From Spiractinospora alimapuensis (GTDB lineage: Bacteria; Actinomycetota; Actinomycetes; Streptosporangiales; Streptosporangiaceae), in assembly GCF_018437505.1 (NCBI RefSeq), contig NZ_CP072467.1, positions 124,001 through 188,000 of the forward strand: a DNA stretch of 64,000 bases, written 5' to 3'. A model generated the notes under the pieces. The model ran no database searches. It worked only from the letters and a program-made list of their open reading frames with translations, and was not told where the DNA came from. Shown here one piece after another: positions 1 to 64,000 of the stretch. Position 1 is the first letter of the stretch; each line of letters starts with the position of its first letter. The translations under genes and the position numbers were made by a program.

Positions 1-665
1 CGTTCGGTGATCAAGCGGGCGGAGTCGCGCAACTGGGCCACGTAGGCCCCGCCCGGCCCCAGCTCCAGCGCGGGATCACCGCTGGCGGCGGCCATCGCGG
101 TGGGAATGGAGTGGGCGCTGAACAGCAGGGTCGCCTCCCCGCGCACCTCCTCCGGCAGTGTGTCCAACGCCCGACGGGTGTGGTCCACGAACGCGTCGAT
201 GAACCCCGGGTGGTCGCTGTAGGGCCGGATGAGGTCGATCTGTGGCGGGGTGTCCCCCCCGTCGCGCACGGCGTCCTGGGCGCGCTGGATGTCCTCCAGA
301 TACTGGCGGTGGCTGGAGTAGCTGCTGTGCGCCGATGTGGAGAACGCGACCGCGCGCCGCACACCGTCGCGTGCCATGGTGGCGACGGTTTCGGCCAGCA
401 TCGGGTGCCAGTTGCGGTTGCCCCAGTACAGGGGCAGTCCGACGCCGTTGTCGGCGAAGTCCGCCCGGATCGCGGTGACCAGATCCCGACACTGCTGGTT
501 GATCGGGCTCACCCCCCCGAACCGGAAGTAGTGTTCGCCGACCTCTTCCAGCCGCTCCCGCGGGATGTTTCGCCCTCGCGTGACGTTCTCGAGGAAGGGG
601 ACGACGTCCTCCATCCTTTCCGGTCCACCAAAGGAGAGCAGCAGGAACGCGTCGTAGGACTCCAT
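1..665 (-). CDS. hemH: Ferrochelatase, N-terminal part (runs off left edge)
   Basis: Inserts iron into a porphyrin ring. In actinobacteria with HemQ this enzyme normally acts on coproporphyrin III (CpfC type). The reading frame starts at an ATG at 665 and reads MESYDAFLLLSFGGPE, followed by ENVTRGRNIPRERL, RFGGVSPINQQ and SAHSIPTAMA, all hallmark ferrochelatase segments. SAHSIP carries the catalytic-site histidine region. About 221 residues are visible and the C-terminal third lies outside the window. The gene is divergent from sepH. Its pathway partners hemE, hemY and hemQ lie 45-49 kb away in this window. Substrate choice (coproporphyrin versus protoporphyrin) is inferred from the presence of HemQ. 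Confidence 0.95.
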   Translation of the reverse strand, partial: MESYDAFLLLSFGGPERMEDVVPFLENVTRGRNIPRERLEEVGEHYFRFGGVSPINQQCRDLVTAIRADFADNGVGLPLYWGNRNWHPMLAETVATMARDGVRRAVAFSTSAHSSYSSHRQYLEDIQRAQDAVRDGGDTPPQIDLIRPYSDHPGFIDAFVDHTRRALDTLPEEVRGEATLLFSAHSIPTAMAAASGDPALELGPGGAYVAQLRDSARLITE

Positions 666-996
666 GGTCACAATGTAACCGTCGGTTTCCGCCGTTCGTG
701 CCTGGGGCGAGGAACGCCGCCGGGCGCGGCCCAGCCCGGAGGGCCGGGTACGATCCACACGTTCCTGGCCTCGGACAACGGGATAGGTGAGAGAAACCGC
801 CTGCGCTGTCCCAGTACCTACGGAGACGATCAGATGGCACGATAGAACCACCCTGCCCCTTCTCCACACCCGGCTCGCAACCAAGCCCTTGGACATGCCG
901 GTCGTGGTGCTGGCCGATCTGACCAATGCAGACGAGACTGAGGACATACCGGCGGACCCAGAAGACACATCCCGGCGGAACGCGGAAGGGAACGCG
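666..996. other. Divergent intergenic region hemH / sepH
   Basis: This 331 bp stretch separates two divergent genes and should hold both promoters. Open frames run through it but have no family resemblance. I could not pick a convincing -35/-10 pair on either strand. Confidence 0.5.
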
Positions 997-2169
997 ATGC
1001 AAGAACTACGCCTCGTCGCAGTGAGCGAGGATGGCGCGTTCTTAGTGCTGGCCAGCACCGGCAGGGGCACGCGTTTCATGCTGCCGGTCGACGACCGCCT
1101 ACGCGCAGCGGTACGCGGCCAGTTCTCTCGCCTCGGCCAGTTCGAGATCGAAGTGGAGAATCCCTTGCGGCCGAAGGAAATCCAGGCCCGGATCCGGTCC
1201 GGTGAGACGGCGGAGGCGATCGCCGAACTCTCCGGACTGCCGATAGATCGCGTTCGCTGGTTCGAAGGGCCGGTCCTGCAGGAGCGCGAGTACATGGCCC
1301 AGCAGGCCCAACGGGCCGTGGTGCGTACCCCCGGGGACGCGACACCTGGACCGACGCTCGGTGACCTCGTTTCCTCGCGCATCGGCCAAACCCAGATGGA
1401 CAGCGGCGAGGCCGTCTGGGACTCCTGGAAACGGGAGGACAACACCTGGCGCGTGCGGCTCGCCTACACCGAACGTGGCGAGGATCTGGTGGCGCACTGG
1501 TCCTACGACCCGCGCCGGCGCAGCGTCGCCCCAGAGGATGACGAGGCCGCGCGGTTCAGCCGGCCCGACGCCGCGGAGGAGCCGGCTCCCGACACCAACG
1601 TCGCCTTCTTCCAGCCACGGCGGCCCGCCGAGCCCCACGTGCCCGCCGACCCCGCACCGGCACGGCGGCCCGTGCCACCGGACGCCGTGGGGCCGCTCGC
1701 CCCACCACCGATCCCGCTCATCGACGGGCCGAGCGTCGTCACACCGTTGACCGAGGAGCGTCCCTCGGCGGAACACCCGGACCCCTCCGGCCCCGCCGAG
1801 CGAGAGGACGAGGCTGACGTCGAGGCGGGTGCCGTCGCCGACCCGGCGCCGGTCGCCGAGCCCGAAACTGTCGCGCCACCAGCCCCCGAACCGGAGCCGG
1901 CGCCTGCCGCGGCCGAGGAGGTCCCACCGGTCGTCGAGCCCGAGCGTGAGGTCGTGGAACCACCGGTGGACCCCGCCGCCGAGGCGCCGCCCGCTCCAGC
2001 GAAGCGGGCACGCGCACCCATCACCGCCGCGGCGGCGGGAACCAAGACCGCCGCGGCCGCGACGGGTGACAGCGCGGCGTCGCGACGTCAACGCGCCAAG
2101 GGACGGGGACGGCGCGCCTCGGTCCCGTCCTGGGACGAGATCATGTTCGGATCCCGCAAGTCCGAGTGA
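997..2169 (+). CDS. sepH: SepH-type septation protein (DUF3071)
   Basis: Cell-division factor of actinobacteria that in characterised relatives binds FtsZ and promotes Z-ring assembly. The protein has 390 residues. The conserved N-terminal domain begins MQELRLVAVSEDG, with a helix-turn-helix-like stretch around residues 65-95 (GETAEAIAELSGLP). A long Pro/Ala/Glu-rich linker follows, then a conserved C-terminal tail ending PSWDEIMFGS. The frame is open from 787, but the ATG at 997 matches the usual family start and has GGAAGGG about 7 bases upstream, so I prefer it. It has no operon partner: the next gene begins after 55 bp. Identification is firm; the FtsZ role is family knowledge. Confidence 0.92.
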   Translation: MQELRLVAVSEDGAFLVLASTGRGTRFMLPVDDRLRAAVRGQFSRLGQFEIEVENPLRPKEIQARIRSGETAEAIAELSGLPIDRVRWFEGPVLQEREYMAQQAQRAVVRTPGDATPGPTLGDLVSSRIGQTQMDSGEAVWDSWKREDNTWRVRLAYTERGEDLVAHWSYDPRRRSVAPEDDEAARFSRPDAAEEPAPDTNVAFFQPRRPAEPHVPADPAPARRPVPPDAVGPLAPPPIPLIDGPSVVTPLTEERPSAEHPDPSGPAEREDEADVEAGAVADPAPVAEPETVAPPAPEPEPAPAAAEEVPPVVEPEREVVEPPVDPAAEAPPAPAKRARAPITAAAAGTKTAAAATGDSAASRRQRAKGRGRRASVPSWDEIMFGSRKSE

Positions 2170-2224
2170 CGAGACCCGGGCGCCACGGTCGCGTGGCTCC
2201 CGGGAACCCGCCTAGGCTTGCGTC

Positions 2225-2956
2225 ATGAGTGACGTTGCGGAACTTCAGGACATGGACAACACCTGGGAGCGCGCGCTGGCGGTGGTGGCGCACCCCGACG
2301 ACCTCGAGTTCGGCGCCTCCTCCGCGATCGCGCGGTGGGTCGCCGAGGGCAAGCACGTCGCGCAACTGCTCGTGACGCGGGGCGAGGCGGGCATCGACAC
2401 CCTGCCGCCCGCCCAGTGCGCCCCCCTGCGTATGGCCGAGCAGCGTGCCGCCGCCACGGCGGTCGGGGTGGAGTCCGTGGAGTTCCTGGACTTCCGCGAC
2501 GGCCTCCTCGAGGGGGGCCTCGACCTCCGCCGCGCGCTCGCCCGTGCCATCCGGATCGAACGCCCCGAGGTGATCGTCTCCCTCAACTTCAGAGAGAGTT
2601 TCGGTCCCGGCAGCGGCTTCAACCACGTCGACCACCGAGTCCTCGGCCCCGCCCTACTCGACGCGGTCCGCGACGCCGCCAACCGGTGGGTCTTCCCCGA
2701 GCTGACCAGTGAGGACCTCCTCCCCTGGGACGGCGTCCGGTTCGTCGCCTTCGCCAACTCACCCGACAGCACCCACTACGTGGAGATCACCGAGGAGAAC
2801 CTCGCCGCGGGGATCGCCTCCCTCGACGCCCACGAGGTTTACCTCGCGAACCTCTCCGGGTTCGACCAGAAGTCGTTCCTCCGCCAGATCGCGGAGGAGA
2901 GCGGCGCCCGGGTGGGTCTGCCGCTCGCGACACCCTTCGAGGTCATCCCCACCTAG
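2225..2956 (+). CDS. PIG-L family zinc deacetylase
   Basis: Member of the GlcNAc-PI de-N-acetylase (PIG-L/LmbE) family, which hydrolyses N-acetyl groups from amino-sugar conjugates. In actinobacteria this includes the mycothiol pathway enzymes MshB and Mca. The zinc motif AHPDD is at residues 22-26 and the second metal-site motif HVDH at 134-137. Length is 243 residues, shorter than typical MshB or Mca (about 290-300), so I do not assign it to the mycothiol pathway. No signal peptide is seen and it is probably cytoplasmic. Neighbours (sepH, serpin) give no functional hint. The substrate is unknown. Confidence 0.85.
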   Translation: MSDVAELQDMDNTWERALAVVAHPDDLEFGASSAIARWVAEGKHVAQLLVTRGEAGIDTLPPAQCAPLRMAEQRAAATAVGVESVEFLDFRDGLLEGGLDLRRALARAIRIERPEVIVSLNFRESFGPGSGFNHVDHRVLGPALLDAVRDAANRWVFPELTSEDLLPWDGVRFVAFANSPDSTHYVEITEENLAAGIASLDAHEVYLANLSGFDQKSFLRQIAEESGARVGLPLATPFEVIPT

Positions 2957-2981
2957 CTGTAGCTCGTCGATCTGGCGTGGG

Positions 2982-4076
2982 TCAGGCGGCGGGGTCCTTG
3001 GGGTCGGTGACGGTACCGAGGAACAGGATCGCGCCGCGGCGGCGCAGCACGAAGTGGAAGGGGCGGTCCGCGGTGAACTCCACCGGAGATCCAACCGCCG
3101 CGGCCAGGGTGGCCACCGCCGCGGTGGCGGCGGCGCCGACGGCGCCTTCCTCGTCCACGGTGAGCTTGGCCTCGTGGATGACCTGGTCCAGACGCAGGGG
3201 AGTGGTGGAGATTCCGGAGAGATCGGCCGTGGGGCCGAAGGCGGACCGGACACCGCAGGCGTCCAGGGCGGAGGTGAGACGCGCCTTCCAGGTGAGGTCG
3301 AAGCGCGGGAGGGCGAGGCGGACCTCGGTGGCGCGGCGCGCGCGGGCGAGTTCTTCGAGGTCCCGGGTTGTCAGGGGACGAGTGGAGAGAGACGCCTCGC
3401 GCGGCAGGATCACGTCCATCGCCAGGTCGTCTTGCCCGGGCAGTGTCACCATCTGCCAGTGTCCGGTTCGGGCGTGCCCCAGGCGTCCTTGACGGTGCAT
3501 CATCGCGACGCCGTGGGTGCCGGTGGGGGAGTGGAACGGGCGGGTCCGCGTCTTGGCCTGGCGGAACGGTACGGCCCAGCGCATCCGCACCCACAGCGCG
3601 TTGACGAGGACCGCCAAGGTGTCGGGGGTGACGTCGCCGGATGCCAACAGCCGGGGGATCAAGCCACGGGTCGTGGCCGAGACGTCGGCGTTGATGGTGC
3701 GGATCGCCCCGGCCGGATCCTCCCGGAAGTCGGCGTTGTGCACGCCGGTGTCGGGTCGTCGGCGCATCCGCGTCGCGAAGTCGGGAACCAGCGGTGCGTC
3801 GGCGGAGACCCACAGACCGGTGTTCGTGGTGAGTTCGGCCCCGTCCTGCACGGCGTCGTCCAGTGCCGAGAGATGGGCGGCGACGTCGTGGCCGAGTAGC
3901 GATTCCAGTTCCGCGCGGGTGGTGCCGCCCGCGCCGACCGTGATCAACGTGAGGGCGGCGGCCACGGAGTAGGGGGACCAGACGAGATCTCTCTGGCCAC
4001 CGGGGTCGATCGCCGCGCCCAGACGGGTCGCGAACTCCACGTGCTCAGGGTGCGGCGTGGCGTCGGGTTTTCTCAT
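2982..4076 (-). CDS. Serpin family protein (serine protease inhibitor fold)
   Basis: Bacterial serpin of 364 residues, a normal length for the core fold. Family landmarks are WSPYSVAAALTLITVGAGGTTRAEL near residue 33 (split here for reading), the NALWV strand near 159, and the reactive-centre hinge VDEEGAVGAAATAA at about 307-320. The Ala-rich hinge is the pattern needed for loop insertion, so the protein may be a true inhibitor. The loop tip lies near residues 322-332 and the P1 residue cannot be fixed. No signal peptide is visible from the ATG at 4076; the frame is open to 4220, but the extra residues look like noise. Target protease unknown. Confidence 0.85.
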   Translation of the reverse strand: MRKPDATPHPEHVEFATRLGAAIDPGGQRDLVWSPYSVAAALTLITVGAGGTTRAELESLLGHDVAAHLSALDDAVQDGAELTTNTGLWVSADAPLVPDFATRMRRRPDTGVHNADFREDPAGAIRTINADVSATTRGLIPRLLASGDVTPDTLAVLVNALWVRMRWAVPFRQAKTRTRPFHSPTGTHGVAMMHRQGRLGHARTGHWQMVTLPGQDDLAMDVILPREASLSTRPLTTRDLEELARARRATEVRLALPRFDLTWKARLTSALDACGVRSAFGPTADLSGISTTPLRLDQVIHEAKLTVDEEGAVGAAATAAVATLAAAVGSPVEFTADRPFHFVLRRRGAILFLGTVTDPKDPAA

Positions 4077-4270
4077 CCGTGCTGTCCCGTCCTCGTCGAT
4101 GATGTGGGTCAGGCTACGCGCAGGCGCGTCCCGGCGGAACGCCGTCGCGGTGTGTCCTCGCGGCGTCTTCCCCGGGGTTCGGACGCGGGCGGGGACGATC
4201 GGTGCCACGCGGACGAACACTCAACGGGGACGTCGTCGTTGCCCTAGGCTGGATCGGAGGGGTCCACCAG

Positions 4271-5044
4271 ATGAGGAGACGCATGCCCGAACAGCGGCGG
4301 GACGACGACGGCGCCGAGCGCCCGAGCGTCACCGAAGGCACCGTGGAGCAGGTCATCCGCGCCCAACTCGCCAAGGCCCTCGGCGGGAAGCGGGGCATGG
4401 CCGAGGCAGCGGTACCCACGGTGTTGTTCACGGTCAGCTACCTGTTGCTGCGCGACCGCCCGGGGGTTCCGAGCCTGGGTGTTCTGGAGAACCCAGCCCT
4501 GGAGTGGGCGATCGGGCTCGGTCTCGTCGCCGCCGGCGCTCTGGCCGTGCTCCGCCTGGCGCAACGTGGCTCCCCGCAGTTCGTGTTCAACAGCCTGGTC
4601 GGGATCGCCATCGCCTCGGTGTTCGCCTCGGTCAGCGGTGAGGCCGAGGCCGCGTTCCTCCCCGGCATCATCTACAACTCGATCTACGCGGTCGTGTTGG
4701 TGATCAGCATTCTCGTTCGCTGGCCGGCGGTCGGAATGATCATCGCCGGGATCACGGGCGACCTGAGCAGTTGGCGCGCCAACCCCCACGTACTGCGGTT
4801 GTGCTCCCGCCTGACCTGGCTGTTGGTGATTCCGTGCGTGATCCGGGTCGCCATCCAGGCGCCGCTCTACGCCGCGGCGGGGGCCTCGGACGCCGCCTTC
4901 GCGGCACTGGGGACCAGCAAGATCGTGTTGGGCTGGCCACTTCAGGTCGCGGGGTTCGCCGCGATGGTGTGGCTGTTGTCGCGCAACCGCACTCCCATGG
5001 GTGACACCACCGGTAGCGGGGACCTGGGAGCCCAGATTCGCTAG
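4271..5044 (+). CDS. DUF3159 multi-pass membrane protein
   Basis: Integral membrane protein of about 257 residues with roughly six hydrophobic segments beginning at VPTVLFTVSYLLL and ending AAMVWLLS. The pattern and the phrase SWRANPHVLRLCSRLTWLL match the actinobacterial DUF3159 family, which has no established function. I chose the ATG at 4271 because CGGAGGGG lies about 8 bases upstream; the frame is open from 4202. A short charged N-terminal tail (RRRMPEQRRDDDG) should face the cytoplasm. It stands alone: the preceding gene is divergent and the following gene convergent. Confidence 0.8.
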   Translation: MRRRMPEQRRDDDGAERPSVTEGTVEQVIRAQLAKALGGKRGMAEAAVPTVLFTVSYLLLRDRPGVPSLGVLENPALEWAIGLGLVAAGALAVLRLAQRGSPQFVFNSLVGIAIASVFASVSGEAEAAFLPGIIYNSIYAVVLVISILVRWPAVGMIIAGITGDLSSWRANPHVLRLCSRLTWLLVIPCVIRVAIQAPLYAAAGASDAAFAALGTSKIVLGWPLQVAGFAAMVWLLSRNRTPMGDTTGSGDLGAQIR

Positions 5045-5047
5045 CCG

Positions 5048-5257
5048 CTACATGGTGGCGACGATGCAGCCGGTGACGATGATCCCGGTGATGAGGATGA
5101 CGCCGCAGCCCATCAGGTACTCGGTCGCGTCGATCAGGAAGCCGATGATACTGAGGATCACGAGGACGACCGCGGCGATGCCGATCGTCACGCCCATGAT
5201 GAATGTTTCCATCAACCCCACCGTTTCCGACCGCGCGTCGTCGGGAGTCTTCCCCAT
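5048..5257 (-). CDS. Small hydrophobic membrane protein
   Basis: Predicted 69-residue protein dominated by two hydrophobic segments, GVTIGIAAVVLVILSIIGFL and GCGVILITGIIVTGCIVATM, separated by a short acidic loop. It resembles small two-helix membrane proteins and I do not recognise a named family. The start could also be the internal ATG 15 codons in (5212), which would leave only the helices. It ends three bases from the end of the convergent DUF3159 gene. Sequence composition supports a real membrane protein, but function is unknown. Confidence 0.5.
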   Translation of the reverse strand: MGKTPDDARSETVGLMETFIMGVTIGIAAVVLVILSIIGFLIDATEYLMGCGVILITGIIVTGCIVATM

Positions 5258-5427
5258 CCATCCCGAGATCAGTGCCGTTTCCCGTCACATACGGCGATCC
5301 GGTAAGTGAACACTGACCGTGGGGACAGAGGGTCGCGGCGGTGGCGTCCTCGTCGTGGCACCAGTCGTGGTGAGCTCGGCTAGAGTGGCGGCGGCCCGGT
5401 GCGCGGGCTGTCCTAGGGGAGGTTCAG

Positions 5428-6696
5428 TTGAGCAAGGTGGGCACCGAGCTGGAGCTCGCGGTCGACGGGGTTGCCCACGGTGGCTGGTGCGTCGGCCGGA
5501 TCGAGCAGCAGGTCGTCTTCGTCCGACACGCCCTCCCCGGCGAGCGGGTCCGTGTGCGGGTCACCGAGGAGACCGCGCGCTTTCTCCGCGCGGACGTGGT
5601 CGAGGTCGTCGACCCCTCGCCCGAGCGTGTTACCCCTCCCTGCCCCTACGCCGGTCCCGGTCGGTGCGGAGGCTGTGACTGGCAGCACGCCTCACTGGCC
5701 GAGCAGCGCAGGATCAAGGCGCGTGTCGTCACCGAACAGCTACGCCGGATCGCCGGGATCCAGCTACCGGAGTTCGAGGTCGAGGAGATCCCGGGAGCCG
5801 ACGACGGATTGGGCTGGCGTACCCGCGTGCGCTACGCCGTCAACGCCGAGGGGCGCGCCGGCTTCCGACGGCACCGATCCCACGACGTCCAGACCGTCGA
5901 CGACTGCCTGATCGCCCACTCGGGCGTCCGGGAACTCGGTGTCACCCGACTGCCCTGGCCCGGGATCCGCGAGATCGAGGCGACGGCGTCGGCCACCACC
6001 GCGGACCGCGCCGTGGTGGTGACCCCCGAAGGCGCGAAGCTGCCCACTCTGCCCCAGCTCGAGACCTCCTCGGCCGTGCTGCGCCGGTTCAAGGGCGGAC
6101 GCACACAACAGGTGCGCGGTCGCCGGGGCGTGCGAGAACACGTCGGTGGGCGGGAATGGCGGATCAGCGCTGGCGGGTTCTGGCAGGGACACCCCGGCGC
6201 GGCCGGCGTGCTCAGCGAGGCCGTGCTCGCCGCGCTGGAGCCCAAGCCGGGAGAGGCCGCCCTGGACCTCTACTGCGGCGCGGGGCTCTTCGCCGGCGCG
6301 CTGGCCGAGGCCGTCGGCCCGGAGGGACGGGTCCTCGCGGTCGAGCGTGACCCCCAGGCGGTGCGCGACGCCGAACGCAACCTGCGTGACCTGCCCAACG
6401 TCCAGGTCGAGGTGGGCGACGCCGCGTCGCGGCTGCGCGGTTGGGCCGACCTGCGGGGGTCGACGACCACCGCGGTCCTCGACCCGCCGCGTGCCGGTGC
6501 TGGTTCCGCCGTGGTCGCCGGACTGAGCGCCGTGGGCGCGCGCCGCGTCGCCTACGTCTCCTGTGACCCCGCGACCCTGGCCCGTGACCTGGCCGCCTTC
6601 GCGAAGTCAGGGTTCCGCCTGAACCAGCTCCGGGCCTTCGACGCTTTCCCCATGACGCATCACGTGGAGTGCTTGGCCGAGCTGGTCAGGGAGTAG
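5428..6696 (+). CDS. TRAM/Fe-S class SAM-dependent RNA uracil-5 methyltransferase (RumA/TrmA family)
   Basis: Predicted to methylate C5 of uracil in rRNA or tRNA. The 422-residue protein has an N-terminal TRAM-like domain, then cysteines C72, C80, C83 and C160 that fit the [4Fe-4S] cluster of RumA-type enzymes. The SAM-binding motif DLYCGAGLFAG lies near residue 280, the substrate motif DPPRAG follows, and the catalytic cysteine is in YVSCDPATLARDL. Length and layout match the family. It starts with TTG at 5428, preceded by GGGGAGG at a good distance. The exact target base cannot be told from sequence. It is a single-gene unit with a short gap to the next gene. Confidence 0.9.
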   Translation: MSKVGTELELAVDGVAHGGWCVGRIEQQVVFVRHALPGERVRVRVTEETARFLRADVVEVVDPSPERVTPPCPYAGPGRCGGCDWQHASLAEQRRIKARVVTEQLRRIAGIQLPEFEVEEIPGADDGLGWRTRVRYAVNAEGRAGFRRHRSHDVQTVDDCLIAHSGVRELGVTRLPWPGIREIEATASATTADRAVVVTPEGAKLPTLPQLETSSAVLRRFKGGRTQQVRGRRGVREHVGGREWRISAGGFWQGHPGAAGVLSEAVLAALEPKPGEAALDLYCGAGLFAGALAEAVGPEGRVLAVERDPQAVRDAERNLRDLPNVQVEVGDAASRLRGWADLRGSTTTAVLDPPRAGAGSAVVAGLSAVGARRVAYVSCDPATLARDLAAFAKSGFRLNQLRAFDAFPMTHHVECLAELVRE

Positions 6697-6805
6697 TCCA
6701 CGGCACCGCCGGACCGGCGCGCGCGTCACCGGTGCGTCGACTTCCCGCCGGTCCCTTGGCCCGCCCTTGAGTCGGGCCGGGGACGAGAGCTGGCAGGATG
6801 GGCAC

Positions 6806-7732
6806 ATGCGACTGCGGATCTTCACCGAACCCCAGCAGGGGGCGAGCTACGACACGCTGCTCTCCGTGGCCAAGGCCGCGGAGGAACTTCGGTTCGACGC
6901 CTTCTTTCGGTCCGACCACTATCTGAGGATGGGTGGGGGCGGCGGGCTCCCTGGGCCGACCGACGCGTGGATCACCCTGGCCGGTATCGCCCGGGAGACG
7001 TCCACCATCCGTCTCGGCACGCTCATGACCGCGGCGACCTTCCGGCACCCCGGGACGTTGGCCATCAGCGTCGCCCAGGTCGACCAGATGAGCGGGGGAC
7101 GGGTTGAGTTCGGGCTGGGGGCGGGCTGGTACGAGGAGGAACACTCCGCCTACGGGATCCCGTTCCCGACCTCGCCACGAGACCGGTTCGACCGCTTCGA
7201 GGAGCAGCTCGCCGTCATCACCGGTCTATGGCGGACGCCCGTCGGCGAGCGCTTCGACCACGCCGGCGAGCACTACCAGCTCACCGACTCTCCGGGCCTG
7301 CCCAAGCCGGCCCAGAGCCCTCCCCCCGTGCTCATCGGCGGGAAGGGTCCCCGTCGCACCCCTCGCCTCGCGGCGGCCTACGCCGACGAGTTCAACGTGC
7401 CGTTCAGCAGCGCGGAGGAGACCGAGGCCGCCTTCGGTCGAACGCGCGACGCCGTGCGGGCGGCGGGGCGCACCACCCCGATGACCTACTCCGCGGCGCA
7501 GGTGGTGTGCTGCGGCAAGGACGACGCCGAGGTCGCGCGCCGGGCCGCCGCCATCGGGCGGGAGGTGGACGAGCTGAAGGAGAACGGGCTGACGGGCAGC
7601 CCCGCCGAGATCGTCGACAAGCTGGGCAGCTTCGCCGAGATCGGGGCGGAGCGGATCTATCTGCAAGTGCTGGACCTTTCCGATCTCGACCATCTGGAGC
7701 TGATCGCCTCGGCGGTCGCTCCACAGCTCTGA
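6806..7732 (+). CDS. LLM-class F420-dependent oxidoreductase
   Basis: Luciferase-like TIM-barrel flavin/F420 oxidoreductase of 308 residues. It starts MRLRIFTEPQQG and carries the family phrases DAFFRSDHY, RLGTLMTAATFRHP, QVDQMSGGRVEFGLGAGWYE and PPPVLIGGKGP. Such enzymes usually use reduced F420 to reduce or oxidise small carbon substrates. The substrate here cannot be predicted. The ATG at 6806 is chosen because the protein then begins at the first barrel strand. No operon partner is seen: aconitase starts 148 bp downstream behind its own probable control sites. Confidence 0.87.
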   Translation: MRLRIFTEPQQGASYDTLLSVAKAAEELRFDAFFRSDHYLRMGGGGGLPGPTDAWITLAGIARETSTIRLGTLMTAATFRHPGTLAISVAQVDQMSGGRVEFGLGAGWYEEEHSAYGIPFPTSPRDRFDRFEEQLAVITGLWRTPVGERFDHAGEHYQLTDSPGLPKPAQSPPPVLIGGKGPRRTPRLAAAYADEFNVPFSSAEETEAAFGRTRDAVRAAGRTTPMTYSAAQVVCCGKDDAEVARRAAAIGREVDELKENGLTGSPAEIVDKLGSFAEIGAERIYLQVLDLSDLDHLELIASAVAPQL

Positions 7733-7766
7733 GTCGGAGTGAACCAGCCGTATTACTCAACAGTAA

Positions 7767-7778
7767 CTTGATGTCGAG
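7767..7778. promoter_or_regulatory. Imperfect palindrome upstream of aconitase, site 1
   Basis: CTTGATGTCGAG is a 12 bp near-palindrome 103 bp upstream of the aconitase start. It closely resembles site 2, 27 bp away centre to centre. Repetition of the motif suggests a repressor or activator site. The protein that binds is unknown. Confidence 0.5.
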
Positions 7779-7793
7779 ATACATGTCCGATAG

Positions 7794-7805
7794 CTTGACG
7801 TCAAG
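7794..7805. promoter_or_regulatory. Perfect palindrome upstream of aconitase, site 2
   Basis: CTTGACGTCAAG is a perfect 12 bp palindrome 76 bp before the aconitase ATG. With site 1 it forms a pair of like-oriented operators. A TTGACG element embedded in it could also serve as a -35 box. Confidence 0.55.
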
Positions 7806-7880
7806 ACACTGGAGATGGTGGGTCCGCGTCCTGTGCTGCCCACCAGGAAATCCGGAACGAAGTGGCGAACTGGGGAGGCG

Positions 7881-10610
<2,730 letters not shown>

Positions 10611-10631
10611 TCGCGGGCGTCACGACGACGG

Positions 10632-10668
10632 GCGGGGGCACCCCATCATCACGATGGGGTGCCCCCGC
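10632..10668 (+). terminator. Intrinsic terminator after acnA
   Basis: A 15 bp perfect stem (10632-10646 with 10654-10668) with a 7-base loop lies 21 bp beyond the stop codon and is followed by a T-rich tract (ttTcgTTTcg). Confidence 0.9.
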
Positions 10669-11045
10669 TTTCGTTTCGCTCGGACGGCTCCCCGGGGTCG
10701 CGGGTGACCTGTCCCGCGTCCGGTGCGACTGATTCCGTCGTGCGTTCGACGGGAGCGTTACATCGGGGTGAGACGTTCCTACTCCCTCGGTGACATCGAG
10801 GTTTTTTCGGATTCACATCTGGCGCTCAGGATTTTCCAATGAGACCCTAATGTTGGGACGCATCAGCTACAGGTGCGCGGTTCGCCGAGCGGGATCGGAC
10901 AACCGGCGCTGGACCGACACCGTCGGCTCGGCCCGTGCGTTCGGAGGATCGACACCTGGGTCGGATGACCGTCCGTGATGTGGCGGAGCGCGGGACCCCG
11001 CGCACCGCCCGACACGTGTACAGTCCGCCGAGACTTGGAGAAGCT
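10669..11045. other. Intergenic region with a weak second hairpin
   Basis: No gene recognised in these 377 bp. A 5 bp stem, CCTCG with CGAGG (10785-10801), is followed directly by six Ts and could stop or attenuate a plus-strand transcript that starts upstream of it. The surrounding 10800-10860 segment is unusually AT-rich for this genome and may hold the promoter of the small lipoprotein gene. Confidence 0.4.
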
Positions 11046-11216
11046 ATGACCGCCGAGACCCTCCGCAAGCTCGCAGCCACCGGCTTCATTTCCGGAATCG
11101 CCATCTTCGGCCTCGCCGCCTGCGACGACGCCGGCGGCGTCGACGACCCCGCGGTCGAGGACGACGGCGGCCTCGAGGAGGCCCCTGAGGATGGCATGGA
11201 CGACGACGAGGGCTGA
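11046..11216 (+). CDS. Small acidic lipoprotein
   Basis: A 56-residue protein with a lipoprotein signal: charged start MTAETLRKL, hydrophobic core GFISGIAIFG and lipobox LAAC with the acceptor cysteine at about residue 26. The mature part is only about 30 residues and almost wholly Asp/Glu/Gly (DDAGGVDDPAVEDDGG, then EDGMDDDEG). GGAGAAG precedes the ATG and a strong terminator follows, so it is a complete small transcription unit. I know no family for it. An extracytoplasmic metal- or cation-binding role is only a guess from the charge. Confidence 0.7.
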   Translation: MTAETLRKLAATGFISGIAIFGLAACDDAGGVDDPAVEDDGGLEEAPEDGMDDDEG

Positions 11217-11233
11217 CGCCTCCACACGTCGGG

Positions 11234-11268
11234 AAACGGTGCGGGACCTTGGGTCCCGCACCGTTTTT
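11234..11268 (+). terminator. Intrinsic terminator after the small lipoprotein
   Basis: A 15 bp perfect stem (11234-11248 with 11252-11266), a 3-base loop and a T-run ending at 11268, located 17 bp past the stop codon. Confidence 0.92.
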
Positions 11269-11356
11269 CGTGCGACGACACACGGGCTGGGAGAGCTTCG
11301 CGTTCAAGGCTTGTACGATCGGGACCTGAGAAGACGCTCCACTGTGAGGAGGCTGG

Positions 11357-12509
11357 GTGCCGACCGACGCGACTCCCGGGTCCCAGGCCGCTCTCAGAGC
11401 GGCCAACCGCCAACGCGTCGTGGACGCCCTCGACGAGGGAACACTCACCCAGGCACAGATCGCTCGGACCACCGGGCTGTCCGCCGCCACCGTGTCGAAC
11501 ATCGTGCGGGACCTCCGCGCCAACGGCACGGTCGCGGTCCGGCTGACGTCCGCCAACGGCCGTCGTGCCCGCGCGGTCAGCCTGGTCCGCCCCGCCGGCG
11601 CGGTGGGTGCGGTGACGTTCGAGGTGGACTGTATCGAGGCCGCCGTCGCCGACGGTCGAGAACGCGTCCTCGCCCGGGAGCGCATCCCCTATGACGTCGC
11701 CGCGGACCCGCTGCGGGGAGTGCGACGGGGTGCGTGGCTGCTGGAGACCGTGTTGAACGCGGCCCGCCTGGACCGAGCCTCGGTCGCGCGTGTCGTGGCC
11801 TCGGTTCCGGGGCCCGTCGACCTCGCCACCGGAGAGGTGGGGGCGACGTCCTGCATGCCGCGCTGGGTGGGCTTCGCACCCGGCGCGGCGTTAGGCGATC
11901 GGATTCGCCTGCCCGTGTCGGTGGAGAACGACGCCAACCTGTGTGCCCTCGCCGAACACCGCATGGGCGAGGCGCGGGGGTTGGACCACGTCCTCTACGT
12001 GCGGCTCACCCATGGGGTCGGAGCGGGTCTCATCGTGGCGGGCCAGCTCGTGCGCGGAGCGGGGGGAAGCGCCGGGGAGTTCGGGCACATCTCCCTGGAC
12101 GAACGGGGGCAGGTGTGTCGGTGCGGCAACCGGGGGTGCCTGGAAACCCTGGCCGGTCCACCCTCCCTGGTGTCGATGGTGCCCAGCGGAGGCCCGGTGA
12201 CGGTGGCGGATCTGATCGCCGGTGCCCATGCCGGCGATCCGGGCAGTCGGCGCATCGTGGCAGAGGCAGGAGCCGCGCTCGGACGGGGACTGGCGATCAT
12301 GGCGACCGTGCTCAACCCGCAGTTGGTGGTGGTCGGGGGAGACATCGTCGCCACCGACGCGCTCCTCCTCGACCCCCTCCGCCGCAGTCTCGAACTCGGG
12401 GGCGTTGAGTACCGCGGTGCGGGATCTCCGCGTCGTCGCCGCGAGCGTCCGGGACGCTCCACTACGGGGAGCGCTGGCCCTCGCTCTGGCGTCCACCGCC
12501 GGGGGCTGA
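11357..12509 (+). pseudogene. ROK-family sugar-responsive transcriptional regulator with an apparent frameshift
   Basis: XylR/NagC-type repressor. It has an N-terminal winged helix (LTQAQIARTTGLSAATVSNIVRDL split over residues 30-55), a ROK kinase-like domain and the zinc motif CRCGNRGCLE. GTG start at 11357 with GAGGAGG upstream. The annotated frame runs on to 12562 with a Ser/Arg-rich nonsense tail. The frame one base over reads ALSTAVRDLRVVAAS then GALALALASTAGG, ending at 12509, which is the family's normal C-terminus. A five-G run at 12398-12402 is the likely slip point: removing one G restores about 384 residues. This is either an assembly error or a real mutation. It precedes the sugar ABC operon and probably controls it. 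Confidence 0.82.
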
Positions 12510-12564
12510 GGTCAGGCCACTCGTGCTCGTTGGCTCGTAGTGGCTCGGGCCTGCGGTCTTAGTG

Positions 12565-12581
12565 CGTTCAAGAATTGAACG
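12565..12581. promoter_or_regulatory. Palindromic operator 1 of the sugar ABC operon
   Basis: CGTTCAAGAATTGAACG has 7 bp inverted arms around GAA. It contains TTGAAC, which can serve as a -35 box with TACGGT (12597-12602) as -10 at 16 bp spacing. An operator over the -35 box fits repression by the adjacent ROK regulator (inference). Confidence 0.65.
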
Positions 12582-12609
12582 TACTCACCGTGACTCTACG
12601 GTTATGAAT

Positions 12610-12627
12610 TCAAGTCTTGACCTCAAG
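12610..12627. promoter_or_regulatory. Palindromic operator 2 of the sugar ABC operon
   Basis: TCAAGTCTTGA (12610-12620) is an 11 bp palindrome centred 42 bp (about four helical turns) from operator 1. It overlaps CTTGACCTCAAG, a relative of the aconitase palindromes. It lies just after the proposed -10, where a bound repressor would block transcription. Confidence 0.55.
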
Positions 12628-12731
12628 CTGAGGCGGGAGTTGACTGCGAACCACCAGCGCATCACGTGACGCGCATCACCCCCGGTGCCGCGCTCGTGGT
12701 GCGGTCCGTGCCCGAGCGGAGGGTGAGCAGA

Positions 12732-13859
12732 GTGGTCACGAGCACAACGGCGAGCAGGCGGGTACTGGGAGCGGCGGCCGGGGTGGCGGTCATGGGAATG
12801 ATCGCCACCGGTTGCGGGGCGACCACCACGGGAGACGGGGGCGACGAATCGTCCGCCGACGTCGAGGAGGGCTTCACCATCGGGCTGCTGCTCCCCGACG
12901 AGCACACGGCGCGCTACGAGGCCTTCGACTACCCCTACTTCGAGGAGGCCGTCGGCGACCTGTGCCCCGCCTGTGAGGTCAACTACCAGAACGCCGCCCA
13001 GGACACCGACCGGCAACAAAGTCAGGTGGAGGCGATGTTGACCGAGGGGATCGAGGTCATGGTCCTCGACGCCGTCGACGCCGCGGGTGCGGGAACCATG
13101 GTGCAACAGGCCAAGGACCAAGGCGTGCCCGTGGTCGCCTACGACCGGTTGGCCGAGGGCGGTGTGGACACCTACGTCTCCTTCGACAACGTCCGTGTCG
13201 GTGAGGTCCAGGGTGAGGCCCTCTTGGAGCGACTGGAGGAGGACGACAGCGTCGACGACGGCCAGGTCGTCGTCATGCACGGGTCGCCCACCGACCCCAA
13301 CGCCTCCAACTTCAAGGAGGGAGCCCTCTCCGTCCTGGCCGACGCCGTCGACATCGGCCAGGAGTACGACACCCCGGAGTGGTCACCCGACCAGGCACAG
13401 GAGCAGATGGACGCCGCGATCACCGCCATCGGCGCGGACGACATCGTGGGCGTGTACGCCGCCAACGACGGCCTCGCCGGAGGCGCGATCGCCGCCCTGC
13501 AGAGTGGCGGCGTGACCGACCTCCCACCGGTCACCGGTCAGGACGCCGAGCTCGCCGGGATCCAACGGATCGTGGCGGAGGAGCAGTACATGACCGTCTA
13601 CAAGGCGATCCGACCCGAAGCCGACACCGCCGCGGAGATGGCGGTCGCGTTGGCGACGGGCGAGGAGTACTCCGGTGAGCACGAGATGACGGAGGTCGAG
13701 GACGGCGAAGGCAACGCCGTCCAGGCCGTCCTGCTGGACCCGATCCCCGTGACGCTGGACAACGTGATGGACACCGTCGTCGAGGACGGCTTCTACACCG
13801 TCGAGGACATCTGCGCCGACGCCTACGCCGACACCGACTTCTGCGCCGAGAACGGCTAG
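12732..13859 (+). CDS. Sugar ABC transporter substrate-binding lipoprotein (xylose/ribose type)
   Basis: Periplasmic-binding-protein-type receptor anchored to the membrane by lipidation at the cysteine of IATGC. The mature domain begins GFTIGLLLPDEHTARYEAFD and contains the pentose/hexose-binder phrases EGIEVMVLDAVD, VPVVAYDRL, IVGVYAANDGLAGGAIAAL and LPPVTGQDAE. These fit the XylF group best. I place the start at GTG 12732, 9 bases after GGAGG; the frame is open from 12666. Hairpins between this gene and the ATPase gene may let it be expressed at a higher level than the membrane parts. Confidence 0.9.
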   Translation: MVTSTTASRRVLGAAAGVAVMGMIATGCGATTTGDGGDESSADVEEGFTIGLLLPDEHTARYEAFDYPYFEEAVGDLCPACEVNYQNAAQDTDRQQSQVEAMLTEGIEVMVLDAVDAAGAGTMVQQAKDQGVPVVAYDRLAEGGVDTYVSFDNVRVGEVQGEALLERLEEDDSVDDGQVVVMHGSPTDPNASNFKEGALSVLADAVDIGQEYDTPEWSPDQAQEQMDAAITAIGADDIVGVYAANDGLAGGAIAALQSGGVTDLPPVTGQDAELAGIQRIVAEEQYMTVYKAIRPEADTAAEMAVALATGEEYSGEHEMTEVEDGEGNAVQAVLLDPIPVTLDNVMDTVVEDGFYTVEDICADAYADTDFCAENG

Positions 13860-13877
13860 GCCGCGGTCCGCTCCGCC

Positions 13878-13899
13878 GCGGAGCCCACCGAGGCTCCGC
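13878..13899 (+). repeat. Intercistronic hairpin between binding protein and ATPase genes
   Basis: GCGGAGCC pairs with GGCTCCGC around a 6-base loop. It is preceded by a second, alternative inverted repeat, CCGCGG (13861-13866 and 13876-13881). There is no T-run, so RNA stabilisation of the upstream cistron is more likely than termination. Confidence 0.55.
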
Positions 13900-13953
13900 C
13901 ACGTTCGTGACCCCCTCAGGCGACCCCTGGTCGACGAAGGAGAACCATCTCGC

Positions 13954-14745
13954 ATGCCTCCCGTGCCCCATCCCATCCTGGAACTCACCGGAGTCTCCAA
14001 ACGGTTCGGCGCCGTCCAGGCGCTGAGTGACGTCGCGCTACGAATCGACGCCGGGGAGGTCGTCGCCCTCGTCGGAGACAACGGCGCGGGGAAGTCCACT
14101 CTGGTGAAGGCGATCGCCGGCGTCAGCCCCGCCGACACCGGGACGGTCCTCTGGAAGGGCCGTCCCGTCCGCATCACCAAGCCGGGCGACGCGCAGAACC
14201 TGGGGATCGCCACCATCTACCAGGACCTCGCTCTCTGCGACAACCTCGACATCGTGGCGAACCTCTTCCTCGGAACGGAGCACACGACGGCCGGCCTCCT
14301 GGACGAGCTGGAGATGGAACGCCGCGCCGCCGAACTCCTGGACTCGTTGTCGGTGCGGATCCCGAGCCTGCGCGTGCCCGTCGCCTCCCTGTCTGGTGGA
14401 CAACGCCAGATCATCGCCATCGCTCGATCCCTGTTGGGCGAGCCGGAGGTCGTGTTGCTCGACGAGCCGACCGCGGCACTCGGAGTGGCACAGACGGCCC
14501 AGGTGCTCGACCTGATCGAGCGGATGCGGGACCGGGGGCTCGGAATCATCCTCATCAGCCACAACATGGCGGACGTGCGGGCGGTGGCCGATCGCGCCGT
14601 CGTGCTGCGCCTGGGCCGCAACGGTGGCGACTTCGCCCTGGACGACACCAACTACGAGGAGATCGTCGCGGCGATCACCGGAGCCGGTGACGACGTGGTC
14701 ACCCGCAGGCCGCCCAGGGGCCAGATCGCAGAGGAGGGCCAATGA
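13954..14745 (+). CDS. Sugar ABC transporter ATP-binding protein (single ABC domain)
   Basis: ATPase subunit of the sugar importer, 263 residues. Walker A is GDNGAGKST near residue 44, the signature LSGGQRQ near 147 and Walker B VVLLDEPTAAL near 166, followed by the H-loop ISHNM. Unlike XylG/RbsA it has one ABC domain, like FrcA-type importers, so the complex would use a homodimer. Start at the ATG at 13954 behind AAGGAG. It overlaps the permease gene by ATGA, implying translational coupling. Confidence 0.93.
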   Translation: MPPVPHPILELTGVSKRFGAVQALSDVALRIDAGEVVALVGDNGAGKSTLVKAIAGVSPADTGTVLWKGRPVRITKPGDAQNLGIATIYQDLALCDNLDIVANLFLGTEHTTAGLLDELEMERRAAELLDSLSVRIPSLRVPVASLSGGQRQIIAIARSLLGEPEVVLLDEPTAALGVAQTAQVLDLIERMRDRGLGIILISHNMADVRAVADRAVVLRLGRNGGDFALDDTNYEEIVAAITGAGDDVVTRRPPRGQIAEEGQ

Positions 14746-16001
14746 CATCGGAGATCCAGTCCACCCCCGCCAACGGCTCGGGGCGCGCGGCCGATCCCCG
14801 TCTGGTGCGCGACCACGGCGCGGTGGGCGGGATCGCGGCGTCGTTGGTGCACCGGATCCGTGGCGGGGAACTGGGGCCGCTTCCCGTCATCGCGGGGCTG
14901 GCCGTCATCGCCGTCGTCTTCCAGTACCTGAACAGCTCCTTCCTCACCCCCCAGAACATCTCCAACATCGCCGTGCAGCTCGTGGGCTACGGACTCCTGT
15001 CCTCAGGCGTCATCATGGTGCTGTTGCTCGGCGAGATCGACCTGTCCATCGGTTCGCTCGCCGGAGTGTCCGGCGCGGTCCTGGCCGTGCTCACCGTCAA
15101 TATGGGACTGTCCGACCTCGCCGGGATCATCCTCGCCGTCGTCGTCGGGGCGGCGATCGGCGCCCTGCACGGCACCGTCTTCGCCAAACTCGGTGTCCCC
15201 GCGTTCGTGGTCACCCTGGCCGGCCTACTCGGCTGGAAGGGAGCCCACCTCTACATCCTCGGGGCCGAGGGCACGATCAACATTCCCCGTGACGGCCTGA
15301 TCGCCAGCCTCACCAAGACCTACTTCACCCCCGCCTACGGGTGGGCGATCGGTGTGGCCGCCGTCCTCGTCTTCCTCGCGGCGACCGTGTACGGCGAATG
15401 GCGCCGCGTCCACGCCGGCCTCGAGGCGCGTTCCGCGGCCGATGTCGCCCTGCGCACGACCGTCCTGGCCGTTCCGGTCCTCGGAGGGGTCTACGTCCTG
15501 AACCTTTGGAACGGGGTGCCTCTCGCGTTCCTCATCTTCGTGGGGTTCGTGGTCGTCTTCGACATCGTGCTGCGGCGAACCCGCTACGGACGAATGGTGT
15601 TCGCGGTCGGCGGCAACGCCGAGGCCGCGCGTCGCGCTGGCATCAACGTGGATCTCGTGCGCATTAGCTGCTTCACGCTCTCCTCCACCCTGGCCGCGAT
15701 CGGCGGCGTCATGATCGTGTCGCGCAACAACGCCGTCAGCCAACAGACCGGCGGTGACGAAGTCCTGATGTTCGCCATCGCCGCCGCGGTCATCGGCGGG
15801 ACGAGTCTGTTCGGCGGGCGGGGAAGCGCGTACTCGGCGTTGCTCGGCATGCTCGTCATCCAGGCGATCACCGCGGGGCTCTTCCTGATGCAGATGTCGG
15901 CCTCGGTCCGTTTCATGATCACCGCGGTGGTGCTTCTGGTCGCCGTCGTCCTCGACGCGATGACCCGACGCAGCCGACGGGTCCACGCCCGCGGCGGGTA
16001 G
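14742..16001 (+). CDS. Sugar ABC transporter permease (XylH/RbsC type)
   Basis: Membrane subunit of the sugar importer, 419 residues with about ten hydrophobic segments. Family phrases are GEIDLSIGSLAGVSGAV, FAKLGVPAFVVTLAGL, the cytoplasmic EAA-like loop GGNAEAARRAGI near residue 287, and GGTSLFGGRGS. It has an extra N-terminal region of about 40 residues before the first helix. Four-base overlap with the ATPase gene. Sugar identity (probably xylose or a related pentose) rests on similarity in type and on the ROK regulator, not on proof. Confidence 0.92.
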   Translation: MTSEIQSTPANGSGRAADPRLVRDHGAVGGIAASLVHRIRGGELGPLPVIAGLAVIAVVFQYLNSSFLTPQNISNIAVQLVGYGLLSSGVIMVLLLGEIDLSIGSLAGVSGAVLAVLTVNMGLSDLAGIILAVVVGAAIGALHGTVFAKLGVPAFVVTLAGLLGWKGAHLYILGAEGTINIPRDGLIASLTKTYFTPAYGWAIGVAAVLVFLAATVYGEWRRVHAGLEARSAADVALRTTVLAVPVLGGVYVLNLWNGVPLAFLIFVGFVVVFDIVLRRTRYGRMVFAVGGNAEAARRAGINVDLVRISCFTLSSTLAAIGGVMIVSRNNAVSQQTGGDEVLMFAIAAAVIGGTSLFGGRGSAYSALLGMLVIQAITAGLFLMQMSASVRFMITAVVLLVAVVLDAMTRRSRRVHARGG

Positions 16002-16068
16002 GCGCGGCCGGCAACCGGCTAGCGGTGTCGGGCCCCGCTCGCGAGACGCGGTTCCGGCCGGGGCCCGG

Positions 16069-16557
16069 TCAGTCGGCGAGCAGCCAGTTGAGTTCGGTGC
16101 GCAGGTCGTGGGGGTCCATATCCGGCCGCGGCTCGGTGACGTACACCTCCCAGCCGAGCGCGGCCGGGGTGTGGCCGCTGGTCTGGATCCAGGACGCCAG
16201 CTCCTCCCACGTCGCCCCGAGTTCGCTGTAGTCGCCCCGGTGCACCACCCGGACGACCCGTCCGGCGGGGAGCGATCCAGGAACGACGTCGCCGTCCGGG
16301 GCCACCGCGCGGTCGGTCATGAACCCGAGGGTGAGGTCCATCGGCTCCGTCTCGGGACCGTCGTAGGCGGCGAACGCCGGGCCCGTGATGGCCACCCCCT
16401 GACGCTCGAGCGCGGCGGCGAGCGCGGGGAACGATCGGTCGTAGAACGCGACCAACTCCGCCGCGGGTACCCGGCCGTGGATCACGGCCGTCGTCCGCTG
16501 CTCCACGGTCACGACGTGCGGCGCGGTCTCGTCGAAACCCGTCGTGTTCTCCTGCAT
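16069..16557 (-). CDS. GyrI-like / effector-binding domain protein
   Basis: Stand-alone small-molecule-binding domain of 162 residues. It has the pattern seen in GyrI and in the effector domains of AraC- and MerR-type regulators: HVVTVEQRTTAVIHGRVP, an internal repeat-like second half and VVHRGDYSELGATWEELASW with ELNWLLAD at the end. It has no DNA-binding domain. I start at ATG 16557 because GGGAGG sits about 4 bases upstream; the frame is open to 16659. It lies convergent to the sugar permease gene and divergent from the TSUP gene, so context does not give its ligand. Confidence 0.8.
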   Translation of the reverse strand: MQENTTGFDETAPHVVTVEQRTTAVIHGRVPAAELVAFYDRSFPALAAALERQGVAITGPAFAAYDGPETEPMDLTLGFMTDRAVAPDGDVVPGSLPAGRVVRVVHRGDYSELGATWEELASWIQTSGHTPAALGWEVYVTEPRPDMDPHDLRTELNWLLAD

Positions 16558-16703
16558 CGAACCTCCCATACCGGACGCCCAACGGGGCCGTTGGTCACCA
16601 CCGGTCGTGTTGACCGAGGACAGCGCGGAACCAGGATGTCGCACCCGCCCGACCGGCACCTGCGCGACAGGCCGGAGGGCGCCGTACTGTAGCGTGACGC
16701 CCC

Positions 16704-17423
16704 GTGGTGGACCCCAGCATCGTCCTGATCGCCGGGACCGCCGTCCTGCTCGGGGCCGTCGTGCAGAGCGGAGTCGGTCTCGGTCTCGGCCTCGTGGCCG
16801 CGCCCGTCGTCGCCTTCCTCGATCCCACGCTCCTGCCGGGCGCTCTCCTCGTGCCGTTGACAGTGCTTCCGCTGCTCACGGTCGGGGCGGAGTACCGGTT
16901 CGTGGACTGGCGCGGGCTCGCCTGGGCGGTGCCGGCCCGCATCGTCGGGGTCGCCCTGGGCGTCGGGGTGGTGGCCACGGTCTCTCCCCAACTGCTGGCC
17001 GCGGGCGTCGGCGTGATGGTTCTCATCGCCGTCGTGGTGTCCCTCCTCGCCACCAGCGTTCGGGCCACTCCCGTCAGCCTGACCGTCGCCGGCGTGATCT
17101 CCGGTACCACCGGGACGGCGACCTCCATCGGCGGTCCGCCCATGGCGCTGGTGTACCAACACGCCGACGCCTCCCGCGTCCGCGCCACGCTCAGCGTGTA
17201 CTTCATCATCGGTTGCCTCATGTCGATCGTCGGCCTGTGGGCCGGCGGGCAATTGCCGCCCGACCAGGTGGTGACCGGCGTGTTCTTCGTCCCGTTCCTC
17301 GTCGTCGGATTCCTCGTCGCACGTCCCCTGCGCCACGTGCTCAGCGGGAACCGTCTTCGTGTCCCACTTCTGGTGGTCGTCACCGTCGCCGGTGTCTCCC
17401 TGTTGGCGCAGGCGCTTCTCTGA
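16704..17423 (+). CDS. TSUP family transporter (TauE/SafE type)
   Basis: Multi-pass membrane protein of 239 residues with about seven or eight hydrophobic segments. Its family motif region is GVISGTTGTATSIGGPPMAL near residue 132. TSUP proteins export or import sulfur-containing or organic anions, and the substrate here is unknown. GTG start at 16704. The preceding sequence has no strong ribosome site, so the start could be leaderless or slightly off. It lies just upstream of mug with about 70 bp between. Confidence 0.86.
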   Translation: MVDPSIVLIAGTAVLLGAVVQSGVGLGLGLVAAPVVAFLDPTLLPGALLVPLTVLPLLTVGAEYRFVDWRGLAWAVPARIVGVALGVGVVATVSPQLLAAGVGVMVLIAVVVSLLATSVRATPVSLTVAGVISGTTGTATSIGGPPMALVYQHADASRVRATLSVYFIIGCLMSIVGLWAGGQLPPDQVVTGVFFVPFLVVGFLVARPLRHVLSGNRLRVPLLVVVTVAGVSLLAQALL

Positions 17424-17496
17424 GGGAGCCGCCCGCGCCGAACGGGTCGGGGGCGGGCGCGCGGCACAGGGCTCCATCGGCCCTATCCTGGCCCCC

Positions 17497-18111
17497 ATGG
17501 CACGACCCACCGCCGAGGAGCTGGAGCGGGCCCGCGACCGCGTCATCCCCGACGTGATCGCCCCCGGGCTGGACTTTCTCCTGTGCGGCATCAACCCCGG
17601 GCTCTACTCGGCCCATACCGGTCACCATTTCGCGCGGCCCGGAAACCGGTTCTGGCCGGCGCTGTACCGTTCGGGGCTCACCCCTCGGTTGCTCCGTCCC
17701 GAGGAGCAGGACCGCCTGCTCCAGTGGGGCTTGGGCGTGACCAACATCGCACGTCGCGCGACGGCGCGCGCCGACGAGCTCACGGCCGAGGACTTCGCGC
17801 TCGGTGGGGAGATCCTGCGCCGCAAACTCCGCGAGTACCGTCCCCGGCTGCTCGCGGTCCTCGGCATCACCGCGTTTCGGACCACCTTCGCCCGGCCCGG
17901 GGCGGGCGTGGGCCGTCAGGACCTCAGGATCGAGGACGTCCCGGTCTGGGTCCTGCCGAGCCCCAGTGGCCTCAACGCCCACTGGAGTGTCGACGCCATC
18001 GCCGAGGAGATGACACGAATGCGCCACTGGCTCGGTGAACCGGACGACGCCCTGTCGCGTCCCACCCCTCAGGGCGACGCGGACGTGACGCGCCGGCCGA
18101 CGTCCCGGTGA
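17497..18111 (+). CDS. mug: G/U mismatch-specific DNA glycosylase
   Basis: Removes uracil or thymine from G:U/G:T mispairs in DNA. The protein is 204 residues. The catalytic-site motif GINPGLYSAHTGHHFARPGN lies near residue 29 and the second motif, PSPSGLNAHW, near 154; both are typical of the Mug branch of the uracil-DNA glycosylase superfamily. The ATG at 17497 begins the family's usual N-terminus; the frame is open further up to 17359 inside the TSUP gene. A Pro/Thr-rich tail follows the fold. Confidence 0.92.
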   Translation: MARPTAEELERARDRVIPDVIAPGLDFLLCGINPGLYSAHTGHHFARPGNRFWPALYRSGLTPRLLRPEEQDRLLQWGLGVTNIARRATARADELTAEDFALGGEILRRKLREYRPRLLAVLGITAFRTTFARPGAGVGRQDLRIEDVPVWVLPSPSGLNAHWSVDAIAEEMTRMRHWLGEPDDALSRPTPQGDADVTRRPTSR

Positions 18112-18147
18112 GGGCACGTGACACCTACACTCAAAAGACCGACCCCT

Positions 18148-18175
18148 AGACCGCTCCCGGTTCGGGAGGCGGTCT
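18148..18175 (+). terminator. Hairpin between mug and dxs
   Basis: AGACCGCTCCCG pairs with CGGGAGGCGGTCT, with one bulged G and a 3-base loop. There is no T-run. It may end the mug transcript or sit in the dxs leader. Confidence 0.5.
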
Positions 18176-18227
18176 GCGGGCCCGCGGTGGTGCGGTGCCC
18201 GTCCGCTGGCGAGAGGACTGACACGAG

Positions 18228-20132
18228 TTGACGCTGCTTGAGTCGATCAACCACCCCGACGACCTCAAGAAGCTCCATCCCGCACAGCTTCCACGGCTGG
18301 CGCGGGAGATTCGCGAGTTCCTCGTCCGCGAGGTGACCCGCACCGGAGGCCACCTGGGACCAAACCTCGGGGTCGTCGAGCTCACCGTGGCCCTGCACCG
18401 GGTCTTCGACTCTCCCGACGACCCCGTGTTCTTCGACACCGGACACCAGTCCTATGTCCACAAGCTCCTCACCGGGCGCCAGGACTTCTCGGACCTGCGC
18501 CAGAGCGGTGGCCTCTCCGGCTACCCCTCGCGTGAGGAGTCCGAGCACGACATGGTGGAGAACTCCCACGCCTCCACCGCGCTGTCCTACGCCGACGGCT
18601 ACGCCAAGGCCAACGCCGTGCGGGGCCGCGGCGACTCCACGGCCGTGGCCGTCATCGGCGACGGGGCCCTCACCGGCGGTATGGCGTGGGAGGCGTTGAA
18701 CAACATCGCCGCCGGGCAGGACCGTCGCCTGGTCATCGTGGTCAACGACAACGGCCGCTCCTACTCGCCGACCATCGGCGGTCTGGCCGACCATCTCGCC
18801 TCGGTGCGCATGACGCCTGCCTACGAGCAGGCACTCGGTGTCGTCAAGGCGAGTCTGCACCGTACCCCCCTGGTCGGCCAACCCCTCTACGACGCGCTCC
18901 ACGGCATCAAGAAGGGGCTCAAGGACGCGATCCAGCCGCAGGTCATGTTCGAGGACCTCGGCCTGAAGTACGTCGGCCCGATCAACGGACACGACACCGC
19001 CGCCGTCGAGAGCGCGCTGCGCCGGGCCAAGGCCTTCGGCGGGCCGGTGATCGTGCACTGCATCACCCAGAAGGGCAAAGGTCACCCACCGGCGGAGAAC
19101 CACGAGGAGGACCAGTTCCACGCCGTGCGGGCCGCCGCGCCCACGGGCGCCTCCTCCGGACCGTCGCGACCCAAGTGGACGTCGGTGTTCCGTGAGGAGA
19201 TGGTGGAGGTCGGGGCGGAACGTTCCGACGTCGTGGCGATCACCGCGGCGATGCTCTACCCGACCGGACTCGACGCTTTCGCCGAGGCGTACCCGAACCG
19301 CTGCTTCGACGTCGGCATCGCCGAACAGCACGCGGCGACCTCCGCCGCGGGCCTCGCCATGGGCGGACTCCACCCCGTGGTCGCGGTCTACTCCACCTTC
19401 CTGAACCGCGCGTTCGACCAGGTCCTCATGGACGTCGCCCTGCACCGTACGGCGGTCACGTTCTGTCTGGACCGTGCCGGGGTCACCGGCCCGGACGGAG
19501 CGAGCCACCACGGGATGTGGGACCTGTCCATCCTCAATCTGGTGCCGGGCCTCGCGGTGGCGGTGCCCCGCGACGAGCCGCGGATGCGGGAGCTCCTGCG
19601 CGAGGCCGTGGCCGTGGACGACGGCCCCACGGCGCTGCGCTACCCCACCGGCTCGGTCCCGGCCGAGGTGCCGACCCTGGAGCACCGCGACGGCCTGGAC
19701 ATCCTGCACGATCCCACGACGGCCGAGCTGGACAAGGACCTCCTCCTGGTCGCGGTGGGGCCGATGGCGGGCCTTTGCCGCGACGTCGCCGAACGTCTGG
19801 CCCAGCAGGGCATCGGTGTCACGGTGGTCGACCCCCGGTGGGTGAAGCCGGTCAACCCCGCGCTGCTGCGGGAGGCGGAGCGGCACCGTGTGCTCGCGGT
19901 GGTCGAGGACAGCGGCCGCGCCGGGGGCGTCGGCGACGCCGTCGCCCGGGCGGTGCGCGAGCGGGACCTCGACGTCGCCGTGCGAACCTTCGGTGTCGAG
20001 CAGGAGTTCCTGCGCCATGGAGACCGTGCGGAGATCCTGGCCGAGCAGGGGCTCAGTCCCCAGGACTTGGCGCGGGATCTCACCGCCGCCGTCGCCAAAC
20101 GCGCGTCGGACCCGGTGCAGGAACCGGCCTGA
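18228..20132 (+). CDS. dxs: 1-deoxy-D-xylulose-5-phosphate synthase
   Basis: First enzyme of the MEP isoprenoid pathway; condenses pyruvate and glyceraldehyde-3-phosphate using thiamine diphosphate. The 634-residue protein has the TPP motif [16 protein letters not shown] near residue 144, the [13 protein letters not shown] segment, and the transketolase-like middle and C-terminal domains ([31 protein letters not shown]). It starts at TTG 18228 with GAGAGGA upstream, giving the usual MTLLESI beginning. It is monocistronic and downstream of a hairpin. Confidence 0.97.
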
Positions 20133-20276
20133 CGTCGCAGGGCGTGCGACCAACGGTCCCGCGCGCTCGGACCGGGCCGCCGGCGGGCGTGTACCGGGCC
20201 CTCGACGGCCGGCAGCGCGCGGCGTCCGCGAGGGTGAAGCGAGACGTGGGGACGGTCCATACGCCACAATGGCGTA

Positions 20277-21626
20277 ATGGCCCCTCCCGAAACGCTCCGG
20301 ATCGCAGTGATCGGATCGGGTCCAGCCGGCATCTACACGGCTGAGGCCCTGACCCGTCAAGAATCGCAGCCGGTGACGGTCGACGTGCTCGACCGACTCC
20401 CGGCTCCCTACGGTCTCGTCCGTTACGGTGTGGCACCCGACCACACCAAGATCAAAGGTGTGGCGGGCACGCTGCGCCGGTCCCTGGAACACCCCAACGT
20501 GCGCTTCCTCGGCGGAGTCGAGTTCGGCCGCGACCTCGCGCTGGACGATCTCCGGCGCGCCTACCACGCGGTCGTGTTCTCCACCGGAGCCAGTGTCGAC
20601 CGACGGCTGGGAGTTCCCGGTGAGGACCTCGCCGGCAGTGTGGCCGCGACCGACTTCGTCAACTGGTACTGCGCCCATCCCGACATGGACGCGAGTCGGT
20701 TCCTCCTCGACTCCGAGGAGGTCGCGGTGGTGGGCGCGGGCAACGTGGCCCTCGACGTCGTACGGATCCTCGCCAAGTCCGTGGACGAGCTGCGTCACAC
20801 CGACATACCCGAACCGATGCTCGAGGTGCTGCGGGCGAGCAAGGTGCGGCGCGTCCACCTCGTGGCGCGCCGGGGTCCGCTGCAGGCCCGCTTCACCGCG
20901 CCCGAGCTCCGCGACATCGGGCGCCTGGAGAACGCCGACGTGGTGGTCGACCCGGCACAGGTGGACATCGACCCCAACTCCGAGGCCGTGGCCACCGCCG
21001 CGCGAGCGGCCCGGACCAACCTGAAGTACCTCCGGGAGTGGGCGGACCGGCCTCGCGCCGAACGACCCCGGAGCGTTGAGTTCACGTTCTGGCGCCGCCC
21101 CGTCCGGCTCCTGGGGGCGGACCGTGTGTCCGGCCTGGAGATCGAACCCACCGAGCTCGACGACGAGGGGCGGCTACGCCCCGCCGGAGCGCCTGAGGTG
21201 TTGGACGTCGGCATGGTTTTTCGCTCGATCGGCTACATGGGTGTGGGGCTGCCCGACGTCCCCTTCGACACCGCGTCGCGCACCGTCCCCAACGACGAGG
21301 GCCGCGTGGTGACGCCGGAGGGCACCCCACTGCGGGGGGTCTACGTCGCCGGTTGGATCAAGCGCGGGGCGACCGGCGTGATCGGCACGAACAAGTCCGA
21401 CGCCGCCGCGACCGTCCGCTCGCTCCTGTCGGACCTCCCCGACCTCGACACCGGCCCACGCGTCCCGGTCGAGGACATCCTCGACCAACGCGGAGCCCGA
21501 ACGGTGAGCTACAGCGACTGGCAGGACATCGACACCGCGGAACGCGCCCTCGGGGAGAGCCTGGAACGGGGCGAACGGGTCAAGCTGCACGCCTGGGAGG
21601 AGATGTACGGCGCGATCGGGAGTTGA
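20277..21626 (+). CDS. FAD-dependent NADPH-ferredoxin reductase (FprA / adrenodoxin reductase type)
   Basis: Predicted to pass electrons from NADPH to ferredoxins, as FprA does in mycobacteria. The 449-residue protein has the FAD Rossmann motif GSGPAGIYTAEAL near residue 13, the family stretch APYGLVRYGVAPDHTKIK, the NADPH-binding segment VVGAGNVALDVVRIL and LVARRGPLQARFTAPELRD, and the C-terminal AGWIKRGATGVIGTNKSDA. ATG start at 20277 with little ribosome site. The terminal HAWEEM segment is also typical. Its ferredoxin partner is not in the window. Confidence 0.93.
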   Translation: MAPPETLRIAVIGSGPAGIYTAEALTRQESQPVTVDVLDRLPAPYGLVRYGVAPDHTKIKGVAGTLRRSLEHPNVRFLGGVEFGRDLALDDLRRAYHAVVFSTGASVDRRLGVPGEDLAGSVAATDFVNWYCAHPDMDASRFLLDSEEVAVVGAGNVALDVVRILAKSVDELRHTDIPEPMLEVLRASKVRRVHLVARRGPLQARFTAPELRDIGRLENADVVVDPAQVDIDPNSEAVATAARAARTNLKYLREWADRPRAERPRSVEFTFWRRPVRLLGADRVSGLEIEPTELDDEGRLRPAGAPEVLDVGMVFRSIGYMGVGLPDVPFDTASRTVPNDEGRVVTPEGTPLRGVYVAGWIKRGATGVIGTNKSDAAATVRSLLSDLPDLDTGPRVPVEDILDQRGARTVSYSDWQDIDTAERALGESLERGERVKLHAWEEMYGAIGS

Positions 21627-21665
21627 GGTTCCCCCGCGCCGCATCGGGCGAACCGAAGGGCGCGT

Positions 21666-21914
21666 ATGACAGAACGTCATTCGCACATGTCGTGGGAAGT
21701 CCAAACGTGCGGACGGGAGACGATGGAGAAGGCGCTGGACACGCTGACGGACAGATGTGGAAGTCGATCGGAGGCCGTGCGGTACGCGGATCTTCGGACG
21801 TACCGTGAGGTCTTGATCGAGCGGGCCCAGAGCGACGCCGAACGACTCGAAGCCGATCCTGACGACCGTGCGGAGATGCTCGCCATCGAGCGGTTCATGG
21901 GTGTGTCGGATTGA
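21666..21914 (+). CDS. Putative antitoxin (ribbon-helix-helix-like)
   Basis: An 82-residue acidic protein: a short start, a helix-rich middle (ALDTLTDRCGSRSEAVRYADL, similar to the RSEAIR helix of RHH antitoxins), then a charged helical tail ending ERFMGVSD. ATG at 21666 has GAAGGG 5 bases upstream; MSWEV at 21687 is an alternative. Its stop codon overlaps by TTGA a broken MazF-like toxin reading frame, the arrangement expected of a type II toxin-antitoxin pair. The antitoxin call rests on that context. Confidence 0.6.
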   Translation: MTERHSHMSWEVQTCGRETMEKALDTLTDRCGSRSEAVRYADLRTYREVLIERAQSDAERLEADPDDRAEMLAIERFMGVSD

Positions 21915-22173
21915 TCTTTCGTCGGGCGGTCCATGAGATCAAGAGCCTCTCCCGGGGCGCGGGGAAATGAACAGTCGGGGCACCGATATGCGGTGGTGAC
22001 CCAGTCCGACCGATTCGCCACGAGTTCGATAATCGTCGCGCTGACGTCAACGAGCACCGGTCGCGCGTTTATGGTCCAGAGACAGCCGTCTCGGGGAGTT
22101 CAAAGGAACGCTTGTCGGGGAAGAGCTGGCGGAACTCGATCGTGCCCTCGTGCTCACACTAGAGTCGCTCTGA
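21911..22173 (+). pseudogene. Decayed MazF/PemK-like toxin gene
   Basis: Three pieces in different frames together outline a MazF-type toxin. Piece 1 starts at TTG 21911 and reads MIFRRAVHEIKSLSRGAG, stopping at 21970. Piece 2, one frame over from about 21955, reads QSGHRYAVVTQSDRF then IIVALTSTSTGRA, the core of the PemK fold. Piece 3, from about 22064 to the TGA at 22173, reads DSRLGEFKGTLVGEELAELD and ends ALVLTLESL, the usual C-terminal helix. About 20-30 codons between pieces 2 and 3 appear lost. The remnant cannot give a full toxin. Its 3' end overlaps the convergent phosphatase gene by 15 bp. Confidence 0.72.
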
Positions 22174-23598
22174 TTTTCGTGCGCTCGACACGTCGGCGCC
22201 GGCCAACCGCAACAGGAGCTCCTTGACGTCGGTCGCGTGGATCCGGGGGACGGCCGCGTCGGGGGCGTCGCTGAGGAGGACGGGACCGTTCTCGGGGTCC
22301 GGCGGGGTGAGGCCGTGCGTCCCACGGACCTGGCGGCCGTTCAGGGGGATGACGTTCATCGTGTAGCGCATCCCGGACTTCTTGCGGGCCAGGGCGGTGG
22401 CGGCGCGGACCTTCACGAGCGGGTCGTCGGGGTCCATGAACAGTTCCGCGGGGTCGAAGCCGGGTTTGCGGTGGATCTCCACCAGTTTCGCGAAGTCCGG
22501 CGCGTAGTGGTCGTCCAACCAGTAGTAGTAGGTGAACCAGGCCTCGCGTTCGGCCAGCACGACCAACTCGCCGGACCGCGCGTGGTCCAGTCCGATCTCG
22601 GCCTGGTCACGGCGGTCCAGTACCTGGTCCACGCCGTCCAGGCGCTCCAGTACCTCGCGGGCGCGGGCCAGGTCCTCGGGTTCCCGGACGTAGACGTGGG
22701 CGATCTGGTGGTCGGCGACCGCGAACGCGCGCGACGTCCACGGGTCGAGGTACTCCATCTCGTCCTGGCTGTAGACCTCCAGCAGCCCCGCGTGACGGAG
22801 CGCCCGGTTGACGTCCACGGGGCGGCGGGCCGGGGTGATGCCGTACTCGCTGAGGGCCACGGTCGTCGCGCCGCGCTCCTTCGCCGCCATCAGTAGCGGG
22901 GCCATGGCCTGGTCCAGGTCGGCGGCGGCCCGCGCGGCTCGAGGGTCGTCCGGGCCGTAGCGCTGGAGGTCGTAGTCCAGGTGCGGCAGGTACACCAGGG
23001 TCAGGTCGGGGCGCTTGTCTCGGAGCAGAGCGCGGGCCGCCCCGACGAGCCACTCCGTGGAGGCGAGGCCGGCCGTCGGTCCCCAGTAGTTGAACAGCGG
23101 GAAGCCGCCCAGCTCCGCCGTGAGCTCCTCGTGCAGTGCGGGCGGGTAGGTGTAGCAGTCGGGCTCCTTCTTGCCGTCGGCGTAGTAGATGGGCCGCGGG
23201 GTGATCGTCCAGTCGGCGCTGGCCCCCATCGCGTACCACCAACACACGTTGGCGACGGTGTAGGTGTCGTCGCCCCCGCGGGGGTCCCCGCCCAGGGCGC
23301 GGCGGGCGGTCTCCCACACCTTCTCGCCCCCCACCAGGCGGTTGTGCTGTCTCCAGAGGTGGACCTCGCCCAGTTCGCGGAAGTACCAGCCGTTGGCGAC
23401 GGAGCCGTGGTCCCGGGGCGGGGTCCCGGTGAGGAGTGTGGACTGCATGGAGCAGGTCACCGCGGGCACGGTGGGTTCCAGCTCGGCCTGGAACCCGGCC
23501 GCCGCCAAGGCGGAGAGACGTGGCATGTGCCGCAGCAGGCGTGGCGTCAGGCCGACGACGTCGATGACGACGAGGGGCGTGGTGCCGTGGTCGCTCAA
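22159..23598 (-). CDS. Alkaline phosphatase superfamily phosphodiesterase (EboF-like)
   Basis: Type I phosphodiesterase/nucleotide-pyrophosphatase-like hydrolase of 479 residues, last gene of the ebo-like operon. The nucleophile segment PAVTCSMQSTLLTG lies near residue 46, with metal-site motifs PHLDYD, SEYGITP and GTHGLTP and the family phrase HGSVANGWYFRE. These place it with the nucleotide pyrophosphatases that accompany ebo genes. It starts at TTG 23598 behind GGAGG and overlaps the upstream gene by TTGA. No signal peptide is seen, so it likely acts in the cytoplasm on a phosphorylated or nucleotide-linked intermediate. The true substrate is unknown. Confidence 0.85.
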   Translation of the reverse strand: MSDHGTTPLVVIDVVGLTPRLLRHMPRLSALAAAGFQAELEPTVPAVTCSMQSTLLTGTPPRDHGSVANGWYFRELGEVHLWRQHNRLVGGEKVWETARRALGGDPRGGDDTYTVANVCWWYAMGASADWTITPRPIYYADGKKEPDCYTYPPALHEELTAELGGFPLFNYWGPTAGLASTEWLVGAARALLRDKRPDLTLVYLPHLDYDLQRYGPDDPRAARAAADLDQAMAPLLMAAKERGATTVALSEYGITPARRPVDVNRALRHAGLLEVYSQDEMEYLDPWTSRAFAVADHQIAHVYVREPEDLARAREVLERLDGVDQVLDRRDQAEIGLDHARSGELVVLAEREAWFTYYYWLDDHYAPDFAKLVEIHRKPGFDPAELFMDPDDPLVKVRAATALARKKSGMRYTMNVIPLNGRQVRGTHGLTPPDPENGPVLLSDAPDAAVPRIHATDVKELLLRLAGADVSSARKSERL

Positions 23599-24812
23599 GG
23601 CTCCTCCGTGAGTCCGAGGCGGATCAGATGTTCGCGGGTCCACGCCAGCTCCCCGGCGATACCCGCGGCGAGGGTGTCGTCGGGCGACTCCTCACCGGCA
23701 CGCTCGGCCGGGAGAACCGGCCAGGTGTAGGTCTCGACCTCCACGTGGCGCACCAACGCCGTCGGTCCGCCCAACACCTCAGAGAGCGTGGAGGCCAGGA
23801 CGTCGCGGGTGGTGCGCAGCCCGCCCGGCGGCTCGCCGTGCAGCGGCATGTGGAAGTGGACGCGCCAGGGGCCGTCGGGAGGGTCCGCCCGGTCCAGGAG
23901 GGCCAGCGCTTCGGGCAGGTCGTGGGTCCCCCCGATCGGCGCCGGATCGCCGGGGGCGGCGGGGTAGCGCGTCTGGTGCAGGAAACGTGGCTCCGCGAAT
24001 CGGGACAGGGCCGCCCGCGTGTCCGCGGAGTGAGGATGGTCGACGTGAAGCGCGGCCGAGGCCTGCAACTTCACCAGGGGTAGCCTCACCTGGCGCAATC
24101 GCCCCAGCGCCTCGGCGGGATCCTCGAAGGCGACCGCGAGATGGCAGGTGTCCAGACACACGCCCAGGGTGTCGCGATGCCGGGGATGGACGCCCGAGGC
24201 GATCGCGGCGGCGAGAGGTCCGGCCACGTCCCCACTGGTCTCCACCACACAGCCCGGCTCGGGTTCGAAGCCGACCCGGATCCGGCGCCCGGTGTCGTCG
24301 CGGACGCGCGACAGGCCGTCGGCCAGGCGCGACAGGTGGCCGCGACTGAGCACGGTGCGCTGTGGCTCCCACCAGTCGGCCCATCCCAGCGGCAGGGTCG
24401 AGACACTGCCGTCGACGGCGTCCTCGGGCAGCAGGTGGCCCAGGATCCGCGCGAGCTCGAGTGTGTAGTCCAGACGCGCCCGTGTGGACCAGTCGGGTCG
24501 GTAGACCGCCGTCTTCACGACGTCGTCGCCGAAGCCCTGGTAGGGAAACCCGTTGAGAGTCACCACCTCGATGCCGTTGTCCGTCAGCCAGTCGCGGAGG
24601 TCGGAGAGCGCCGCCGGGTCGCCGTCCAGTGTCCGGGCGACGCCACGGGGCAGCCACAGCCCGACCCCGATCCGGCCCGCCCCCAGCCGCCTCCGCGCTG
24701 GCACGGCCACGGCGGACAGTCGTTCGCGGATCCCCGCGAGCGTCTCGGCCGGATGAACGTTCGCACAGTAGGCCAGGTGGACCAGGCTTCCGTCCGCGTG
24801 ACGGAACCTCAT
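23595..24812 (-). CDS. eboE: Metabolite traffic protein EboE (xylose-isomerase-like TIM barrel)
   Basis: A 405-residue TIM-barrel protein beginning MRFRHADGSLVHLAYCANVHPAE, the characteristic EboE opening. The barrel metal-site-like residues appear in LNGFPYQGFG, VGFEPEPGCVVE, CLDTCHLAVAFE and HVDHPH. EboE is named from cyanobacterial ebo clusters, where the operon is needed to move a scytonemin precursor to the periplasm; its own reaction is not established. ATGA overlap with the upstream TatD-like gene and TTGA overlap with the downstream phosphatase show tight coupling. Confidence 0.88.
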   Translation of the reverse strand: MRFRHADGSLVHLAYCANVHPAETLAGIRERLSAVAVPARRRLGAGRIGVGLWLPRGVARTLDGDPAALSDLRDWLTDNGIEVVTLNGFPYQGFGDDVVKTAVYRPDWSTRARLDYTLELARILGHLLPEDAVDGSVSTLPLGWADWWEPQRTVLSRGHLSRLADGLSRVRDDTGRRIRVGFEPEPGCVVETSGDVAGPLAAAIASGVHPRHRDTLGVCLDTCHLAVAFEDPAEALGRLRQVRLPLVKLQASAALHVDHPHSADTRAALSRFAEPRFLHQTRYPAAPGDPAPIGGTHDLPEALALLDRADPPDGPWRVHFHMPLHGEPPGGLRTTRDVLASTLSEVLGGPTALVRHVEVETYTWPVLPAERAGEESPDDTLAAGIAGELAWTREHLIRLGLTEEP

Positions 24813-25687
24813 CGCTCACCCGCGTCCACCGGGGCACCACGGCGCAGCGAGTTGCCGGCGAAGGTCTCGGACGTCGATTCGCCGCCGGGGTCCACTTCCA
24901 GGCGCAGCCGTCCACTCTGGCCGTAGAACTCCACCGGGTTACGCCACAGCACCCGGTCCACGTCGTCGGTGTCGAACCCCGCGTCGAACATGGCGCGCGC
25001 GGTGTGCACGGTCGTCAGCGGATCGCTGTGCCCCCAGTCCGCGGCCGAGTTGACCAGTATCCGTTCCGTGCCGTACTCCGTGAGCAGACGCACCATCCGC
25101 CGGGGGTCCATCTTCGTGTCCGGGTAGATGGAGAACCCCATCCAGCACCCACTGTCGGCGACGGGTCTGATCGTCACCTCGTTGAGGTGGTCGACCACGA
25201 CCAGTTCCGGAGCCAGTCCCGACTCCGCGACGACGTCCAAGGTGCGGCGTGTCCCCGCCGCCTTGTCCCGATGGGGGGTGTGGACGAGAGCGGGGAGGCC
25301 GTGTTCCCGGGCGAGCTGGAGCTGGCGCGCGAACACCTCGTCCTCGTCCGGGGTCATGGAGTCGTACCCCACCTCGCCGACGGCCACGACACCGTCCTTG
25401 GCGAGGTAGCGCGGCAGGACGTCCAGCACCTCGCGGCACCGCGGGTCGTTGGCCTCCTTGGGGTTGAGAGCGATCGTCGCGTGGTGTGCGATGCCGAACT
25501 GGGACGCTCGGAACGGTTCCCACCCCACGAGCCCGTCGAAGTAGTCGGTGAAGCTGCCGACGCTCGTGCGGGGCTGGCCGAGCCAGAACGCGGGCTCGAC
25601 CAAGGCGCGAACCCCGGCGCCGGCCATCGCCCGGTAGTCGTCCGTGGTTCGGGACGTCATGTGGATGTGTGGGTCGAAGATGCGCAT
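24809..25687 (-). CDS. TatD-like metal-dependent hydrolase (EboB-like)
   Basis: Amidohydrolase-type TIM barrel of 292 residues. MRIFDPHIHMTSRTTDDY carries the HxH metal motif at about residues 7-9. Later ligands lie in VGEVGYDSM (Glu), LVHTPHRDK (His), VVDHLNE and the final Asp of NSAADWGH. This matches TatD-family hydrolases found in ebo clusters. The reaction is unknown; TatD enzymes elsewhere are nucleases or phosphodiesterases. Its ATG shares a base with the stop of the upstream eboA (TGATG), and its stop overlaps eboE by ATGA. Confidence 0.86.
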   Translation of the reverse strand: MRIFDPHIHMTSRTTDDYRAMAGAGVRALVEPAFWLGQPRTSVGSFTDYFDGLVGWEPFRASQFGIAHHATIALNPKEANDPRCREVLDVLPRYLAKDGVVAVGEVGYDSMTPDEDEVFARQLQLAREHGLPALVHTPHRDKAAGTRRTLDVVAESGLAPELVVVDHLNEVTIRPVADSGCWMGFSIYPDTKMDPRRMVRLLTEYGTERILVNSAADWGHSDPLTTVHTARAMFDAGFDTDDVDRVLWRNPVEFYGQSGRLRLEVDPGGESTSETFAGNSLRRGAPVDAGER

Positions 25688-26400
25688 CAGTTCTCCTTCG
25701 CGTCGAGGACCTCGAGAGCTCTCCGCGCGGCCGCGGCCCGGTGGGCGTCGGTGGAGCGCAGTTCGGCCCGGATCCGATCCACCTGGCTGGGCGAACCCAC
25801 GATCAGGTGGATCGCGCCCCGGGGAACGTCGCGCCCCGCCGCGACTCGTTCGATGGCGAAGTCGCCCACCATGCGGGTCATCTCCGCGTCGGCGCGCGCG
25901 TCGAGCCCGCTCACGTTCGCGAGGTCGACCCCGGTGAACAGACACTTGAGGACCGCGTGTCGATAGGCGGGAGGGTCGAGGTGGCGGGCCGCGTAGTCGC
26001 CCACCGCGGCGGCGACCAGCGTGGTGTCGTTTCCGCGCAGCGCGTCGTGGACGAGCGGCAGCGCCGTTGTGCCCAGACGTGGTGCCAGGGGATCCAGACA
26101 CCGCAGGACCGACCGTTTCTCCCCGGCGTCGCCGTAACGGTAGACCTCGGCGACCTCCTGGGAGAGCGAGGGGGAGTCCACCGCGTCCAGCAGGGCAAGG
26201 CGTGCCGCGTCGGCGACCGTCCACCCGGGCAGCGACGCCAGGGGCGCCGTTCCGCAGTGCCGCGCCGCCGCGGGGAAGGACGCCGCCAACCCGCGGGAGG
26301 GCGCGGCGCGCACCGAGTCCAGGGCCGTGTCCAACCACTGGGCCGCCGACGTGGAGAGTGCGTGCCGCAGGGGTCGGAGAACGGGATCAGTCTCGCGCAT
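25687..26400 (-). CDS. eboA: EboA domain protein
   Basis: A 237-residue, mostly helical protein of the EboA family. Visible landmarks are helical repeats with conserved segments VAEVYRYGDAGEKRSVLRCLD, LVHDALRGNDTTLVAAA, AVLKCLFTGVDLANVSGLD and MTRMVGDFAIERVAAGRDVP. The family has no known activity and looks HEAT-repeat-like, so a scaffold role is possible. ATG at 26400; it overlaps the upstream TIM-barrel gene by 14 bp and shares one base with the next start codon. It serves as the marker gene that identifies the operon as ebo-type. Confidence 0.87.
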   Translation of the reverse strand: MRETDPVLRPLRHALSTSAAQWLDTALDSVRAAPSRGLAASFPAAARHCGTAPLASLPGWTVADAARLALLDAVDSPSLSQEVAEVYRYGDAGEKRSVLRCLDPLAPRLGTTALPLVHDALRGNDTTLVAAAVGDYAARHLDPPAYRHAVLKCLFTGVDLANVSGLDARADAEMTRMVGDFAIERVAAGRDVPRGAIHLIVGSPSQVDRIRAELRSTDAHRAAAARRALEVLDAKEN

Positions 26401-27247
26401 GGGCCTCCTTCGTGCGTAGGAATCGCTGGGCACGCTCCGCGACCGCCGGTGCGGCGTGCACGTGGCGGGGCAGCTCCACGCCGACGAGGCCCCGATAGCC
26501 GAGGTCGTGGAGCGCGGAGAGCACCGGAGGGAAGTCGAGTTCGCCGTGTCCCGGCTCGAGATGCTCGTGCACGCCGCGACGCATGTCCTCGATCTGCACC
26601 GCGACCAGGTCCCCACCCACGGCGTGGACGCAGTCGTGGGGTGTGCGCGTCTCCACGCACAGGCAGTGGCCGATGTCGAGCGTGATCCCGAACCCCGGCG
26701 GGCGTCCCAGGCGGTCGCGCAGCGTCAGGTAGTCGCTGACGCGTTCGACGAACATGCCGGGCTCCGGCTCGAACCCGACCCACAACCCGGTGGGTCGCAC
26801 CTGGTCCAGGAGGCGTCGGCAGTTCGTGGTCAGGCGTCGCCAGAGAACGTCGGTGGGGATGCCGGGCGCGGCGGTGCCGCTCCAGATCGACAGAGTGGGG
26901 GCCCCGAGGTCCGCCGCGATGCTGGCACACCGTGAGAGGTAGTCCAGGCGCGGCTCCGGATCCTCGTCGAGGAGGGTGGGGGAGTGCTTGTGCCGCGGGT
27001 CGAGGACGTAGCGCGCACCCGTCTCCACGGTCACGTCCAAGCCGAGCTGGTCCACCAGGCGGGCGAACGCGCCGACGCGTCGGGACAGCGCGGGCGCGTA
27101 GGGATCCAGGTGGCAGGTGTCGGGGGTGAGGGCGACCCCGTCATACCCGAGGTCGGCGAGGACGCGGACGGCCTCGTCCAGTCGGTGGTTGGTGAATCCG
27201 TTGGTGCCGTAACCGAGGCGGAGCCCGGTTCGCGCGACGCCGCTCAC
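26387..27247 (-). CDS. Sugar phosphate isomerase/epimerase-like TIM barrel, second EboE-type protein of the operon
   Basis: AP-endonuclease-2/xylose-isomerase-like barrel of 286 residues. Barrel-strand motifs include LGYGTNGFTNH, GVALTPDTCHLDP, DVTVETGARYVLD, VGFEPEPGMF (metal-binding Glu), ITLDIGHCLCVE (Asp/His) and LVGVELPRHVH (final Glu). It shares the FEPEPG signature with EboE of the same operon, suggesting an old duplication or related substrates. Starts at GTG 27247, overlapping the upstream UbiA stop by GTGA. It has no direct counterpart in the six-gene cyanobacterial ebo set as I recall it. Confidence 0.84.
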   Translation of the reverse strand: MSGVARTGLRLGYGTNGFTNHRLDEAVRVLADLGYDGVALTPDTCHLDPYAPALSRRVGAFARLVDQLGLDVTVETGARYVLDPRHKHSPTLLDEDPEPRLDYLSRCASIAADLGAPTLSIWSGTAAPGIPTDVLWRRLTTNCRRLLDQVRPTGLWVGFEPEPGMFVERVSDYLTLRDRLGRPPGFGITLDIGHCLCVETRTPHDCVHAVGGDLVAVQIEDMRRGVHEHLEPGHGELDFPPVLSALHDLGYRGLVGVELPRHVHAAPAVAERAQRFLRTKEAHARD

Positions 27248-28131
27248 GTGGGAGACACGCGGCGGGCGAGACGGCGGGCCAGGGGGTGGGCCCCCACGAG
27301 TCCGAGCGCGCCACGGTAGGCGCCCGACCCGGCGGCCAGCGCCGCCTGGAGCGGCATCATCGCGAGGATCCCGGCCCCGACGGCTGTGCGTACCCGTTGG
27401 GGGGTGGGACGGCGCATCGCGTCGAGCAGCGGGCGGCCCGTCGTCGCCGCGTATCCGAGGGCGAGCCCGACCGCGGTCACCCGGCCACGTACGTCACCCA
27501 CCTCGGATCGGCGTGGTCGGCCGGAGCGCCAGAGTACGGCCGAGGTGACGGCGCCCGTCGTGGCCAGGGGAGCGAGGACCCGGTTGGAAGTGGTTCCCGA
27601 CACCTCGTCGCGGCTGAGCCCCGTGACCGCGAACGTGTGGGCGGCCATACACGCCGCGGGCAGCGCGACCGCCCGGAGCGCCGAACGTTCCGCGCCGGCG
27701 CCCATGGCGACGTCCAGGCCGCGCGCCGTGGCCATCGCCACGGGCCCAAGGACCGTGGGCTTGAGCGCGAGGTCGTAGGCCCACACCGTCGCGGCCAACG
27801 GGGCGGCGACGCCCAGGGCGCGACGTCCACCGGCGGCGGACGCCAAGCCGAGTCCGGTCGCGGTGAGGACCGAGGCGGTCATGAGCGCCTGGCCGGGCGT
27901 GACCCGGCCTGAGGGGATGGGGCGCTCCGGGCGTTCCTCGGCGTCCAGCTCCCGGTCGGCGTAGTCGTTGAGCGCCATGCCCGCCCAGTACAGGCAGACC
28001 GACGCGCCGGCCGCGGCGACGGTGCGCCGCCCATAGGGGAAACCCGCCGCGGCGGCGCCGGCGAGGACGTCTCCGGGCACGGACAGAGCCGCCGGAGCGC
28101 GCACGAGGGACAGGAGGTCGCGTGGTCTCAT
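27244..28131 (-). CDS. eboC: UbiA-family prenyltransferase (EboC-like)
   Basis: Integral membrane prenyltransferase of 295 residues with about eight or nine helices. The first Asp-rich motif is NDYADRELD near residue 52, followed by RPERPIPSGRV. The second motif region is YDLALKPTVLGPVAMATARG near residue 127. These are the Mg-diphosphate and acceptor-binding signatures of UbiA enzymes, which join a prenyl group to a small polar acceptor. The acceptor here is plausibly the cyclitol-type product of the adjacent cyclase (inference). ATG at 28131 overlaps the upstream stop by ATGA. Confidence 0.88.
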   Translation of the reverse strand: MRPRDLLSLVRAPAALSVPGDVLAGAAAAGFPYGRRTVAAAGASVCLYWAGMALNDYADRELDAEERPERPIPSGRVTPGQALMTASVLTATGLGLASAAGGRRALGVAAPLAATVWAYDLALKPTVLGPVAMATARGLDVAMGAGAERSALRAVALPAACMAAHTFAVTGLSRDEVSGTTSNRVLAPLATTGAVTSAVLWRSGRPRRSEVGDVRGRVTAVGLALGYAATTGRPLLDAMRRPTPQRVRTAVGAGILAMMPLQAALAAGSGAYRGALGLVGAHPLARRLARRVSPT

Positions 28132-29342
28132 CGGGCCCTCCCGGGCGTGGATCCGAGCCGTTCGGCGAACTGGCGAACCATCGTGGCCTGCGTCGCGAGG
28201 TCGTGCACGGAGGTGTCGATCGGGTCCTTGAAGAAATAGGCGAGCTCGGGGACCGGGCCTGATCGTCCGTGGGCGTTCGCGGCGACCATGAGGCGGGCCA
28301 GGTCCAGCACCAGGGGCGCCGCGAGGGCCGAGTCCAGGCCCTGCCAGGTGAACTGCAGCGACATCGAGGCACCGAGGAATCCGGCGAAGGAGATGTGGTC
28401 CCACGCGGTCTTCCATTCGCCCAGATCGGCCACGTGGTCGATGTGCAGCGGGGCGTCGACCGGGTATCCGAGCAAGGACGAGACGAGGCCGCCCTTGGAC
28501 GCCAACTTGCTCGCCGCGGTCTCAGGGTCGGCGAGACTCGCGCCGTCACCGCCGCCGAGGAGGTTGGTGCCCGACCACGACCGAACCCGTAGGTGGCGGG
28601 AGGCGAACATAGGGGCGAGTACGGATTTGAGCAATGTCTCGCCGGTCTTGCCGTCGCTGCCGGCATAGGGAACGTGGTTACGCGCCGCGAGTTCGGCCAG
28701 GGCTGGGATCCCGGCACCGACCGACGGTGTGAAGTTGACGTAGCCGAAACCGGCGGAGAAGGCCGCGTGCGCGTACCGCGCGCTGGCGGGTAGGACGTGC
28801 GCGCCCGAACGCGTCGCCGCCGTGAGCGCGTCCAGACTGGCGAACTCCGGGCGTTGGGGGGTGGGGGGTTCGGTCGAGGCCAGGTTGATGACCACGACGT
28901 CGCGCAGCCCCCGCTCCCGCGCGAAACGGCCGATGTCGTCTCGCAGGCGGTCCAGCCCGTCGCTCGGGTGCTCCTGACCGTGTCCGCGGGCGACGCCGTC
29001 GACGATGTTCGCGTCGGCGTCCTCGAGGTCGGCGCGGATCGCGGCCGGAAGATCCGGTGGCAGCACGCCGGCTCGGGCCAGGTGCTCGGCCCGTTTCGTC
29101 AGGGTGGTGCCCGCCCCCGCGCCGTGCTCGTGGCCACCGAACACCAGCCGCGCGACGTCGGGGAGCGCGTGTTGGGGGAATCCCGGTGTCCGAGTGACGA
29201 GTCCGGTGTCGTCGGCCAACGTGTGGCGCAGTGCGGCCGCTCCGGCGATCGCGGTGGTGGCCACCGAACCGCGGGCACCGATCAGCCAAACGCCATAGCG
29301 GTGGTCGGCGAATTTGGGGTCGACGGATTGGGAGGGGGCCAT
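28128..29342 (-). CDS. Myo-inositol-1-phosphate-synthase-like cyclase, first gene of the ebo-like operon
   Basis: NAD-dependent inositol-3-phosphate synthase family protein of 404 residues. The Rossmann motif is GVWLIGARGSVATTAIAG near residue 17. The catalytic region contains GSDGKTGETLLKSVLAPMF and NLLGGGDG, with the dimer/NAD segment FTPSVGAGIPAL. Family members turn glucose-6-phosphate into inositol phosphate. This one sits where other ebo clusters carry a dehydroquinate-synthase-like sugar phosphate cyclase (EboD). ATG at 29342 with GGAGAGG 8 bases upstream. An AT-rich promoter region precedes it. Confidence 0.88.
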   Translation of the reverse strand: MAPSQSVDPKFADHRYGVWLIGARGSVATTAIAGAAALRHTLADDTGLVTRTPGFPQHALPDVARLVFGGHEHGAGAGTTLTKRAEHLARAGVLPPDLPAAIRADLEDADANIVDGVARGHGQEHPSDGLDRLRDDIGRFARERGLRDVVVINLASTEPPTPQRPEFASLDALTAATRSGAHVLPASARYAHAAFSAGFGYVNFTPSVGAGIPALAELAARNHVPYAGSDGKTGETLLKSVLAPMFASRHLRVRSWSGTNLLGGGDGASLADPETAASKLASKGGLVSSLLGYPVDAPLHIDHVADLGEWKTAWDHISFAGFLGASMSLQFTWQGLDSALAAPLVLDLARLMVAANAHGRSGPVPELAYFFKDPIDTSVHDLATQATMVRQFAERLGSTPGRAR

Positions 29343-29496
29343 TGGACGTGCCTCTCCAGGTTGGTCCAAGGGCGTGCCGGCGCCCGCGCATTATCACCGT
29401 TATTGGGATTGATGATCACATAGGAAAGAATGGACGTAAAGAGTCGTTTTTGTGAAAAATGACCACTAACAACGTGGTTTTGGATATTTCACGTGG
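29343..29496. promoter_or_regulatory. AT-rich control region upstream of the ebo-like operon
   Basis: This 154 bp stretch is strikingly AT-rich for the genome (long A/T tracts around 29390-29490) and precedes the operon's first gene. On the minus strand GATAAT near 29391 is a fair -10 box. I could not find a matching -35. It is also just downstream of the zinc peptidase gene. Confidence 0.45.
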
Positions 29497-30567
29497 TCAG
29501 CGAACGAAATCGGGTTCCGCGGCGTAGGTGTTGCAGTCAGAGAGCGTCTCGGCGTGCCAGCCGAGCATCAGCCACCGACGTCGATTGTCGGAGCTGCCGT
29601 GGGTGGGGGAGTCGCCACCAAGCAGGGACGTCGTGACGGTCGCGATCGTGGCCTCGTCCTCGTAGCCGAGGGAACGTAGGGCGACGCCGGCGAGACAGTC
29701 GGCCTGTAGCTCCCCGCGCCGGCGGATCTCCGTCGCCTCCTCTTCGGAGTCCGTCTCCTGTTCCAACGACCAGGCGTGTTCCAGGATGCCGGCGTTCTCC
29801 TGCAGGTAGTGCGCGTATTCATGTGCGATGAGCGTCAGCCAGACGGCCTCCTCGTCGGAGTCGGCCATGGCTGCCGCCAGCGAGGTGACGCTGCCGAGCA
29901 TGACGGTGATCTCACCGTGGTGGTAGGAGGCCAGGGTCTGCCAGTTCTCCTCGGCCGTGGGCCCCGCGGCATCGGAGTCGGTACCCTCCGTGCCGTCGCC
30001 GTTCTCCTGGGCCTGGGGGCCGGCGCCCTCCTCCAGTGTCACCAGGGGTGGTTCGGGTACCTCTCCGAGGTCCTCCAGCGCGGGTCGCCACACGTCCTCG
30101 AGGCACCCACCCACACGGTCCACGAACGGTTCCCAGGACTCCCTGGACCGTGGGTCCAGGTTCGGGATCGGGCAGTCGATCGCGTCGGGAACGGAGGAGT
30201 CGTACAACGGATTGCGCGCCGACCCGCCAGGCGCCTCGTCGGCCGCGGGTGCGAAGTCCCGAGGGGAGGTGGTGTCCTGGGGGGTCGAGGCGACGTTGGC
30301 CGTGGGGACCAACAGGGCCAGGCCCGCGACGACGACCGCGATCGAAAAGGCGCCCAGCCCGCCCCACAACAGCGCGGCCCGCCCTCGCCACCGAACCGGC
30401 GATCCGTCTCCCGCCGGGGAACCACGTGAGCCGTCGTCCACTCCGGACCCCGTCCTGTCGCCGTCCCCCACGCGCGAGCCCACAGAGTCGGTGTCGCCAC
30501 GGTGGGTGCCGCGCGAGACACGACGTCGGGCACCTTCGGGACGAGCCGCCACTGTGTGCGTTTTCAC
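29497..30567 (-). CDS. Membrane-anchored neutral zinc metallopeptidase (YpfJ type)
   Basis: Predicted extracytoplasmic zinc peptidase of about 356 residues. An N-terminal Arg/Asp/Ser-rich tail is followed by one membrane helix (ALLWGGLGAFSIAVVVAGLA) and a catalytic domain with HEYAHYLQ (HExxH zinc site) and the third ligand in ELQADCLAG. Cys pairs such as DAIDCPIP and GGCLED suggest disulfides outside the cell. The start is uncertain: I use GTG 30567, while the frame is open to 30633. It is divergent from the MMPL transporter. Substrates of this family are unknown. Confidence 0.82.
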   Translation of the reverse strand: MKTHTVAARPEGARRRVSRGTHRGDTDSVGSRVGDGDRTGSGVDDGSRGSPAGDGSPVRWRGRAALLWGGLGAFSIAVVVAGLALLVPTANVASTPQDTTSPRDFAPAADEAPGGSARNPLYDSSVPDAIDCPIPNLDPRSRESWEPFVDRVGGCLEDVWRPALEDLGEVPEPPLVTLEEGAGPQAQENGDGTEGTDSDAAGPTAEENWQTLASYHHGEITVMLGSVTSLAAAMADSDEEAVWLTLIAHEYAHYLQENAGILEHAWSLEQETDSEEEATEIRRRGELQADCLAGVALRSLGYEDEATIATVTTSLLGGDSPTHGSSDNRRRWLMLGWHAETLSDCNTYAAEPDFVR

Positions 30568-30677
30568 CAGACTAGCCCGAGCGGTGCCCCAATAAGGGCA
30601 ACCCACCACACACGCCCGAAAGCCGGCCGGCACAATGCGCCTAGGACGTGGGGGACAGCGGCGAGGAGATGGCGGGG

Positions 30678-32948
30678 ATGTTCACACACCTGGGACGGTT
30701 CACTCATCGACGGCGCTGGTGGGTGATCGCCGGGAGCGCCGTCTTCGCGGTCCTGGCCGCGGTCTGGGGGACCGGACTGTTCACACAGGTCAGTGACGGC
30801 GGCTTCGTGGACCCCGACGCCGAGTCGACCCGTGCGGACGAGCTCATCACCGACGAGCTCGACACCGCCACCCCCGACGTCGTCGTGATCTACCGCGACG
30901 CCGGAGGAACACCGCGCGACGGTGACGTCATCGCCGAGGACGGAGCCTTCGCCGAGGCCGTCACCGACCAGTTGGACGCGCTGCCCAGCGCCCCGGTGGA
31001 GGACGTCACCCACTTCTGGGACATGGACCCCGAGGACCTCACGCGATATGCCCTGATCTCAGACGACGGCCGGGCGACCTATGCGGCGATCACATTGCGC
31101 GGCAGTGGGGAGGAGGAGCGGACCGAGTCCTACGCCGAACTGGTCGGACACCTGGAGGACCAGCGCGACGCCCTGGCGGACGCTGACGTCACCGTGCGTA
31201 TCGGTGGCGCCGCCGCCATGATGAGCGAGATGTCGGAGCAGGCCGAACGGGACGTCATCGTCGCCGAGCTGGTGTCCCTTCCCCTGCTGCTGCTCTTCCT
31301 GGTGATCATCTTCGGTGGGCTCGTCGCCGCGTCCATGCCGTTGCTGTTGGCGGTCCTCGCCATCCTGGGGTCCCTCACCGCGCTGCACGCGCTCGCGCTC
31401 GTCACCGACATCTCGGTGTTCGCGGTGAACGTGGCGACCATCCTCGGGCTCGGACTCGCCATCGACTACGGGCTGTTCATCGTCAGCCGGTTCCGGGAGG
31501 AACTGGCGCGCCGGGGGTCGGTGGAGGAAGCGCTCCCGGTCACCGTGGCCACGGCGGGCCGGACGGTGGCGTTCTCCGGCGTGGCCGTGTTGATCGCCTT
31601 CTGTGGCCTCCTGTTCTTCCCCCAGGCCATCATGCGCTCCATCGGCCTGGGCGGTATCGCCGTGGTGCTGTTCGACATGGTGGCCGCGCTCGTCGTGTTG
31701 CCGGCGATCCTCGCCGTCGTCGGACACCGCGTCAACGCGCTGCGTATCCCCGGACTCAGGCGTCGCCGGGCGCGGGAGTCCGAAACCGGTGGCTGGCACC
31801 GACTCGCCCGGACCGTGATGCGACGGCCCTTCGTGTCGCTCATCCTCGTCGCGGTGGTTCTCGCCACGTTCGGCGCGCCACTGCTCGGCCTGAAACCCGG
31901 TATCACCGACCAGCGCTACCTCCCGCCGGACGACGACACCCGCGTCGTCGCCGAGATGATGGACGAGGACTTCCCCGGGGGGACCGGAACGATCGACGTC
32001 GTCGTGACGGGGGACGTCAGCGATGACGCGCTCGAGGACTACGCCGAACGCCTGGACTCACTGGAGGCGGCGGCGCAGGTGGACCTGCGGAGTCCGGCGA
32101 ACGGGGACGTCGCACACCTCGTTGTGTCCTTCACCGGCGAGATCGACGACGACGAGACCACGGCGTTGGTCACCGAGGTCCGGGAGACCACACCCCCCGA
32201 GGGCGCCGACGAGGTCCTCGCCGGCGGCATGGCCGCCGCCAGCGTGGACAACCTCGACGCGATCCTGGAAGCCTTGCCCTGGACGATCCTCGTCGTGGTG
32301 TCCGCGACGCTCGTGTTCCTCTTCATGGCGTTCGGGTCCGTCATCCTGCCCGTCAAGGCCGTCCTGATGGGGGTCCTCTCCCTGGCGGCGTCGCTCGGCG
32401 TCGTGGTCTGGGGGTTCCAGGAGGGGGCCCTGGCCACGCTGCTCGGATTCGACGCCGTGGGCACGACCGACCCCACATACCTCGTGATCATCGTCGTCGC
32501 GGCGTTCGGCCTCGCCATGGACTACGAGCTCTTCCTCCTGAGTCGGGTACGGGAGGAGTACCTCGCCACCGGCGACAACACCCAGTCCGTCGCCGTGGGA
32601 TTGCAACGCACCGGCCACATCATCACCAGCGCCGCGCTCCTGCTCGTCATCGTGCTGGTGTCCATGGGGACCTCCGCCATCGTCTTCCTCAAGATCATGG
32701 GGATCGGACTCGCGGCGGCCATCGTCATCGACGCCACGCTCGTTCGAGCGATTCTCGTTCCGGCCGCCATGCGACTGATGGGCCGCGCCAACTGGTGGCT
32801 CCCCGGTTGGCTGAGATGGCTGCACGACCGAATCGGTGTGACGGAGACAGAGGAGGCCACACCCGCCGGGCCGAACTCCCGGGCGACGGGGGAGGACGCG
32901 CGGTCCCGTACAACGGAACTCGTCGGTGGGCCGCCCGGCGACGCCTAA
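30678..32948 (+). CDS. MMPL family RND-type transporter
   Basis: Large membrane transporter of about 756 residues with the two-half RND layout: a first helix, a large extracytoplasmic domain, five helices, then a repeat. Each half has the proton-relay-like motif: GLAIDYGLFIVSRFREE in the first and GLAMDYELFLLSRVREEY in the second. MMPL proteins export lipids, siderophores or drugs in actinobacteria. I choose ATG 30678, nine bases after GAGGAG; starts at 30648 and 30669 are possible. No lipid-synthesis gene adjoins it. A Ser/Thr/Gly tail follows the last helix. Confidence 0.9.
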   Translation: MFTHLGRFTHRRRWWVIAGSAVFAVLAAVWGTGLFTQVSDGGFVDPDAESTRADELITDELDTATPDVVVIYRDAGGTPRDGDVIAEDGAFAEAVTDQLDALPSAPVEDVTHFWDMDPEDLTRYALISDDGRATYAAITLRGSGEEERTESYAELVGHLEDQRDALADADVTVRIGGAAAMMSEMSEQAERDVIVAELVSLPLLLLFLVIIFGGLVAASMPLLLAVLAILGSLTALHALALVTDISVFAVNVATILGLGLAIDYGLFIVSRFREELARRGSVEEALPVTVATAGRTVAFSGVAVLIAFCGLLFFPQAIMRSIGLGGIAVVLFDMVAALVVLPAILAVVGHRVNALRIPGLRRRRARESETGGWHRLARTVMRRPFVSLILVAVVLATFGAPLLGLKPGITDQRYLPPDDDTRVVAEMMDEDFPGGTGTIDVVVTGDVSDDALEDYAERLDSLEAAAQVDLRSPANGDVAHLVVSFTGEIDDDETTALVTEVRETTPPEGADEVLAGGMAAASVDNLDAILEALPWTILVVVSATLVFLFMAFGSVILPVKAVLMGVLSLAASLGVVVWGFQEGALATLLGFDAVGTTDPTYLVIIVVAAFGLAMDYELFLLSRVREEYLATGDNTQSVAVGLQRTGHIITSAALLLVIVLVSMGTSAIVFLKIMGIGLAAAIVIDATLVRAILVPAAMRLMGRANWWLPGWLRWLHDRIGVTETEEATPAGPNSRATGEDARSRTTELVGGPPGDA

Positions 32949-33283
32949 GCGGTGACCGCGCTCGCCGGACGCCCCGGCGACCTCTCCACCGCCACGCCGA
33001 TTGTCGTCAATAGTCGACTTCCGCGCTGACTCGTGGTTTCGTGAACCTCCGAACAGCTCGGTTGCCGACGCGACAGCAGGGCCCGCGGGGCGGTGGGTGG
33101 TCTGCGTTCCACCGTGAGGTTCGGACGCGGCGCGTGGTGGCGGTAACGGAGGCCGGCGGCGATCGGCTCTCCAACGGCCACCATGCCCGTGGCGTCGACC
33201 GTTCGGCACTCCCGAAGCGAGGGGCGGTGCCGACGGTCGTGTCGGCACCACCCCTGACCATCGTGAGGGACCTCAGCGCGGGG
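32949..33283. other. Convergent intergenic region
   Basis: The 335 bp between the MMPL gene and the convergent FadJ-like gene contain no recognisable gene on either strand. The only structure noted is the hairpin at 33226-33249. Confidence 0.5.
33226..33249 (-). terminator. Hairpin terminator of the fad operon
   Basis: GGTGCCGAC pairs perfectly with GTCGGCACC around a 6-base loop, 34 bp beyond the stop codon of the FadJ-like gene on the minus strand. No T-run; common for actinobacterial I-shaped terminators. Confidence 0.65.
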
Positions 33284-35377
33284 TCACAGCGCCTTCGGCC
33301 CGTCAGGGTGGAACCGGACCCCGTTGACCTTCTCCGCGATCCCCGACCGATCCAGGTAGGGGGTGACACCGCCGAGATGGAACGGCCAACCGGCGCCGGT
33401 GATCAAGCACAGATCGATGTCAGCGGCCTCGGCGACCACGCCCTCGTCCAACATGACGCGGATCTCCCGGGCCAGGGCCTCCAGGGCCCCGACGCGGATG
33501 TCGTCCTCGGAACGCGGACTGTCGCCGCCCGTGAGCAGCGCGCGCACCGCCGGGTCAATGGAGAAGTCCGGGGCGAAGACCTGTGTCGCGCCGGAGTCCA
33601 CGATGGCCCGGAGCTGGCGCGACACCCCGAACCGCTCCGGGAACGCGCCGTGCAGGGTCTCCGCCACGTGCAGAGCCACAGCCGGGCCGACGAGCTGCAA
33701 CAGAAGGAGGGGCGACATCGGTAGTCCGAGCGGTGCGACCGAACGATCGGCCGTCTCCGGTTCGGTGCCGTCCTCGATCGACCGCAGGACCTCACCCATG
33801 AACAGCGTGAGGAGCCGGTTCACCACGAACGCGGGGGCGTCCTTGACCCCGACCGCCGTCTTCTTCAGCGACTTGGCGACGGAGAAGGCCGTCGCCAACG
33901 TCGCGTCGTCGGTGTGCTCGGCGCGCACGACCTCGACCAGGGGCATCAACGACACCGGGTTGAAGAAGTGGAAGCCGACCACTCGCTCGGGACGCGCCAG
34001 ATCCGCCGCCATCTCCGAGACGGACAAGGAGGAGGTGTTGGTCGCCAGTACCGCGTCGGCGGGGGCGACGGCCTCGACCTCCGCGAACACCCGCTTCTTG
34101 ATGGACATCTCCTCGAAGACCGCCTCGATGACGAAGTCGGCGTCGGCGAAGACGTCCTTGGTCAGCGATCCGGTCACCAGGTTCTTCAGGCGCTGTGCGC
34201 GGTCCGAACCGATCCGGCCCTTGGCGAGGAGCTTGTCCACCTCGGCGTGGACGTACGCCACACCCGCGTCGATTCGGTCCTGGTCCAGGTCGGTGAGCAC
34301 GACCGGGACCTCCAGGCGCCGCAGGAACAGCAACGCCAGTTGGCTCGCCATCAGTCCGGCGCCCACCACGCCCACCTTGGTCACGGGGCGCGCCAGGGAC
34401 TTGTCCGGAGCGCCCGCGGGACGACGGGCCCGCTTCTGGACCAGGTCGAAGGAGTAGACCCCCGCGCGGAGTTCGTCGCTGACCAGGAGCTCGGCCAAGG
34501 CGTCGTCCTCCGCGGCGAATCCGGCCTCGCGATCCCGGTCCTTGGCCGCCGCCACGAGCTCCACCGCGCGCGCCGGAGCCGGCGCGGCCCCGTGGAGCTT
34601 TCCGGCGACGGTGAACCGGGCCTGGTCAACGGCGCCGTCCCACGCCGCGCCGGTGTCGACCGCGGGGCGCTCTACCCGTTCCGCGCCGGTGACCACACGC
34701 GCCGCCCATCCCAGCGACTCCTCGAGGAAGTCGGCGGGGTCGAACATCGCGTCGGCGATGCCCAGGTCGAAGGCTTTGGGACCCTTGATGGTGCGATTCT
34801 GCGCGAGGGGGTTGTCGATGATGAGGGTGAGGGCCCGCTCGGCGCCGATCAGGTGCGGAAGGAGATAGGACCCTCCCCACCCGGGAACCAGGCCCAGGAA
34901 CGTCTCCGGGAGCGCGATGGCGGGGGCGCCCGAGGACACCGTCCGGTAGGTGCAGTGCAGCGCCAACTCCAGCCCGCCACCCATGGCGGCACCGTTGACG
35001 AACGCGAAGCTGGGAACCCGGGCCTCGCCGAGCTTGCGGAACACGTCGTGTCCCAGCGTGGCGATGGCCCGCGCCTGCTGGCTGTCCTGGATGCGGGGCA
35101 CTCCGTTGAGGTCGGCGCCGACCGCGAAGATGAACGGCTTGCCGGTGACCGCGATCGCGACGATGTCGTCGCGGGCCAGCGCCGTGTCCAGCACCTCTCC
35201 GAGCTCGGTGAGCCCGGCGGGCCCGAAGGTGTTGGGTTTGCGGTGGTCGTGCCCGTTGTCCAAGGTGACCAGGACCGCGGTTCCCGCGCCCCCGGGCAGC
35301 TCGACGTCGCGGGCCAGGGCGTGCGTCACCACCTCGTCGGCGAAAAGCGATCGGGCGGTGTCCAGACTCGTCGTCAC
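33284..35377 (-). CDS. fadJ: Fatty-acid oxidation enzyme: enoyl-CoA hydratase / 3-hydroxyacyl-CoA dehydrogenase
   Basis: Bifunctional beta-oxidation protein of 697 residues. The N-terminal crotonase domain carries FAVGADLNG, FVNGAAMGGGLELAL and ETFLGLVPGWGGS. The NAD-binding domain (VGAGLMASQLALL near residue 345) is followed by the hydroxyacyl-CoA dehydrogenase C-terminal domain (VGFHFFNPVSLMPLVEVV; DAPAFVVNRLL). It starts at GTG 35377 behind AGGGGG and overlaps the thiolase stop by GTGA. With the thiolase it makes a complete FadA/FadJ-type module; chain-length preference is not visible. Confidence 0.95.
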   Translation of the reverse strand: MTTSLDTARSLFADEVVTHALARDVELPGGAGTAVLVTLDNGHDHRKPNTFGPAGLTELGEVLDTALARDDIVAIAVTGKPFIFAVGADLNGVPRIQDSQQARAIATLGHDVFRKLGEARVPSFAFVNGAAMGGGLELALHCTYRTVSSGAPAIALPETFLGLVPGWGGSYLLPHLIGAERALTLIIDNPLAQNRTIKGPKAFDLGIADAMFDPADFLEESLGWAARVVTGAERVERPAVDTGAAWDGAVDQARFTVAGKLHGAAPAPARAVELVAAAKDRDREAGFAAEDDALAELLVSDELRAGVYSFDLVQKRARRPAGAPDKSLARPVTKVGVVGAGLMASQLALLFLRRLEVPVVLTDLDQDRIDAGVAYVHAEVDKLLAKGRIGSDRAQRLKNLVTGSLTKDVFADADFVIEAVFEEMSIKKRVFAEVEAVAPADAVLATNTSSLSVSEMAADLARPERVVGFHFFNPVSLMPLVEVVRAEHTDDATLATAFSVAKSLKKTAVGVKDAPAFVVNRLLTLFMGEVLRSIEDGTEPETADRSVAPLGLPMSPLLLLQLVGPAVALHVAETLHGAFPERFGVSRQLRAIVDSGATQVFAPDFSIDPAVRALLTGGDSPRSEDDIRVGALEALAREIRVMLDEGVVAEAADIDLCLITGAGWPFHLGGVTPYLDRSGIAEKVNGVRFHPDGPKAL

Positions 35378-36576
35378 TTCGCTTCCCCCTGCCACGCGGT
35401 GTTCTCCCACAGCACGGTTCCACCCATGCCCAGCCCGACGCACATCGTGGTGATCCCGTAGCGAACGTCGGGGCGCTCCTCGAACTGACGGGACAGTTGC
35501 ATCATCAGGCGCACCCCGGACGACGCCAGAGGGTGGCCCAGGGCGATCGCACCGCCCCACGGGTTGACGCGGTGGTCGTCGTCGGCGATGTCGAAGTGCT
35601 CCAGGAAGGCCAGCACCTGCACCGCGAACGCCTCGTTGATCTCGATGAGGCCGATCTGGTCCATGGTCAGCCCGGTGCGGCGGAGCAGGCGTTCGGTCGC
35701 GGGGACGGGACCGACCCCCATCACCTCGGGCTCCACCCCGGCGAAGGAGAAGTCGACCAGGCGCATCTTGGCGCTCAGGCCAAGCTCCGCGGCCACGTCC
35801 TCGGCGGCGACGATGGCTCCGGTCGCCCCGTCGTTGAGGCCGGCCGCGTTGCCCGCGGTGACGTTCCCGTGCGGACGGAACGGCGTCTTGAGTCCCGCGA
35901 GGTCCCCGACGGTGGTCCCCGGCCGCGGCGGTTCGTCGACGGTGGCGAGACCGTATCCCCGTTCGGCGGAGCGGACCGCGGTCGCGACGAGGTCGGGCTG
36001 CAACTTGCCGTCCGCGTAGGCCTTGGCCACCTTCTCCTGGCTGTGGGCCGCGTAGGCGTCGGCCCGCTGGCGGGTGATGGACGGGAACCGGTCGTGCAGG
36101 TTCTCCGCGGTGTTCCCCATCACCAGCGCGGAGGGATCGACGAGCTTCTCGGCCAGGAACCGTGGATTGGGATCGATGCCCTCGCCCATCGGGTGGCGGC
36201 CCATGTGCTCGACGCCACCGGCGATGGCGACGTCGTAGGCGCCGAAGGAGATGCTCGCCGACGTGGTGGTGAGGGCGGTCATGGCCCCCGCGCACATGCG
36301 GTCGATCGCGTATCCGGGGACGGATCGGGGGAGTCCGGCCAGCAGCGCCGCGCTGCGGCCGATCGTCAAGCCCTGGTCCCCGATCTGTGTGGTCGCGGCG
36401 ATGGCGACCTCGTCGACGCGCTCGGGGGGTAGGGCCGGGTTACGGCGCAGGAGTTCGCGGATGACACGGACGACCATGTCGTCGGCGCGCGTCTCGGAGT
36501 ACTGGCCCTTGCCCGCCTTGCCAAACGGGGTGCGTGCCCCGTCGACGAAGACGACTTCACGGGCGGTTCGCGGCAC
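35374..36576 (-). CDS. fadA: Acetyl-CoA C-acyltransferase (thiolase)
   Basis: Cleaves 3-ketoacyl-CoA in the last step of beta-oxidation; 400 residues. Active-site features are the nucleophilic cysteine in DRMCAGAMTAL near residue 88, NEAFAVQ, the histidine in GGAIALGHPLASSG and the C-terminal catalytic cysteine in TMCVGLGMGGT. I start at GTG 36576, with AGGAGGGG a few bases upstream; the frame is open to 36597. First gene of a two-gene operon with the hydratase/dehydrogenase, sharing a GTGA overlap. Confidence 0.96.
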   Translation of the reverse strand: MPRTAREVVFVDGARTPFGKAGKGQYSETRADDMVVRVIRELLRRNPALPPERVDEVAIAATTQIGDQGLTIGRSAALLAGLPRSVPGYAIDRMCAGAMTALTTTSASISFGAYDVAIAGGVEHMGRHPMGEGIDPNPRFLAEKLVDPSALVMGNTAENLHDRFPSITRQRADAYAAHSQEKVAKAYADGKLQPDLVATAVRSAERGYGLATVDEPPRPGTTVGDLAGLKTPFRPHGNVTAGNAAGLNDGATGAIVAAEDVAAELGLSAKMRLVDFSFAGVEPEVMGVGPVPATERLLRRTGLTMDQIGLIEINEAFAVQVLAFLEHFDIADDDHRVNPWGGAIALGHPLASSGVRLMMQLSRQFEERPDVRYGITTMCVGLGMGGTVLWENTAWQGEAK

Positions 36577-36884
36577 GATCGCCCCTCCTTGTGGCACTGG
36601 GAAAGTGTGACGGCTCCCATGCTACTCGCCAGTAACTACAGATGCGAGCGAGTGCCGGTGTGACCGCCCCTTCACATCGGCGTCACGGCGTGTTCGCCAG
36701 AAGAGCGTTCGTGCTCTATTCGTCCGTAATTGCTATCCGTTTTGATCGAGTCACCGACCGCAGCGCTGTTGTGGGAAATGTGGGTAGTTGTGATGTAGGT
36801 GTTAACGATCGACCATCGTTTCCTGGTTGCGGTGTTTGTACCGTTGACGAGGTGGAGGGGCTGCTCTAGCGTTCCCCTTGCCTG

Positions 36885-36901
36885 ATCCAGTGCGACTGGA
36901 T
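36885..36901. promoter_or_regulatory. Perfect inverted repeat (possible operator)
   Basis: ATCCAGTGCGACTGGAT has 7 bp arms around GCG. It lies 127 bp before the TctC-like gene and touches a second palindrome, which suggests a regulator site. The regulator is not identified. Confidence 0.55.
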
Positions 36902-36917
36902 GTTCGACTGACGAACA
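36901..36917. promoter_or_regulatory. Second inverted repeat adjoining the first
   Basis: TGTTCGACTGACGAACA has 6 bp arms around ACTGA. Its centre is 16 bp from that of the first repeat. Both would lie on one stretch of promoter DNA. Confidence 0.45.
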
Positions 36918-37027
36918 CCAGTTGGTGGCGGCCCCCCGCCGGGTCGCGCGCGTTCCGCCTCCGTGTTCCTCCCTACGCGGCCGTGTGACGCGATTCCTTC
37001 ATGTTCCCCAGAAAGGACGTATCCCCT

Positions 37028-38062
37028 ATGCCACGCGAAGGCCGCTTTCCCCGGATAGGCGCCGCAGCCGGTGCGACGGTCCTGCTCGTCTCTCTGGCCT
37101 CGTGCGCCGACGCCGGGGACGCCGCCGACGAGAACGGCGACGCGGAGTTCCCCAACGGCACGGTCACCATCGTGGTGGGCTCGGGCCCTGGGTCGGGCTT
37201 CGACTTCATGGCGCGGGGACTCAGCCCCCGCCTCCAGGAACTCTGGGGCGAGGACGTCATCGTGGAAAACGTTCCCGGAGCCAACCAGACCACCGCCTAC
37301 CAGGAGGTGGCCGACGCCGACCCGGACGGTCACACCATCCTGATCGGGATTCACAACACCTTCGCCATTTCCGACCTGCAGGGCACGCTGGACACGCCCT
37401 ACCTGGACATGGAGTGGTTCGGCACGGTGTCCACCTATCCGTGGACCTTCTTCGCCAACCGCGACGGCGATATCCAGACCTTCGACGACCTGCTCGCCGA
37501 GGACCCGATCCGGTTCGGTGACGGTGGGTTCGAGAGCCCCGTGACGCCCGTGGCGCTCTCCCTGTTCGACGCGCTGGACGAGGAGTTCATCTACACCCCC
37601 GGCTACGACCCAGGGGAGACGCAGAACGCGGTCCTCAGCGGGGAGCAGAACTTCGTGGGCCGTGAGGCCGCGCAGTTCCAGCGCTACGGCCAGGAGGACG
37701 AGTTCATCCCGATCTTCGTCGCGTCCGAGGACGGCCACCCGCAGGAGGACGAGGGCGCCACGCTCGCCGACATCGAGGAGCAGTACAACGTCGAGATCCC
37801 CGAGCGGCCGATGTTCGACCTCGACATGGGCATGGCCACCACCCCGGGGACCCCTGAGGAGACCGTCGACTTCCTGGCCGACTCGATCGTGACTCTCATC
37901 GAGGAGGACGAGGAGTTCCAGGAGTGGATGGCCGACAACCTCTTCGAGGAGGGCCTGACCGTTGACAACATCGGACGTGAGGCCGACCGCGCCCGCGCCG
38001 AGGCCCTCGTCGAGGACTTCGAGGACTTCGGTGTCGACGACCTCGAGGACCGCCTGAGCTAG
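37028..38062 (+). CDS. Tripartite tricarboxylate transporter-type substrate-binding lipoprotein (TctC/Bug family)
   Basis: Extracytoplasmic carboxylate receptor of 344 residues. Lipobox SLASC ends the signal at about residue 26. The Bug-fold phrases VTIVVGSGPGSGFDFMARGL near residue 45 and VENVPGANQTTAYQEVA near residue 82 match the TctC family. The protein is strongly acidic. No TctA or TctB membrane partner lies beside it, so it is an orphan receptor or works with a distant permease. ATG at 37028 preceded by AAAGGA. A strong hairpin ends the gene. Confidence 0.88.
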   Translation: MPREGRFPRIGAAAGATVLLVSLASCADAGDAADENGDAEFPNGTVTIVVGSGPGSGFDFMARGLSPRLQELWGEDVIVENVPGANQTTAYQEVADADPDGHTILIGIHNTFAISDLQGTLDTPYLDMEWFGTVSTYPWTFFANRDGDIQTFDDLLAEDPIRFGDGGFESPVTPVALSLFDALDEEFIYTPGYDPGETQNAVLSGEQNFVGREAAQFQRYGQEDEFIPIFVASEDGHPQEDEGATLADIEEQYNVEIPERPMFDLDMGMATTPGTPEETVDFLADSIVTLIEEDEEFQEWMADNLFEEGLTVDNIGREADRARAEALVEDFEDFGVDDLEDRLS

Positions 38063-38077
38063 GGAGTGTCACCTTCC

Positions 38078-38112
38078 GCTGGGGCGTGCGCCGATACGGG
38101 GCACGCCCCAGC
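38078..38112 (+). terminator. Hairpin after the TctC-like gene
   Basis: GCTGGGGCGTGC pairs perfectly with GCACGCCCCAGC (12 bp stem, 11-base loop), 15 bp after the stop codon. No T-run. It may only partly stop transcription into the SDR gene. Confidence 0.75.
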
Positions 38113-38179
38113 GCCGCGACGACCGAATCGAAGTCCGCGGGAGTGTCGGACTCCGAGCGACAAGAGGAAAGAGAACAGC

Positions 38180-38914
38180 ATGCCACTGAGTGACCGTGTC
38201 GCCGTGGTCACCGGGGCGGCGCAGGGCCTGGGCCAGGAGTTCGCCGCGGCGTTGGCCGGCGCCGGCGCCCGCGTCGCCGGGTTCGACGTCGCCGACCAGT
38301 CCGAGACCGCCAGCAGGATCGGGGACGCGTTCGTCCCGTTCTCCGTCGACGTGACCGACGCCGAGGCCCGGCGGCGGGCCGTCGACGGGGTCGTCGAGAC
38401 GATGGGTGGGCTGCACATCCTCGTCAACAACGCTGGGATCTACCCGCCGATCCCGTTCGAGGAGACCACCTCGGAGGACCTGCGGCGCATCCTCTCCCTG
38501 AACGTGGAGGCGCCCTTCCACCTCACGCAGGCGGCGCTGCCCGCGATGCGGGCCGGCGGTTGGGGTCGCGTCGTGAACCTCGCGTCGGGAGCCGTGTTCG
38601 TCGGTCCTCCCGACATCGTCGCCTACACCGCCTCCAAGTCCGCCGTAGTGGGACTGACCCGCTCCTTGGCCACGCTGCTCGGGGGCGACAACATCACCGT
38701 GAACACCATCGCGCCCGGGCTCGTACGTACCGCCACCGCGGAACGCTCCACCGGAGCCGACGGCGGATTCGAGCGGATCCGTGGCCTACAGCGGGTTCCC
38801 CGGACCCCGGAGGCGGCGGACCTGGTGTCCTCACTGCTCTACGTCTGCGACCCAGGGAGCGGGTTCCTCACCGGCCAGACGCTGAACGTGGACGGCGGAG
38901 CCGCCTTCCTGTGA
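38180..38914 (+). CDS. Short-chain dehydrogenase/reductase
   Basis: Classical SDR of 244 residues. The cofactor motif is VVTGAAQGLGQEF near residue 9; an Asp after the second strand (GFDVADQ) points to NAD rather than NADP. NNAG is near residue 83, the catalytic Ser in NLASGAV and the YxxxK pair in YTASK. It ends with the family's GQTLNVDGG. The gene follows the TctC-like receptor in the same direction after a hairpin, so both may handle one hydroxy- or keto-acid; that is only a suggestion. Confidence 0.9.
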   Translation: MPLSDRVAVVTGAAQGLGQEFAAALAGAGARVAGFDVADQSETASRIGDAFVPFSVDVTDAEARRRAVDGVVETMGGLHILVNNAGIYPPIPFEETTSEDLRRILSLNVEAPFHLTQAALPAMRAGGWGRVVNLASGAVFVGPPDIVAYTASKSAVVGLTRSLATLLGGDNITVNTIAPGLVRTATAERSTGADGGFERIRGLQRVPRTPEAADLVSSLLYVCDPGSGFLTGQTLNVDGGAAFL

Positions 38915-38925
38915 GGCGCGGCGTC

Positions 38926-38956
38926 GTGCGGGGCACGGGCCGCCGGCGCCCCGCAC
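38926..38956 (+). terminator. Hairpin terminator after the SDR gene
   Basis: GTGCGGGGC pairs with GCCCCGCAC (9 bp) around a 13-base GC-rich loop, starting 12 bp after the stop codon. It lies between convergent genes and could serve both. Confidence 0.7.
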
Positions 38957-39007
38957 ACCTGGCCCGCGGTTCGGGACGGTGCGGGCGAACGTGACGTCCA
39001 CACCCGT

Positions 39008-39211
39008 TCAGTGGTCGTCATCGGGTGCGGTGCGTGGCTGGACCACCGCGTCCGGTCCGGGAAAGACCAGCTCCTCCACGCCGTCGTCGAACCGCACCAG
39101 GAACGGTGGGTCGCCGTCCGTTCCCCGGACGTCGACGATCGTTCCCGACCGGTCCGGGTGCCCCACCGACGGTCCGTGTACCAACAGCCGGTCGCCTTGA
39201 CGCGCACGCAT
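39008..39211 (-). CDS. DUF1918 domain protein
   Basis: A 67-residue protein starting MRARQGDRLLVHGPSVGHPDR and containing GTIVDVRGTDGDPPFLVRFDDG. This is the SH3-like small-barrel pattern of the actinobacterial DUF1918 family. GGGGGGA precedes the ATG at 39211. Function is unknown. It lies alone between the SDR and sulfatase genes. Confidence 0.85.
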   Translation of the reverse strand: MRARQGDRLLVHGPSVGHPDRSGTIVDVRGTDGDPPFLVRFDDGVEELVFPGPDAVVQPRTAPDDDH

Positions 39212-39421
39212 GCAGATCCCCCCGATCGTGCCGTCGCCCGGATCACCGGGCGGTCTCCCCTGGTGGTGGCCCTACCCATCTCGATCGTCCGCCTCACGCG
39301 CCCCTCCGCGTGGCGCGATCTTGGCGCGGGGTTGACCTCGGGGAGTGGCCGTAGCGGGTAGGAGCCTGTCCGGAACGCGGCCCGCCGGCCGGTCGGTTCT
39401 CGGGATGATGGGGAGGCTCGA

Positions 39422-41309
39422 ATGGCCCGTGACATCGAGACCAACAGCGCGACCAGTGTCCCCCGTCCCACGGCGTCCACGGAAAGCGGCACCCGCACCG
39501 GGCCCTCCCACACCGACACCAGCGACTTCGCGGACGCCCGCCGGGGACACATCGCCGACGCGCCCCTCCATGTCACCGACCCCGACGGGCACACGGTCTG
39601 GGACCTGCGCGCCTTCTCGTTCCTGCGCGACGACGCGCCCGCCCCCGACACCGTGCACCCGAACCTGTGGCGCCAGGGGAAGCTCACCGTCGCCAGCGGT
39701 CTCTACGAGGTCGCCGAAGGCATCTACCAGGTGCGCGGAATGGACCTCTCCAACATGACCCTTGTCGAGGGCCGCGACGGAGTCGTCGTCGTCGACCCCC
39801 TGGTCTCGGAGGAGGTCGCGGCCGCGGCGATGCGGCTGTACCGCGAGCACCGCACCGAGCGCCCCGTCACCGCCGTGATCTACACCCACCCGCACGTCGA
39901 CCACTTCGGTGGCGTCCTCGGTGTCATCGACGCCGAGGACGCCACGCGAGGTCGGGTCCCGGTCGTCGCCCCGGAACACTTCATGGAACACGCGGTGTCG
40001 GAGAACGTGTACGCGGGCACGGCGATGATCCGCCGCGGGATGTACTTCGCGGCGTTCGCCGTCGAGCCCGGCCCCCAGGGGGTCGTCGGCACGGGGCTGG
40101 GGATCGGGACGTCCCACGGTCAGGTGGGACTGATCCCACCCACGGTCGAGGTGACACACACCGGCCAGGAGATGGAACTGGACGGCGTCCGCTTCGTGTT
40201 CCAGATGACTCCGGGCACCGAGGCGCCCGCCGAGATGAACTTCCACCTCCCCGACCGCCGAGCCCTGTGCACGGCCGAGAACGCGTGCCACACGCTGCAC
40301 AACCTGCTGACGCTCCGCGGCGCGCAGGTGCGCGACGCGCGCATGTGGTCGCGCTACCTCACCGAGACGATCGAGATGTTCGGGGACCACTCCGACGTCG
40401 TCTTCGCCTCGCACCACTGGCCCGTCTGGGGTACCGAGCGCATCCGCGCGTTCCTCCGCGAACAGCGCGACATCTACGCCTACCTCCACGACCAGACGCT
40501 GCGCCTCATGAACCGTGGGTGGACCGGCATCGAGATCGCCGAGGAGCTGGCGCTGCCACCCGCCCTCGACCAGGCGTGGAGCACGTGGCTTCTACGGCTC
40601 GGCCTCACACAACGTCAAGGCCATCTACCAGCGCTACATGGGATGGTTCGACGGCAACCCCGCGCACCTGTGGCAGCACCCTCCCAAGGCCCAGGCCGAG
40701 CGTTATGCCCGCGCCTTCGGGGGTGTCGAGGAGCTGACGCAACGCGCCCGGTCCTTCGCAGACGAGGGAGACCTGCGCTTCGCCGCGGAACTCGCCTCAC
40801 ACGCGGTGTTCGCGGATCCGAACCGGACCGAGGCGAAGGACCTGCTCGCGTCGGTCCTGACCCGCCTTGGCCACGGAGCCGAGTGCGCGACGTGGCGCAA
40901 CTTCTTCCTGACCGGCGCGTACGAACTGCGCCACGGTGTACCGCCCACCGCCATCGCCCTCGCCCAGAGCCTCGAACCCGCGCTGAACGTGACCCAGATG
41001 CTGGACTCGGTGGCGATCCGCGTCGACGGCCCGCGCGCGTGTGAGGAGGAGCTCTCCCTCGACCTCCACCTCACCGACACCGACGAGCGCTACCGCGCGA
41101 CCCTGTCGAACGGAGTATTCATCCGCCACCCCAACCCGAGCGGCGCCCCCGCGGATCTCACGCTTACCCTGCGGCGAGACCAACTGCCACGACTCCTCGC
41201 CACCGGGGATCTCTCGGGGGTCGGGCACACCGGCGACGCCGACGTCCTGCGCAGGCTCGTCGCGGTCCTGGACGACCCAAGGACCGACTTCCCCATCGTC
41301 ACGCCCTGA
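39422..41309 (+). pseudogene. Alkyl/aryl sulfatase (SdsA1/BDS1 type) interrupted by a frameshift
   Basis: Metallo-beta-lactamase-fold alkyl sulfatase that would hydrolyse sulfate esters such as alkyl sulfates. The zinc motif THPHVDHFGG lies near residue 156, with the dimer domain and C-terminal SCP2-like domain following. The first frame is good to residue about 387 (PPALDQAWST), then turns to nonsense and stops at 41044. The frame starting near 40583 continues with GFYGSASHNVKAIYQRYMGW and runs to the natural end at 41309. ACGTGGC at 40583-40589 would read correctly if it were ACGCGTGGC, so a 2-base loss is the simplest explanation. Restored length is about 629 residues, normal for the family. 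Confidence 0.88.
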
Positions 41310-42246
41310 CGCCCGCCGGACGTGGGGAGCGGAAGGTCGGGGACGGCACGGCGCAGGACGTCGCGGCCCCGAGGCTGCCGAGGACGCCGCGAGGAAGGCC
41401 GGACCGACGACGTCGCCGGCGCGACGCCGACACGTCGCGGGGGTCACCTCGAGCGTTCCGCGCGCGACGATCCGCGAACCGGTGTCCCTACTCGCGTCCG
41501 GGGACCGCGCGGAAGCCGCCGCGAGTGTCGCCATGGGGACGCGGCGCTCACGCTCCGCCGAGTCCCCGCCGCGCGGGACGAGAGGGTGGACGAACCCACC
41601 GAGGCGACGCCGGGATCGACGGGACAGAGGGCCCCGCCCGTCCGTCGTCGCGGACGTTCGGAGGAGACGGGGGCGGCGGGCCGTGAGGCGTGGGAATCCC
41701 GGGACGGGAAGGAGCTGCGCCGGAGCCGGGTGTCGCGCCGGACCCACGCTGGGCCCCTCGGGACGCACCTGGGGGACTGGGGAGTCGCCGACGACGCTGT
41801 CGTGCGGAGACCACAACCCGGAGAGCGACACTCCGGCCGGCCACTCCTCGGACGAGGGCCGGGGTGGCGGCCACCGGGAGCGACGAGGCCGCGCCCCGAA
41901 CATCCCGAACATGAAGTGGCGCGCGACATCGAGGCTGTGTTATTCACCGCTGTGTTCTCTGAGCGTTGGGGGCTCGGCACTCCCCGGACGGAGTTCGCCC
42001 GCGTCGATCCTTCCGACCAGTCGACCAGGATGCCCATGACGGATCGACGTGCGCGCCGAAGCCTGGCCCCGCCGGGGCCAATCCGTGAAGCGGGCAGGGA
42101 GGGGCGACGGCCCCTCCTTCCTTCGAAAGCGAAGAAACGCTCCCCTAAGGACCTCCGCGGTCGACGACCCGGACCCACGAACCAGGGCCTCACGCTGCCA
42201 CGGGGCCAGGCGCGCCACACCACGTGGACGGCCGCGGCCGGTCCCG
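41310..42246. other. Long stretch without a recognisable gene
   Basis: In these 937 bp open frames exist in most registers, as expected at this GC content, but all translate to low-complexity Arg/Pro/Gly sequence without family motifs. The only structure I noted is the hairpin at 42098-42117. It may be a degraded gene or simple spacer. Confidence 0.45.
42098..42117. repeat. GC-rich hairpin
   Basis: GGAGGGGC pairs with GCCCCTCC around a short loop, followed by ttccttcg on the plus strand. It could be a terminator for a minus-strand transcript of the TPR gene, whose stop codon lies 130 bp away. Confidence 0.35.
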
Positions 42247-43134
42247 CTATCGGAGGTCGCCGAGGTCGCGACCCAGGTCCCGGTGGGTTCGGGCGAGGTC
42301 ACGGCGGATTCGAAGGGCGATGAGGCGGATCTCGGGGTCACCCGAGGAGGAGAGCGCGACGCGGTAGGCCCCGTGCAGGGTGGACGCCGCCTCCTCGCTG
42401 TGCCCCGCCTTGTGCTGCCAGCGTCCCAGCCGGTGGCGCAGGCCAAGGGTGTCGGCGTGGGCGGCACCGAGGCGCTGGCGACGGCGAGCGTAGACCATGC
42501 GCAACTGGCGGATACCGGCGTCGAGTTGGCCGGCGTCCCGGTAGGCACGGGCAAGCCCGATCCGCAGTTGCTCCACTCGTTCGCCGTCCGCGCCCTCGGC
42601 GTCGTCGACAGCGCGTTCGGCGTGGGCGACCGCGGCGTCGACCTGCCCGGTACGACGGTAGGCGTGCGCCAGGCCCATCCGGGCCGTCACGGTCTCCTGG
42701 GCCGTCGTGCCCAGACGGGAGGTGCGGTACTGCACCAGCTTCTCCCACAGGGCCGCCGCGTCCTCCCACCGGGCCGCGTCCTCATAGCAGTAGGCGAGGT
42801 TCTCCGCGATGACGTCCGTCTGCTGGGCCCCCTCACCCAGCACCTGGCGGCAGTCGGCCAGAGCGCGCTCGAACTCCGCGGCGGCGTCGGCGTTGCGCCC
42901 GCGCTGGACGTAGGCGGCCGCGAGGTTGTTGCGCGCGGCGATCGTGCGGTGGTGCCAGGGTCCCAGCGTGTCCAGGTACTCCTCCAGCGTCTCCTCCAAG
43001 AGGCGCACCCGCTCGGTGGGGGAGCGGCGCGGTGCCGGAGTCGTGGCGGGCGGGGTCTGGTGGAACCGGACGAAATCGAGCTGACGTGGCAACAGCGTCC
43101 AGGCTTCTCGCAGCGCGCGTCGCACTCCGCCCAT
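42247..43134 (-). CDS. Tetratricopeptide-repeat protein
   Basis: A 295-residue protein made of repeated helix pairs. TPR-like units begin at about residue 60 with TIAARNNLAAAYVQRGRNADAAAEFERAL (two parts), then VIAENLAYCYEDAARWEDAAALWEKL, ARMGLAHAYRRTGQVDAAVAHAERAV and LRIGLARAYRDAGQLDAGIRQL. The N-terminus (RALREAWTLLPRQLDFVRFHQTPP) is not a signal peptide. It probably acts as an interaction scaffold in the cytoplasm. I start at ATG 43134; the frame is open to 43191. Partner unknown. Confidence 0.8.
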   Translation of the reverse strand: MGGVRRALREAWTLLPRQLDFVRFHQTPPATTPAPRRSPTERVRLLEETLEEYLDTLGPWHHRTIAARNNLAAAYVQRGRNADAAAEFERALADCRQVLGEGAQQTDVIAENLAYCYEDAARWEDAAALWEKLVQYRTSRLGTTAQETVTARMGLAHAYRRTGQVDAAVAHAERAVDDAEGADGERVEQLRIGLARAYRDAGQLDAGIRQLRMVYARRRQRLGAAHADTLGLRHRLGRWQHKAGHSEEAASTLHGAYRVALSSSGDPEIRLIALRIRRDLARTHRDLGRDLGDLR

Positions 43135-43255
43135 TCCTGCCTCCGATTCTCCGCTCGCGGACGTTCGCCATCGACGTAACGCGCACACCAAGTCCCTTAA
43201 TCCACGTGGGTTGCGGGATCGGCGAAGAATCTTCCCCGAGGCTACGTGGGATCCG

Positions 43256-44530
43256 TCACGAGGTGTCAGCGTCCTTCAGCGCGCGGGTGAGTGGTGCCGA
43301 GGTGAGGGCGATCTGCCACTCCCGTGCCCGGTCCCGACGCAACTGTTCCCCCACTGCATCCTCAGCGGCCGCCAACGGGGGATCCCAGGCTAGCCGGCGG
43401 ATGACCTCGGGGTGGAGAAGATTCTCGGTGGGCAGCGCACAGTCCTCGGCGATTTGGCTCACAGTGGCGCGCAGGAACTCCAGGCGGCGGGCCGCCTCGG
43501 GGGCTCGGTCCGCCCACCGGTTGGCCGGGGGAGGGCCCTCGCCGGCCGCGGCCGGGCGGGGAAGGTTCCCCGAAGACGACGTGCGGGCGCGGTCGACGGC
43601 GGCCGCCCAGATCGGGGCGTGCTCCCGAGCGCGCCGGGAATGGAACGTGGGCAGCGCCATCAGCGCCCGGACCGAACGCGGCATCGCCAGCGCGGCCTCG
43701 ACGATGGCCTTGTCGTGCAGGACGCGCCCCGGTGCGAGGTCCTTCTCCTGCGCGATCTCGTCGCGCGCCAGCCACAGTTCACGAACCGCGGCCAGCCCAC
43801 GTTGGGTGCGGACCCGGTGGATCCCCGAGGTGCGGCGCCACGGGTCGGCCCGGGGAGGTTTGGGTCGCGCGGTGAGTTCGGCGGCGAACTCCTGCCTCGC
43901 CCACTCCAGCTTCCCGGCCGAGCGCAGCTCCTCCTCCAGAGCGTCGCGCAGCTCCACCAGTAGATCCACGTCCAGAGCGGCGTAGCGCAGCCAGTCGGTG
44001 GGCAGCGGACGCTGGGACCAGTCGGCGGCGGAGTGCTCCTTGGCCAACCGCACCCCCAGGTGCTTCTCCACGAGGACGCCGAGGGCGACCTTCGGGTAGC
44101 CGAGGAGTCGTCCGGCGAGTTCGGTGTCGAACAGACGGCGCGGACGCAGGCCAAGCTCCGCCAGACACGCGAGGTCCTGTTGGGCGGCGTGGAGGACGAG
44201 TTCGGTGTCGTCCAGCGCCTCGTCGATCGCGGCCAGGTTCGGGCAGGCGATCGGGTCGACGAGCAGGACGCCGGTGCCCTGACGCCACAACTGCACCAGG
44301 TAGGCGCGTTGCGTGTAGCGGTAGCCGGACGCGCGTTCCGCGTCCACGGCCACCGGCCCGGTGCCCTCGACCAGGGTTGCGAGAGCACGGTCGAGTGCCG
44401 CGGCGTCGTCGATAACGCCGGGCACCCCGCCACGGGGGTCGGTGAGTAACGGCGGCTCCGTCGTGTCGGCCTTCTCAGGGTCCTGCCCGGCGTCGCCGCC
44501 GGCGTTCAGCAGATTCTGCACATTATCCAC
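43256..44530 (-). CDS. rnd: Ribonuclease D-type 3'-5' exonuclease with HRDC domain
   Basis: DEDD-family exoribonuclease of about 424 residues. Exonuclease motifs are VAVDAERASGYRY (DxE) near residue 54, the second Asp around LVLHAAQQDLACL and Y/D of YAALDVDLLVELRD. A downstream HRDC-like helical domain contains RELWLARDEIAQEKDLAPGRVLHDKAI. Together they match RNase D, which trims stable RNA 3' ends. The start is uncertain: GTG 44530 or 44521 give the expected N-terminus without an obvious ribosome site. It lies 40 bp downstream of the DUF3000 gene, a pairing often seen in actinobacteria. Confidence 0.9.
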   Translation of the reverse strand: MDNVQNLLNAGGDAGQDPEKADTTEPPLLTDPRGGVPGVIDDAAALDRALATLVEGTGPVAVDAERASGYRYTQRAYLVQLWRQGTGVLLVDPIACPNLAAIDEALDDTELVLHAAQQDLACLAELGLRPRRLFDTELAGRLLGYPKVALGVLVEKHLGVRLAKEHSAADWSQRPLPTDWLRYAALDVDLLVELRDALEEELRSAGKLEWARQEFAAELTARPKPPRADPWRRTSGIHRVRTQRGLAAVRELWLARDEIAQEKDLAPGRVLHDKAIVEAALAMPRSVRALMALPTFHSRRAREHAPIWAAAVDRARTSSSGNLPRPAAAGEGPPPANRWADRAPEAARRLEFLRATVSQIAEDCALPTENLLHPEVIRRLAWDPPLAAAEDAVGEQLRRDRAREWQIALTSAPLTRALKDADTS

Positions 44531-44570
44531 GGTATGCGGGAGACACGGATGACGTAACCTCTCCAAGGGC

Positions 44571-45170
44571 TCAACCCCCGTTGCCGTTGGCTCCGGGCAC
44601 CGGTCGGCGTCGGCCGAGATCGGCCACGTCCACTGGTGGAAGACCCGCGACCGAGGCCAACAGCGCGACCCACGCCGCGAGGTGACCAGACAGGTCCTCG
44701 GAGTCCGGCGTCCACGACGCCCGCAGCTCCACCTCGGTGGACGGGGGTTGGTCCGCCTTCTGGCCGTACCCCTCCGTCGTGGCCCGGGTGACGGTCCCAC
44801 TGAGCGACGAGTGGGTCGCCCCCGCCGCGTCCAGCGCCTCCACCAGCCAGCTCCACGCCACCTGGCCGATGAGCGGATCCGCGGCGATCTCCGCCTCCAG
44901 TTCCGCTCCCGCGTAGGCGACGACCCGGAACGGGCCGGGCCAGTCACGCGAGCCGTCGGGGTCGTACAGCACGATGAGACGGCCGAGCGCGGCCGCGTCG
45001 TCCTCGCCCACCGTGACCGTGCCCGACAGAGCCGTGGCATGGGGGGCGAGCCGGCGCGGGGCGGGAATGGCCTCCAGGTGAACCTCTGGCCTCACCGTGA
45101 CGCCGCGCAGGCTGTCCACGGCGCGTTGGAACGGGGCAGGCGCGTCATCGGTCGTACCTTGAGGGGGCAT
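44571..45170 (-). CDS. DUF3000 domain protein
   Basis: A 199-residue protein of the actinobacterial DUF3000 family, with phrases FQRAVDSLRG, RPEVHLEAIPAPRRLAPHA, GRLIVLYDPDG, WSWLVEALDAAGA, ELRASWTP and HLAAWVALLASVAGLP. Function is unknown. It is upstream of the RNase D gene in the same orientation and divergent from hemE, a conserved arrangement that hints at a link to haem or RNA metabolism without proving one. Confidence 0.88.
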   Translation of the reverse strand: MPPQGTTDDAPAPFQRAVDSLRGVTVRPEVHLEAIPAPRRLAPHATALSGTVTVGEDDAAALGRLIVLYDPDGSRDWPGPFRVVAYAGAELEAEIAADPLIGQVAWSWLVEALDAAGATHSSLSGTVTRATTEGYGQKADQPPSTEVELRASWTPDSEDLSGHLAAWVALLASVAGLPPVDVADLGRRRPVPGANGNGG

Positions 45171-45373
45171 CGGCGAATGTGGACCTTACTCGTGTGGTCG
45201 AGACCGCGGGGTCCCGATGAAGACTGGACGCCAGACGACGTTGGCATGGCGACAGGCAAAGCGCGCGGAGTTTTCCCGGCGTGTCGGCGTTTCGTGACGG
45301 TCCCGCGACCAGAACGCGCCCGTATCCGGGAGGTGTGGCACGGTCGCTCGCCGAGCGTGGCACCATCGGGGAT

Positions 45374-46405
45374 GTGACGCTCAACGATTCTTCCTTCCTT
45401 CGTGCCTGCCGGCGACTCCCTGTCGCACACACCCCGGTGTGGTTCATGCGTCAGGCCGGGCGCTCATTGCCGGAGTACCGGCGACTCCGCGCCGACGTCC
45501 CCATGCTGGAGGCCTGCAACCGCCCCGACATGGTCGTGGAGATCACTCTCCAGCCCGTCCGGCGCTACGACGTCGACGCGGCCATCCTCTTCAGTGACAT
45601 CGTGGTCCCGCTGCACGCGATCGGTGTGGACCTCGACATCAAGAGCGGAGTCGGCCCGGTCGTCGCCGAGCCGATCCGCGACGCCGACGCGGTCAAACAA
45701 CTCCGGGAGCTCGAGCCCGAGGACGTGAGCGCGGTCGCCGAGGCCGCCGGGCAGTTGGTCGAGGAACTGGGGAGCCGTCCTCTCATCGGCTTCGCCGGTG
45801 GGCCCTTCACGCTCGCGTCCTACCTCGTCGAGGGCGGACCGTCGCGCAACCACCAGCACACCAAGGCGCTGATGTACGGCGAACCCGACCTCTGGGAAGC
45901 GCTCATGAAGCGCCTGTCCGCGATCACCCTGGAGTTCCTCCGGGTGCAGATCCGTGCGGGCGCGAGCGCGGTCCAGCTCTTCGACTCCTGGGTGGGAGCC
46001 CTGAGCCCCCGCGACTACCGTGAGAACGTCCTGCCGCACACCCGGTGGATCTTCGACCAGCTCGCCGACCTCGACATCCCGCGCATCCACTACGGGGTGG
46101 GTACCGGGGAACTGCTCGGTCTGCTCAGCTCCGCTGGTGCCGACGTCGTCGGAGTCGACTGGCGGGTTCCACTGGACAAGGCCGCGCATCGGGTGGAGCC
46201 GCACACGGCGCTGCAGGGCAATCTCGACCCGGCGGTGCTGTTCGCGCCCTGGCCCGTCATCGAGGAACGGGCTCGCCGGGTCATCGAGTCCGGAGCCGCG
46301 GCCGAGTCCCACATCTTCAACCTCGGACACGGCGTGATCCCCACCACCGACCCCGACATGCTCGCGCGGCTCACCGAGTTCGTGCACAGCGAGACCTCAC
46401 GCTAG
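45374..46405 (+). CDS. hemE: Uroporphyrinogen decarboxylase
   Basis: Converts uroporphyrinogen III to coproporphyrinogen III, the last step shared by all bacterial haem routes. 343 residues. The family signature [16 protein letters not shown] is near residue 20, [17 protein letters not shown] carries the catalytic Asp region, and [13 protein letters not shown] and FNLGHGV are present. It starts at GTG 45374; the frame is open to 45281. Downstream hemY and hemQ are in the same direction but separated by 527 bp, so they are probably a second transcription unit. Confidence 0.97.
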
Positions 46406-46932
46406 TCCGACACCCGCCGCAGGGGCGGCCCGCGGTTCGGCGAGGCCTCCCGCCGTTTCGGTCCGGCGTGACGGATCGGCCGGCGCGGCGCGAGCGGTGA
46501 GCGTGGCCGGACCGTCGACGGAGAGCGTCGCGCGAGGAACACGCCGTTGTGGCTGGGAAGACACGCCGCGGGGAACGTCCTCCGTCGGGACCGGGCGAGC
46601 CACTGGTCGGTGACTGGGGCCTCACCCGTGCTTGGTGGGAGTGGACGCCCCCCGAGCGCGTGTGGCCGGAGTCTCCCGTCCACGGGGGCGGGGACGGGCT
46701 GGTCCGGCCCGTTGACGGCCGGCCATGCGGTTCGGCGTGACCGTGCCCCGGCTACGGACCAGGGTGGGGTGGCCGCGGGTGCCGGGCGTGAACGCCACTC
46801 GGCGGTCACGAGGCCCGCGCGCGTCGACGCGCGATGTCGCGGGGGACGCACGGCGCGATCCTCGGCACGGGTTCCCGACGCGAACCCCGGGGGTCACGGC
46901 CCGGTCCGGGAGGGGTCTGGGAAGGTAGAGCC
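46406..46932. other. Intergenic region hemE / hemY
   Basis: I see no supported gene in these 527 bp. A 63-codon frame at 46549-46740 (GDWGLTRAWWEWTPPERVW) is Trp-rich and has weak support, so it is left uncalled. No terminator with a T-run is visible after hemE. Confidence 0.4.
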
Positions 46933-48396
46933 ATGGGGTCACAACCGCGGGTCATCGTGGTGGGTGGGGGAGTCTCGGGACTGGTCGCCGCCTACGATCT
47001 GAGCCGTCGTGGGGCCACGGTGACGCTGCTTGAGGGTGCCACCCGTCTCGGTGGAAAGATCGCGACCGTGGAGGTCGCCGGTGTGCCCGCCGACACGGGC
47101 GCGGAGTCGCTCCTCGCCCGTCGCCCCGAGGCCGTGCGTCTGGTCGACGAACTCGGGCTGGGCGAACGGGTCCGCCACCCTGGACCGGCGAGTCCCCGTG
47201 TTCTCAGCCGCGGACGGCTGCGACGCCTGCCGCGTCGCCAGGTCATGGGGGTACCGGCGAGCTGGTGGGACCTCGCCCGCAGCCGTGTCCTCTCACCCCG
47301 CGGTCTGCTGCGCGCCGGGACGGACCGGCTCCGTTCCCCGGTGGCGGACGTCGGTGACGTCTCGGTCCGGGAACTCGTGGGAGGACGACTGGGCCCCGAC
47401 GTCGTCGACCGACTGGTGGAACCCCTCCTCGCCGGCGTGTACGCCGGCCGCGCGGACCGACTGTCCCTCCCGGCCACCGTTCCGGGACTCGCCGACGAGC
47501 TCACGCGCGGCGGCAGCCTCACCGGTGCCGCGGCGCGTATGGCCCGGCGTTCCCGTCAGGCGGCCACCGGCGCACCCGTCTTCGCGGGACTCAGCGGCGG
47601 ACTGGGGGCCCTGGTCGACGCGCTCGCCGACCGGGGAGCAGCCGATATCCGCACCGGATGGAGCGTGCGGGAGCTGGCGCGCACTCCCAACGGGTGGACG
47701 GTGCACGCGCGACAGGTGGGCACCGGGGCCGCCACCGACCTGGAGGCCGACGGGGTGCTGCTCGCCTGCCCTCCCACGCCCGCGGCCCGGCTCCTGGAGC
47801 GGGAGGTCCCTGCCGCCGCGACCGCGTTGGGCGGGATCGACACCGCGAGCATGGCGGTCGTTTCGCTCGCCTACCCGTTGTCCGCCTTCCCCGCCCCGCC
47901 CCGGATGAGCGGTGTCCTGGTTCCCGCCGTCGAGGGCGGAACGGTGAAGGCCATCACCCTCAGCAGTGTGAAGTGGCCGTGGATCGCCGAGGCGTTGCGT
48001 TCGGCGCACCCCGGTGAGGAACTCGTCCTGCTGCGATGCTCGATCGGACGCATTGGCGCGGAGCCGGAGTTACAGGTCGACGACACCGAGCTCCTTCGAC
48101 GCGCGGAGCGGGACCTCGCCCGGATCCTGGGTGTGCGCGGCCGCGGCGTGGACGCCCGCGTGACCCGCTGGGGCGGGGCGCTTCCGCAGTACGACGTCGG
48201 GCACACCGTCCGTGTCCAGGACGCGCGCACGGCCCTGGCCGGACATCGTGGCATCGAGGCGTGCGGCGCGTCCTTCGACGGGGTGGGGATCGCCGCATGT
48301 GTCGCCACCGCGCGCGCCGCCGCCGCCCGCCTCACCGAACAGGTCGGGCTGGGGGAGCCAGCCCACAGGACGAACACGACAGGAGAGACACCGTGA
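46933..48396 (+). CDS. hemY: Coproporphyrinogen III / protoporphyrinogen oxidase
   Basis: FAD-dependent oxidase (HemY/CgoX family) that in HemQ-containing bacteria oxidises coproporphyrinogen III to coproporphyrin III. 487 residues. The FAD motif [19 protein letters not shown] is at the start, followed by [25 protein letters not shown], and the C-terminal FAD-contact segment [22 protein letters not shown] 46933 fits the family start. Its stop overlaps hemQ by GTGA, so the two are translationally coupled. Confidence 0.95.
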
Positions 48397-49097
48397 CAGA
48401 CAAGGCGAGCGTGCCGGACAGTGAGGAGCTCAACGCGCTCATCCGATACACCATGTGGTCGGTGTTCCGCGTGGGTGACCTCTCGGGGCTGGACCGTGGC
48501 GCTCTGGCGGAGGAACTGACGACTTTGGTGGACGCGGCGCGGGACAAGGGTGTGGAAACGCGCGGCATGTACGACATCCAGGGGATGCGGGCCGACGCCG
48601 ACGTCATGTTCTGGTGGACCGGGTCCACCGCGGACGAGCTACAGCGGATGTACACCGACTTTCGGCGTACCGCCCTGGGCCGCGCCGCCACGCCGGTGTG
48701 GTCCGCGGTCGGTCTGCACCGGCCGGCGGAGTTCAACCGGGGCCACGTCCCAGCATTCCTCGCCGGGGAGGAGCCGCGGGACTACCTGTGTGTTTATCCC
48801 TTCGTGCGTTCCTACGAGTGGTATCTGCTTCCCGACGACGAGCGTCGCGCCCTGCTCGCCGAGCACGGCCGGATGGCGGCGCCCTACCCCGACGTTCGCG
48901 CCAACACGGTGTCGACATTCGCCCTGAGCGACTACGAGTGGCTGTTGGCCTTCGAGGCCGACGAGCTGCACCGCCTGGTCGATCTCATGCGTCACCTGCG
49001 GGGAGCGGCCGCGCGCCGCCACACCCGCGAGGAGATCCCGTTCTACACCGGACGCCGCAAGGCGGGCGCGGGAGAACTGGTCGAGGCGCTGCCGTAG
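48393..49097 (+). CDS. hemQ: Hydrogen-peroxide-dependent haem synthase (coproheme decarboxylase)
   Basis: Final enzyme of the coproporphyrin-dependent pathway; decarboxylates coproheme to haem b. 234 residues of the chlorite-dismutase fold. Conserved segments are [28 protein letters not shown] (split), [17 protein letters not shown] with the reactive tyrosine region, and [10 protein letters not shown]. It starts at GTG 48393 with AGGAGAG upstream. Together with HemE, HemY and the ferrochelatase at the window's left edge this shows the Gram-positive haem route. Confidence 0.96.
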
Positions 49098-49104
49098 CCG
49101 GGCA

Positions 49105-49149
49105 CCACGGCGCTCCGGACGCGGCCACACCGGGCGCGGAGCGCCGTGG
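49105..49149. terminator. Bidirectional terminator between hemQ and pssA
   Basis: A 13 bp perfect stem, 49105-49117 (CCACGGCGCTCCG) with 49137-49149, and a 19-base loop, between two converging genes. No T-run on either side. Confidence 0.8.
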
Positions 49150-49188
49150 GTCGGTGGTGCCCTCGGGCCGCCCGCGCTCGTCCTGTCC

Positions 49189-50061
49189 TCAGGCTGTCGC
49201 CGGGTCGGCCTCGGGGTCGTCGCCGGGGAACGGAGGGAGGTCGGCGGTGTCCTCGTCCTCGTCGTCCCTGGCGCCGTGCCTGCGGGTCACCACCACGTAG
49301 ACGGGGACCGCGAGTAGGAGCAGAAGCACGAAACCGGCGCCGGAGTAGAGCAGGATCTCACCGAACGGGAAGTTCACCGCCCACGCCACGATGCAGACGA
49401 TGCCGCCCAGGATCAGCGCGAACGACGCGAACGCGAGCCGACCCTTGGGTTTGGGGTACTCGATCCGGCTGACCATGAGCCAGGCGACGGCGAGGATCGC
49501 GACGGCGCCGACCAGCATCGGCGGGTCGAGCAGCACGATGACGATCACGGACATCGCGCCGAACGGGCTCGGCAGACCGATGAAGTAGTCGCTGCCCGGT
49601 GCCTGGGCCGAGAAACGCGCCAGGCGTACCACGACCGCGAGGAGAACGCCCGCGGCGGCGGCCACGGCGAATCCCCCCTGGATGCCGGCGCCGAGCGCGC
49701 CCCAGGTGACGACGAAGAACGCCGGAGCGAAGCCGAAACTGATCACGTCGGCCAGGTTGTCCAGTTCCGCGCCCATCCCGCTGCCGCCGAGCTTGCGCGC
49801 CACCCGGCCGTCGAAGAGGTCGAACGCGGTGGCGATCAGCAACAGCGCGACCGCCGCGGCGACTCCGCTGCGTTCCAACGGGCCGACCGACTCGGGAGAG
49901 AAGTGACTGACCTGGGCCGCGGCCAGGGCCCAGACCGCCATGAAACCGCACAGGGCGTTGCCGAGCGTGAGGTAGTCGGCGACGACGAGGCGCAGCGGAG
50001 CGTCCGGCGCCTCGCCGTTGTCCCCGCCCGCCTCGGCGTAGCCTTCCTCAGTCGAGGTCAA
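49189..50061 (-). CDS. pssA: CDP-diacylglycerol-serine O-phosphatidyltransferase
   Basis: Makes phosphatidylserine from CDP-diacylglycerol and serine at the membrane. 290 residues with about seven or eight helices. The CDP-alcohol phosphotransferase signature is DLFDGRVARKL then GAELDNLADVISFG, containing all Asp residues of the DGxxAR...GxxxDxxxD motif. The start is TTG 50061 with AGGAGAG 7 bases upstream, overlapping the psd gene by 14 bp. With psd it forms the phosphatidylethanolamine pathway. A low-complexity acidic tail closes the protein. Confidence 0.94.
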   Translation of the reverse strand: MTSTEEGYAEAGGDNGEAPDAPLRLVVADYLTLGNALCGFMAVWALAAAQVSHFSPESVGPLERSGVAAAVALLLIATAFDLFDGRVARKLGGSGMGAELDNLADVISFGFAPAFFVVTWGALGAGIQGGFAVAAAAGVLLAVVVRLARFSAQAPGSDYFIGLPSPFGAMSVIVIVLLDPPMLVGAVAILAVAWLMVSRIEYPKPKGRLAFASFALILGGIVCIVAWAVNFPFGEILLYSGAGFVLLLLLAVPVYVVVTRRHGARDDEDEDTADLPPFPGDDPEADPATA

Positions 50062-50698
50062 GTCGTGACTCTCCTGCCCACACCCGTTGGCCCACCGCGA
50101 CCGCCGGCGTGACACCGGCGGGCAGGTACACGTCGACCCGTGACCCGAAGCGGATGAGTCCGATGCGTTCACCGCGCGCCACCTGACGTCGCGGCCGGTG
50201 GTAGGGAACGATGCGGCGGACCATCGCACCGGCGATCTGGACCACGGTGAGTTCGCCGATCTCGGTGTCGAAGGTCCACACCACCCGCTCATTGCGTTCG
50301 CTGTCCTTGTCGAACGCCGGCTTGAACCCGCCAGGGCGGTGCTCGACCGACACGACCCGCCCGGCGATGGGGGCACGGTTCACGTGGACGTTGAGCGGGT
50401 TCATGAACACCGCGATCCGGGTGCGCCCGTCGGGCCGCGCGTCCACACTCTGGACGACACCGTCGGCGGCGGACACCAGGCCACCACCCCGCGGATGGCG
50501 CTCGGGGTCGCGGAAGAACCACGCCATGGCCGCGGCGAGACCGACGAACGGCACCGCGAGCAGGGTGCGCCGCCGTGACCCGCGGCTGGCGCCGACGGCG
50601 GCGCCAGCCGCGATCACAGCGGGCACGAGCCACGGCGCGGAGCCGCGTGCCATACCGAAACGCGGCATAGGTGTGCTTGAGGGGACGTCGTCGCTCAT
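50048..50698 (-). CDS. psd: Phosphatidylserine decarboxylase (short, archaeal-type)
   Basis: Pyruvoyl enzyme converting phosphatidylserine to phosphatidylethanolamine; 216 residues. One membrane segment is near residues 25-62. FFRDPERHP, FMNPLNVHVNRAPI and the self-cleavage site IRFGSRVDVYLP are visible; cleavage before the Ser of FGSR would create the pyruvoyl group. First gene of a two-gene operon with pssA. Confidence 0.94.
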   Translation of the reverse strand: MSDDVPSSTPMPRFGMARGSAPWLVPAVIAAGAAVGASRGSRRRTLLAVPFVGLAAAMAWFFRDPERHPRGGGLVSAADGVVQSVDARPDGRTRIAVFMNPLNVHVNRAPIAGRVVSVEHRPGGFKPAFDKDSERNERVVWTFDTEIGELTVVQIAGAMVRRIVPYHRPRRQVARGERIGLIRFGSRVDVYLPAGVTPAVAVGQRVWAGESRLDLD

Positions 50699-50752
50699 CG
50701 AGTGCTTTCGCGGTTGGTGGGGGCGGATGTGCTTCTCGGGCCGGCCAGGATC

Positions 50753-51172
50753 CTAGGCCACGGAGTCTTCCTCCAGTGTCAAGGCTATGGAGTTGATGCA
50801 ATAGCGGTCGTCGGTCGGCGTCGCGTATCCCTCGCCGTGGAAGACGTGGCCCAGGTGGGAGTCGCACCGGGCGCAGCGAACCTCTGTTCGCACCATGCCC
50901 ATGGAGCTGTCCTCGTGCAGGGTCACGGCCTCACTCTCCGAGGGCTCGAAGAAACTCGGCCACCCACAGTGTGAGTCGAACTTGGTCTCGCTGCGGAACA
51001 GCTCGGCGCCGCAGGCACGGCATCGGTACACCCCGACCGTCGAGGTGGAGACGTAGTCGCCGCTCCACGGACGCTCCGTGGCCCCCTGCCGCAGGACGGC
51101 GTACTCCTGTGGCGCGAGCCGCGAGCGCCACTCCTCATCGGAACGAGAGATGGGATTCGACGTTTCATCCAT
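50753..51172 (-). CDS. msrB: Peptide-methionine (R)-S-oxide reductase
   Basis: Repairs oxidised methionine (R-sulfoxide) using thioredoxin. 139 residues. Zinc ligands are C51, C54, C100 and C103; the catalytic cysteine is C125 in RYCINSIAL. SHCGWPSFF and HLGHVFHGEG are the other conserved motifs. I begin at ATG 51172, which gives the normal family length; the frame is open to 51325. No signal peptide, so cytoplasmic. It stands alone. Confidence 0.96.
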   Translation of the reverse strand: MDETSNPISRSDEEWRSRLAPQEYAVLRQGATERPWSGDYVSTSTVGVYRCRACGAELFRSETKFDSHCGWPSFFEPSESEAVTLHEDSSMGMVRTEVRCARCDSHLGHVFHGEGYATPTDDRYCINSIALTLEEDSVA

Positions 51173-51522
51173 GTATGAGACGCTACCGGTCTTCCTACGA
51201 ATGTGCTTCGCCCCGCAACACGTTTCGCACCACCGAGGCCGACTCACATTGTCGCCCGCGCGACGTGCGCCACGACACGGGGGACCTCCAAGAGCGGTGT
51301 GATTCTCCTCGGACGTGTGACCCACCGTCGGGCGCGAATCGGGCGAGCCCCCCCGAAAGGCGGCGCCCGCGGTGGGTTCCGCATCCGGTCAGTCGAGCTC
51401 GTGCGGGAACCCATCAGTGATGACTACGCGGAGTCAATGAATGATGACCGATATGGCATGGTTTTTTCTTAACGACCGCGTTGCCCCGATCTGGGGTGGG
51501 GTAGGGGCCCAGAAGGAAGCCA
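51173..51522. other. Divergent intergenic region
   Basis: The 350 bp between msrB and the membrane-protein gene show no supported gene. A locally AT-rich patch at 51430-51475 (with a TTTTTTCTTAA tract) is the most promoter-like part. Confidence 0.45.
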
Positions 51523-52191
51523 ATGCGGTTGGGGGCGGTGGAGTACAGGATGCTGGTGGCCTACCGGCAAGTGTTCCCGCGTCGATGGAGCGCGGTAAGG
51601 GACCGGACCAGAGACAACCGACTGAACCGACTGATCCGACAACTCTCGCGCCGGATACGTGGCAGCACGCACGCGGAGGGCGCGCCTTCCGACGACCAGA
51701 CGGTGTCCTGGGGTCGGACGCTGTGGAACGCCTCCCGGACGACCATCCTGCGTGCCGCCCGCGCCGGGCGGGACAGCTCCGCCAGAGGGCGGGCCGTGGC
51801 CAGGTCGGCCGCCTCGACGATGACCCGTCTGGCGTCGAGGATCCGCCCACGGCCCCTGGGAGACGGCGCGGTCGTCGCCGTTCTGGGGGTGGTCACTCTG
51901 GCGATGCTGGCCGTGTCGCTCACCATGGCCTTCGTGCTCTCCGCCTGGCTGCGGACCTCGCCCGGCGACGTCCTGCTCGCCGCCGGTTCGGCCGTGACCG
52001 TCGGGATCCTGTTCATGGTGGTGATGTTCCTGGTGTTCGCGTCGAAGGATCGCACCGTGCGACGCGGACGGTCTTCCCACGTCGGCACCGAGATCGCCAC
52101 TCGGGACGGCGCCGCCCGGACGCGTCGGGCGAGGCGGCCCCGCGCCAAGGACGATTCCGGTCAGTCCACAGGAGTCGCCGACGCGGCCTGA
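51523..52191 (+). CDS. Hypothetical membrane protein
   Basis: A protein of about 222 residues with a long basic N-terminal half, then two hydrophobic helices (GAVVAVLGVVTLAMLAVSLT region and GSAVTVGILFMVVMFLVFAS), and a basic tail. I do not recognise a family. The start may be 51550 (MLVAYRQ), which has GGAG 8 bases upstream. The high positive charge on both sides of the helix pair suggests both ends are cytoplasmic. It overlaps the convergent RibD-like gene by 31 bp. Confidence 0.6.
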   Translation: MRLGAVEYRMLVAYRQVFPRRWSAVRDRTRDNRLNRLIRQLSRRIRGSTHAEGAPSDDQTVSWGRTLWNASRTTILRAARAGRDSSARGRAVARSAASTMTRLASRIRPRPLGDGAVVAVLGVVTLAMLAVSLTMAFVLSAWLRTSPGDVLLAAGSAVTVGILFMVVMFLVFASKDRTVRRGRSSHVGTEIATRDGAARTRRARRPRAKDDSGQSTGVADAA

Positions 52192-52931
52192 GGCCGAAGG
52201 TAGCGGAGGAAGAGAGCGTCCTCCGCGGTGAGGACCTCGGAGAGCGTGAGTCGATGTGTGGTGGTGGCCCCGCCGGAGAGAATGCGCGGCGCGTCACCGC
52301 CACACAGCGTCGGACTGAGCGTCAGGCACAGCTCGTCCACGACGTCCGCGGCGCTGAACTCCGCCAGGAGCCGCGGACCGCCCTCGCACAGGACACGGGA
52401 CAAACCGAGCTCGGCGAGCGCGGCGACGGCCGCCGACGGTTCCACGTCCGTCTCGCCGGCCACCACCACATCGGCGTGACGCGCCATCTCCGCCCGGCGT
52501 TCCCGCGGGGCCCGCTCCGTGGTCAAAACGACGGTACGCGCGTCCTCCGGCGCGTCGCGCCACAGTTCGGGGTGGATATCCAGGCCGCGCGTGACCACCG
52601 CGATCCGTGGAGTCCGGGGACGTCCCGCACGCACTCCCGCCCATACCTCCCGAGGGCGCACCGGCCGATACCCCTCGGTCCGCGCCGTGGCGGCGCCCAC
52701 CACCACGACGTCGCTCAACCCCCGCAGTGCGGCCAGCACCGCCCGGTCCGCCGCCGAGGAGAGTCCCCGCGACCGGCCCTCCGCGTCCCACGCGGCACCG
52801 TCCACGCTGGACACCATGTTCGCCCGCACCCACGGCCGATCGAGCCCCACGGGATAGGCGTACACGTCGGTGGGAGCGAGTCCCACCCCGGGCTGGGGTA
52901 TGAGGCGCTGCAACGTCGGAGTGTCACTCAC
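52161..52931 (-). CDS. RibD C-terminal/dihydrofolate-reductase-like pyrimidine reductase
   Basis: NADPH-dependent reductase fold of 256 residues. Landmarks are WVRANMVSSVDGAAWDAEGRSRGLS, LRGLSDVVVVGAATARTEGY, LCEGGPRLLAEF and LSPTLCGGDAPRIL. Stand-alone RibD_C proteins are common in actinobacteria and are not always in riboflavin synthesis. No riboflavin gene is nearby, so the substrate is open. GTG start at 52931 is the only one giving the family N-terminus; its ribosome site is weak. Confidence 0.85.
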   Translation of the reverse strand: MSDTPTLQRLIPQPGVGLAPTDVYAYPVGLDRPWVRANMVSSVDGAAWDAEGRSRGLSSAADRAVLAALRGLSDVVVVGAATARTEGYRPVRPREVWAGVRAGRPRTPRIAVVTRGLDIHPELWRDAPEDARTVVLTTERAPRERRAEMARHADVVVAGETDVEPSAAVAALAELGLSRVLCEGGPRLLAEFSAADVVDELCLTLSPTLCGGDAPRILSGGATTTHRLTLSEVLTAEDALFLRYLRPQAASATPVD

Positions 52932-53437
52932 CCGAGTGAGCGTAGACCACGCGATCCCAGGACTCCCACGAAGGCCACGCCCCGCGCGGCTCACCGGTGT
53001 GTGTCCACCCGGTGTGTGTCCACGACCGAAGTGGGGAGAGAAGCTCCGGCCGAAACCACGCCATGGGCGTGCGTATCGCGACCCCTGTCGTTGGGCGTTC
53101 GGAGGACGTGCCTCCCGCGCACCGCCCTGTGGCGAGGTGTGGCGCCTCGGCGGGGTGCGTGGGCCCCGCAGAGCGGGGCGAGTACTCGCTCGGCCCGTCC
53201 GCTTGGCCACGCGACCTCTCCCGCCGCCGCGTGCCGGTCGGTCGCGACACCCCAACGAGAGTCAGTGGGGGGCGGGTTCGTCGGAGGCACCGCGCACCCC
53301 GATCGCGGAGCGGCTCGCGTGGGGATGGGTCGTTCCGGTCGCCGACGAGCGTTGGGGGTGATCCGGTCCCCGCGGTGACGGGGGTCGGGAACCAGCGAAA
53401 GCACGGCCACCGACGGCCACACGTGGCCTCAAGGCGA
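52932..53437. other. Intergenic region with a short tandem repeat
   Basis: No supported gene in these 506 bp. A 15 bp unit, CCGGTGTGTGTCCAC, occurs twice in direct tandem at 52994-53023. The rest is GC-rich sequence with unconvincing frames. Confidence 0.45.
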
Positions 53438-54238
53438 TCAGTGGCCGTCGGCGAGAACGTCGAGCCTGCCGCCTCGACGGGTCGAGACCGTTTGTCGGTA
53501 GCGGTCGACGATGACGTCGGCGACGTGGGGATGCGCCCCCAGAGGGGCCGAGACGGCGTCGGCGGCGCCGAGGTCCGCCTCGTGGGCGATTCGGTCGGCG
53601 AAGACCCCGTCGGCGAGCAGGTAGCGCGCTACGGCGACGCGGCTCGCGCCGGCGCGGCGGCGGTCGCCGACGGCCTCCCGCGGAGTGGGGGAGGCCATGG
53701 AGGCGTGGGCGGCCACGACGCTGTGCCAGTGCCCGGGCGCCATGAGGGCGGCGGCGACACTCTCCACGGTGCGCAGCGCCTCCGGGTCGCTCGAGCCGGC
53801 TCCGGCCAGGACCACCGCGGTTCGTGGGTCGGGGAGCACCCCTACCTCCGCCAGGCGGTCGTTCACGGCCCGCTCGAGCAGGAAATGGGGACCAAGGGGG
53901 GCCGCGAGGCGGAGGTCCAACCACGGCCGGTCGGCGCGGACGCGCTCCAGGAGTCTGGGGAGGTCCACCTTGCTGTGGTAAGCCGCTGTCAACAACGTCG
54001 GCATCACCACGACCTCACCAGCGCCCCGGACGGCCAGACCGCGCGCGGCGGTCGCGGGGTCGGGCGCCTGGTGGTCGAGGTAGGAGACACGCACGGGGAC
54101 ATGGGGCAGGCGCTGTCGGACCTGAGCGAACAGGGTGGCGACGGTGTCCGCCGAGCGTGGGTCACGACTGCCGTGCGCGACGGCGAGGAGGGGAGGGGCC
54201 CCGTCGAGGGGTTCCCCTGTGGGTGGTCCGGCGGGCAC
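53438..54238 (-). CDS. CbiX/SirB-type sirohydrochlorin chelatase-like protein
   Basis: Class II chelatase family, 266 residues, with two repeats. LLAVAHGSRDPRSADTVATL holds the metal-binding His in the first repeat; the second half has VVLAGAGSSDPEALRTVE. Members insert iron (or cobalt) into sirohydrochlorin. Since siroheme is the cofactor of the sulfite reductase upstream, making siroheme is the likely role. GTG start at 54238 behind GGAGG. It is 116 bp downstream of cysH in the same orientation. Confidence 0.87.
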   Translation of the reverse strand: MPAGPPTGEPLDGAPPLLAVAHGSRDPRSADTVATLFAQVRQRLPHVPVRVSYLDHQAPDPATAARGLAVRGAGEVVVMPTLLTAAYHSKVDLPRLLERVRADRPWLDLRLAAPLGPHFLLERAVNDRLAEVGVLPDPRTAVVLAGAGSSDPEALRTVESVAAALMAPGHWHSVVAAHASMASPTPREAVGDRRRAGASRVAVARYLLADGVFADRIAHEADLGAADAVSAPLGAHPHVADVIVDRYRQTVSTRRGGRLDVLADGH

Positions 54239-54354
54239 GGGGCACCTCCGTGGACGGCCCTGGGGTCGCCAGGGCGGACGACGTCTGATCGGATGGGTGA
54301 GGCGCCGACGCGCGTGGACACCTCACCCCACCGTCTATCGGGACGGCCTCGTGT

Positions 54355-55047
54355 TCACCGGTGGATCCCACACTCCGTCTTGCCGGTACCGGACCACCGT
54401 CCGCTGCGCGGGTCGGCCCCCGCGGCGACCCGGGACGTACAGGGTTGGCAGCCGATCGACGGATAGCCGTCGTCACGCAGGGGATTGACCAGCACTCGGT
54501 GTTCGGCGACGTATTCGTCGACGTCGGCCTGGGACCAGTGCGCGATCGGGTTCACCTTCACCATCCTCCGACGCGCGTCCCACTCCACGACCTCGACGTC
54601 GGCCCGGGTCGCGGACTCCTCACGCCGGATCCCACTGATCCACGCCTCGTAGGGCCCAAGCGCGGCCCGCAGAGGTTCGACCTTGCGAAGATGGCAGCAG
54701 AGGCCCGGGTCGCGCCCGTGGAGTCGGGGGCCGAGGTCCCGATCCTGCTCGGCGACGGAACGACTCGGCCGCACGGATACCACGTTCACCGGGTACACGG
54801 CCGCGACCGCGTCCCGGGTTCCGATGGTTTCCGGGAAGTGGTACCCGGTGTCCAGGAACAGGACGTCGATCCCCGGGATCACGCGCGACACGATGTCGAC
54901 CATGAGGGAGTCCGCCATCGACGCGGTCATGCAGACCCGGTCCCCAAAGGTGTCGGCGGCCCAACGCACGATCTCTCGCGTGTCGGCGCCGTCGAGCCGG
55001 GCCGCCGCCTTGGCGGCCAGATCCGCCCGGTCCAGTGTTGACGTCAC
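54355..55047 (-). CDS. cysH: Phosphoadenylyl/adenylyl-sulfate reductase
   Basis: Reduces activated sulfate (APS or PAPS) to sulfite with thioredoxin. 230 residues. FLDTGYHFPET and the PAPS-loop-like WISGIRREES are present, with GLCCHLRKVEPL, GCQPCT and the final ECGIH. The CC...CxxC cysteine set means a [4Fe-4S] enzyme, which usually prefers APS. GTG start at 55047 with GGAGG upstream overlaps the small zinc-ribbon gene by GTGA. Second step of the operon's sulfur route. Confidence 0.95.
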   Translation of the reverse strand: MTSTLDRADLAAKAAARLDGADTREIVRWAADTFGDRVCMTASMADSLMVDIVSRVIPGIDVLFLDTGYHFPETIGTRDAVAAVYPVNVVSVRPSRSVAEQDRDLGPRLHGRDPGLCCHLRKVEPLRAALGPYEAWISGIRREESATRADVEVVEWDARRRMVKVNPIAHWSQADVDEYVAEHRVLVNPLRDDGYPSIGCQPCTSRVAAGADPRSGRWSGTGKTECGIHR

Positions 55048-55253
55048 CGCGATTCCTCCGTTCGGTGGTCGTGGGACTCGGTCACGCCGTTGAGGTCGGC
55101 GGCGCTGAGCCCCACGAACGAGACCCGGAAGACCCGCACGCAGGAACCGCACAGCCACGCGTAGCCCGCGCCGGTCCGCCCGTCGCCCTCGTGCGGGCGC
55201 AGGTCCTCGTCCCCGCAGTAGGGGCAGTAGAAAGGTGTGGCCCGTCCAGACAT
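55044..55253 (-). CDS. Small zinc-ribbon protein of the sulfur operon
   Basis: A 69-residue protein with two CxxC pairs, YCPYCGDEDLRP and WLCGSCVRVF, forming one probable zinc ribbon, then a soluble tail. It is sandwiched between the sulfite reductase and cysH, overlapping cysH by GTGA. A similar small gene occurs at this position in other actinobacterial cys operons as I recall. A role in electron transfer or enzyme maturation is possible but unproven. Confidence 0.75.
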   Translation of the reverse strand: MSGRATPFYCPYCGDEDLRPHEGDGRTGAGYAWLCGSCVRVFRVSFVGLSAADLNGVTESHDHRTEESR

Positions 55254-55262
55254 CGTCCCTCC

Positions 55263-56948
55263 TCAGGTGAGCTCCGCGTCGTCGGCGCGCGCGACCCAGG
55301 TCGCGAAGGCCTCGTCGTCGCCGCGTGCGTCGAGGAATCGGCGCAGCACGCGCTCCACGTAGTCGGGCAGGTCCTCCGACGTCGTCTTCAGCCCCCGCAC
55401 CTTGCGGCCGAACGCCCGGTCGGGGCCCATTCCGCCGCCGAGGTGCACCTGGAAGCCCTCGACCTGTTCCCCCGCGTCGTTGGTCACGAGTTGGCCCTTG
55501 AGGCCGATGTCGGCGACCTGGATCCGCGCGCAGGAGTTGGGGCACCCGTTGACGTTGACGGTGATCGGTTCGGGGAAGTCGGGCAGCCGTCGCTCCAGCT
55601 CGTCGATCAGGCTCGCGCCCAACGCCTTGGTCTCCACGATGGCGAGCTTGCAGAACTCGATCCCGGTGCAGGCCATGGTGTGTCGTCGAAAGGAACTCGG
55701 GTGAACCTGGAGGTCCGCGGCCTCCAGCGCCTCGGTCACAGCGTCAACCCGCTCCTCGGGTACGTCGAGGATGACGAGTTTCTGGTCGGCCGTGGTCCGC
55801 ACACGGTCGGACCCGTTCGCCTCGGCGATGTCGGCGATCGCGCTGAGCGTACCGCCGGAGACACGGCCCACCCGTGGCGCGAACCCCACGTAGTAGCGCC
55901 CGTCCCGCTGTCGGTGCACTCCGACGTGGTCGCGACGGGTGTCGGGCGCGAGCGGCGGCTCAGGCCCGTCGGGCAGGGAGTAGCCGAGGTACTCCTTCTC
56001 CAGCACCTCCCGGAACCGTGCGGCCCCCCAGTCCTTGATGAGGAACTTGATCCTGGCCCGGTGACGTAGCCTCCGATATCCGTAGTCCCGAAAGATGCCC
56101 GTCACCCCGGCCCACACCTCGGCCACCTGCTCGGGACGGACGAACGCCCCCAGCCGAACCGCGAACATGGGGTTCGTCGACAGCCCGCCACCGACGTGCA
56201 GGTCGAAACCCGGGGTCCCGTTCTCGTCCACCACACCGACGAAGGCGACGTCGTTGCACTCGTGGTTGGTGCAGTAGTGGGAACAGCCGCTGATCGACGT
56301 CTTGAACTTCCGGGGCAGGTTGGAGAAGGCCGGGGAACCGACGTGCTCCTCGTACACCTCGCGGATCTGGTCCGTGGCGTCCAGCACCTCGTCCTCGGCG
56401 ACCCCAGCCAGCGGACACCCGAGGATCACGCGCGGGGTGTCGCCACACGCCTCGGTGGTCGACAGACCGACGGCCTCCAGCCGCTCCCAGATCGCCGGGA
56501 CGTCCTCGATCCGCACCCAGTGCAGTTGGACGTTCTGCCGGTCGGTCACGTCCGCGGTGTCCCGGGCGTACAGTGTCGAGATCTCGCCGACCGCCCGCAA
56601 CTGCGCCAGGCTCAACTGCCCGCCGTCGATTCGGACGCGCAACATGAAGTAGCGGTCGTCGAGCTCCTCCGGGGCCAGCACCGCCGTCTTGCCGCCGTCG
56701 ATCCCCGGCGCGCGCTGCGTGTACAGACCGAACCACCGGAACCTGCCCCGCAGGTCGGCGGGGTCAATGGAGTCGAACCCGGACTTGGAGTAGACGTCGA
56801 TGATTCGTTGGCGGACGTTGAGTCCGTCGTCGTTCTTCTTGTTCTCCTCGTTCTTGTTCAACGGTTCTCGATAGCCAAGCGCCCACTGGCCTTCGCCGCG
56901 GCGCGGCTTGTTCCGGGGTGAGCGACGTTCGGCCGATGCGGGAGGCAT
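55263..56948 (-). CDS. Ferredoxin-dependent sulfite (or nitrite) reductase
   Basis: Siroheme/[4Fe-4S] enzyme of 561 residues that reduces sulfite to sulfide by six electrons. The cluster ligands are ACTGIEFCKLAIVETK (C-x5-C) near residue 425 and NGCPNSCAR (C-x3-C) near 469. RGEGQWALGYREPLN is the family N-terminus. The gene context (cysH, chelatase) favours sulfite over nitrite. ATG at 56948 with GGAGG 9 bases upstream. It heads the operon and follows the leader peptide gene. Confidence 0.93.
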   Translation of the reverse strand: MPPASAERRSPRNKPRRGEGQWALGYREPLNKNEENKKNDDGLNVRQRIIDVYSKSGFDSIDPADLRGRFRWFGLYTQRAPGIDGGKTAVLAPEELDDRYFMLRVRIDGGQLSLAQLRAVGEISTLYARDTADVTDRQNVQLHWVRIEDVPAIWERLEAVGLSTTEACGDTPRVILGCPLAGVAEDEVLDATDQIREVYEEHVGSPAFSNLPRKFKTSISGCSHYCTNHECNDVAFVGVVDENGTPGFDLHVGGGLSTNPMFAVRLGAFVRPEQVAEVWAGVTGIFRDYGYRRLRHRARIKFLIKDWGAARFREVLEKEYLGYSLPDGPEPPLAPDTRRDHVGVHRQRDGRYYVGFAPRVGRVSGGTLSAIADIAEANGSDRVRTTADQKLVILDVPEERVDAVTEALEAADLQVHPSSFRRHTMACTGIEFCKLAIVETKALGASLIDELERRLPDFPEPITVNVNGCPNSCARIQVADIGLKGQLVTNDAGEQVEGFQVHLGGGMGPDRAFGRKVRGLKTTSEDLPDYVERVLRRFLDARGDDEAFATWVARADDAELT

Positions 56949-57085
56949 CGCGGCGGACCTCCGAGGTCACGGGGCGCGCCGTCCGGCACCGCCCCGGCCC
57001 AACACGTGGCTGGCCACTGACGAGGAGGAACACCGGTTGACACGCCCGACGAGCGGACGGGAGCGAGCAATGAATCGCTGGGGAA
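56949..57085 (-). promoter_or_regulatory. Leader region between the peptide and the sulfite reductase gene
   Basis: This 137-base segment would hold the attenuator. GGGGCG and CGCCCC near 56970-57000 can pair on the minus strand. I could not lay out a full terminator/antiterminator pair. Confidence 0.4.
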
Positions 57086-57154
57086 CTAACCGGCGTTACG
57101 ACAGAGAGCGCTGTGGACCCGCAGCAGATCCACGTGCCGACGGGCACGCAGCAT
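57086..57154 (-). CDS. Putative cysteine-responsive leader peptide
   Basis: A 22-codon reading frame upstream of the sulfite reductase operon, in the same direction. It encodes a short basic peptide with RRHVDLLRV followed by SALCR, then stops. This matches the short actinobacterial leader peptides found before cysteine and sulfur genes, in which a Cys codon near the end senses charged tRNA-Cys. The ATG at 57175, seven codons further upstream in frame, is an alternative start. The peptide ends 137 bp before the sulfite reductase ATG. Confidence 0.72.
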   Translation of the reverse strand: MLRARRHVDLLRVHSALCRNAG

Positions 57155-57317
57155 CGGGTCCAAGACAGCGAACATGGTGTTGAGCATGACACGGCGCTCG
57201 GCGCGTTGTCCACCATCCGTGGCCAACCGGAGCGCGACAGCGAACCGCGGGCGACGCGTCCCCACGCGGCCGAGGTGCTGAATCCCGGAAGGTGATCAAG
57301 GCACTACCGTTGTTGAC

Positions 57318-58775
57318 GTGTCTCTGTCGGACAGGTGGGAGCGGATCCAGGAGCGCGGTGCGCGCTTCGTCGCGAGCGTACGCGCCCGGTTCCCGCTGCT
57401 GGGCGACATCCTGCTGGTGGTCCTGCGCACGGTCAGGACCATCGGACGGATCCGTGTGATCGGCCTCGCCGCCGAGATCGCCTTCTTCTCCGTGCTGTCC
57501 CTGCCCGCCATGCTGCTCGGCATCATCGGCACGCTGGGTCACCTCACCTCCGTCATCGGGTCCGACACCGTCGACGAGGCCCGCTCCAGCCTCCTGGGCT
57601 TCGCGGCCGTCCTGCTCACCGCGGAGACCATCGACACCGTCGTGGAGCCCCTCATCGACGAGTTCCTGCGCGGCGCGCAGGGCGGCGTCATCTCCATGAC
57701 ATTCCTGGTGTCCCTCTGGTCGGGATCTCGGGCGATGAACGTCTTCATCAGTTCCATCACCACCTCCTACGGACTCACCGGCGTGCGCGGCTTCGTCCGC
57801 GAGCGTCTCACCGCGTTCGTCGCCTACCTCGGCGCGTTGATGTTCGCCCTCATCGTGCTGCCCCTGCTCGCGGTGGGTCCCGACGTCATCCGGTCCCTGC
57901 TGCCCGCCCTGGACGGCTACCTCACCCTGGGCTACTGGCCGGTCGTCACCCTCCTGTCCCTGTTCAGCCTCGTCATGCTCTACACAGTGAGCGTCCCGGT
58001 GCACCTACCGCCCTGGCGTCACCTACCCGGCGCCGTCCTCGCCGTGGCGATCTGGCTCCTGGGCTCGGTCGGTCTGCGGGCGTACCTGGGAGCATCCTTC
58101 GGCCAGGTCACGATCTACGGCTCGTTGTCGGCACCGATCGCGGTACTCGCGTGGTTCTGGGTCACGGCCATGGCGGTGTTGATCGGTTCCGCCCTCAACT
58201 CCGAGATCGACGCCATGTGGCCCACGGAGGCGACCGCGGCCGCCCGGGCCCGAATCGCCCAGGAGGAGCAGGCCCGGCTCACCCGACTGGTCGCACGACG
58301 CGAGGCCGCCGTGCGCTCACTGGAGACCGAGGAGGAGAACGAGGCGGAGGACGCCGCTCCCGAGCAGGTGGGGGAACGACCGGGCGGGGGAACGCCCGGA
58401 GCCGGGAACGGGACGTCGGGGACGCGGCCGGAGGAGCCACCGGACACCGGCTCGGGCGCCGAGACGACGCCGGAGCCGGCTCCGACCTCAGTTCCGCGGG
58501 CGCAGCGCGGAGGACAGGAAGAACGCGGCGACCGCACCGAGTGGAATGATGATCAGCCCGACACGCAGGCTCGACGCGTCGGCGATGAATCCAACCGCCG
58601 GTGGGAAGGCGAGGAAGCCGATCCGGGCGAGCCAGGCGACCGCGGTCACCCCGTCCCCGCTGCGCACCCCCGGCACGTTTCCGGCGGTGGACAGGGCGAG
58701 CGGGAACAGCGTCGCGACGCCCAACCCACAGAGGCCGAAACCGAGGACGGTCGTGAACTGGGTGGGCCACAGTAG
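57318..58775 (+). CDS. YihY/BrkB-family membrane protein with a long charged tail
   Basis: Integral membrane protein of 485 residues. The BrkB/YihY core of about 300 residues has six helices: AAEIAFFSVLSLPAMLLGI, SMTFLVSLWSGSRAMNVFI, LGALMFALIVLPLLAVG and SLSAPIAVLAWFWVTAMAVL are clear. The tail from residue about 310 is Glu/Gly/Pro-rich and disordered. GTG start at 57318. The last 96 codons lie opposite the convergent MFS gene; the stop may have been lost by mutation and the tail may be junk. Function of the family is debated. Confidence 0.85.
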   Translation: MSLSDRWERIQERGARFVASVRARFPLLGDILLVVLRTVRTIGRIRVIGLAAEIAFFSVLSLPAMLLGIIGTLGHLTSVIGSDTVDEARSSLLGFAAVLLTAETIDTVVEPLIDEFLRGAQGGVISMTFLVSLWSGSRAMNVFISSITTSYGLTGVRGFVRERLTAFVAYLGALMFALIVLPLLAVGPDVIRSLLPALDGYLTLGYWPVVTLLSLFSLVMLYTVSVPVHLPPWRHLPGAVLAVAIWLLGSVGLRAYLGASFGQVTIYGSLSAPIAVLAWFWVTAMAVLIGSALNSEIDAMWPTEATAAARARIAQEEQARLTRLVARREAAVRSLETEEENEAEDAAPEQVGERPGGGTPGAGNGTSGTRPEEPPDTGSGAETTPEPAPTSVPRAQRGGQEERGDRTEWNDDQPDTQARRVGDESNRRWEGEEADPGEPGDRGHPVPAAHPRHVSGGGQGEREQRRDAQPTEAETEDGRELGGPQ

Positions 58776-59687
58776 CGCGACCCCCAGACCGAACGCCGCG
58801 ACCAGGGTTCCGGCCCGCGCCACCGTCGCCGCCCCGAACCGGTCCGTCAGACGGTCACCGACCAAGCGGCCGGAGGTCATCAGCGCCTGGCAGGCCACGA
58901 ACGGCATCCCCGCCACGAACGCCGAGGCGGCGAGTTCCGTGCGCATGTACACCGCGCCCCAGGACGGTGCGGAGTCCTCCACGGCGGCCGCGAGCATCAA
59001 GAGTGTGCCCAGGGCGAGAATCAGGCCGACGGCGCGGGGAGCTGGCCAGCGAGACGCGGAGGTCGGCGCCGGTCGGGAACCGGCCTCGGCCGCGCGCTCG
59101 GTGTCCTCGGCCCCGGAGAGGAGGCCGGGAACCGTGAGACACATCGCGAGGATGAGGAGTACGGCCGTCACGGAGGTGTGGACCACCATCGGCACGCCCA
59201 AGCCGACGGCCGTCGCCCCCAACAGGCCGCCGACGACCGCGAACACGCTCCACGTGGCGTGGAACGAGTTGATGATGCTGCGTCCGTAGCGACGCTGCAC
59301 CCGTAGTCCGTGGGAGTTCATCGCGGAGTCGGCCCAGGCGTCGACACAGCCAAGCCCGAACAACGCGGCGGCGAACACCCACGCCGACGGCGCGATCGCG
59401 ATGATCGGCAGCGCGATCGCGGTCAGCATCCCCGACCACACCGCGGTGGCGCCGCTGCCCAACCGCGCGATCAGCGGGCCGGCGAGCATTCCGGTGAGGA
59501 TCGCCCCAAGCGGCATCGCCGCGATCGACGCCCCCAGGGCGGCGTTCGACAACTCCAGGGAGCTCTTGAGGGAGGGATACCACGGCACCACGCTCGCGTA
59601 GGTCATGGCGTTCACCGCGAACAACGCGGTGACCGAACGACGCGCGCGACGCGCGATCGGATCGGGTGCGGCAACCGTCGATGTCAC
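58488..59687 (-). CDS. MFS transporter
   Basis: Major facilitator of 399 residues with about 12 helices. Typical segments are GASIAAMPLGAILTGMLAGPLIARLG (helices 2-3), FGLGCVDAWADSAMNSHG, and VEDSAPSWGAVYMRTELAASAF in the second half. The last helix ends FFLSSALRPRN. Sequence character suggests an export or sugar-like carrier of the FucP/YbjJ type, substrate unknown. I start at GTG 59687 with GGGGAG 8 bases upstream. Overlaps the BrkB gene by 288 bp tail to tail. Confidence 0.87.
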   Translation of the reverse strand: MTSTVAAPDPIARRARRSVTALFAVNAMTYASVVPWYPSLKSSLELSNAALGASIAAMPLGAILTGMLAGPLIARLGSGATAVWSGMLTAIALPIIAIAPSAWVFAAALFGLGCVDAWADSAMNSHGLRVQRRYGRSIINSFHATWSVFAVVGGLLGATAVGLGVPMVVHTSVTAVLLILAMCLTVPGLLSGAEDTERAAEAGSRPAPTSASRWPAPRAVGLILALGTLLMLAAAVEDSAPSWGAVYMRTELAASAFVAGMPFVACQALMTSGRLVGDRLTDRFGAATVARAGTLVAAFGLGVALLWPTQFTTVLGFGLCGLGVATLFPLALSTAGNVPGVRSGDGVTAVAWLARIGFLAFPPAVGFIADASSLRVGLIIIPLGAVAAFFLSSALRPRN

Positions 59688-60070
59688 TGGACACACTCCC
59701 CGTCGGGCGACAACTCGATGGATCCCGTCCGCCCCTGCCCGGCGCTCCGTGTTCGTGATGGTGGCTGTCGGGTCGTCGTGGCGCGCGACCCCGCCGATAC
59801 TAGACGGAAACTCCCGAGGAACCCATACATTTCCCGACCGAGTTGCCGACCGACCGTGACAGCCGGTCGGAGCGGGCCTGGGCCGGGCATTCGCGTGGGG
59901 TGGGAGATTGGTAGCGACTTCGGTGTTGTGTGGCTCGAATGTCCGGGTATGGAGGTAGCACTCCGCTCAGGACTCGGAGCGACCGGCGGATGTCCGGCCG
60001 GAAGTCCAACGTCGGTGAGACCGGCGTGAGGAGCGATTGAACTGCCCGACGATCGACGCAGGGGGCGGCC
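59688..60070. other. Divergent intergenic region
   Basis: The 383 bp between the MFS gene and the phosphoribosyltransferase fusion contain no supported gene. The stretch around 59880-59960 is less GC-rich and likely carries promoters. Confidence 0.45.
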
Positions 60071-61345
60071 GTGAACCCGACTCCGGTGTCCTTGCCGTTC
60101 GCCGACCGGGCTGAGGCCGGTCAGCGGCTGGCGGAACGTGTGCGTCCCCTGGCCGTGGTGGACCCGATCGTCGTCGCGCTGCCGCGCGGCGGGGTCGCCG
60201 TCGGTGCGGAGCTGGCGCGTGTCCTGCGAATTCCCCTGGACGTCCTCCTCGTCCGGAAGATCGGAGTTCCGGGCAACCCGGAGTACGGCGTCGGCGCGCT
60301 GACCGAGGACGGTCACGTGTCCTACGACGACGCCGCCCTCGCGCGACTGGGGCTGTCCCGCTCTGCGCTCGCCACCACGGTCATGGCCGAACGCGAGGAA
60401 CTCCAGCGTCGGAGGGAGAGCTATCGGGGCGACCGCCAACCGCCCCGACTGTCCGGACGCGACGTCATCGTCGTCGACGACGGACTGGCGACCGGTGCCA
60501 CCGCCCGTGCCGCCTTGGCCATGGCCCGCCGGCAGCGGCCCGCCCGGCTGTCGCTCGCGGTTCCCGTCGGGAACCTCGCCGCGGTCGACGACCTCCGAGA
60601 CCAGGTCGACCGGCTCGTCGTACTCACCGCTCCCGCCAACTTCCGCGCGGTGGGCGAGTGGTACCAGGACTTCACACAGCTCTCGGACTCCTTCGTGCGG
60701 TCCGTGCTCGCTGAGCTCACCCCCTCGGACCAGGCGGGATCGGGGGGACGGCCCGTGCGCATCCGGGTCGGCGAGACCGACATCGAGGCCGACTACGCCG
60801 CTCCCGCCCACAGGGTCGGCACGGTCGTCGTCGCGGTGGACCGGGACCGTACCTCCGCGCAGTACCGCGCCTTGGCCGGCGCCCTCCGCCGGGACGGTCT
60901 CGCGACCCTGGCGCTGGACCTGGGACCGGAGGCGACGGACGACGCGTCCGAACCGAGCGCGGAGCAGCGACTGGGCGCCGCGGTGCGCTGGTCGCGACAG
61001 GCCACGAACGACGATCCGGTGGGACTGTGCGGAGTGGGGACCGGGGCGGACGCCGTGCTGCGGGCGGCGGGGGAACTCCCCGACGACGTGGGAGCCGTGG
61101 TCACCTGTGGGGGACGACTGGACATCGCCGAGTCGGTACTGGGACGCGTACACGCCCCGACGCTGGCCCTGGTCGAGAGCGAGGACTCGTTCGTGCGGGA
61201 GCTCGCGGAGTGGGCGGCGGCGCACACGGGGGCGCGGCACGAGGTGCGGGAGATCGCGGGTGTGGACCGCCTGCTGACGGACCCGGGGGCGTGGGAGGAG
61301 GTCGGAACGGCGGCCGCGGAATGGTTCCGGCGTGCCCTCGGCTAG
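60071..61345 (+). CDS. Phosphoribosyltransferase fused to a degenerate hydrolase-like domain
   Basis: A 424-residue fusion. Residues 1-220 are a type I phosphoribosyltransferase: ALPRGGVAVGAELA and the PRPP loop VIVVDDGLATGATARAAL at 132-149. Residues 235-424 resemble the dienelactone-hydrolase-type domain often fused to it in actinobacteria, but the nucleophile elbow reads CGVGTGAD (Gly instead of Ser) and the usual His position reads GVDRLL. So the second domain looks catalytically dead. GTG start at 60071 behind GGGGGCGG. The base acted on by the first domain is unknown. Confidence 0.83.
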   Translation: MNPTPVSLPFADRAEAGQRLAERVRPLAVVDPIVVALPRGGVAVGAELARVLRIPLDVLLVRKIGVPGNPEYGVGALTEDGHVSYDDAALARLGLSRSALATTVMAEREELQRRRESYRGDRQPPRLSGRDVIVVDDGLATGATARAALAMARRQRPARLSLAVPVGNLAAVDDLRDQVDRLVVLTAPANFRAVGEWYQDFTQLSDSFVRSVLAELTPSDQAGSGGRPVRIRVGETDIEADYAAPAHRVGTVVVAVDRDRTSAQYRALAGALRRDGLATLALDLGPEATDDASEPSAEQRLGAAVRWSRQATNDDPVGLCGVGTGADAVLRAAGELPDDVGAVVTCGGRLDIAESVLGRVHAPTLALVESEDSFVRELAEWAAAHTGARHEVREIAGVDRLLTDPGAWEEVGTAAAEWFRRALG

Positions 61346-61410
61346 CGCGACGGGAGCCGGGTCCGCTCGGAGGCGGACGCGCGTGCCGGCGGACGCGGGC
61401 GGGGCAAAAA

Positions 61411-61446
61411 GGTGACGCCCTCGATCGTCGCGATCGGGGCGTCACC
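61411..61446 (-). terminator. Terminator of the WhiB-like gene
   Basis: GGTGACGCCC (61411-61420) pairs with GGGCGTCACC (61437-61446), and CGATCG pairs with CGATCG inside. On the minus strand it is followed by TTTTT, so it terminates the WhiB-like gene transcript, 85 bp beyond its stop codon. Confidence 0.9.
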
Positions 61447-61531
61447 GGGTGCGGCCGACTGACCGCGATGCGGGGACTGTGAACCAGCCATGGTCACCGC
61501 CGTCTTTCTGCCCCTACGGGGCGGTCGCGGT

Positions 61532-61831
61532 TCATGCGGCGTTGGCGCGGCGCATGCGACGGCGACGCTCCGAGGCGCGCTCGTCCTCGTTCAAGCCACC
61601 CCACGTGCCGTACTTCTCGGGGCGGGAGATCGCATAGTCAAGGCATTCGACGCGTACCGGGCACTGAGCGCAGACGTCCTTGGCCTTACGCTCCCGGATC
61701 TCGCGCTCGGGCTGCCGCTCGCCGTCGGGCCCGAAGAAGAGCACGAGGTCCTCACCCCGACACGCGGCGGCATCCTGCCACCCCCAGCTCGGGCGGGGGC
61801 GCAGCGTGGCCTGCCGGCGTACCTGGGACAT
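61532..61831 (-). CDS. WhiB-family iron-sulfur transcriptional regulator
   Basis: A 99-residue Wbl protein. Iron-sulfur ligands are C24, C54, C57 and C63, and the GTWGG beta-turn is at residues 75-79, followed by a basic C-terminal DNA-binding tail (SERRRRMRRANAA). Wbl proteins sense redox or nitric oxide and partner with sigma factors to control development or stress genes. ATG at 61831 has GAGGTGG 7 bases upstream; the frame stays open 59 more codons. I do not assign a specific paralogue. Confidence 0.95.
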   Translation of the reverse strand: MSQVRRQATLRPRPSWGWQDAAACRGEDLVLFFGPDGERQPEREIRERKAKDVCAQCPVRVECLDYAISRPEKYGTWGGLNEDERASERRRRMRRANAA

Positions 61832-62454
61832 TGTTGAACCACCTCTACTGGAATCACTAGTAAACTTGGACACGAAGGTTCGGTCAGGCAGGACTGCGTT
61901 TCGCAGCGTGAGATTGCCCGCACGGACCAAACGCCGAGGGAAGCCTCGGTGTTCCCGGATGTGGTTGAAACCACGGCGATACTGTCCCGCCGGAACCGGC
62001 GTGCACACTCACGCGAAGGCCCTGGGGGCGGTGAACGCCATCCCTGCGAGCCGGTACGTCATCATGCCATCTCACCCCTCGATCGTGCACGGGGGGTCGG
62101 CGAATTGCTCATAGAACTGTTACCGAAAACAGGTTTGACAGCAGCCTCCTGGGGGATCTGCCCTGTTTTGTCGATTTGGTCCGCGTGGCGCGTCGCGCCC
62201 CACCGCCCTCATCCGGTAGAGGGAGTCCCACGGATGCGGGAGCTCGTCCAAGTTCCCTGTGTCCCCGCGTTGCGTCGCGGCGACGCTACCCGGACACTGG
62301 TGGGCACGGCGTCACTCTGTGGCACGGCGACATGGCGGATCGGGAACCACGGACGGCTCGCGTCCGTCCCACCTCAAGAGTGGCGGGACGGAGTCGACGG
62401 CGTATTCCGGGACTACGTCCGTCAGGGAAGTACCAACGACAAGAAGGGCCCATC
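61832..62454. other. Long divergent region with structured leader of the WhiB-like gene
   Basis: These 623 bp hold the promoters of the WhiB-like gene and of the YccF gene. Within 170 bp of the WhiB-like start lie four short inverted repeats: CTGCGtttCGCAG (61894-61906), CCGAGGgaagCCTCGG (61934-61949), GTGGTTgaAACCAC (61961-61974) and CGCCGGaaCCGGCG (61988-62001). AAAACAGG and CCTGTTTT (62126-62133 and 62162-62169) form a wider pair. No plain gene is supported; a 68-codon minus-strand frame at 61884-62090 could be an upstream ORF. Confidence 0.5.
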
Positions 62455-62862
62455 GTGGCGCTGTTGCGGCTGATCCTGAACGTGATCTGGCTGGTGATGT
62501 CCGGCATCTGGTTGGCGCTGGGTTACGCCCTCGCCGGGATCATCTGTTGCGTTCTGATCGTCACCATCCCGTTCGGACTGGCGTCCTTCCGGATGGCGAA
62601 CTACGCGCTCTGGCCCTTCGGCCGTACCGTCGTACGGCGCGACCGCGCGGGTGGGGTCCAGACGGTGGGCAACGTCATCTGGATCATCGTCGCCGGATGG
62701 TGGTTGACCATCGGACACATCACCACGGCGGCCGCCCTCGCCGTCACCATCATCGGTATCCCTATGGCTTGGGCGTCACTGAAGATGATCCCGGTCGCGC
62801 TCGCCCCCTTCGGCAACGAGATCGTTCCCAGCGGCACGCGTCGGGAGCCCTGGCAGATCTAG
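62455..62862 (+). CDS. YccF family membrane protein
   Basis: A 135-residue protein with two similar hydrophobic halves. LILNVIWLVMSGIWLALGYALAGI and IPFGLASFRMANYALWPFGR are in the first, and GNVIWIIVAGWWLTIGHITTA with IPMAWASLKMIPVALAPFG in the second. That internal duplication is the YccF pattern. GTG start at 62455 preceded by AAGAAGGG. Function is unknown. The AI-2E-type gene follows in the same direction after 126 bp. Confidence 0.88.
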   Translation: MALLRLILNVIWLVMSGIWLALGYALAGIICCVLIVTIPFGLASFRMANYALWPFGRTVVRRDRAGGVQTVGNVIWIIVAGWWLTIGHITTAAALAVTIIGIPMAWASLKMIPVALAPFGNEIVPSGTRREPWQI

Positions 62863-62988
62863 CGCGTTCCGTCGCGCGCCCCCAAAGACAGGTGTGCGGC
62901 GGGCACATCAACGCTAGAGTCGCACCGCGTCGGTCGCGGTGTGGCCGCGTCGTCGACGCGGAGAACCAAGGAGTCGAGGAGGAAACCC

Positions 62989-64000
62989 GTGCGCTGGAGG
63001 CTTCCGAGCGGATGGTCACTGCCACGTTGGCGGGCACGGACGACCACCGTGAGCGCGCCGCCTCCCCCTCCTCCGCCGCCGGAGCCAGAGCCCCCGGAAG
63101 AGGACGACCTGCTCAAGCGGGCGAGCGACACCGCGTGGCGGCTGCTCATCGTGGGCGCGGTGGGAGCCATCATCCTGTGGGGGCTGACCTACATCAGCAC
63201 CGCCGTCATCCCGGTCGTTCTGGCCGTGTTCCTGACCGCGCTGATGCAGCCGATGGCGACCGCGCTGCGCGCGCGGGGCATGGGCCGCGGCCCCTCGACC
63301 GCGATCACGTTCCTCGGTTCGCTCGTCCTGTTCGGTCTGGTCGTCTACTTCATCGTCGACCGGGCGGTGGCCGGCGCGGGCGACCTTGTCGACCCGGTCA
63401 GCGAGTTCCTCACCGAGGTGCAGAGCTGGTTGCGGGGGCTGGGGCTCGACGCCGAGCTCGTCAACAACTTCCTCAACGAGGCACAGAACGAGGTACAGAA
63501 CTTCGTCCAGAACAACCTCCAGGAGAACGCGCGCGTCCTCGCCGAGGGTTTCTGGACCGGCACCGTCGCCGTGGGCCAGGTCCTGTTCGCCATCGTGCTG
63601 CTGATGGTGTTGACCATCTACTTCCTGCACTCAGGTGACCACCTGATGAAGTGGATCGGATCGCTGTTCCCCGGCCACACCCGACGCGTGCTCTTCTCCT
63701 CCAGCAAGGTCGCCTACGAGGTGATGGGCCGCTACGTCCGGGGCGTGGCCCTGGTCGGTCTCTTCGACGCCATCGGGATCGGGCTGTTGCTGGTGGTGCT
63801 GTCCTTCTTCGGTCAGTTGCCCTTCAACCTCGCCCTGCCCCTGATCGTGCTGACCTTCATCGGCGCGTTCCTTCCCGTGATCGGGGCGTTCGCCACCGGT
63901 GCCCTCGCCACCATCGTCGTGTTGGTCACGAGCGGCCAACTGTGGATCGGGCTGCTGACACTCGCCTGGGTGATCTTCATCCAGCAGTTGGAGAGCAACC
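62989..64000 (+). CDS. AI-2E/UPF0118 family transporter, N-terminal part (runs off right edge)
   Basis: Membrane protein of the PerM/AI-2E exporter family. After a proline-rich cytoplasmic N-terminus come WRLLIVGAVGAIILWGLTYIS, then LAVFLTALMQPM, a large loop domain (SEFLTEVQSWLRGLG... with several amphipathic helices) and helix pairs LVGLFDAIGIGLLLVVLSF and LPLIVLTFIGAFLPVIGAFATG. GTG start at 62989 behind GGAGG. About 337 residues are visible; the last helix region and C-terminus lie beyond the window. The substrate is not predictable. Confidence 0.9.
   Translation, partial: MRWRLPSGWSLPRWRARTTTVSAPPPPPPPPEPEPPEEDDLLKRASDTAWRLLIVGAVGAIILWGLTYISTAVIPVVLAVFLTALMQPMATALRARGMGRGPSTAITFLGSLVLFGLVVYFIVDRAVAGAGDLVDPVSEFLTEVQSWLRGLGLDAELVNNFLNEAQNEVQNFVQNNLQENARVLAEGFWTGTVAVGQVLFAIVLLMVLTIYFLHSGDHLMKWIGSLFPGHTRRVLFSSSKVAYEVMGRYVRGVALVGLFDAIGIGLLLVVLSFFGQLPFNLALPLIVLTFIGAFLPVIGAFATGALATIVVLVTSGQLWIGLLTLAWVIFIQQLESN

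Follow-up and report, generated by a model that had tools for sequence, protein, structure and literature searches.

The ebo operon (eboABCDEF) has been described from eustigmatophyte plastids, Bacteroidetes and cyanobacteria (PMC5133447, PMC6282210). Its EboD-like cyclases are thought to give a C7 cyclitol from which the phosphate has been removed (PMC5133447), and canonical EboC was shown to farnesylate quinoline acids in vitro, i.e., it accepted aromatic quinolines, with cyclitols going unreported (PMC9235831). In Nostoc, deletion of ebo stops a periplasmic step of scytonemin synthesis and gives the same phenotype as deletion of scyE, which was interpreted as a transport defect (PMC6282210). 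The ebo product was unidentified when the operon was described in 2016, and a later identification was not found. To our knowledge, Nostoc is the sole case of an ebo export phenotype.

As for actinobacteria, an EboA fusion (PMC5133447) and one ebo region are already in print next to the ebo operon itself. The latter region, from Saccharomonospora, likewise places an actinobacterial UbiA prenyltransferase (UbiA-297) beside ebo genes, and the paper describing it names EboA to EboE (including EboD), while the word inositol is absent from its main text (PMC9235831). Moreover, SCO3242 and SCO3243 of Streptomyces coelicolor appear as a "putative transferase" beside a "myo-inositol phosphate synthase" in those passages of PMC3610822 that list the CDA region, where they are treated as genes of the CDA cluster and no ebo link is given. 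The literature searched (which covered few subscription papers) yielded no description of an exchange of EboD for a myo-inositol-phosphate synthase (MIPS), of a haloarchaeal gene set, or of a sugar-oxidation neighbourhood, and nothing relevant on MIPS or 3-keto sugars in combination with ebo.

A seven-gene relative of the ebo operon

The window (i.e., the entire 64,000-nucleotide stretch of Spiractinospora alimapuensis DNA under analysis) contains seven minus-strand genes at 22159–29342, each of which overlaps the next (by 4, 4, 14, 1, 4 and 4 bases from the MIPS-like to the phosphodiesterase gene), so that the coordinates, single direction and overlaps of 1–14 bases given in a preliminary description were right. 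An AT-richer region immediately upstream (29343–29496, minus strand) was noted upon sequence inspection and is the probable operon promoter. The operon proteins were assigned to families with Pfam and NCBIfam HMMs, and were compared with four reference EboD-type clusters from annotated plasmids of Deinococcus, Azospirillum, Ketogulonicigenium and Mycetohabitans.

Like eboABCDEF, the locus is a tight operon with an EboC relative and with orthologues of EboA, EboB, EboE and EboF. The predicted EboA (25687–26400, ATG start, 237 aa) scored 147 bits against the EboA domain model NF035938 (cut-off 50) and 52 bits against the full-family model NF035937 (below its cut-off of 320), and EboE (23595–24812, ATG, 405 aa), a barrel of the xylose-isomerase superfamily, scored 407 bits against NF035939 (cut-off 250), which bears out the homology previously proposed for both proteins. 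Their identities to the EboD-type clusters amounted to 32–37% (EboA, over the matched part) and 36–38% (EboE). The TatD-like metal-dependent hydrolase (24809–25687, ATG, 292 aa; PF01026, 51 bits) is 51–59% identical to three TatD (EboB) proteins of these clusters and 40% to that of Deinococcus, while the type I phosphodiesterase/nucleotide pyrophosphatase (22159–23598, 479 aa; PF01663, 210 bits) is 48–52% identical to EboF of all four, and both were assigned as EboB and EboF orthologues because of this level of identity and their context. Calling the pair two phosphoester hydrolases, as had been done, was nevertheless too strong, since the TatD protein belongs to a metal-dependent hydrolase family and has no substrate assigned. 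The phosphodiesterase start may best be taken as the TTG at 23598, which has GGAGGA ahead of it; a longer version from the GTG at 23643 is possible.

Unlike eboABCDEF, the window operon has a different gene order, a MIPS for EboD, an additional epimerase-like barrel, and a UbiA of the SCO3242 subfamily for EboC. Specifically, this UbiA prenyltransferase (27244–28131, ATG, 295 aa) scored 377 bits against NF045897 (cut-off 260), the NCBI model that takes its name from SCO3242, vs. 147 bits against the EboC model NF035940 (below its cut-off of 250), making it a homologue of canonical EboC that belongs to the SCO3242 family. Its identity to the EboC sequences is 27–39% overall (32–39% over the matched part with the EboD-type clusters). 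The NDxxDxxxD motif is invariant in the alignment, and EboC and SCO3242 sequences alike have a degenerate second acidic motif; weak matches to chlorophyll synthase and digeranylgeranylglyceryl phosphate (DGGGP) synthase were also obtained.

The AlphaFold model of EboA (pLDDT 94.2) is helical throughout and of the HEAT-like repeat type. A fold search with it returned generic HEAT/ARM matches alone, with E-values above 0.08 and Z-scores up to 9.0, which is below a meaningful level for helical repeats. Judging from this model, EboA is probably a scaffold, and a similar scaffold-like view has been put forward for cyanobacterial EboA (PMC6282210).

A MIPS-type cyclase and an extra barrel in the place of EboD

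An archaeal-type MIPS and, usually, a ketose-epimerase-like barrel occupy the place of EboD. No protein with the dehydroquinate-synthase fold of EboD is present in the operon, and a profile of the four reference EboD proteins found none in the genome at E ≤ 1e-50. Across 247 genomes of the class, the best match to this profile reached 189 bits, and such matches are read as ordinary dehydroquinate synthases or their relatives. Instead, the first gene of the operon (28128–29342, ATG, 404 aa) encodes a putative NAD-dependent sugar-phosphate cyclase with both the NAD-binding and MIPS domains (PF07994, 142 bits; PF01658, 102 bits), in agreement with the earlier claim that the cyclase fold differs from that of EboD.

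The nearest solved structure is the Archaeoglobus fulgidus mIPS 1u1i (E = 4.5e-66), with the mycobacterial MIPS 1gr0 being much farther away (2e-13). The active-site stretch aligns with the A. fulgidus enzyme without gaps at an offset of +5, and K279, K283, K311, K372, N260 and D337, equivalent to A. fulgidus K274, K278, K306, K367, N255 and D332, are invariant among 22 MIPS relatives (haloarchaeal ones included). From what is known of the enzyme and from the mutant structure entries of mIPS, we take these six residues, which the two enzymes share, to be catalytic. The A. fulgidus enzyme serves the synthesis of inositol solutes and lipids, and we know of no location for it among ebo genes.

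The operon cyclase is thus likely a functional MIPS, or an enzyme that departs little from one, and may well make ordinary inositol-1-phosphate, since all mapped catalytic residues are kept. It is not a housekeeping enzyme of the mycothiol INO1 type, given a score of 41 bits against TIGR03450 (cut-off 638). Moreover, a second, ordinary MIPS is encoded at 3.58 Mb in the same genome, so the operon copy is unneeded for general inositol supply.

The barrel that is extra to the typical ebo set (26387–27247, GTG, 286 aa; PF01261, 128 bits) had been announced as a second barrel besides EboE, and the xylose-isomerase-like protein is indeed there. Its AlphaFold model (pLDDT 94.9) has a ketose-3-epimerase fold, with a Z-score of 32.6 and an rmsd of 1.8 over 257 residues vs. 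3wqo, and a Z-score of 29.5 vs. UlaE (3cqi). Residues E160, D191, H194 and E258 are invariant and presumably correspond to the metal site of the xylose-isomerase-like superfamily.

Distribution and genomic neighbourhood

In the class-wide survey of 247 genomes, an EboE match was found in 67 genomes, 64 of which scored above the cut-off; this and the following genome counts cover about ten families and are not corrected for relatedness. The ebo-type MIPS, as detected by a profile built from 22 proteins at a threshold of > 500 bits, was present in 60 genomes, and every one of these 60 also carried EboE. MIPS was absent from four of the 64 genomes with EboE above the cut-off. Three of these four carry a divergent EboE outside ebo operons, and the fourth (G173) has an ebo operon without MIPS and with Gfo/Idh and sugar ABC genes upstream. 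Gene order was kept in nearly every complete locus of the survey. A further set of 80 named loci (from Streptomyces, Nocardiopsis, Thermomonospora, Amycolatopsis, Micromonospora, Nocardioides, Georgenia, Glycomyces and others) displayed the exact order MIPS, UbiA, xylose-isomerase-like barrel, EboA, TatD, EboE and phosphodiesterase in 57 cases, a recurrence that puts the grouping far beyond chance. Most of the remaining loci have a further barrel, miss a single gene or lie at a contig edge. The barrel and EboA are fused in 13/66 loci, in line with the fusion already described for actinobacteria (PMC5133447).

In a quick tree, which calls for cautious reading, the actinobacterial ebo-linked MIPS proteins form a single group (SH-aLRT 97). 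About ten of the 80 named loci hold the MIPS without other ebo genes, and those MIPS proteins without ebo neighbours that were included in the tree nest within the ebo-linked group, suggesting loss or relocation. Linkage of MIPS with ebo genes is therefore strongly conserved, as the preliminary description had anticipated. That description had named an ordinary, unlinked inositol synthase as the finding that would speak against it; the linkage is conserved and the activity of the cyclase may well be ordinary, and the one does not conflict with the other. Even among related genomes, the distribution of the operon is patchy.

To call the operon actinobacterial, however, was too narrow. Plasmids of Halobaculum, Halocatena and Natronococcus group MIPS, UbiA, two barrels, TatD and phosphodiesterase genes, with identities to the window proteins of 44–45% for MIPS and, where compared, 45% for TatD and 38–41% for the phosphodiesterase. 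Neither EboA nor EboE is annotated in these haloarchaeal plasmid sets, leaving the cyclase, UbiA, one or more barrels, TatD and the phosphodiesterase as a candidate minimal core. Both Halobaculum barrels match the EboE model weakly, and the Halobaculum UbiA remains below the cut-off of both the EboC (178 bits) and the SCO3242 (170 bits) model. On a Gemmatirosa (Gemmatimonadota) plasmid, a stretch of about 7 kb holds MIPS, a barrel, UbiA, a phosphodiesterase, TatD and EboE, and no EboD match was obtained. In addition, a planctomycete contig carries MIPS and a barrel at its end, and possibly represents a related set; planctomycetes without EboD have been noted before (PMC5133447).

Recurrent neighbours of the operons are genes for secreted proteins of the GSDH, ThuA and 3-keto-disaccharide hydrolase families, for Gfo/Idh/MocA enzymes and sugar-binding proteins, and for two barrels besides those of the operon. 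One or more of seven sugar-oxidation or 3-keto-sugar families occurred at 50 of 65 sampled loci (approximately 77%) vs. 5 of 52 random regions from the same genomes (Fisher p = 6e-14, an optimistic value because the seven families were picked for their recurrence near these operons). With in-operon matches excluded and a ScyD/ScyE query added, 51/65 loci, and 53/65 named loci, had a neighbour. For Gfo/Idh alone, the enrichment in the sampled set was non-significant (8/65 vs. 2/52, p = 0.18). The neighbours are mostly on the same strand, with the 3-keto-disaccharide hydrolase upstream (median distance of about 400 bases) and a further barrel about 45 bases downstream of the operon. In Streptomyces NBC_00019, the gene immediately upstream of MIPS is of the ScyD/ScyE family; as a general neighbour this family was rejected, as it occurred at one locus per tested set.

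Outside actinobacteria, ThuA accompanies the Halocatena set, and a PQQ-type sugar dehydrogenase with ABC parts the Natronococcus set, and these haloarchaeal neighbours are independent support for the sugar-oxidation link. The EboD-type cluster of Ketogulonicigenium is adjoined by two Gfo/Idh genes and a barrel. The link is invisible from the window alone, since none of the queried sugar-oxidation families, which most relatives have as neighbours, occurs within its 64 kb. A xylose-type ABC importer is located 6 kb from the operon (12666–16001). An isoprenoid-supply link via the DXS gene at 18228–20132 was rejected, DXS being near 2 of 145 loci (0/65 sampled and 2/80 named), and its closeness in the window is probably due to chance.

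Possible product and role

These data make it highly probable that the operon is a conserved MIPS-type variant of the ebo pathway. We lean towards a prenylated inositol-derived molecule as its product, and the same slight preference applies to the variant and this product taken together; a role in sugar oxidation is put forward tentatively, as something that may apply but probably does not. In such a pathway, glucose 6-phosphate would be the substrate from which the cyclase makes the phosphate of inositol (or of an inosose). The two barrels would alter the stereochemistry or the oxidation position of a keto form, UbiA would add a prenyl chain, and the TatD and phosphodiesterase enzymes would remove phosphate or another group, while EboA might keep the enzymes assembled. 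Substrates, step order, product and use are inferred here, as were the epimerisation, prenylation and hydrolysis steps and the export carrier of the preliminary description. The outcome would be a prenylated cyclitol held in the membrane, for which the likeliest use in actinobacteria and haloarchaea would be as a carrier or cofactor in an outer-side membrane process tied to 3-keto-sugar oxidation.

Several points count against this reading. We know of no product or activity for an ebo reaction on a cyclitol, and EboC was reported to act on aromatic quinolines. The barrels should need a ketose-like substrate, but no ketone is left in the phosphate that MIPS releases; it could come from a neighbourhood dehydrogenase or an altered MIPS. 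The lack of the queried sugar-oxidation families in the window and the choice of these families for their recurrence likewise weaken the proposed role. Furthermore, the EboD and MIPS versions may lack a common intermediate because the EboD-type product lacks phosphate (PMC5133447), and EboF is not simply explained by phosphate in one version, since EboD-type cyclases remove the phosphate and MIPS does not.

Several other products or roles were weighed. A lipid that carries some polar metabolite across the membrane, as proposed for export of the scytonemin monomer (PMC6282210), would suit a membrane-bound UbiA and the scaffold fold of EboA, but the operon has neither a transporter nor a flippase and a lipid-bound monomer was not found in Nostoc (PMC6282210), leaving this option rather doubtful. 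That the identical ebo and scyE deletion phenotypes fit an export or a cofactor role alike also lends something to the idea of a prenylated redox molecule, i.e., an enolised or aromatised, quinone-like cyclitol acting as cofactor or electron acceptor of extracytoplasmic beta-propeller dehydrogenases such as GSDH and ScyE-like proteins. The GSDH, ThuA and 3-keto-hydrolase genes adjoining the operons, the PQQ-dependent dehydrogenase gene of Natronococcus, the ScyD/ScyE-family gene of Streptomyces NBC_00019 and the prenylation of an aromatic ring by EboC (PMC9235831) all point the same way. We nevertheless regard it as unlikely, as the operon itself contains no aromatising or oxidising enzyme, a ScyD/ScyE neighbour turned up once per tested set, and the same Nostoc data were interpreted as a transport defect (PMC6282210).

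Little probability is likewise given to an inositol ether lipid, in which UbiA would act like DGGGP synthase to build a structural prenyl-inositol membrane lipid: the archaeal type of the MIPS, the haloarchaeal relatives and the weak UbiA matches to chlorophyll and DGGGP synthases are in keeping with it, but two barrels, TatD and phosphodiesterase would be superfluous, and the patchy distribution among related genomes argues against it. Finally, the operons might serve the breakdown of a cyclitol or keto-sugar, with MIPS and UbiA in side roles, as hinted at by nearby sugar ABC importers, barrels and Gfo/Idh/MocA enzymes and by EboE-like proteins in sugar-catabolic-looking loci. This is the least probable option, however, since UbiA and MIPS are near-constant in the operon and both belong to biosynthetic families.

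Returning to the prenylated inositol-derived product, its broadest form would be a pathway common to bacteria and haloarchaea that supplies a cofactor or electron/hydride carrier of this kind for extracytoplasmic sugar oxidation, with cyanobacterial ebo as the counterpart using another cyclase, which at present we consider quite improbable. The MIPS is readily assayed, actinobacteria can be grown and genes deleted in them, and the sugar-oxidation neighbours offer a testable phenotype. As a natural replacement of EboD by MIPS, the operon indicates that the ebo pathway probably requires a cyclitol, with glucose 6-phosphate as one possible entry.

Genes around the ebo operons

In the window, a sugar ABC importer of the xylose type, consisting of binding protein, ATPase and permease (window 12666-16001), was located 6 kb past the end of the ebo-variant operon, and a bacterial serpin was encoded at window 2982-4220 (PF00079, 245 bits). 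To our knowledge, bacterial serpins are uncommon among actinobacteria.

On a plasmid of Streptomyces sp. NBC_00019 (locus L138), a gene for an NHL protein of the ScyD/ScyE family (L138 4207-5406) was situated immediately upstream of the inositol-1-phosphate-synthase-like (MIPS) gene of the ebo operon. ScyE is a scytonemin protein, and deletion of scyE resembles ebo deletion in its effect (PMC6282210).

Two ebo operons (loci L057 and L058) were found within a single genome (G128). As judged by eye, one of these was devoid of MIPS and was preceded by a CrtI-like oxidoreductase gene and an inositol-monophosphatase-like gene.

MIPS genes in other settings

The ebo-type MIPS also occurred in the absence of ebo genes in Micromonospora (L158 and L161, at about 9700-15200), where it was followed by what by eye resembled an AMP ligase gene and a PLP decarboxylase gene; this gene set perhaps directs synthesis of an inositol-containing natural product. 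A second kind of MIPS cluster, carried on plasmids of Hymenobacter (L279 7545-16246) and Roseomonas (L280 7572-16738), combined an inositol-3-phosphate synthase gene with those for a Gfo/Idh/MocA protein, YcaO, a sugar isomerase and a PIG-L deacetylase (in L280, glycosyltransferase 4), and resembles a thiol-type pseudodisaccharide pathway to which YcaO has been added.

EboE-like barrels outside ebo operons

Barrel proteins resembling EboE were encoded outside ebo operons at L091, L115, L124 and L125-L128. Those of L091, L115 and L124 (32-34% identity) adjoined apparent sugar ABC and dehydrogenase genes, and the EboE fold is therefore used elsewhere too.
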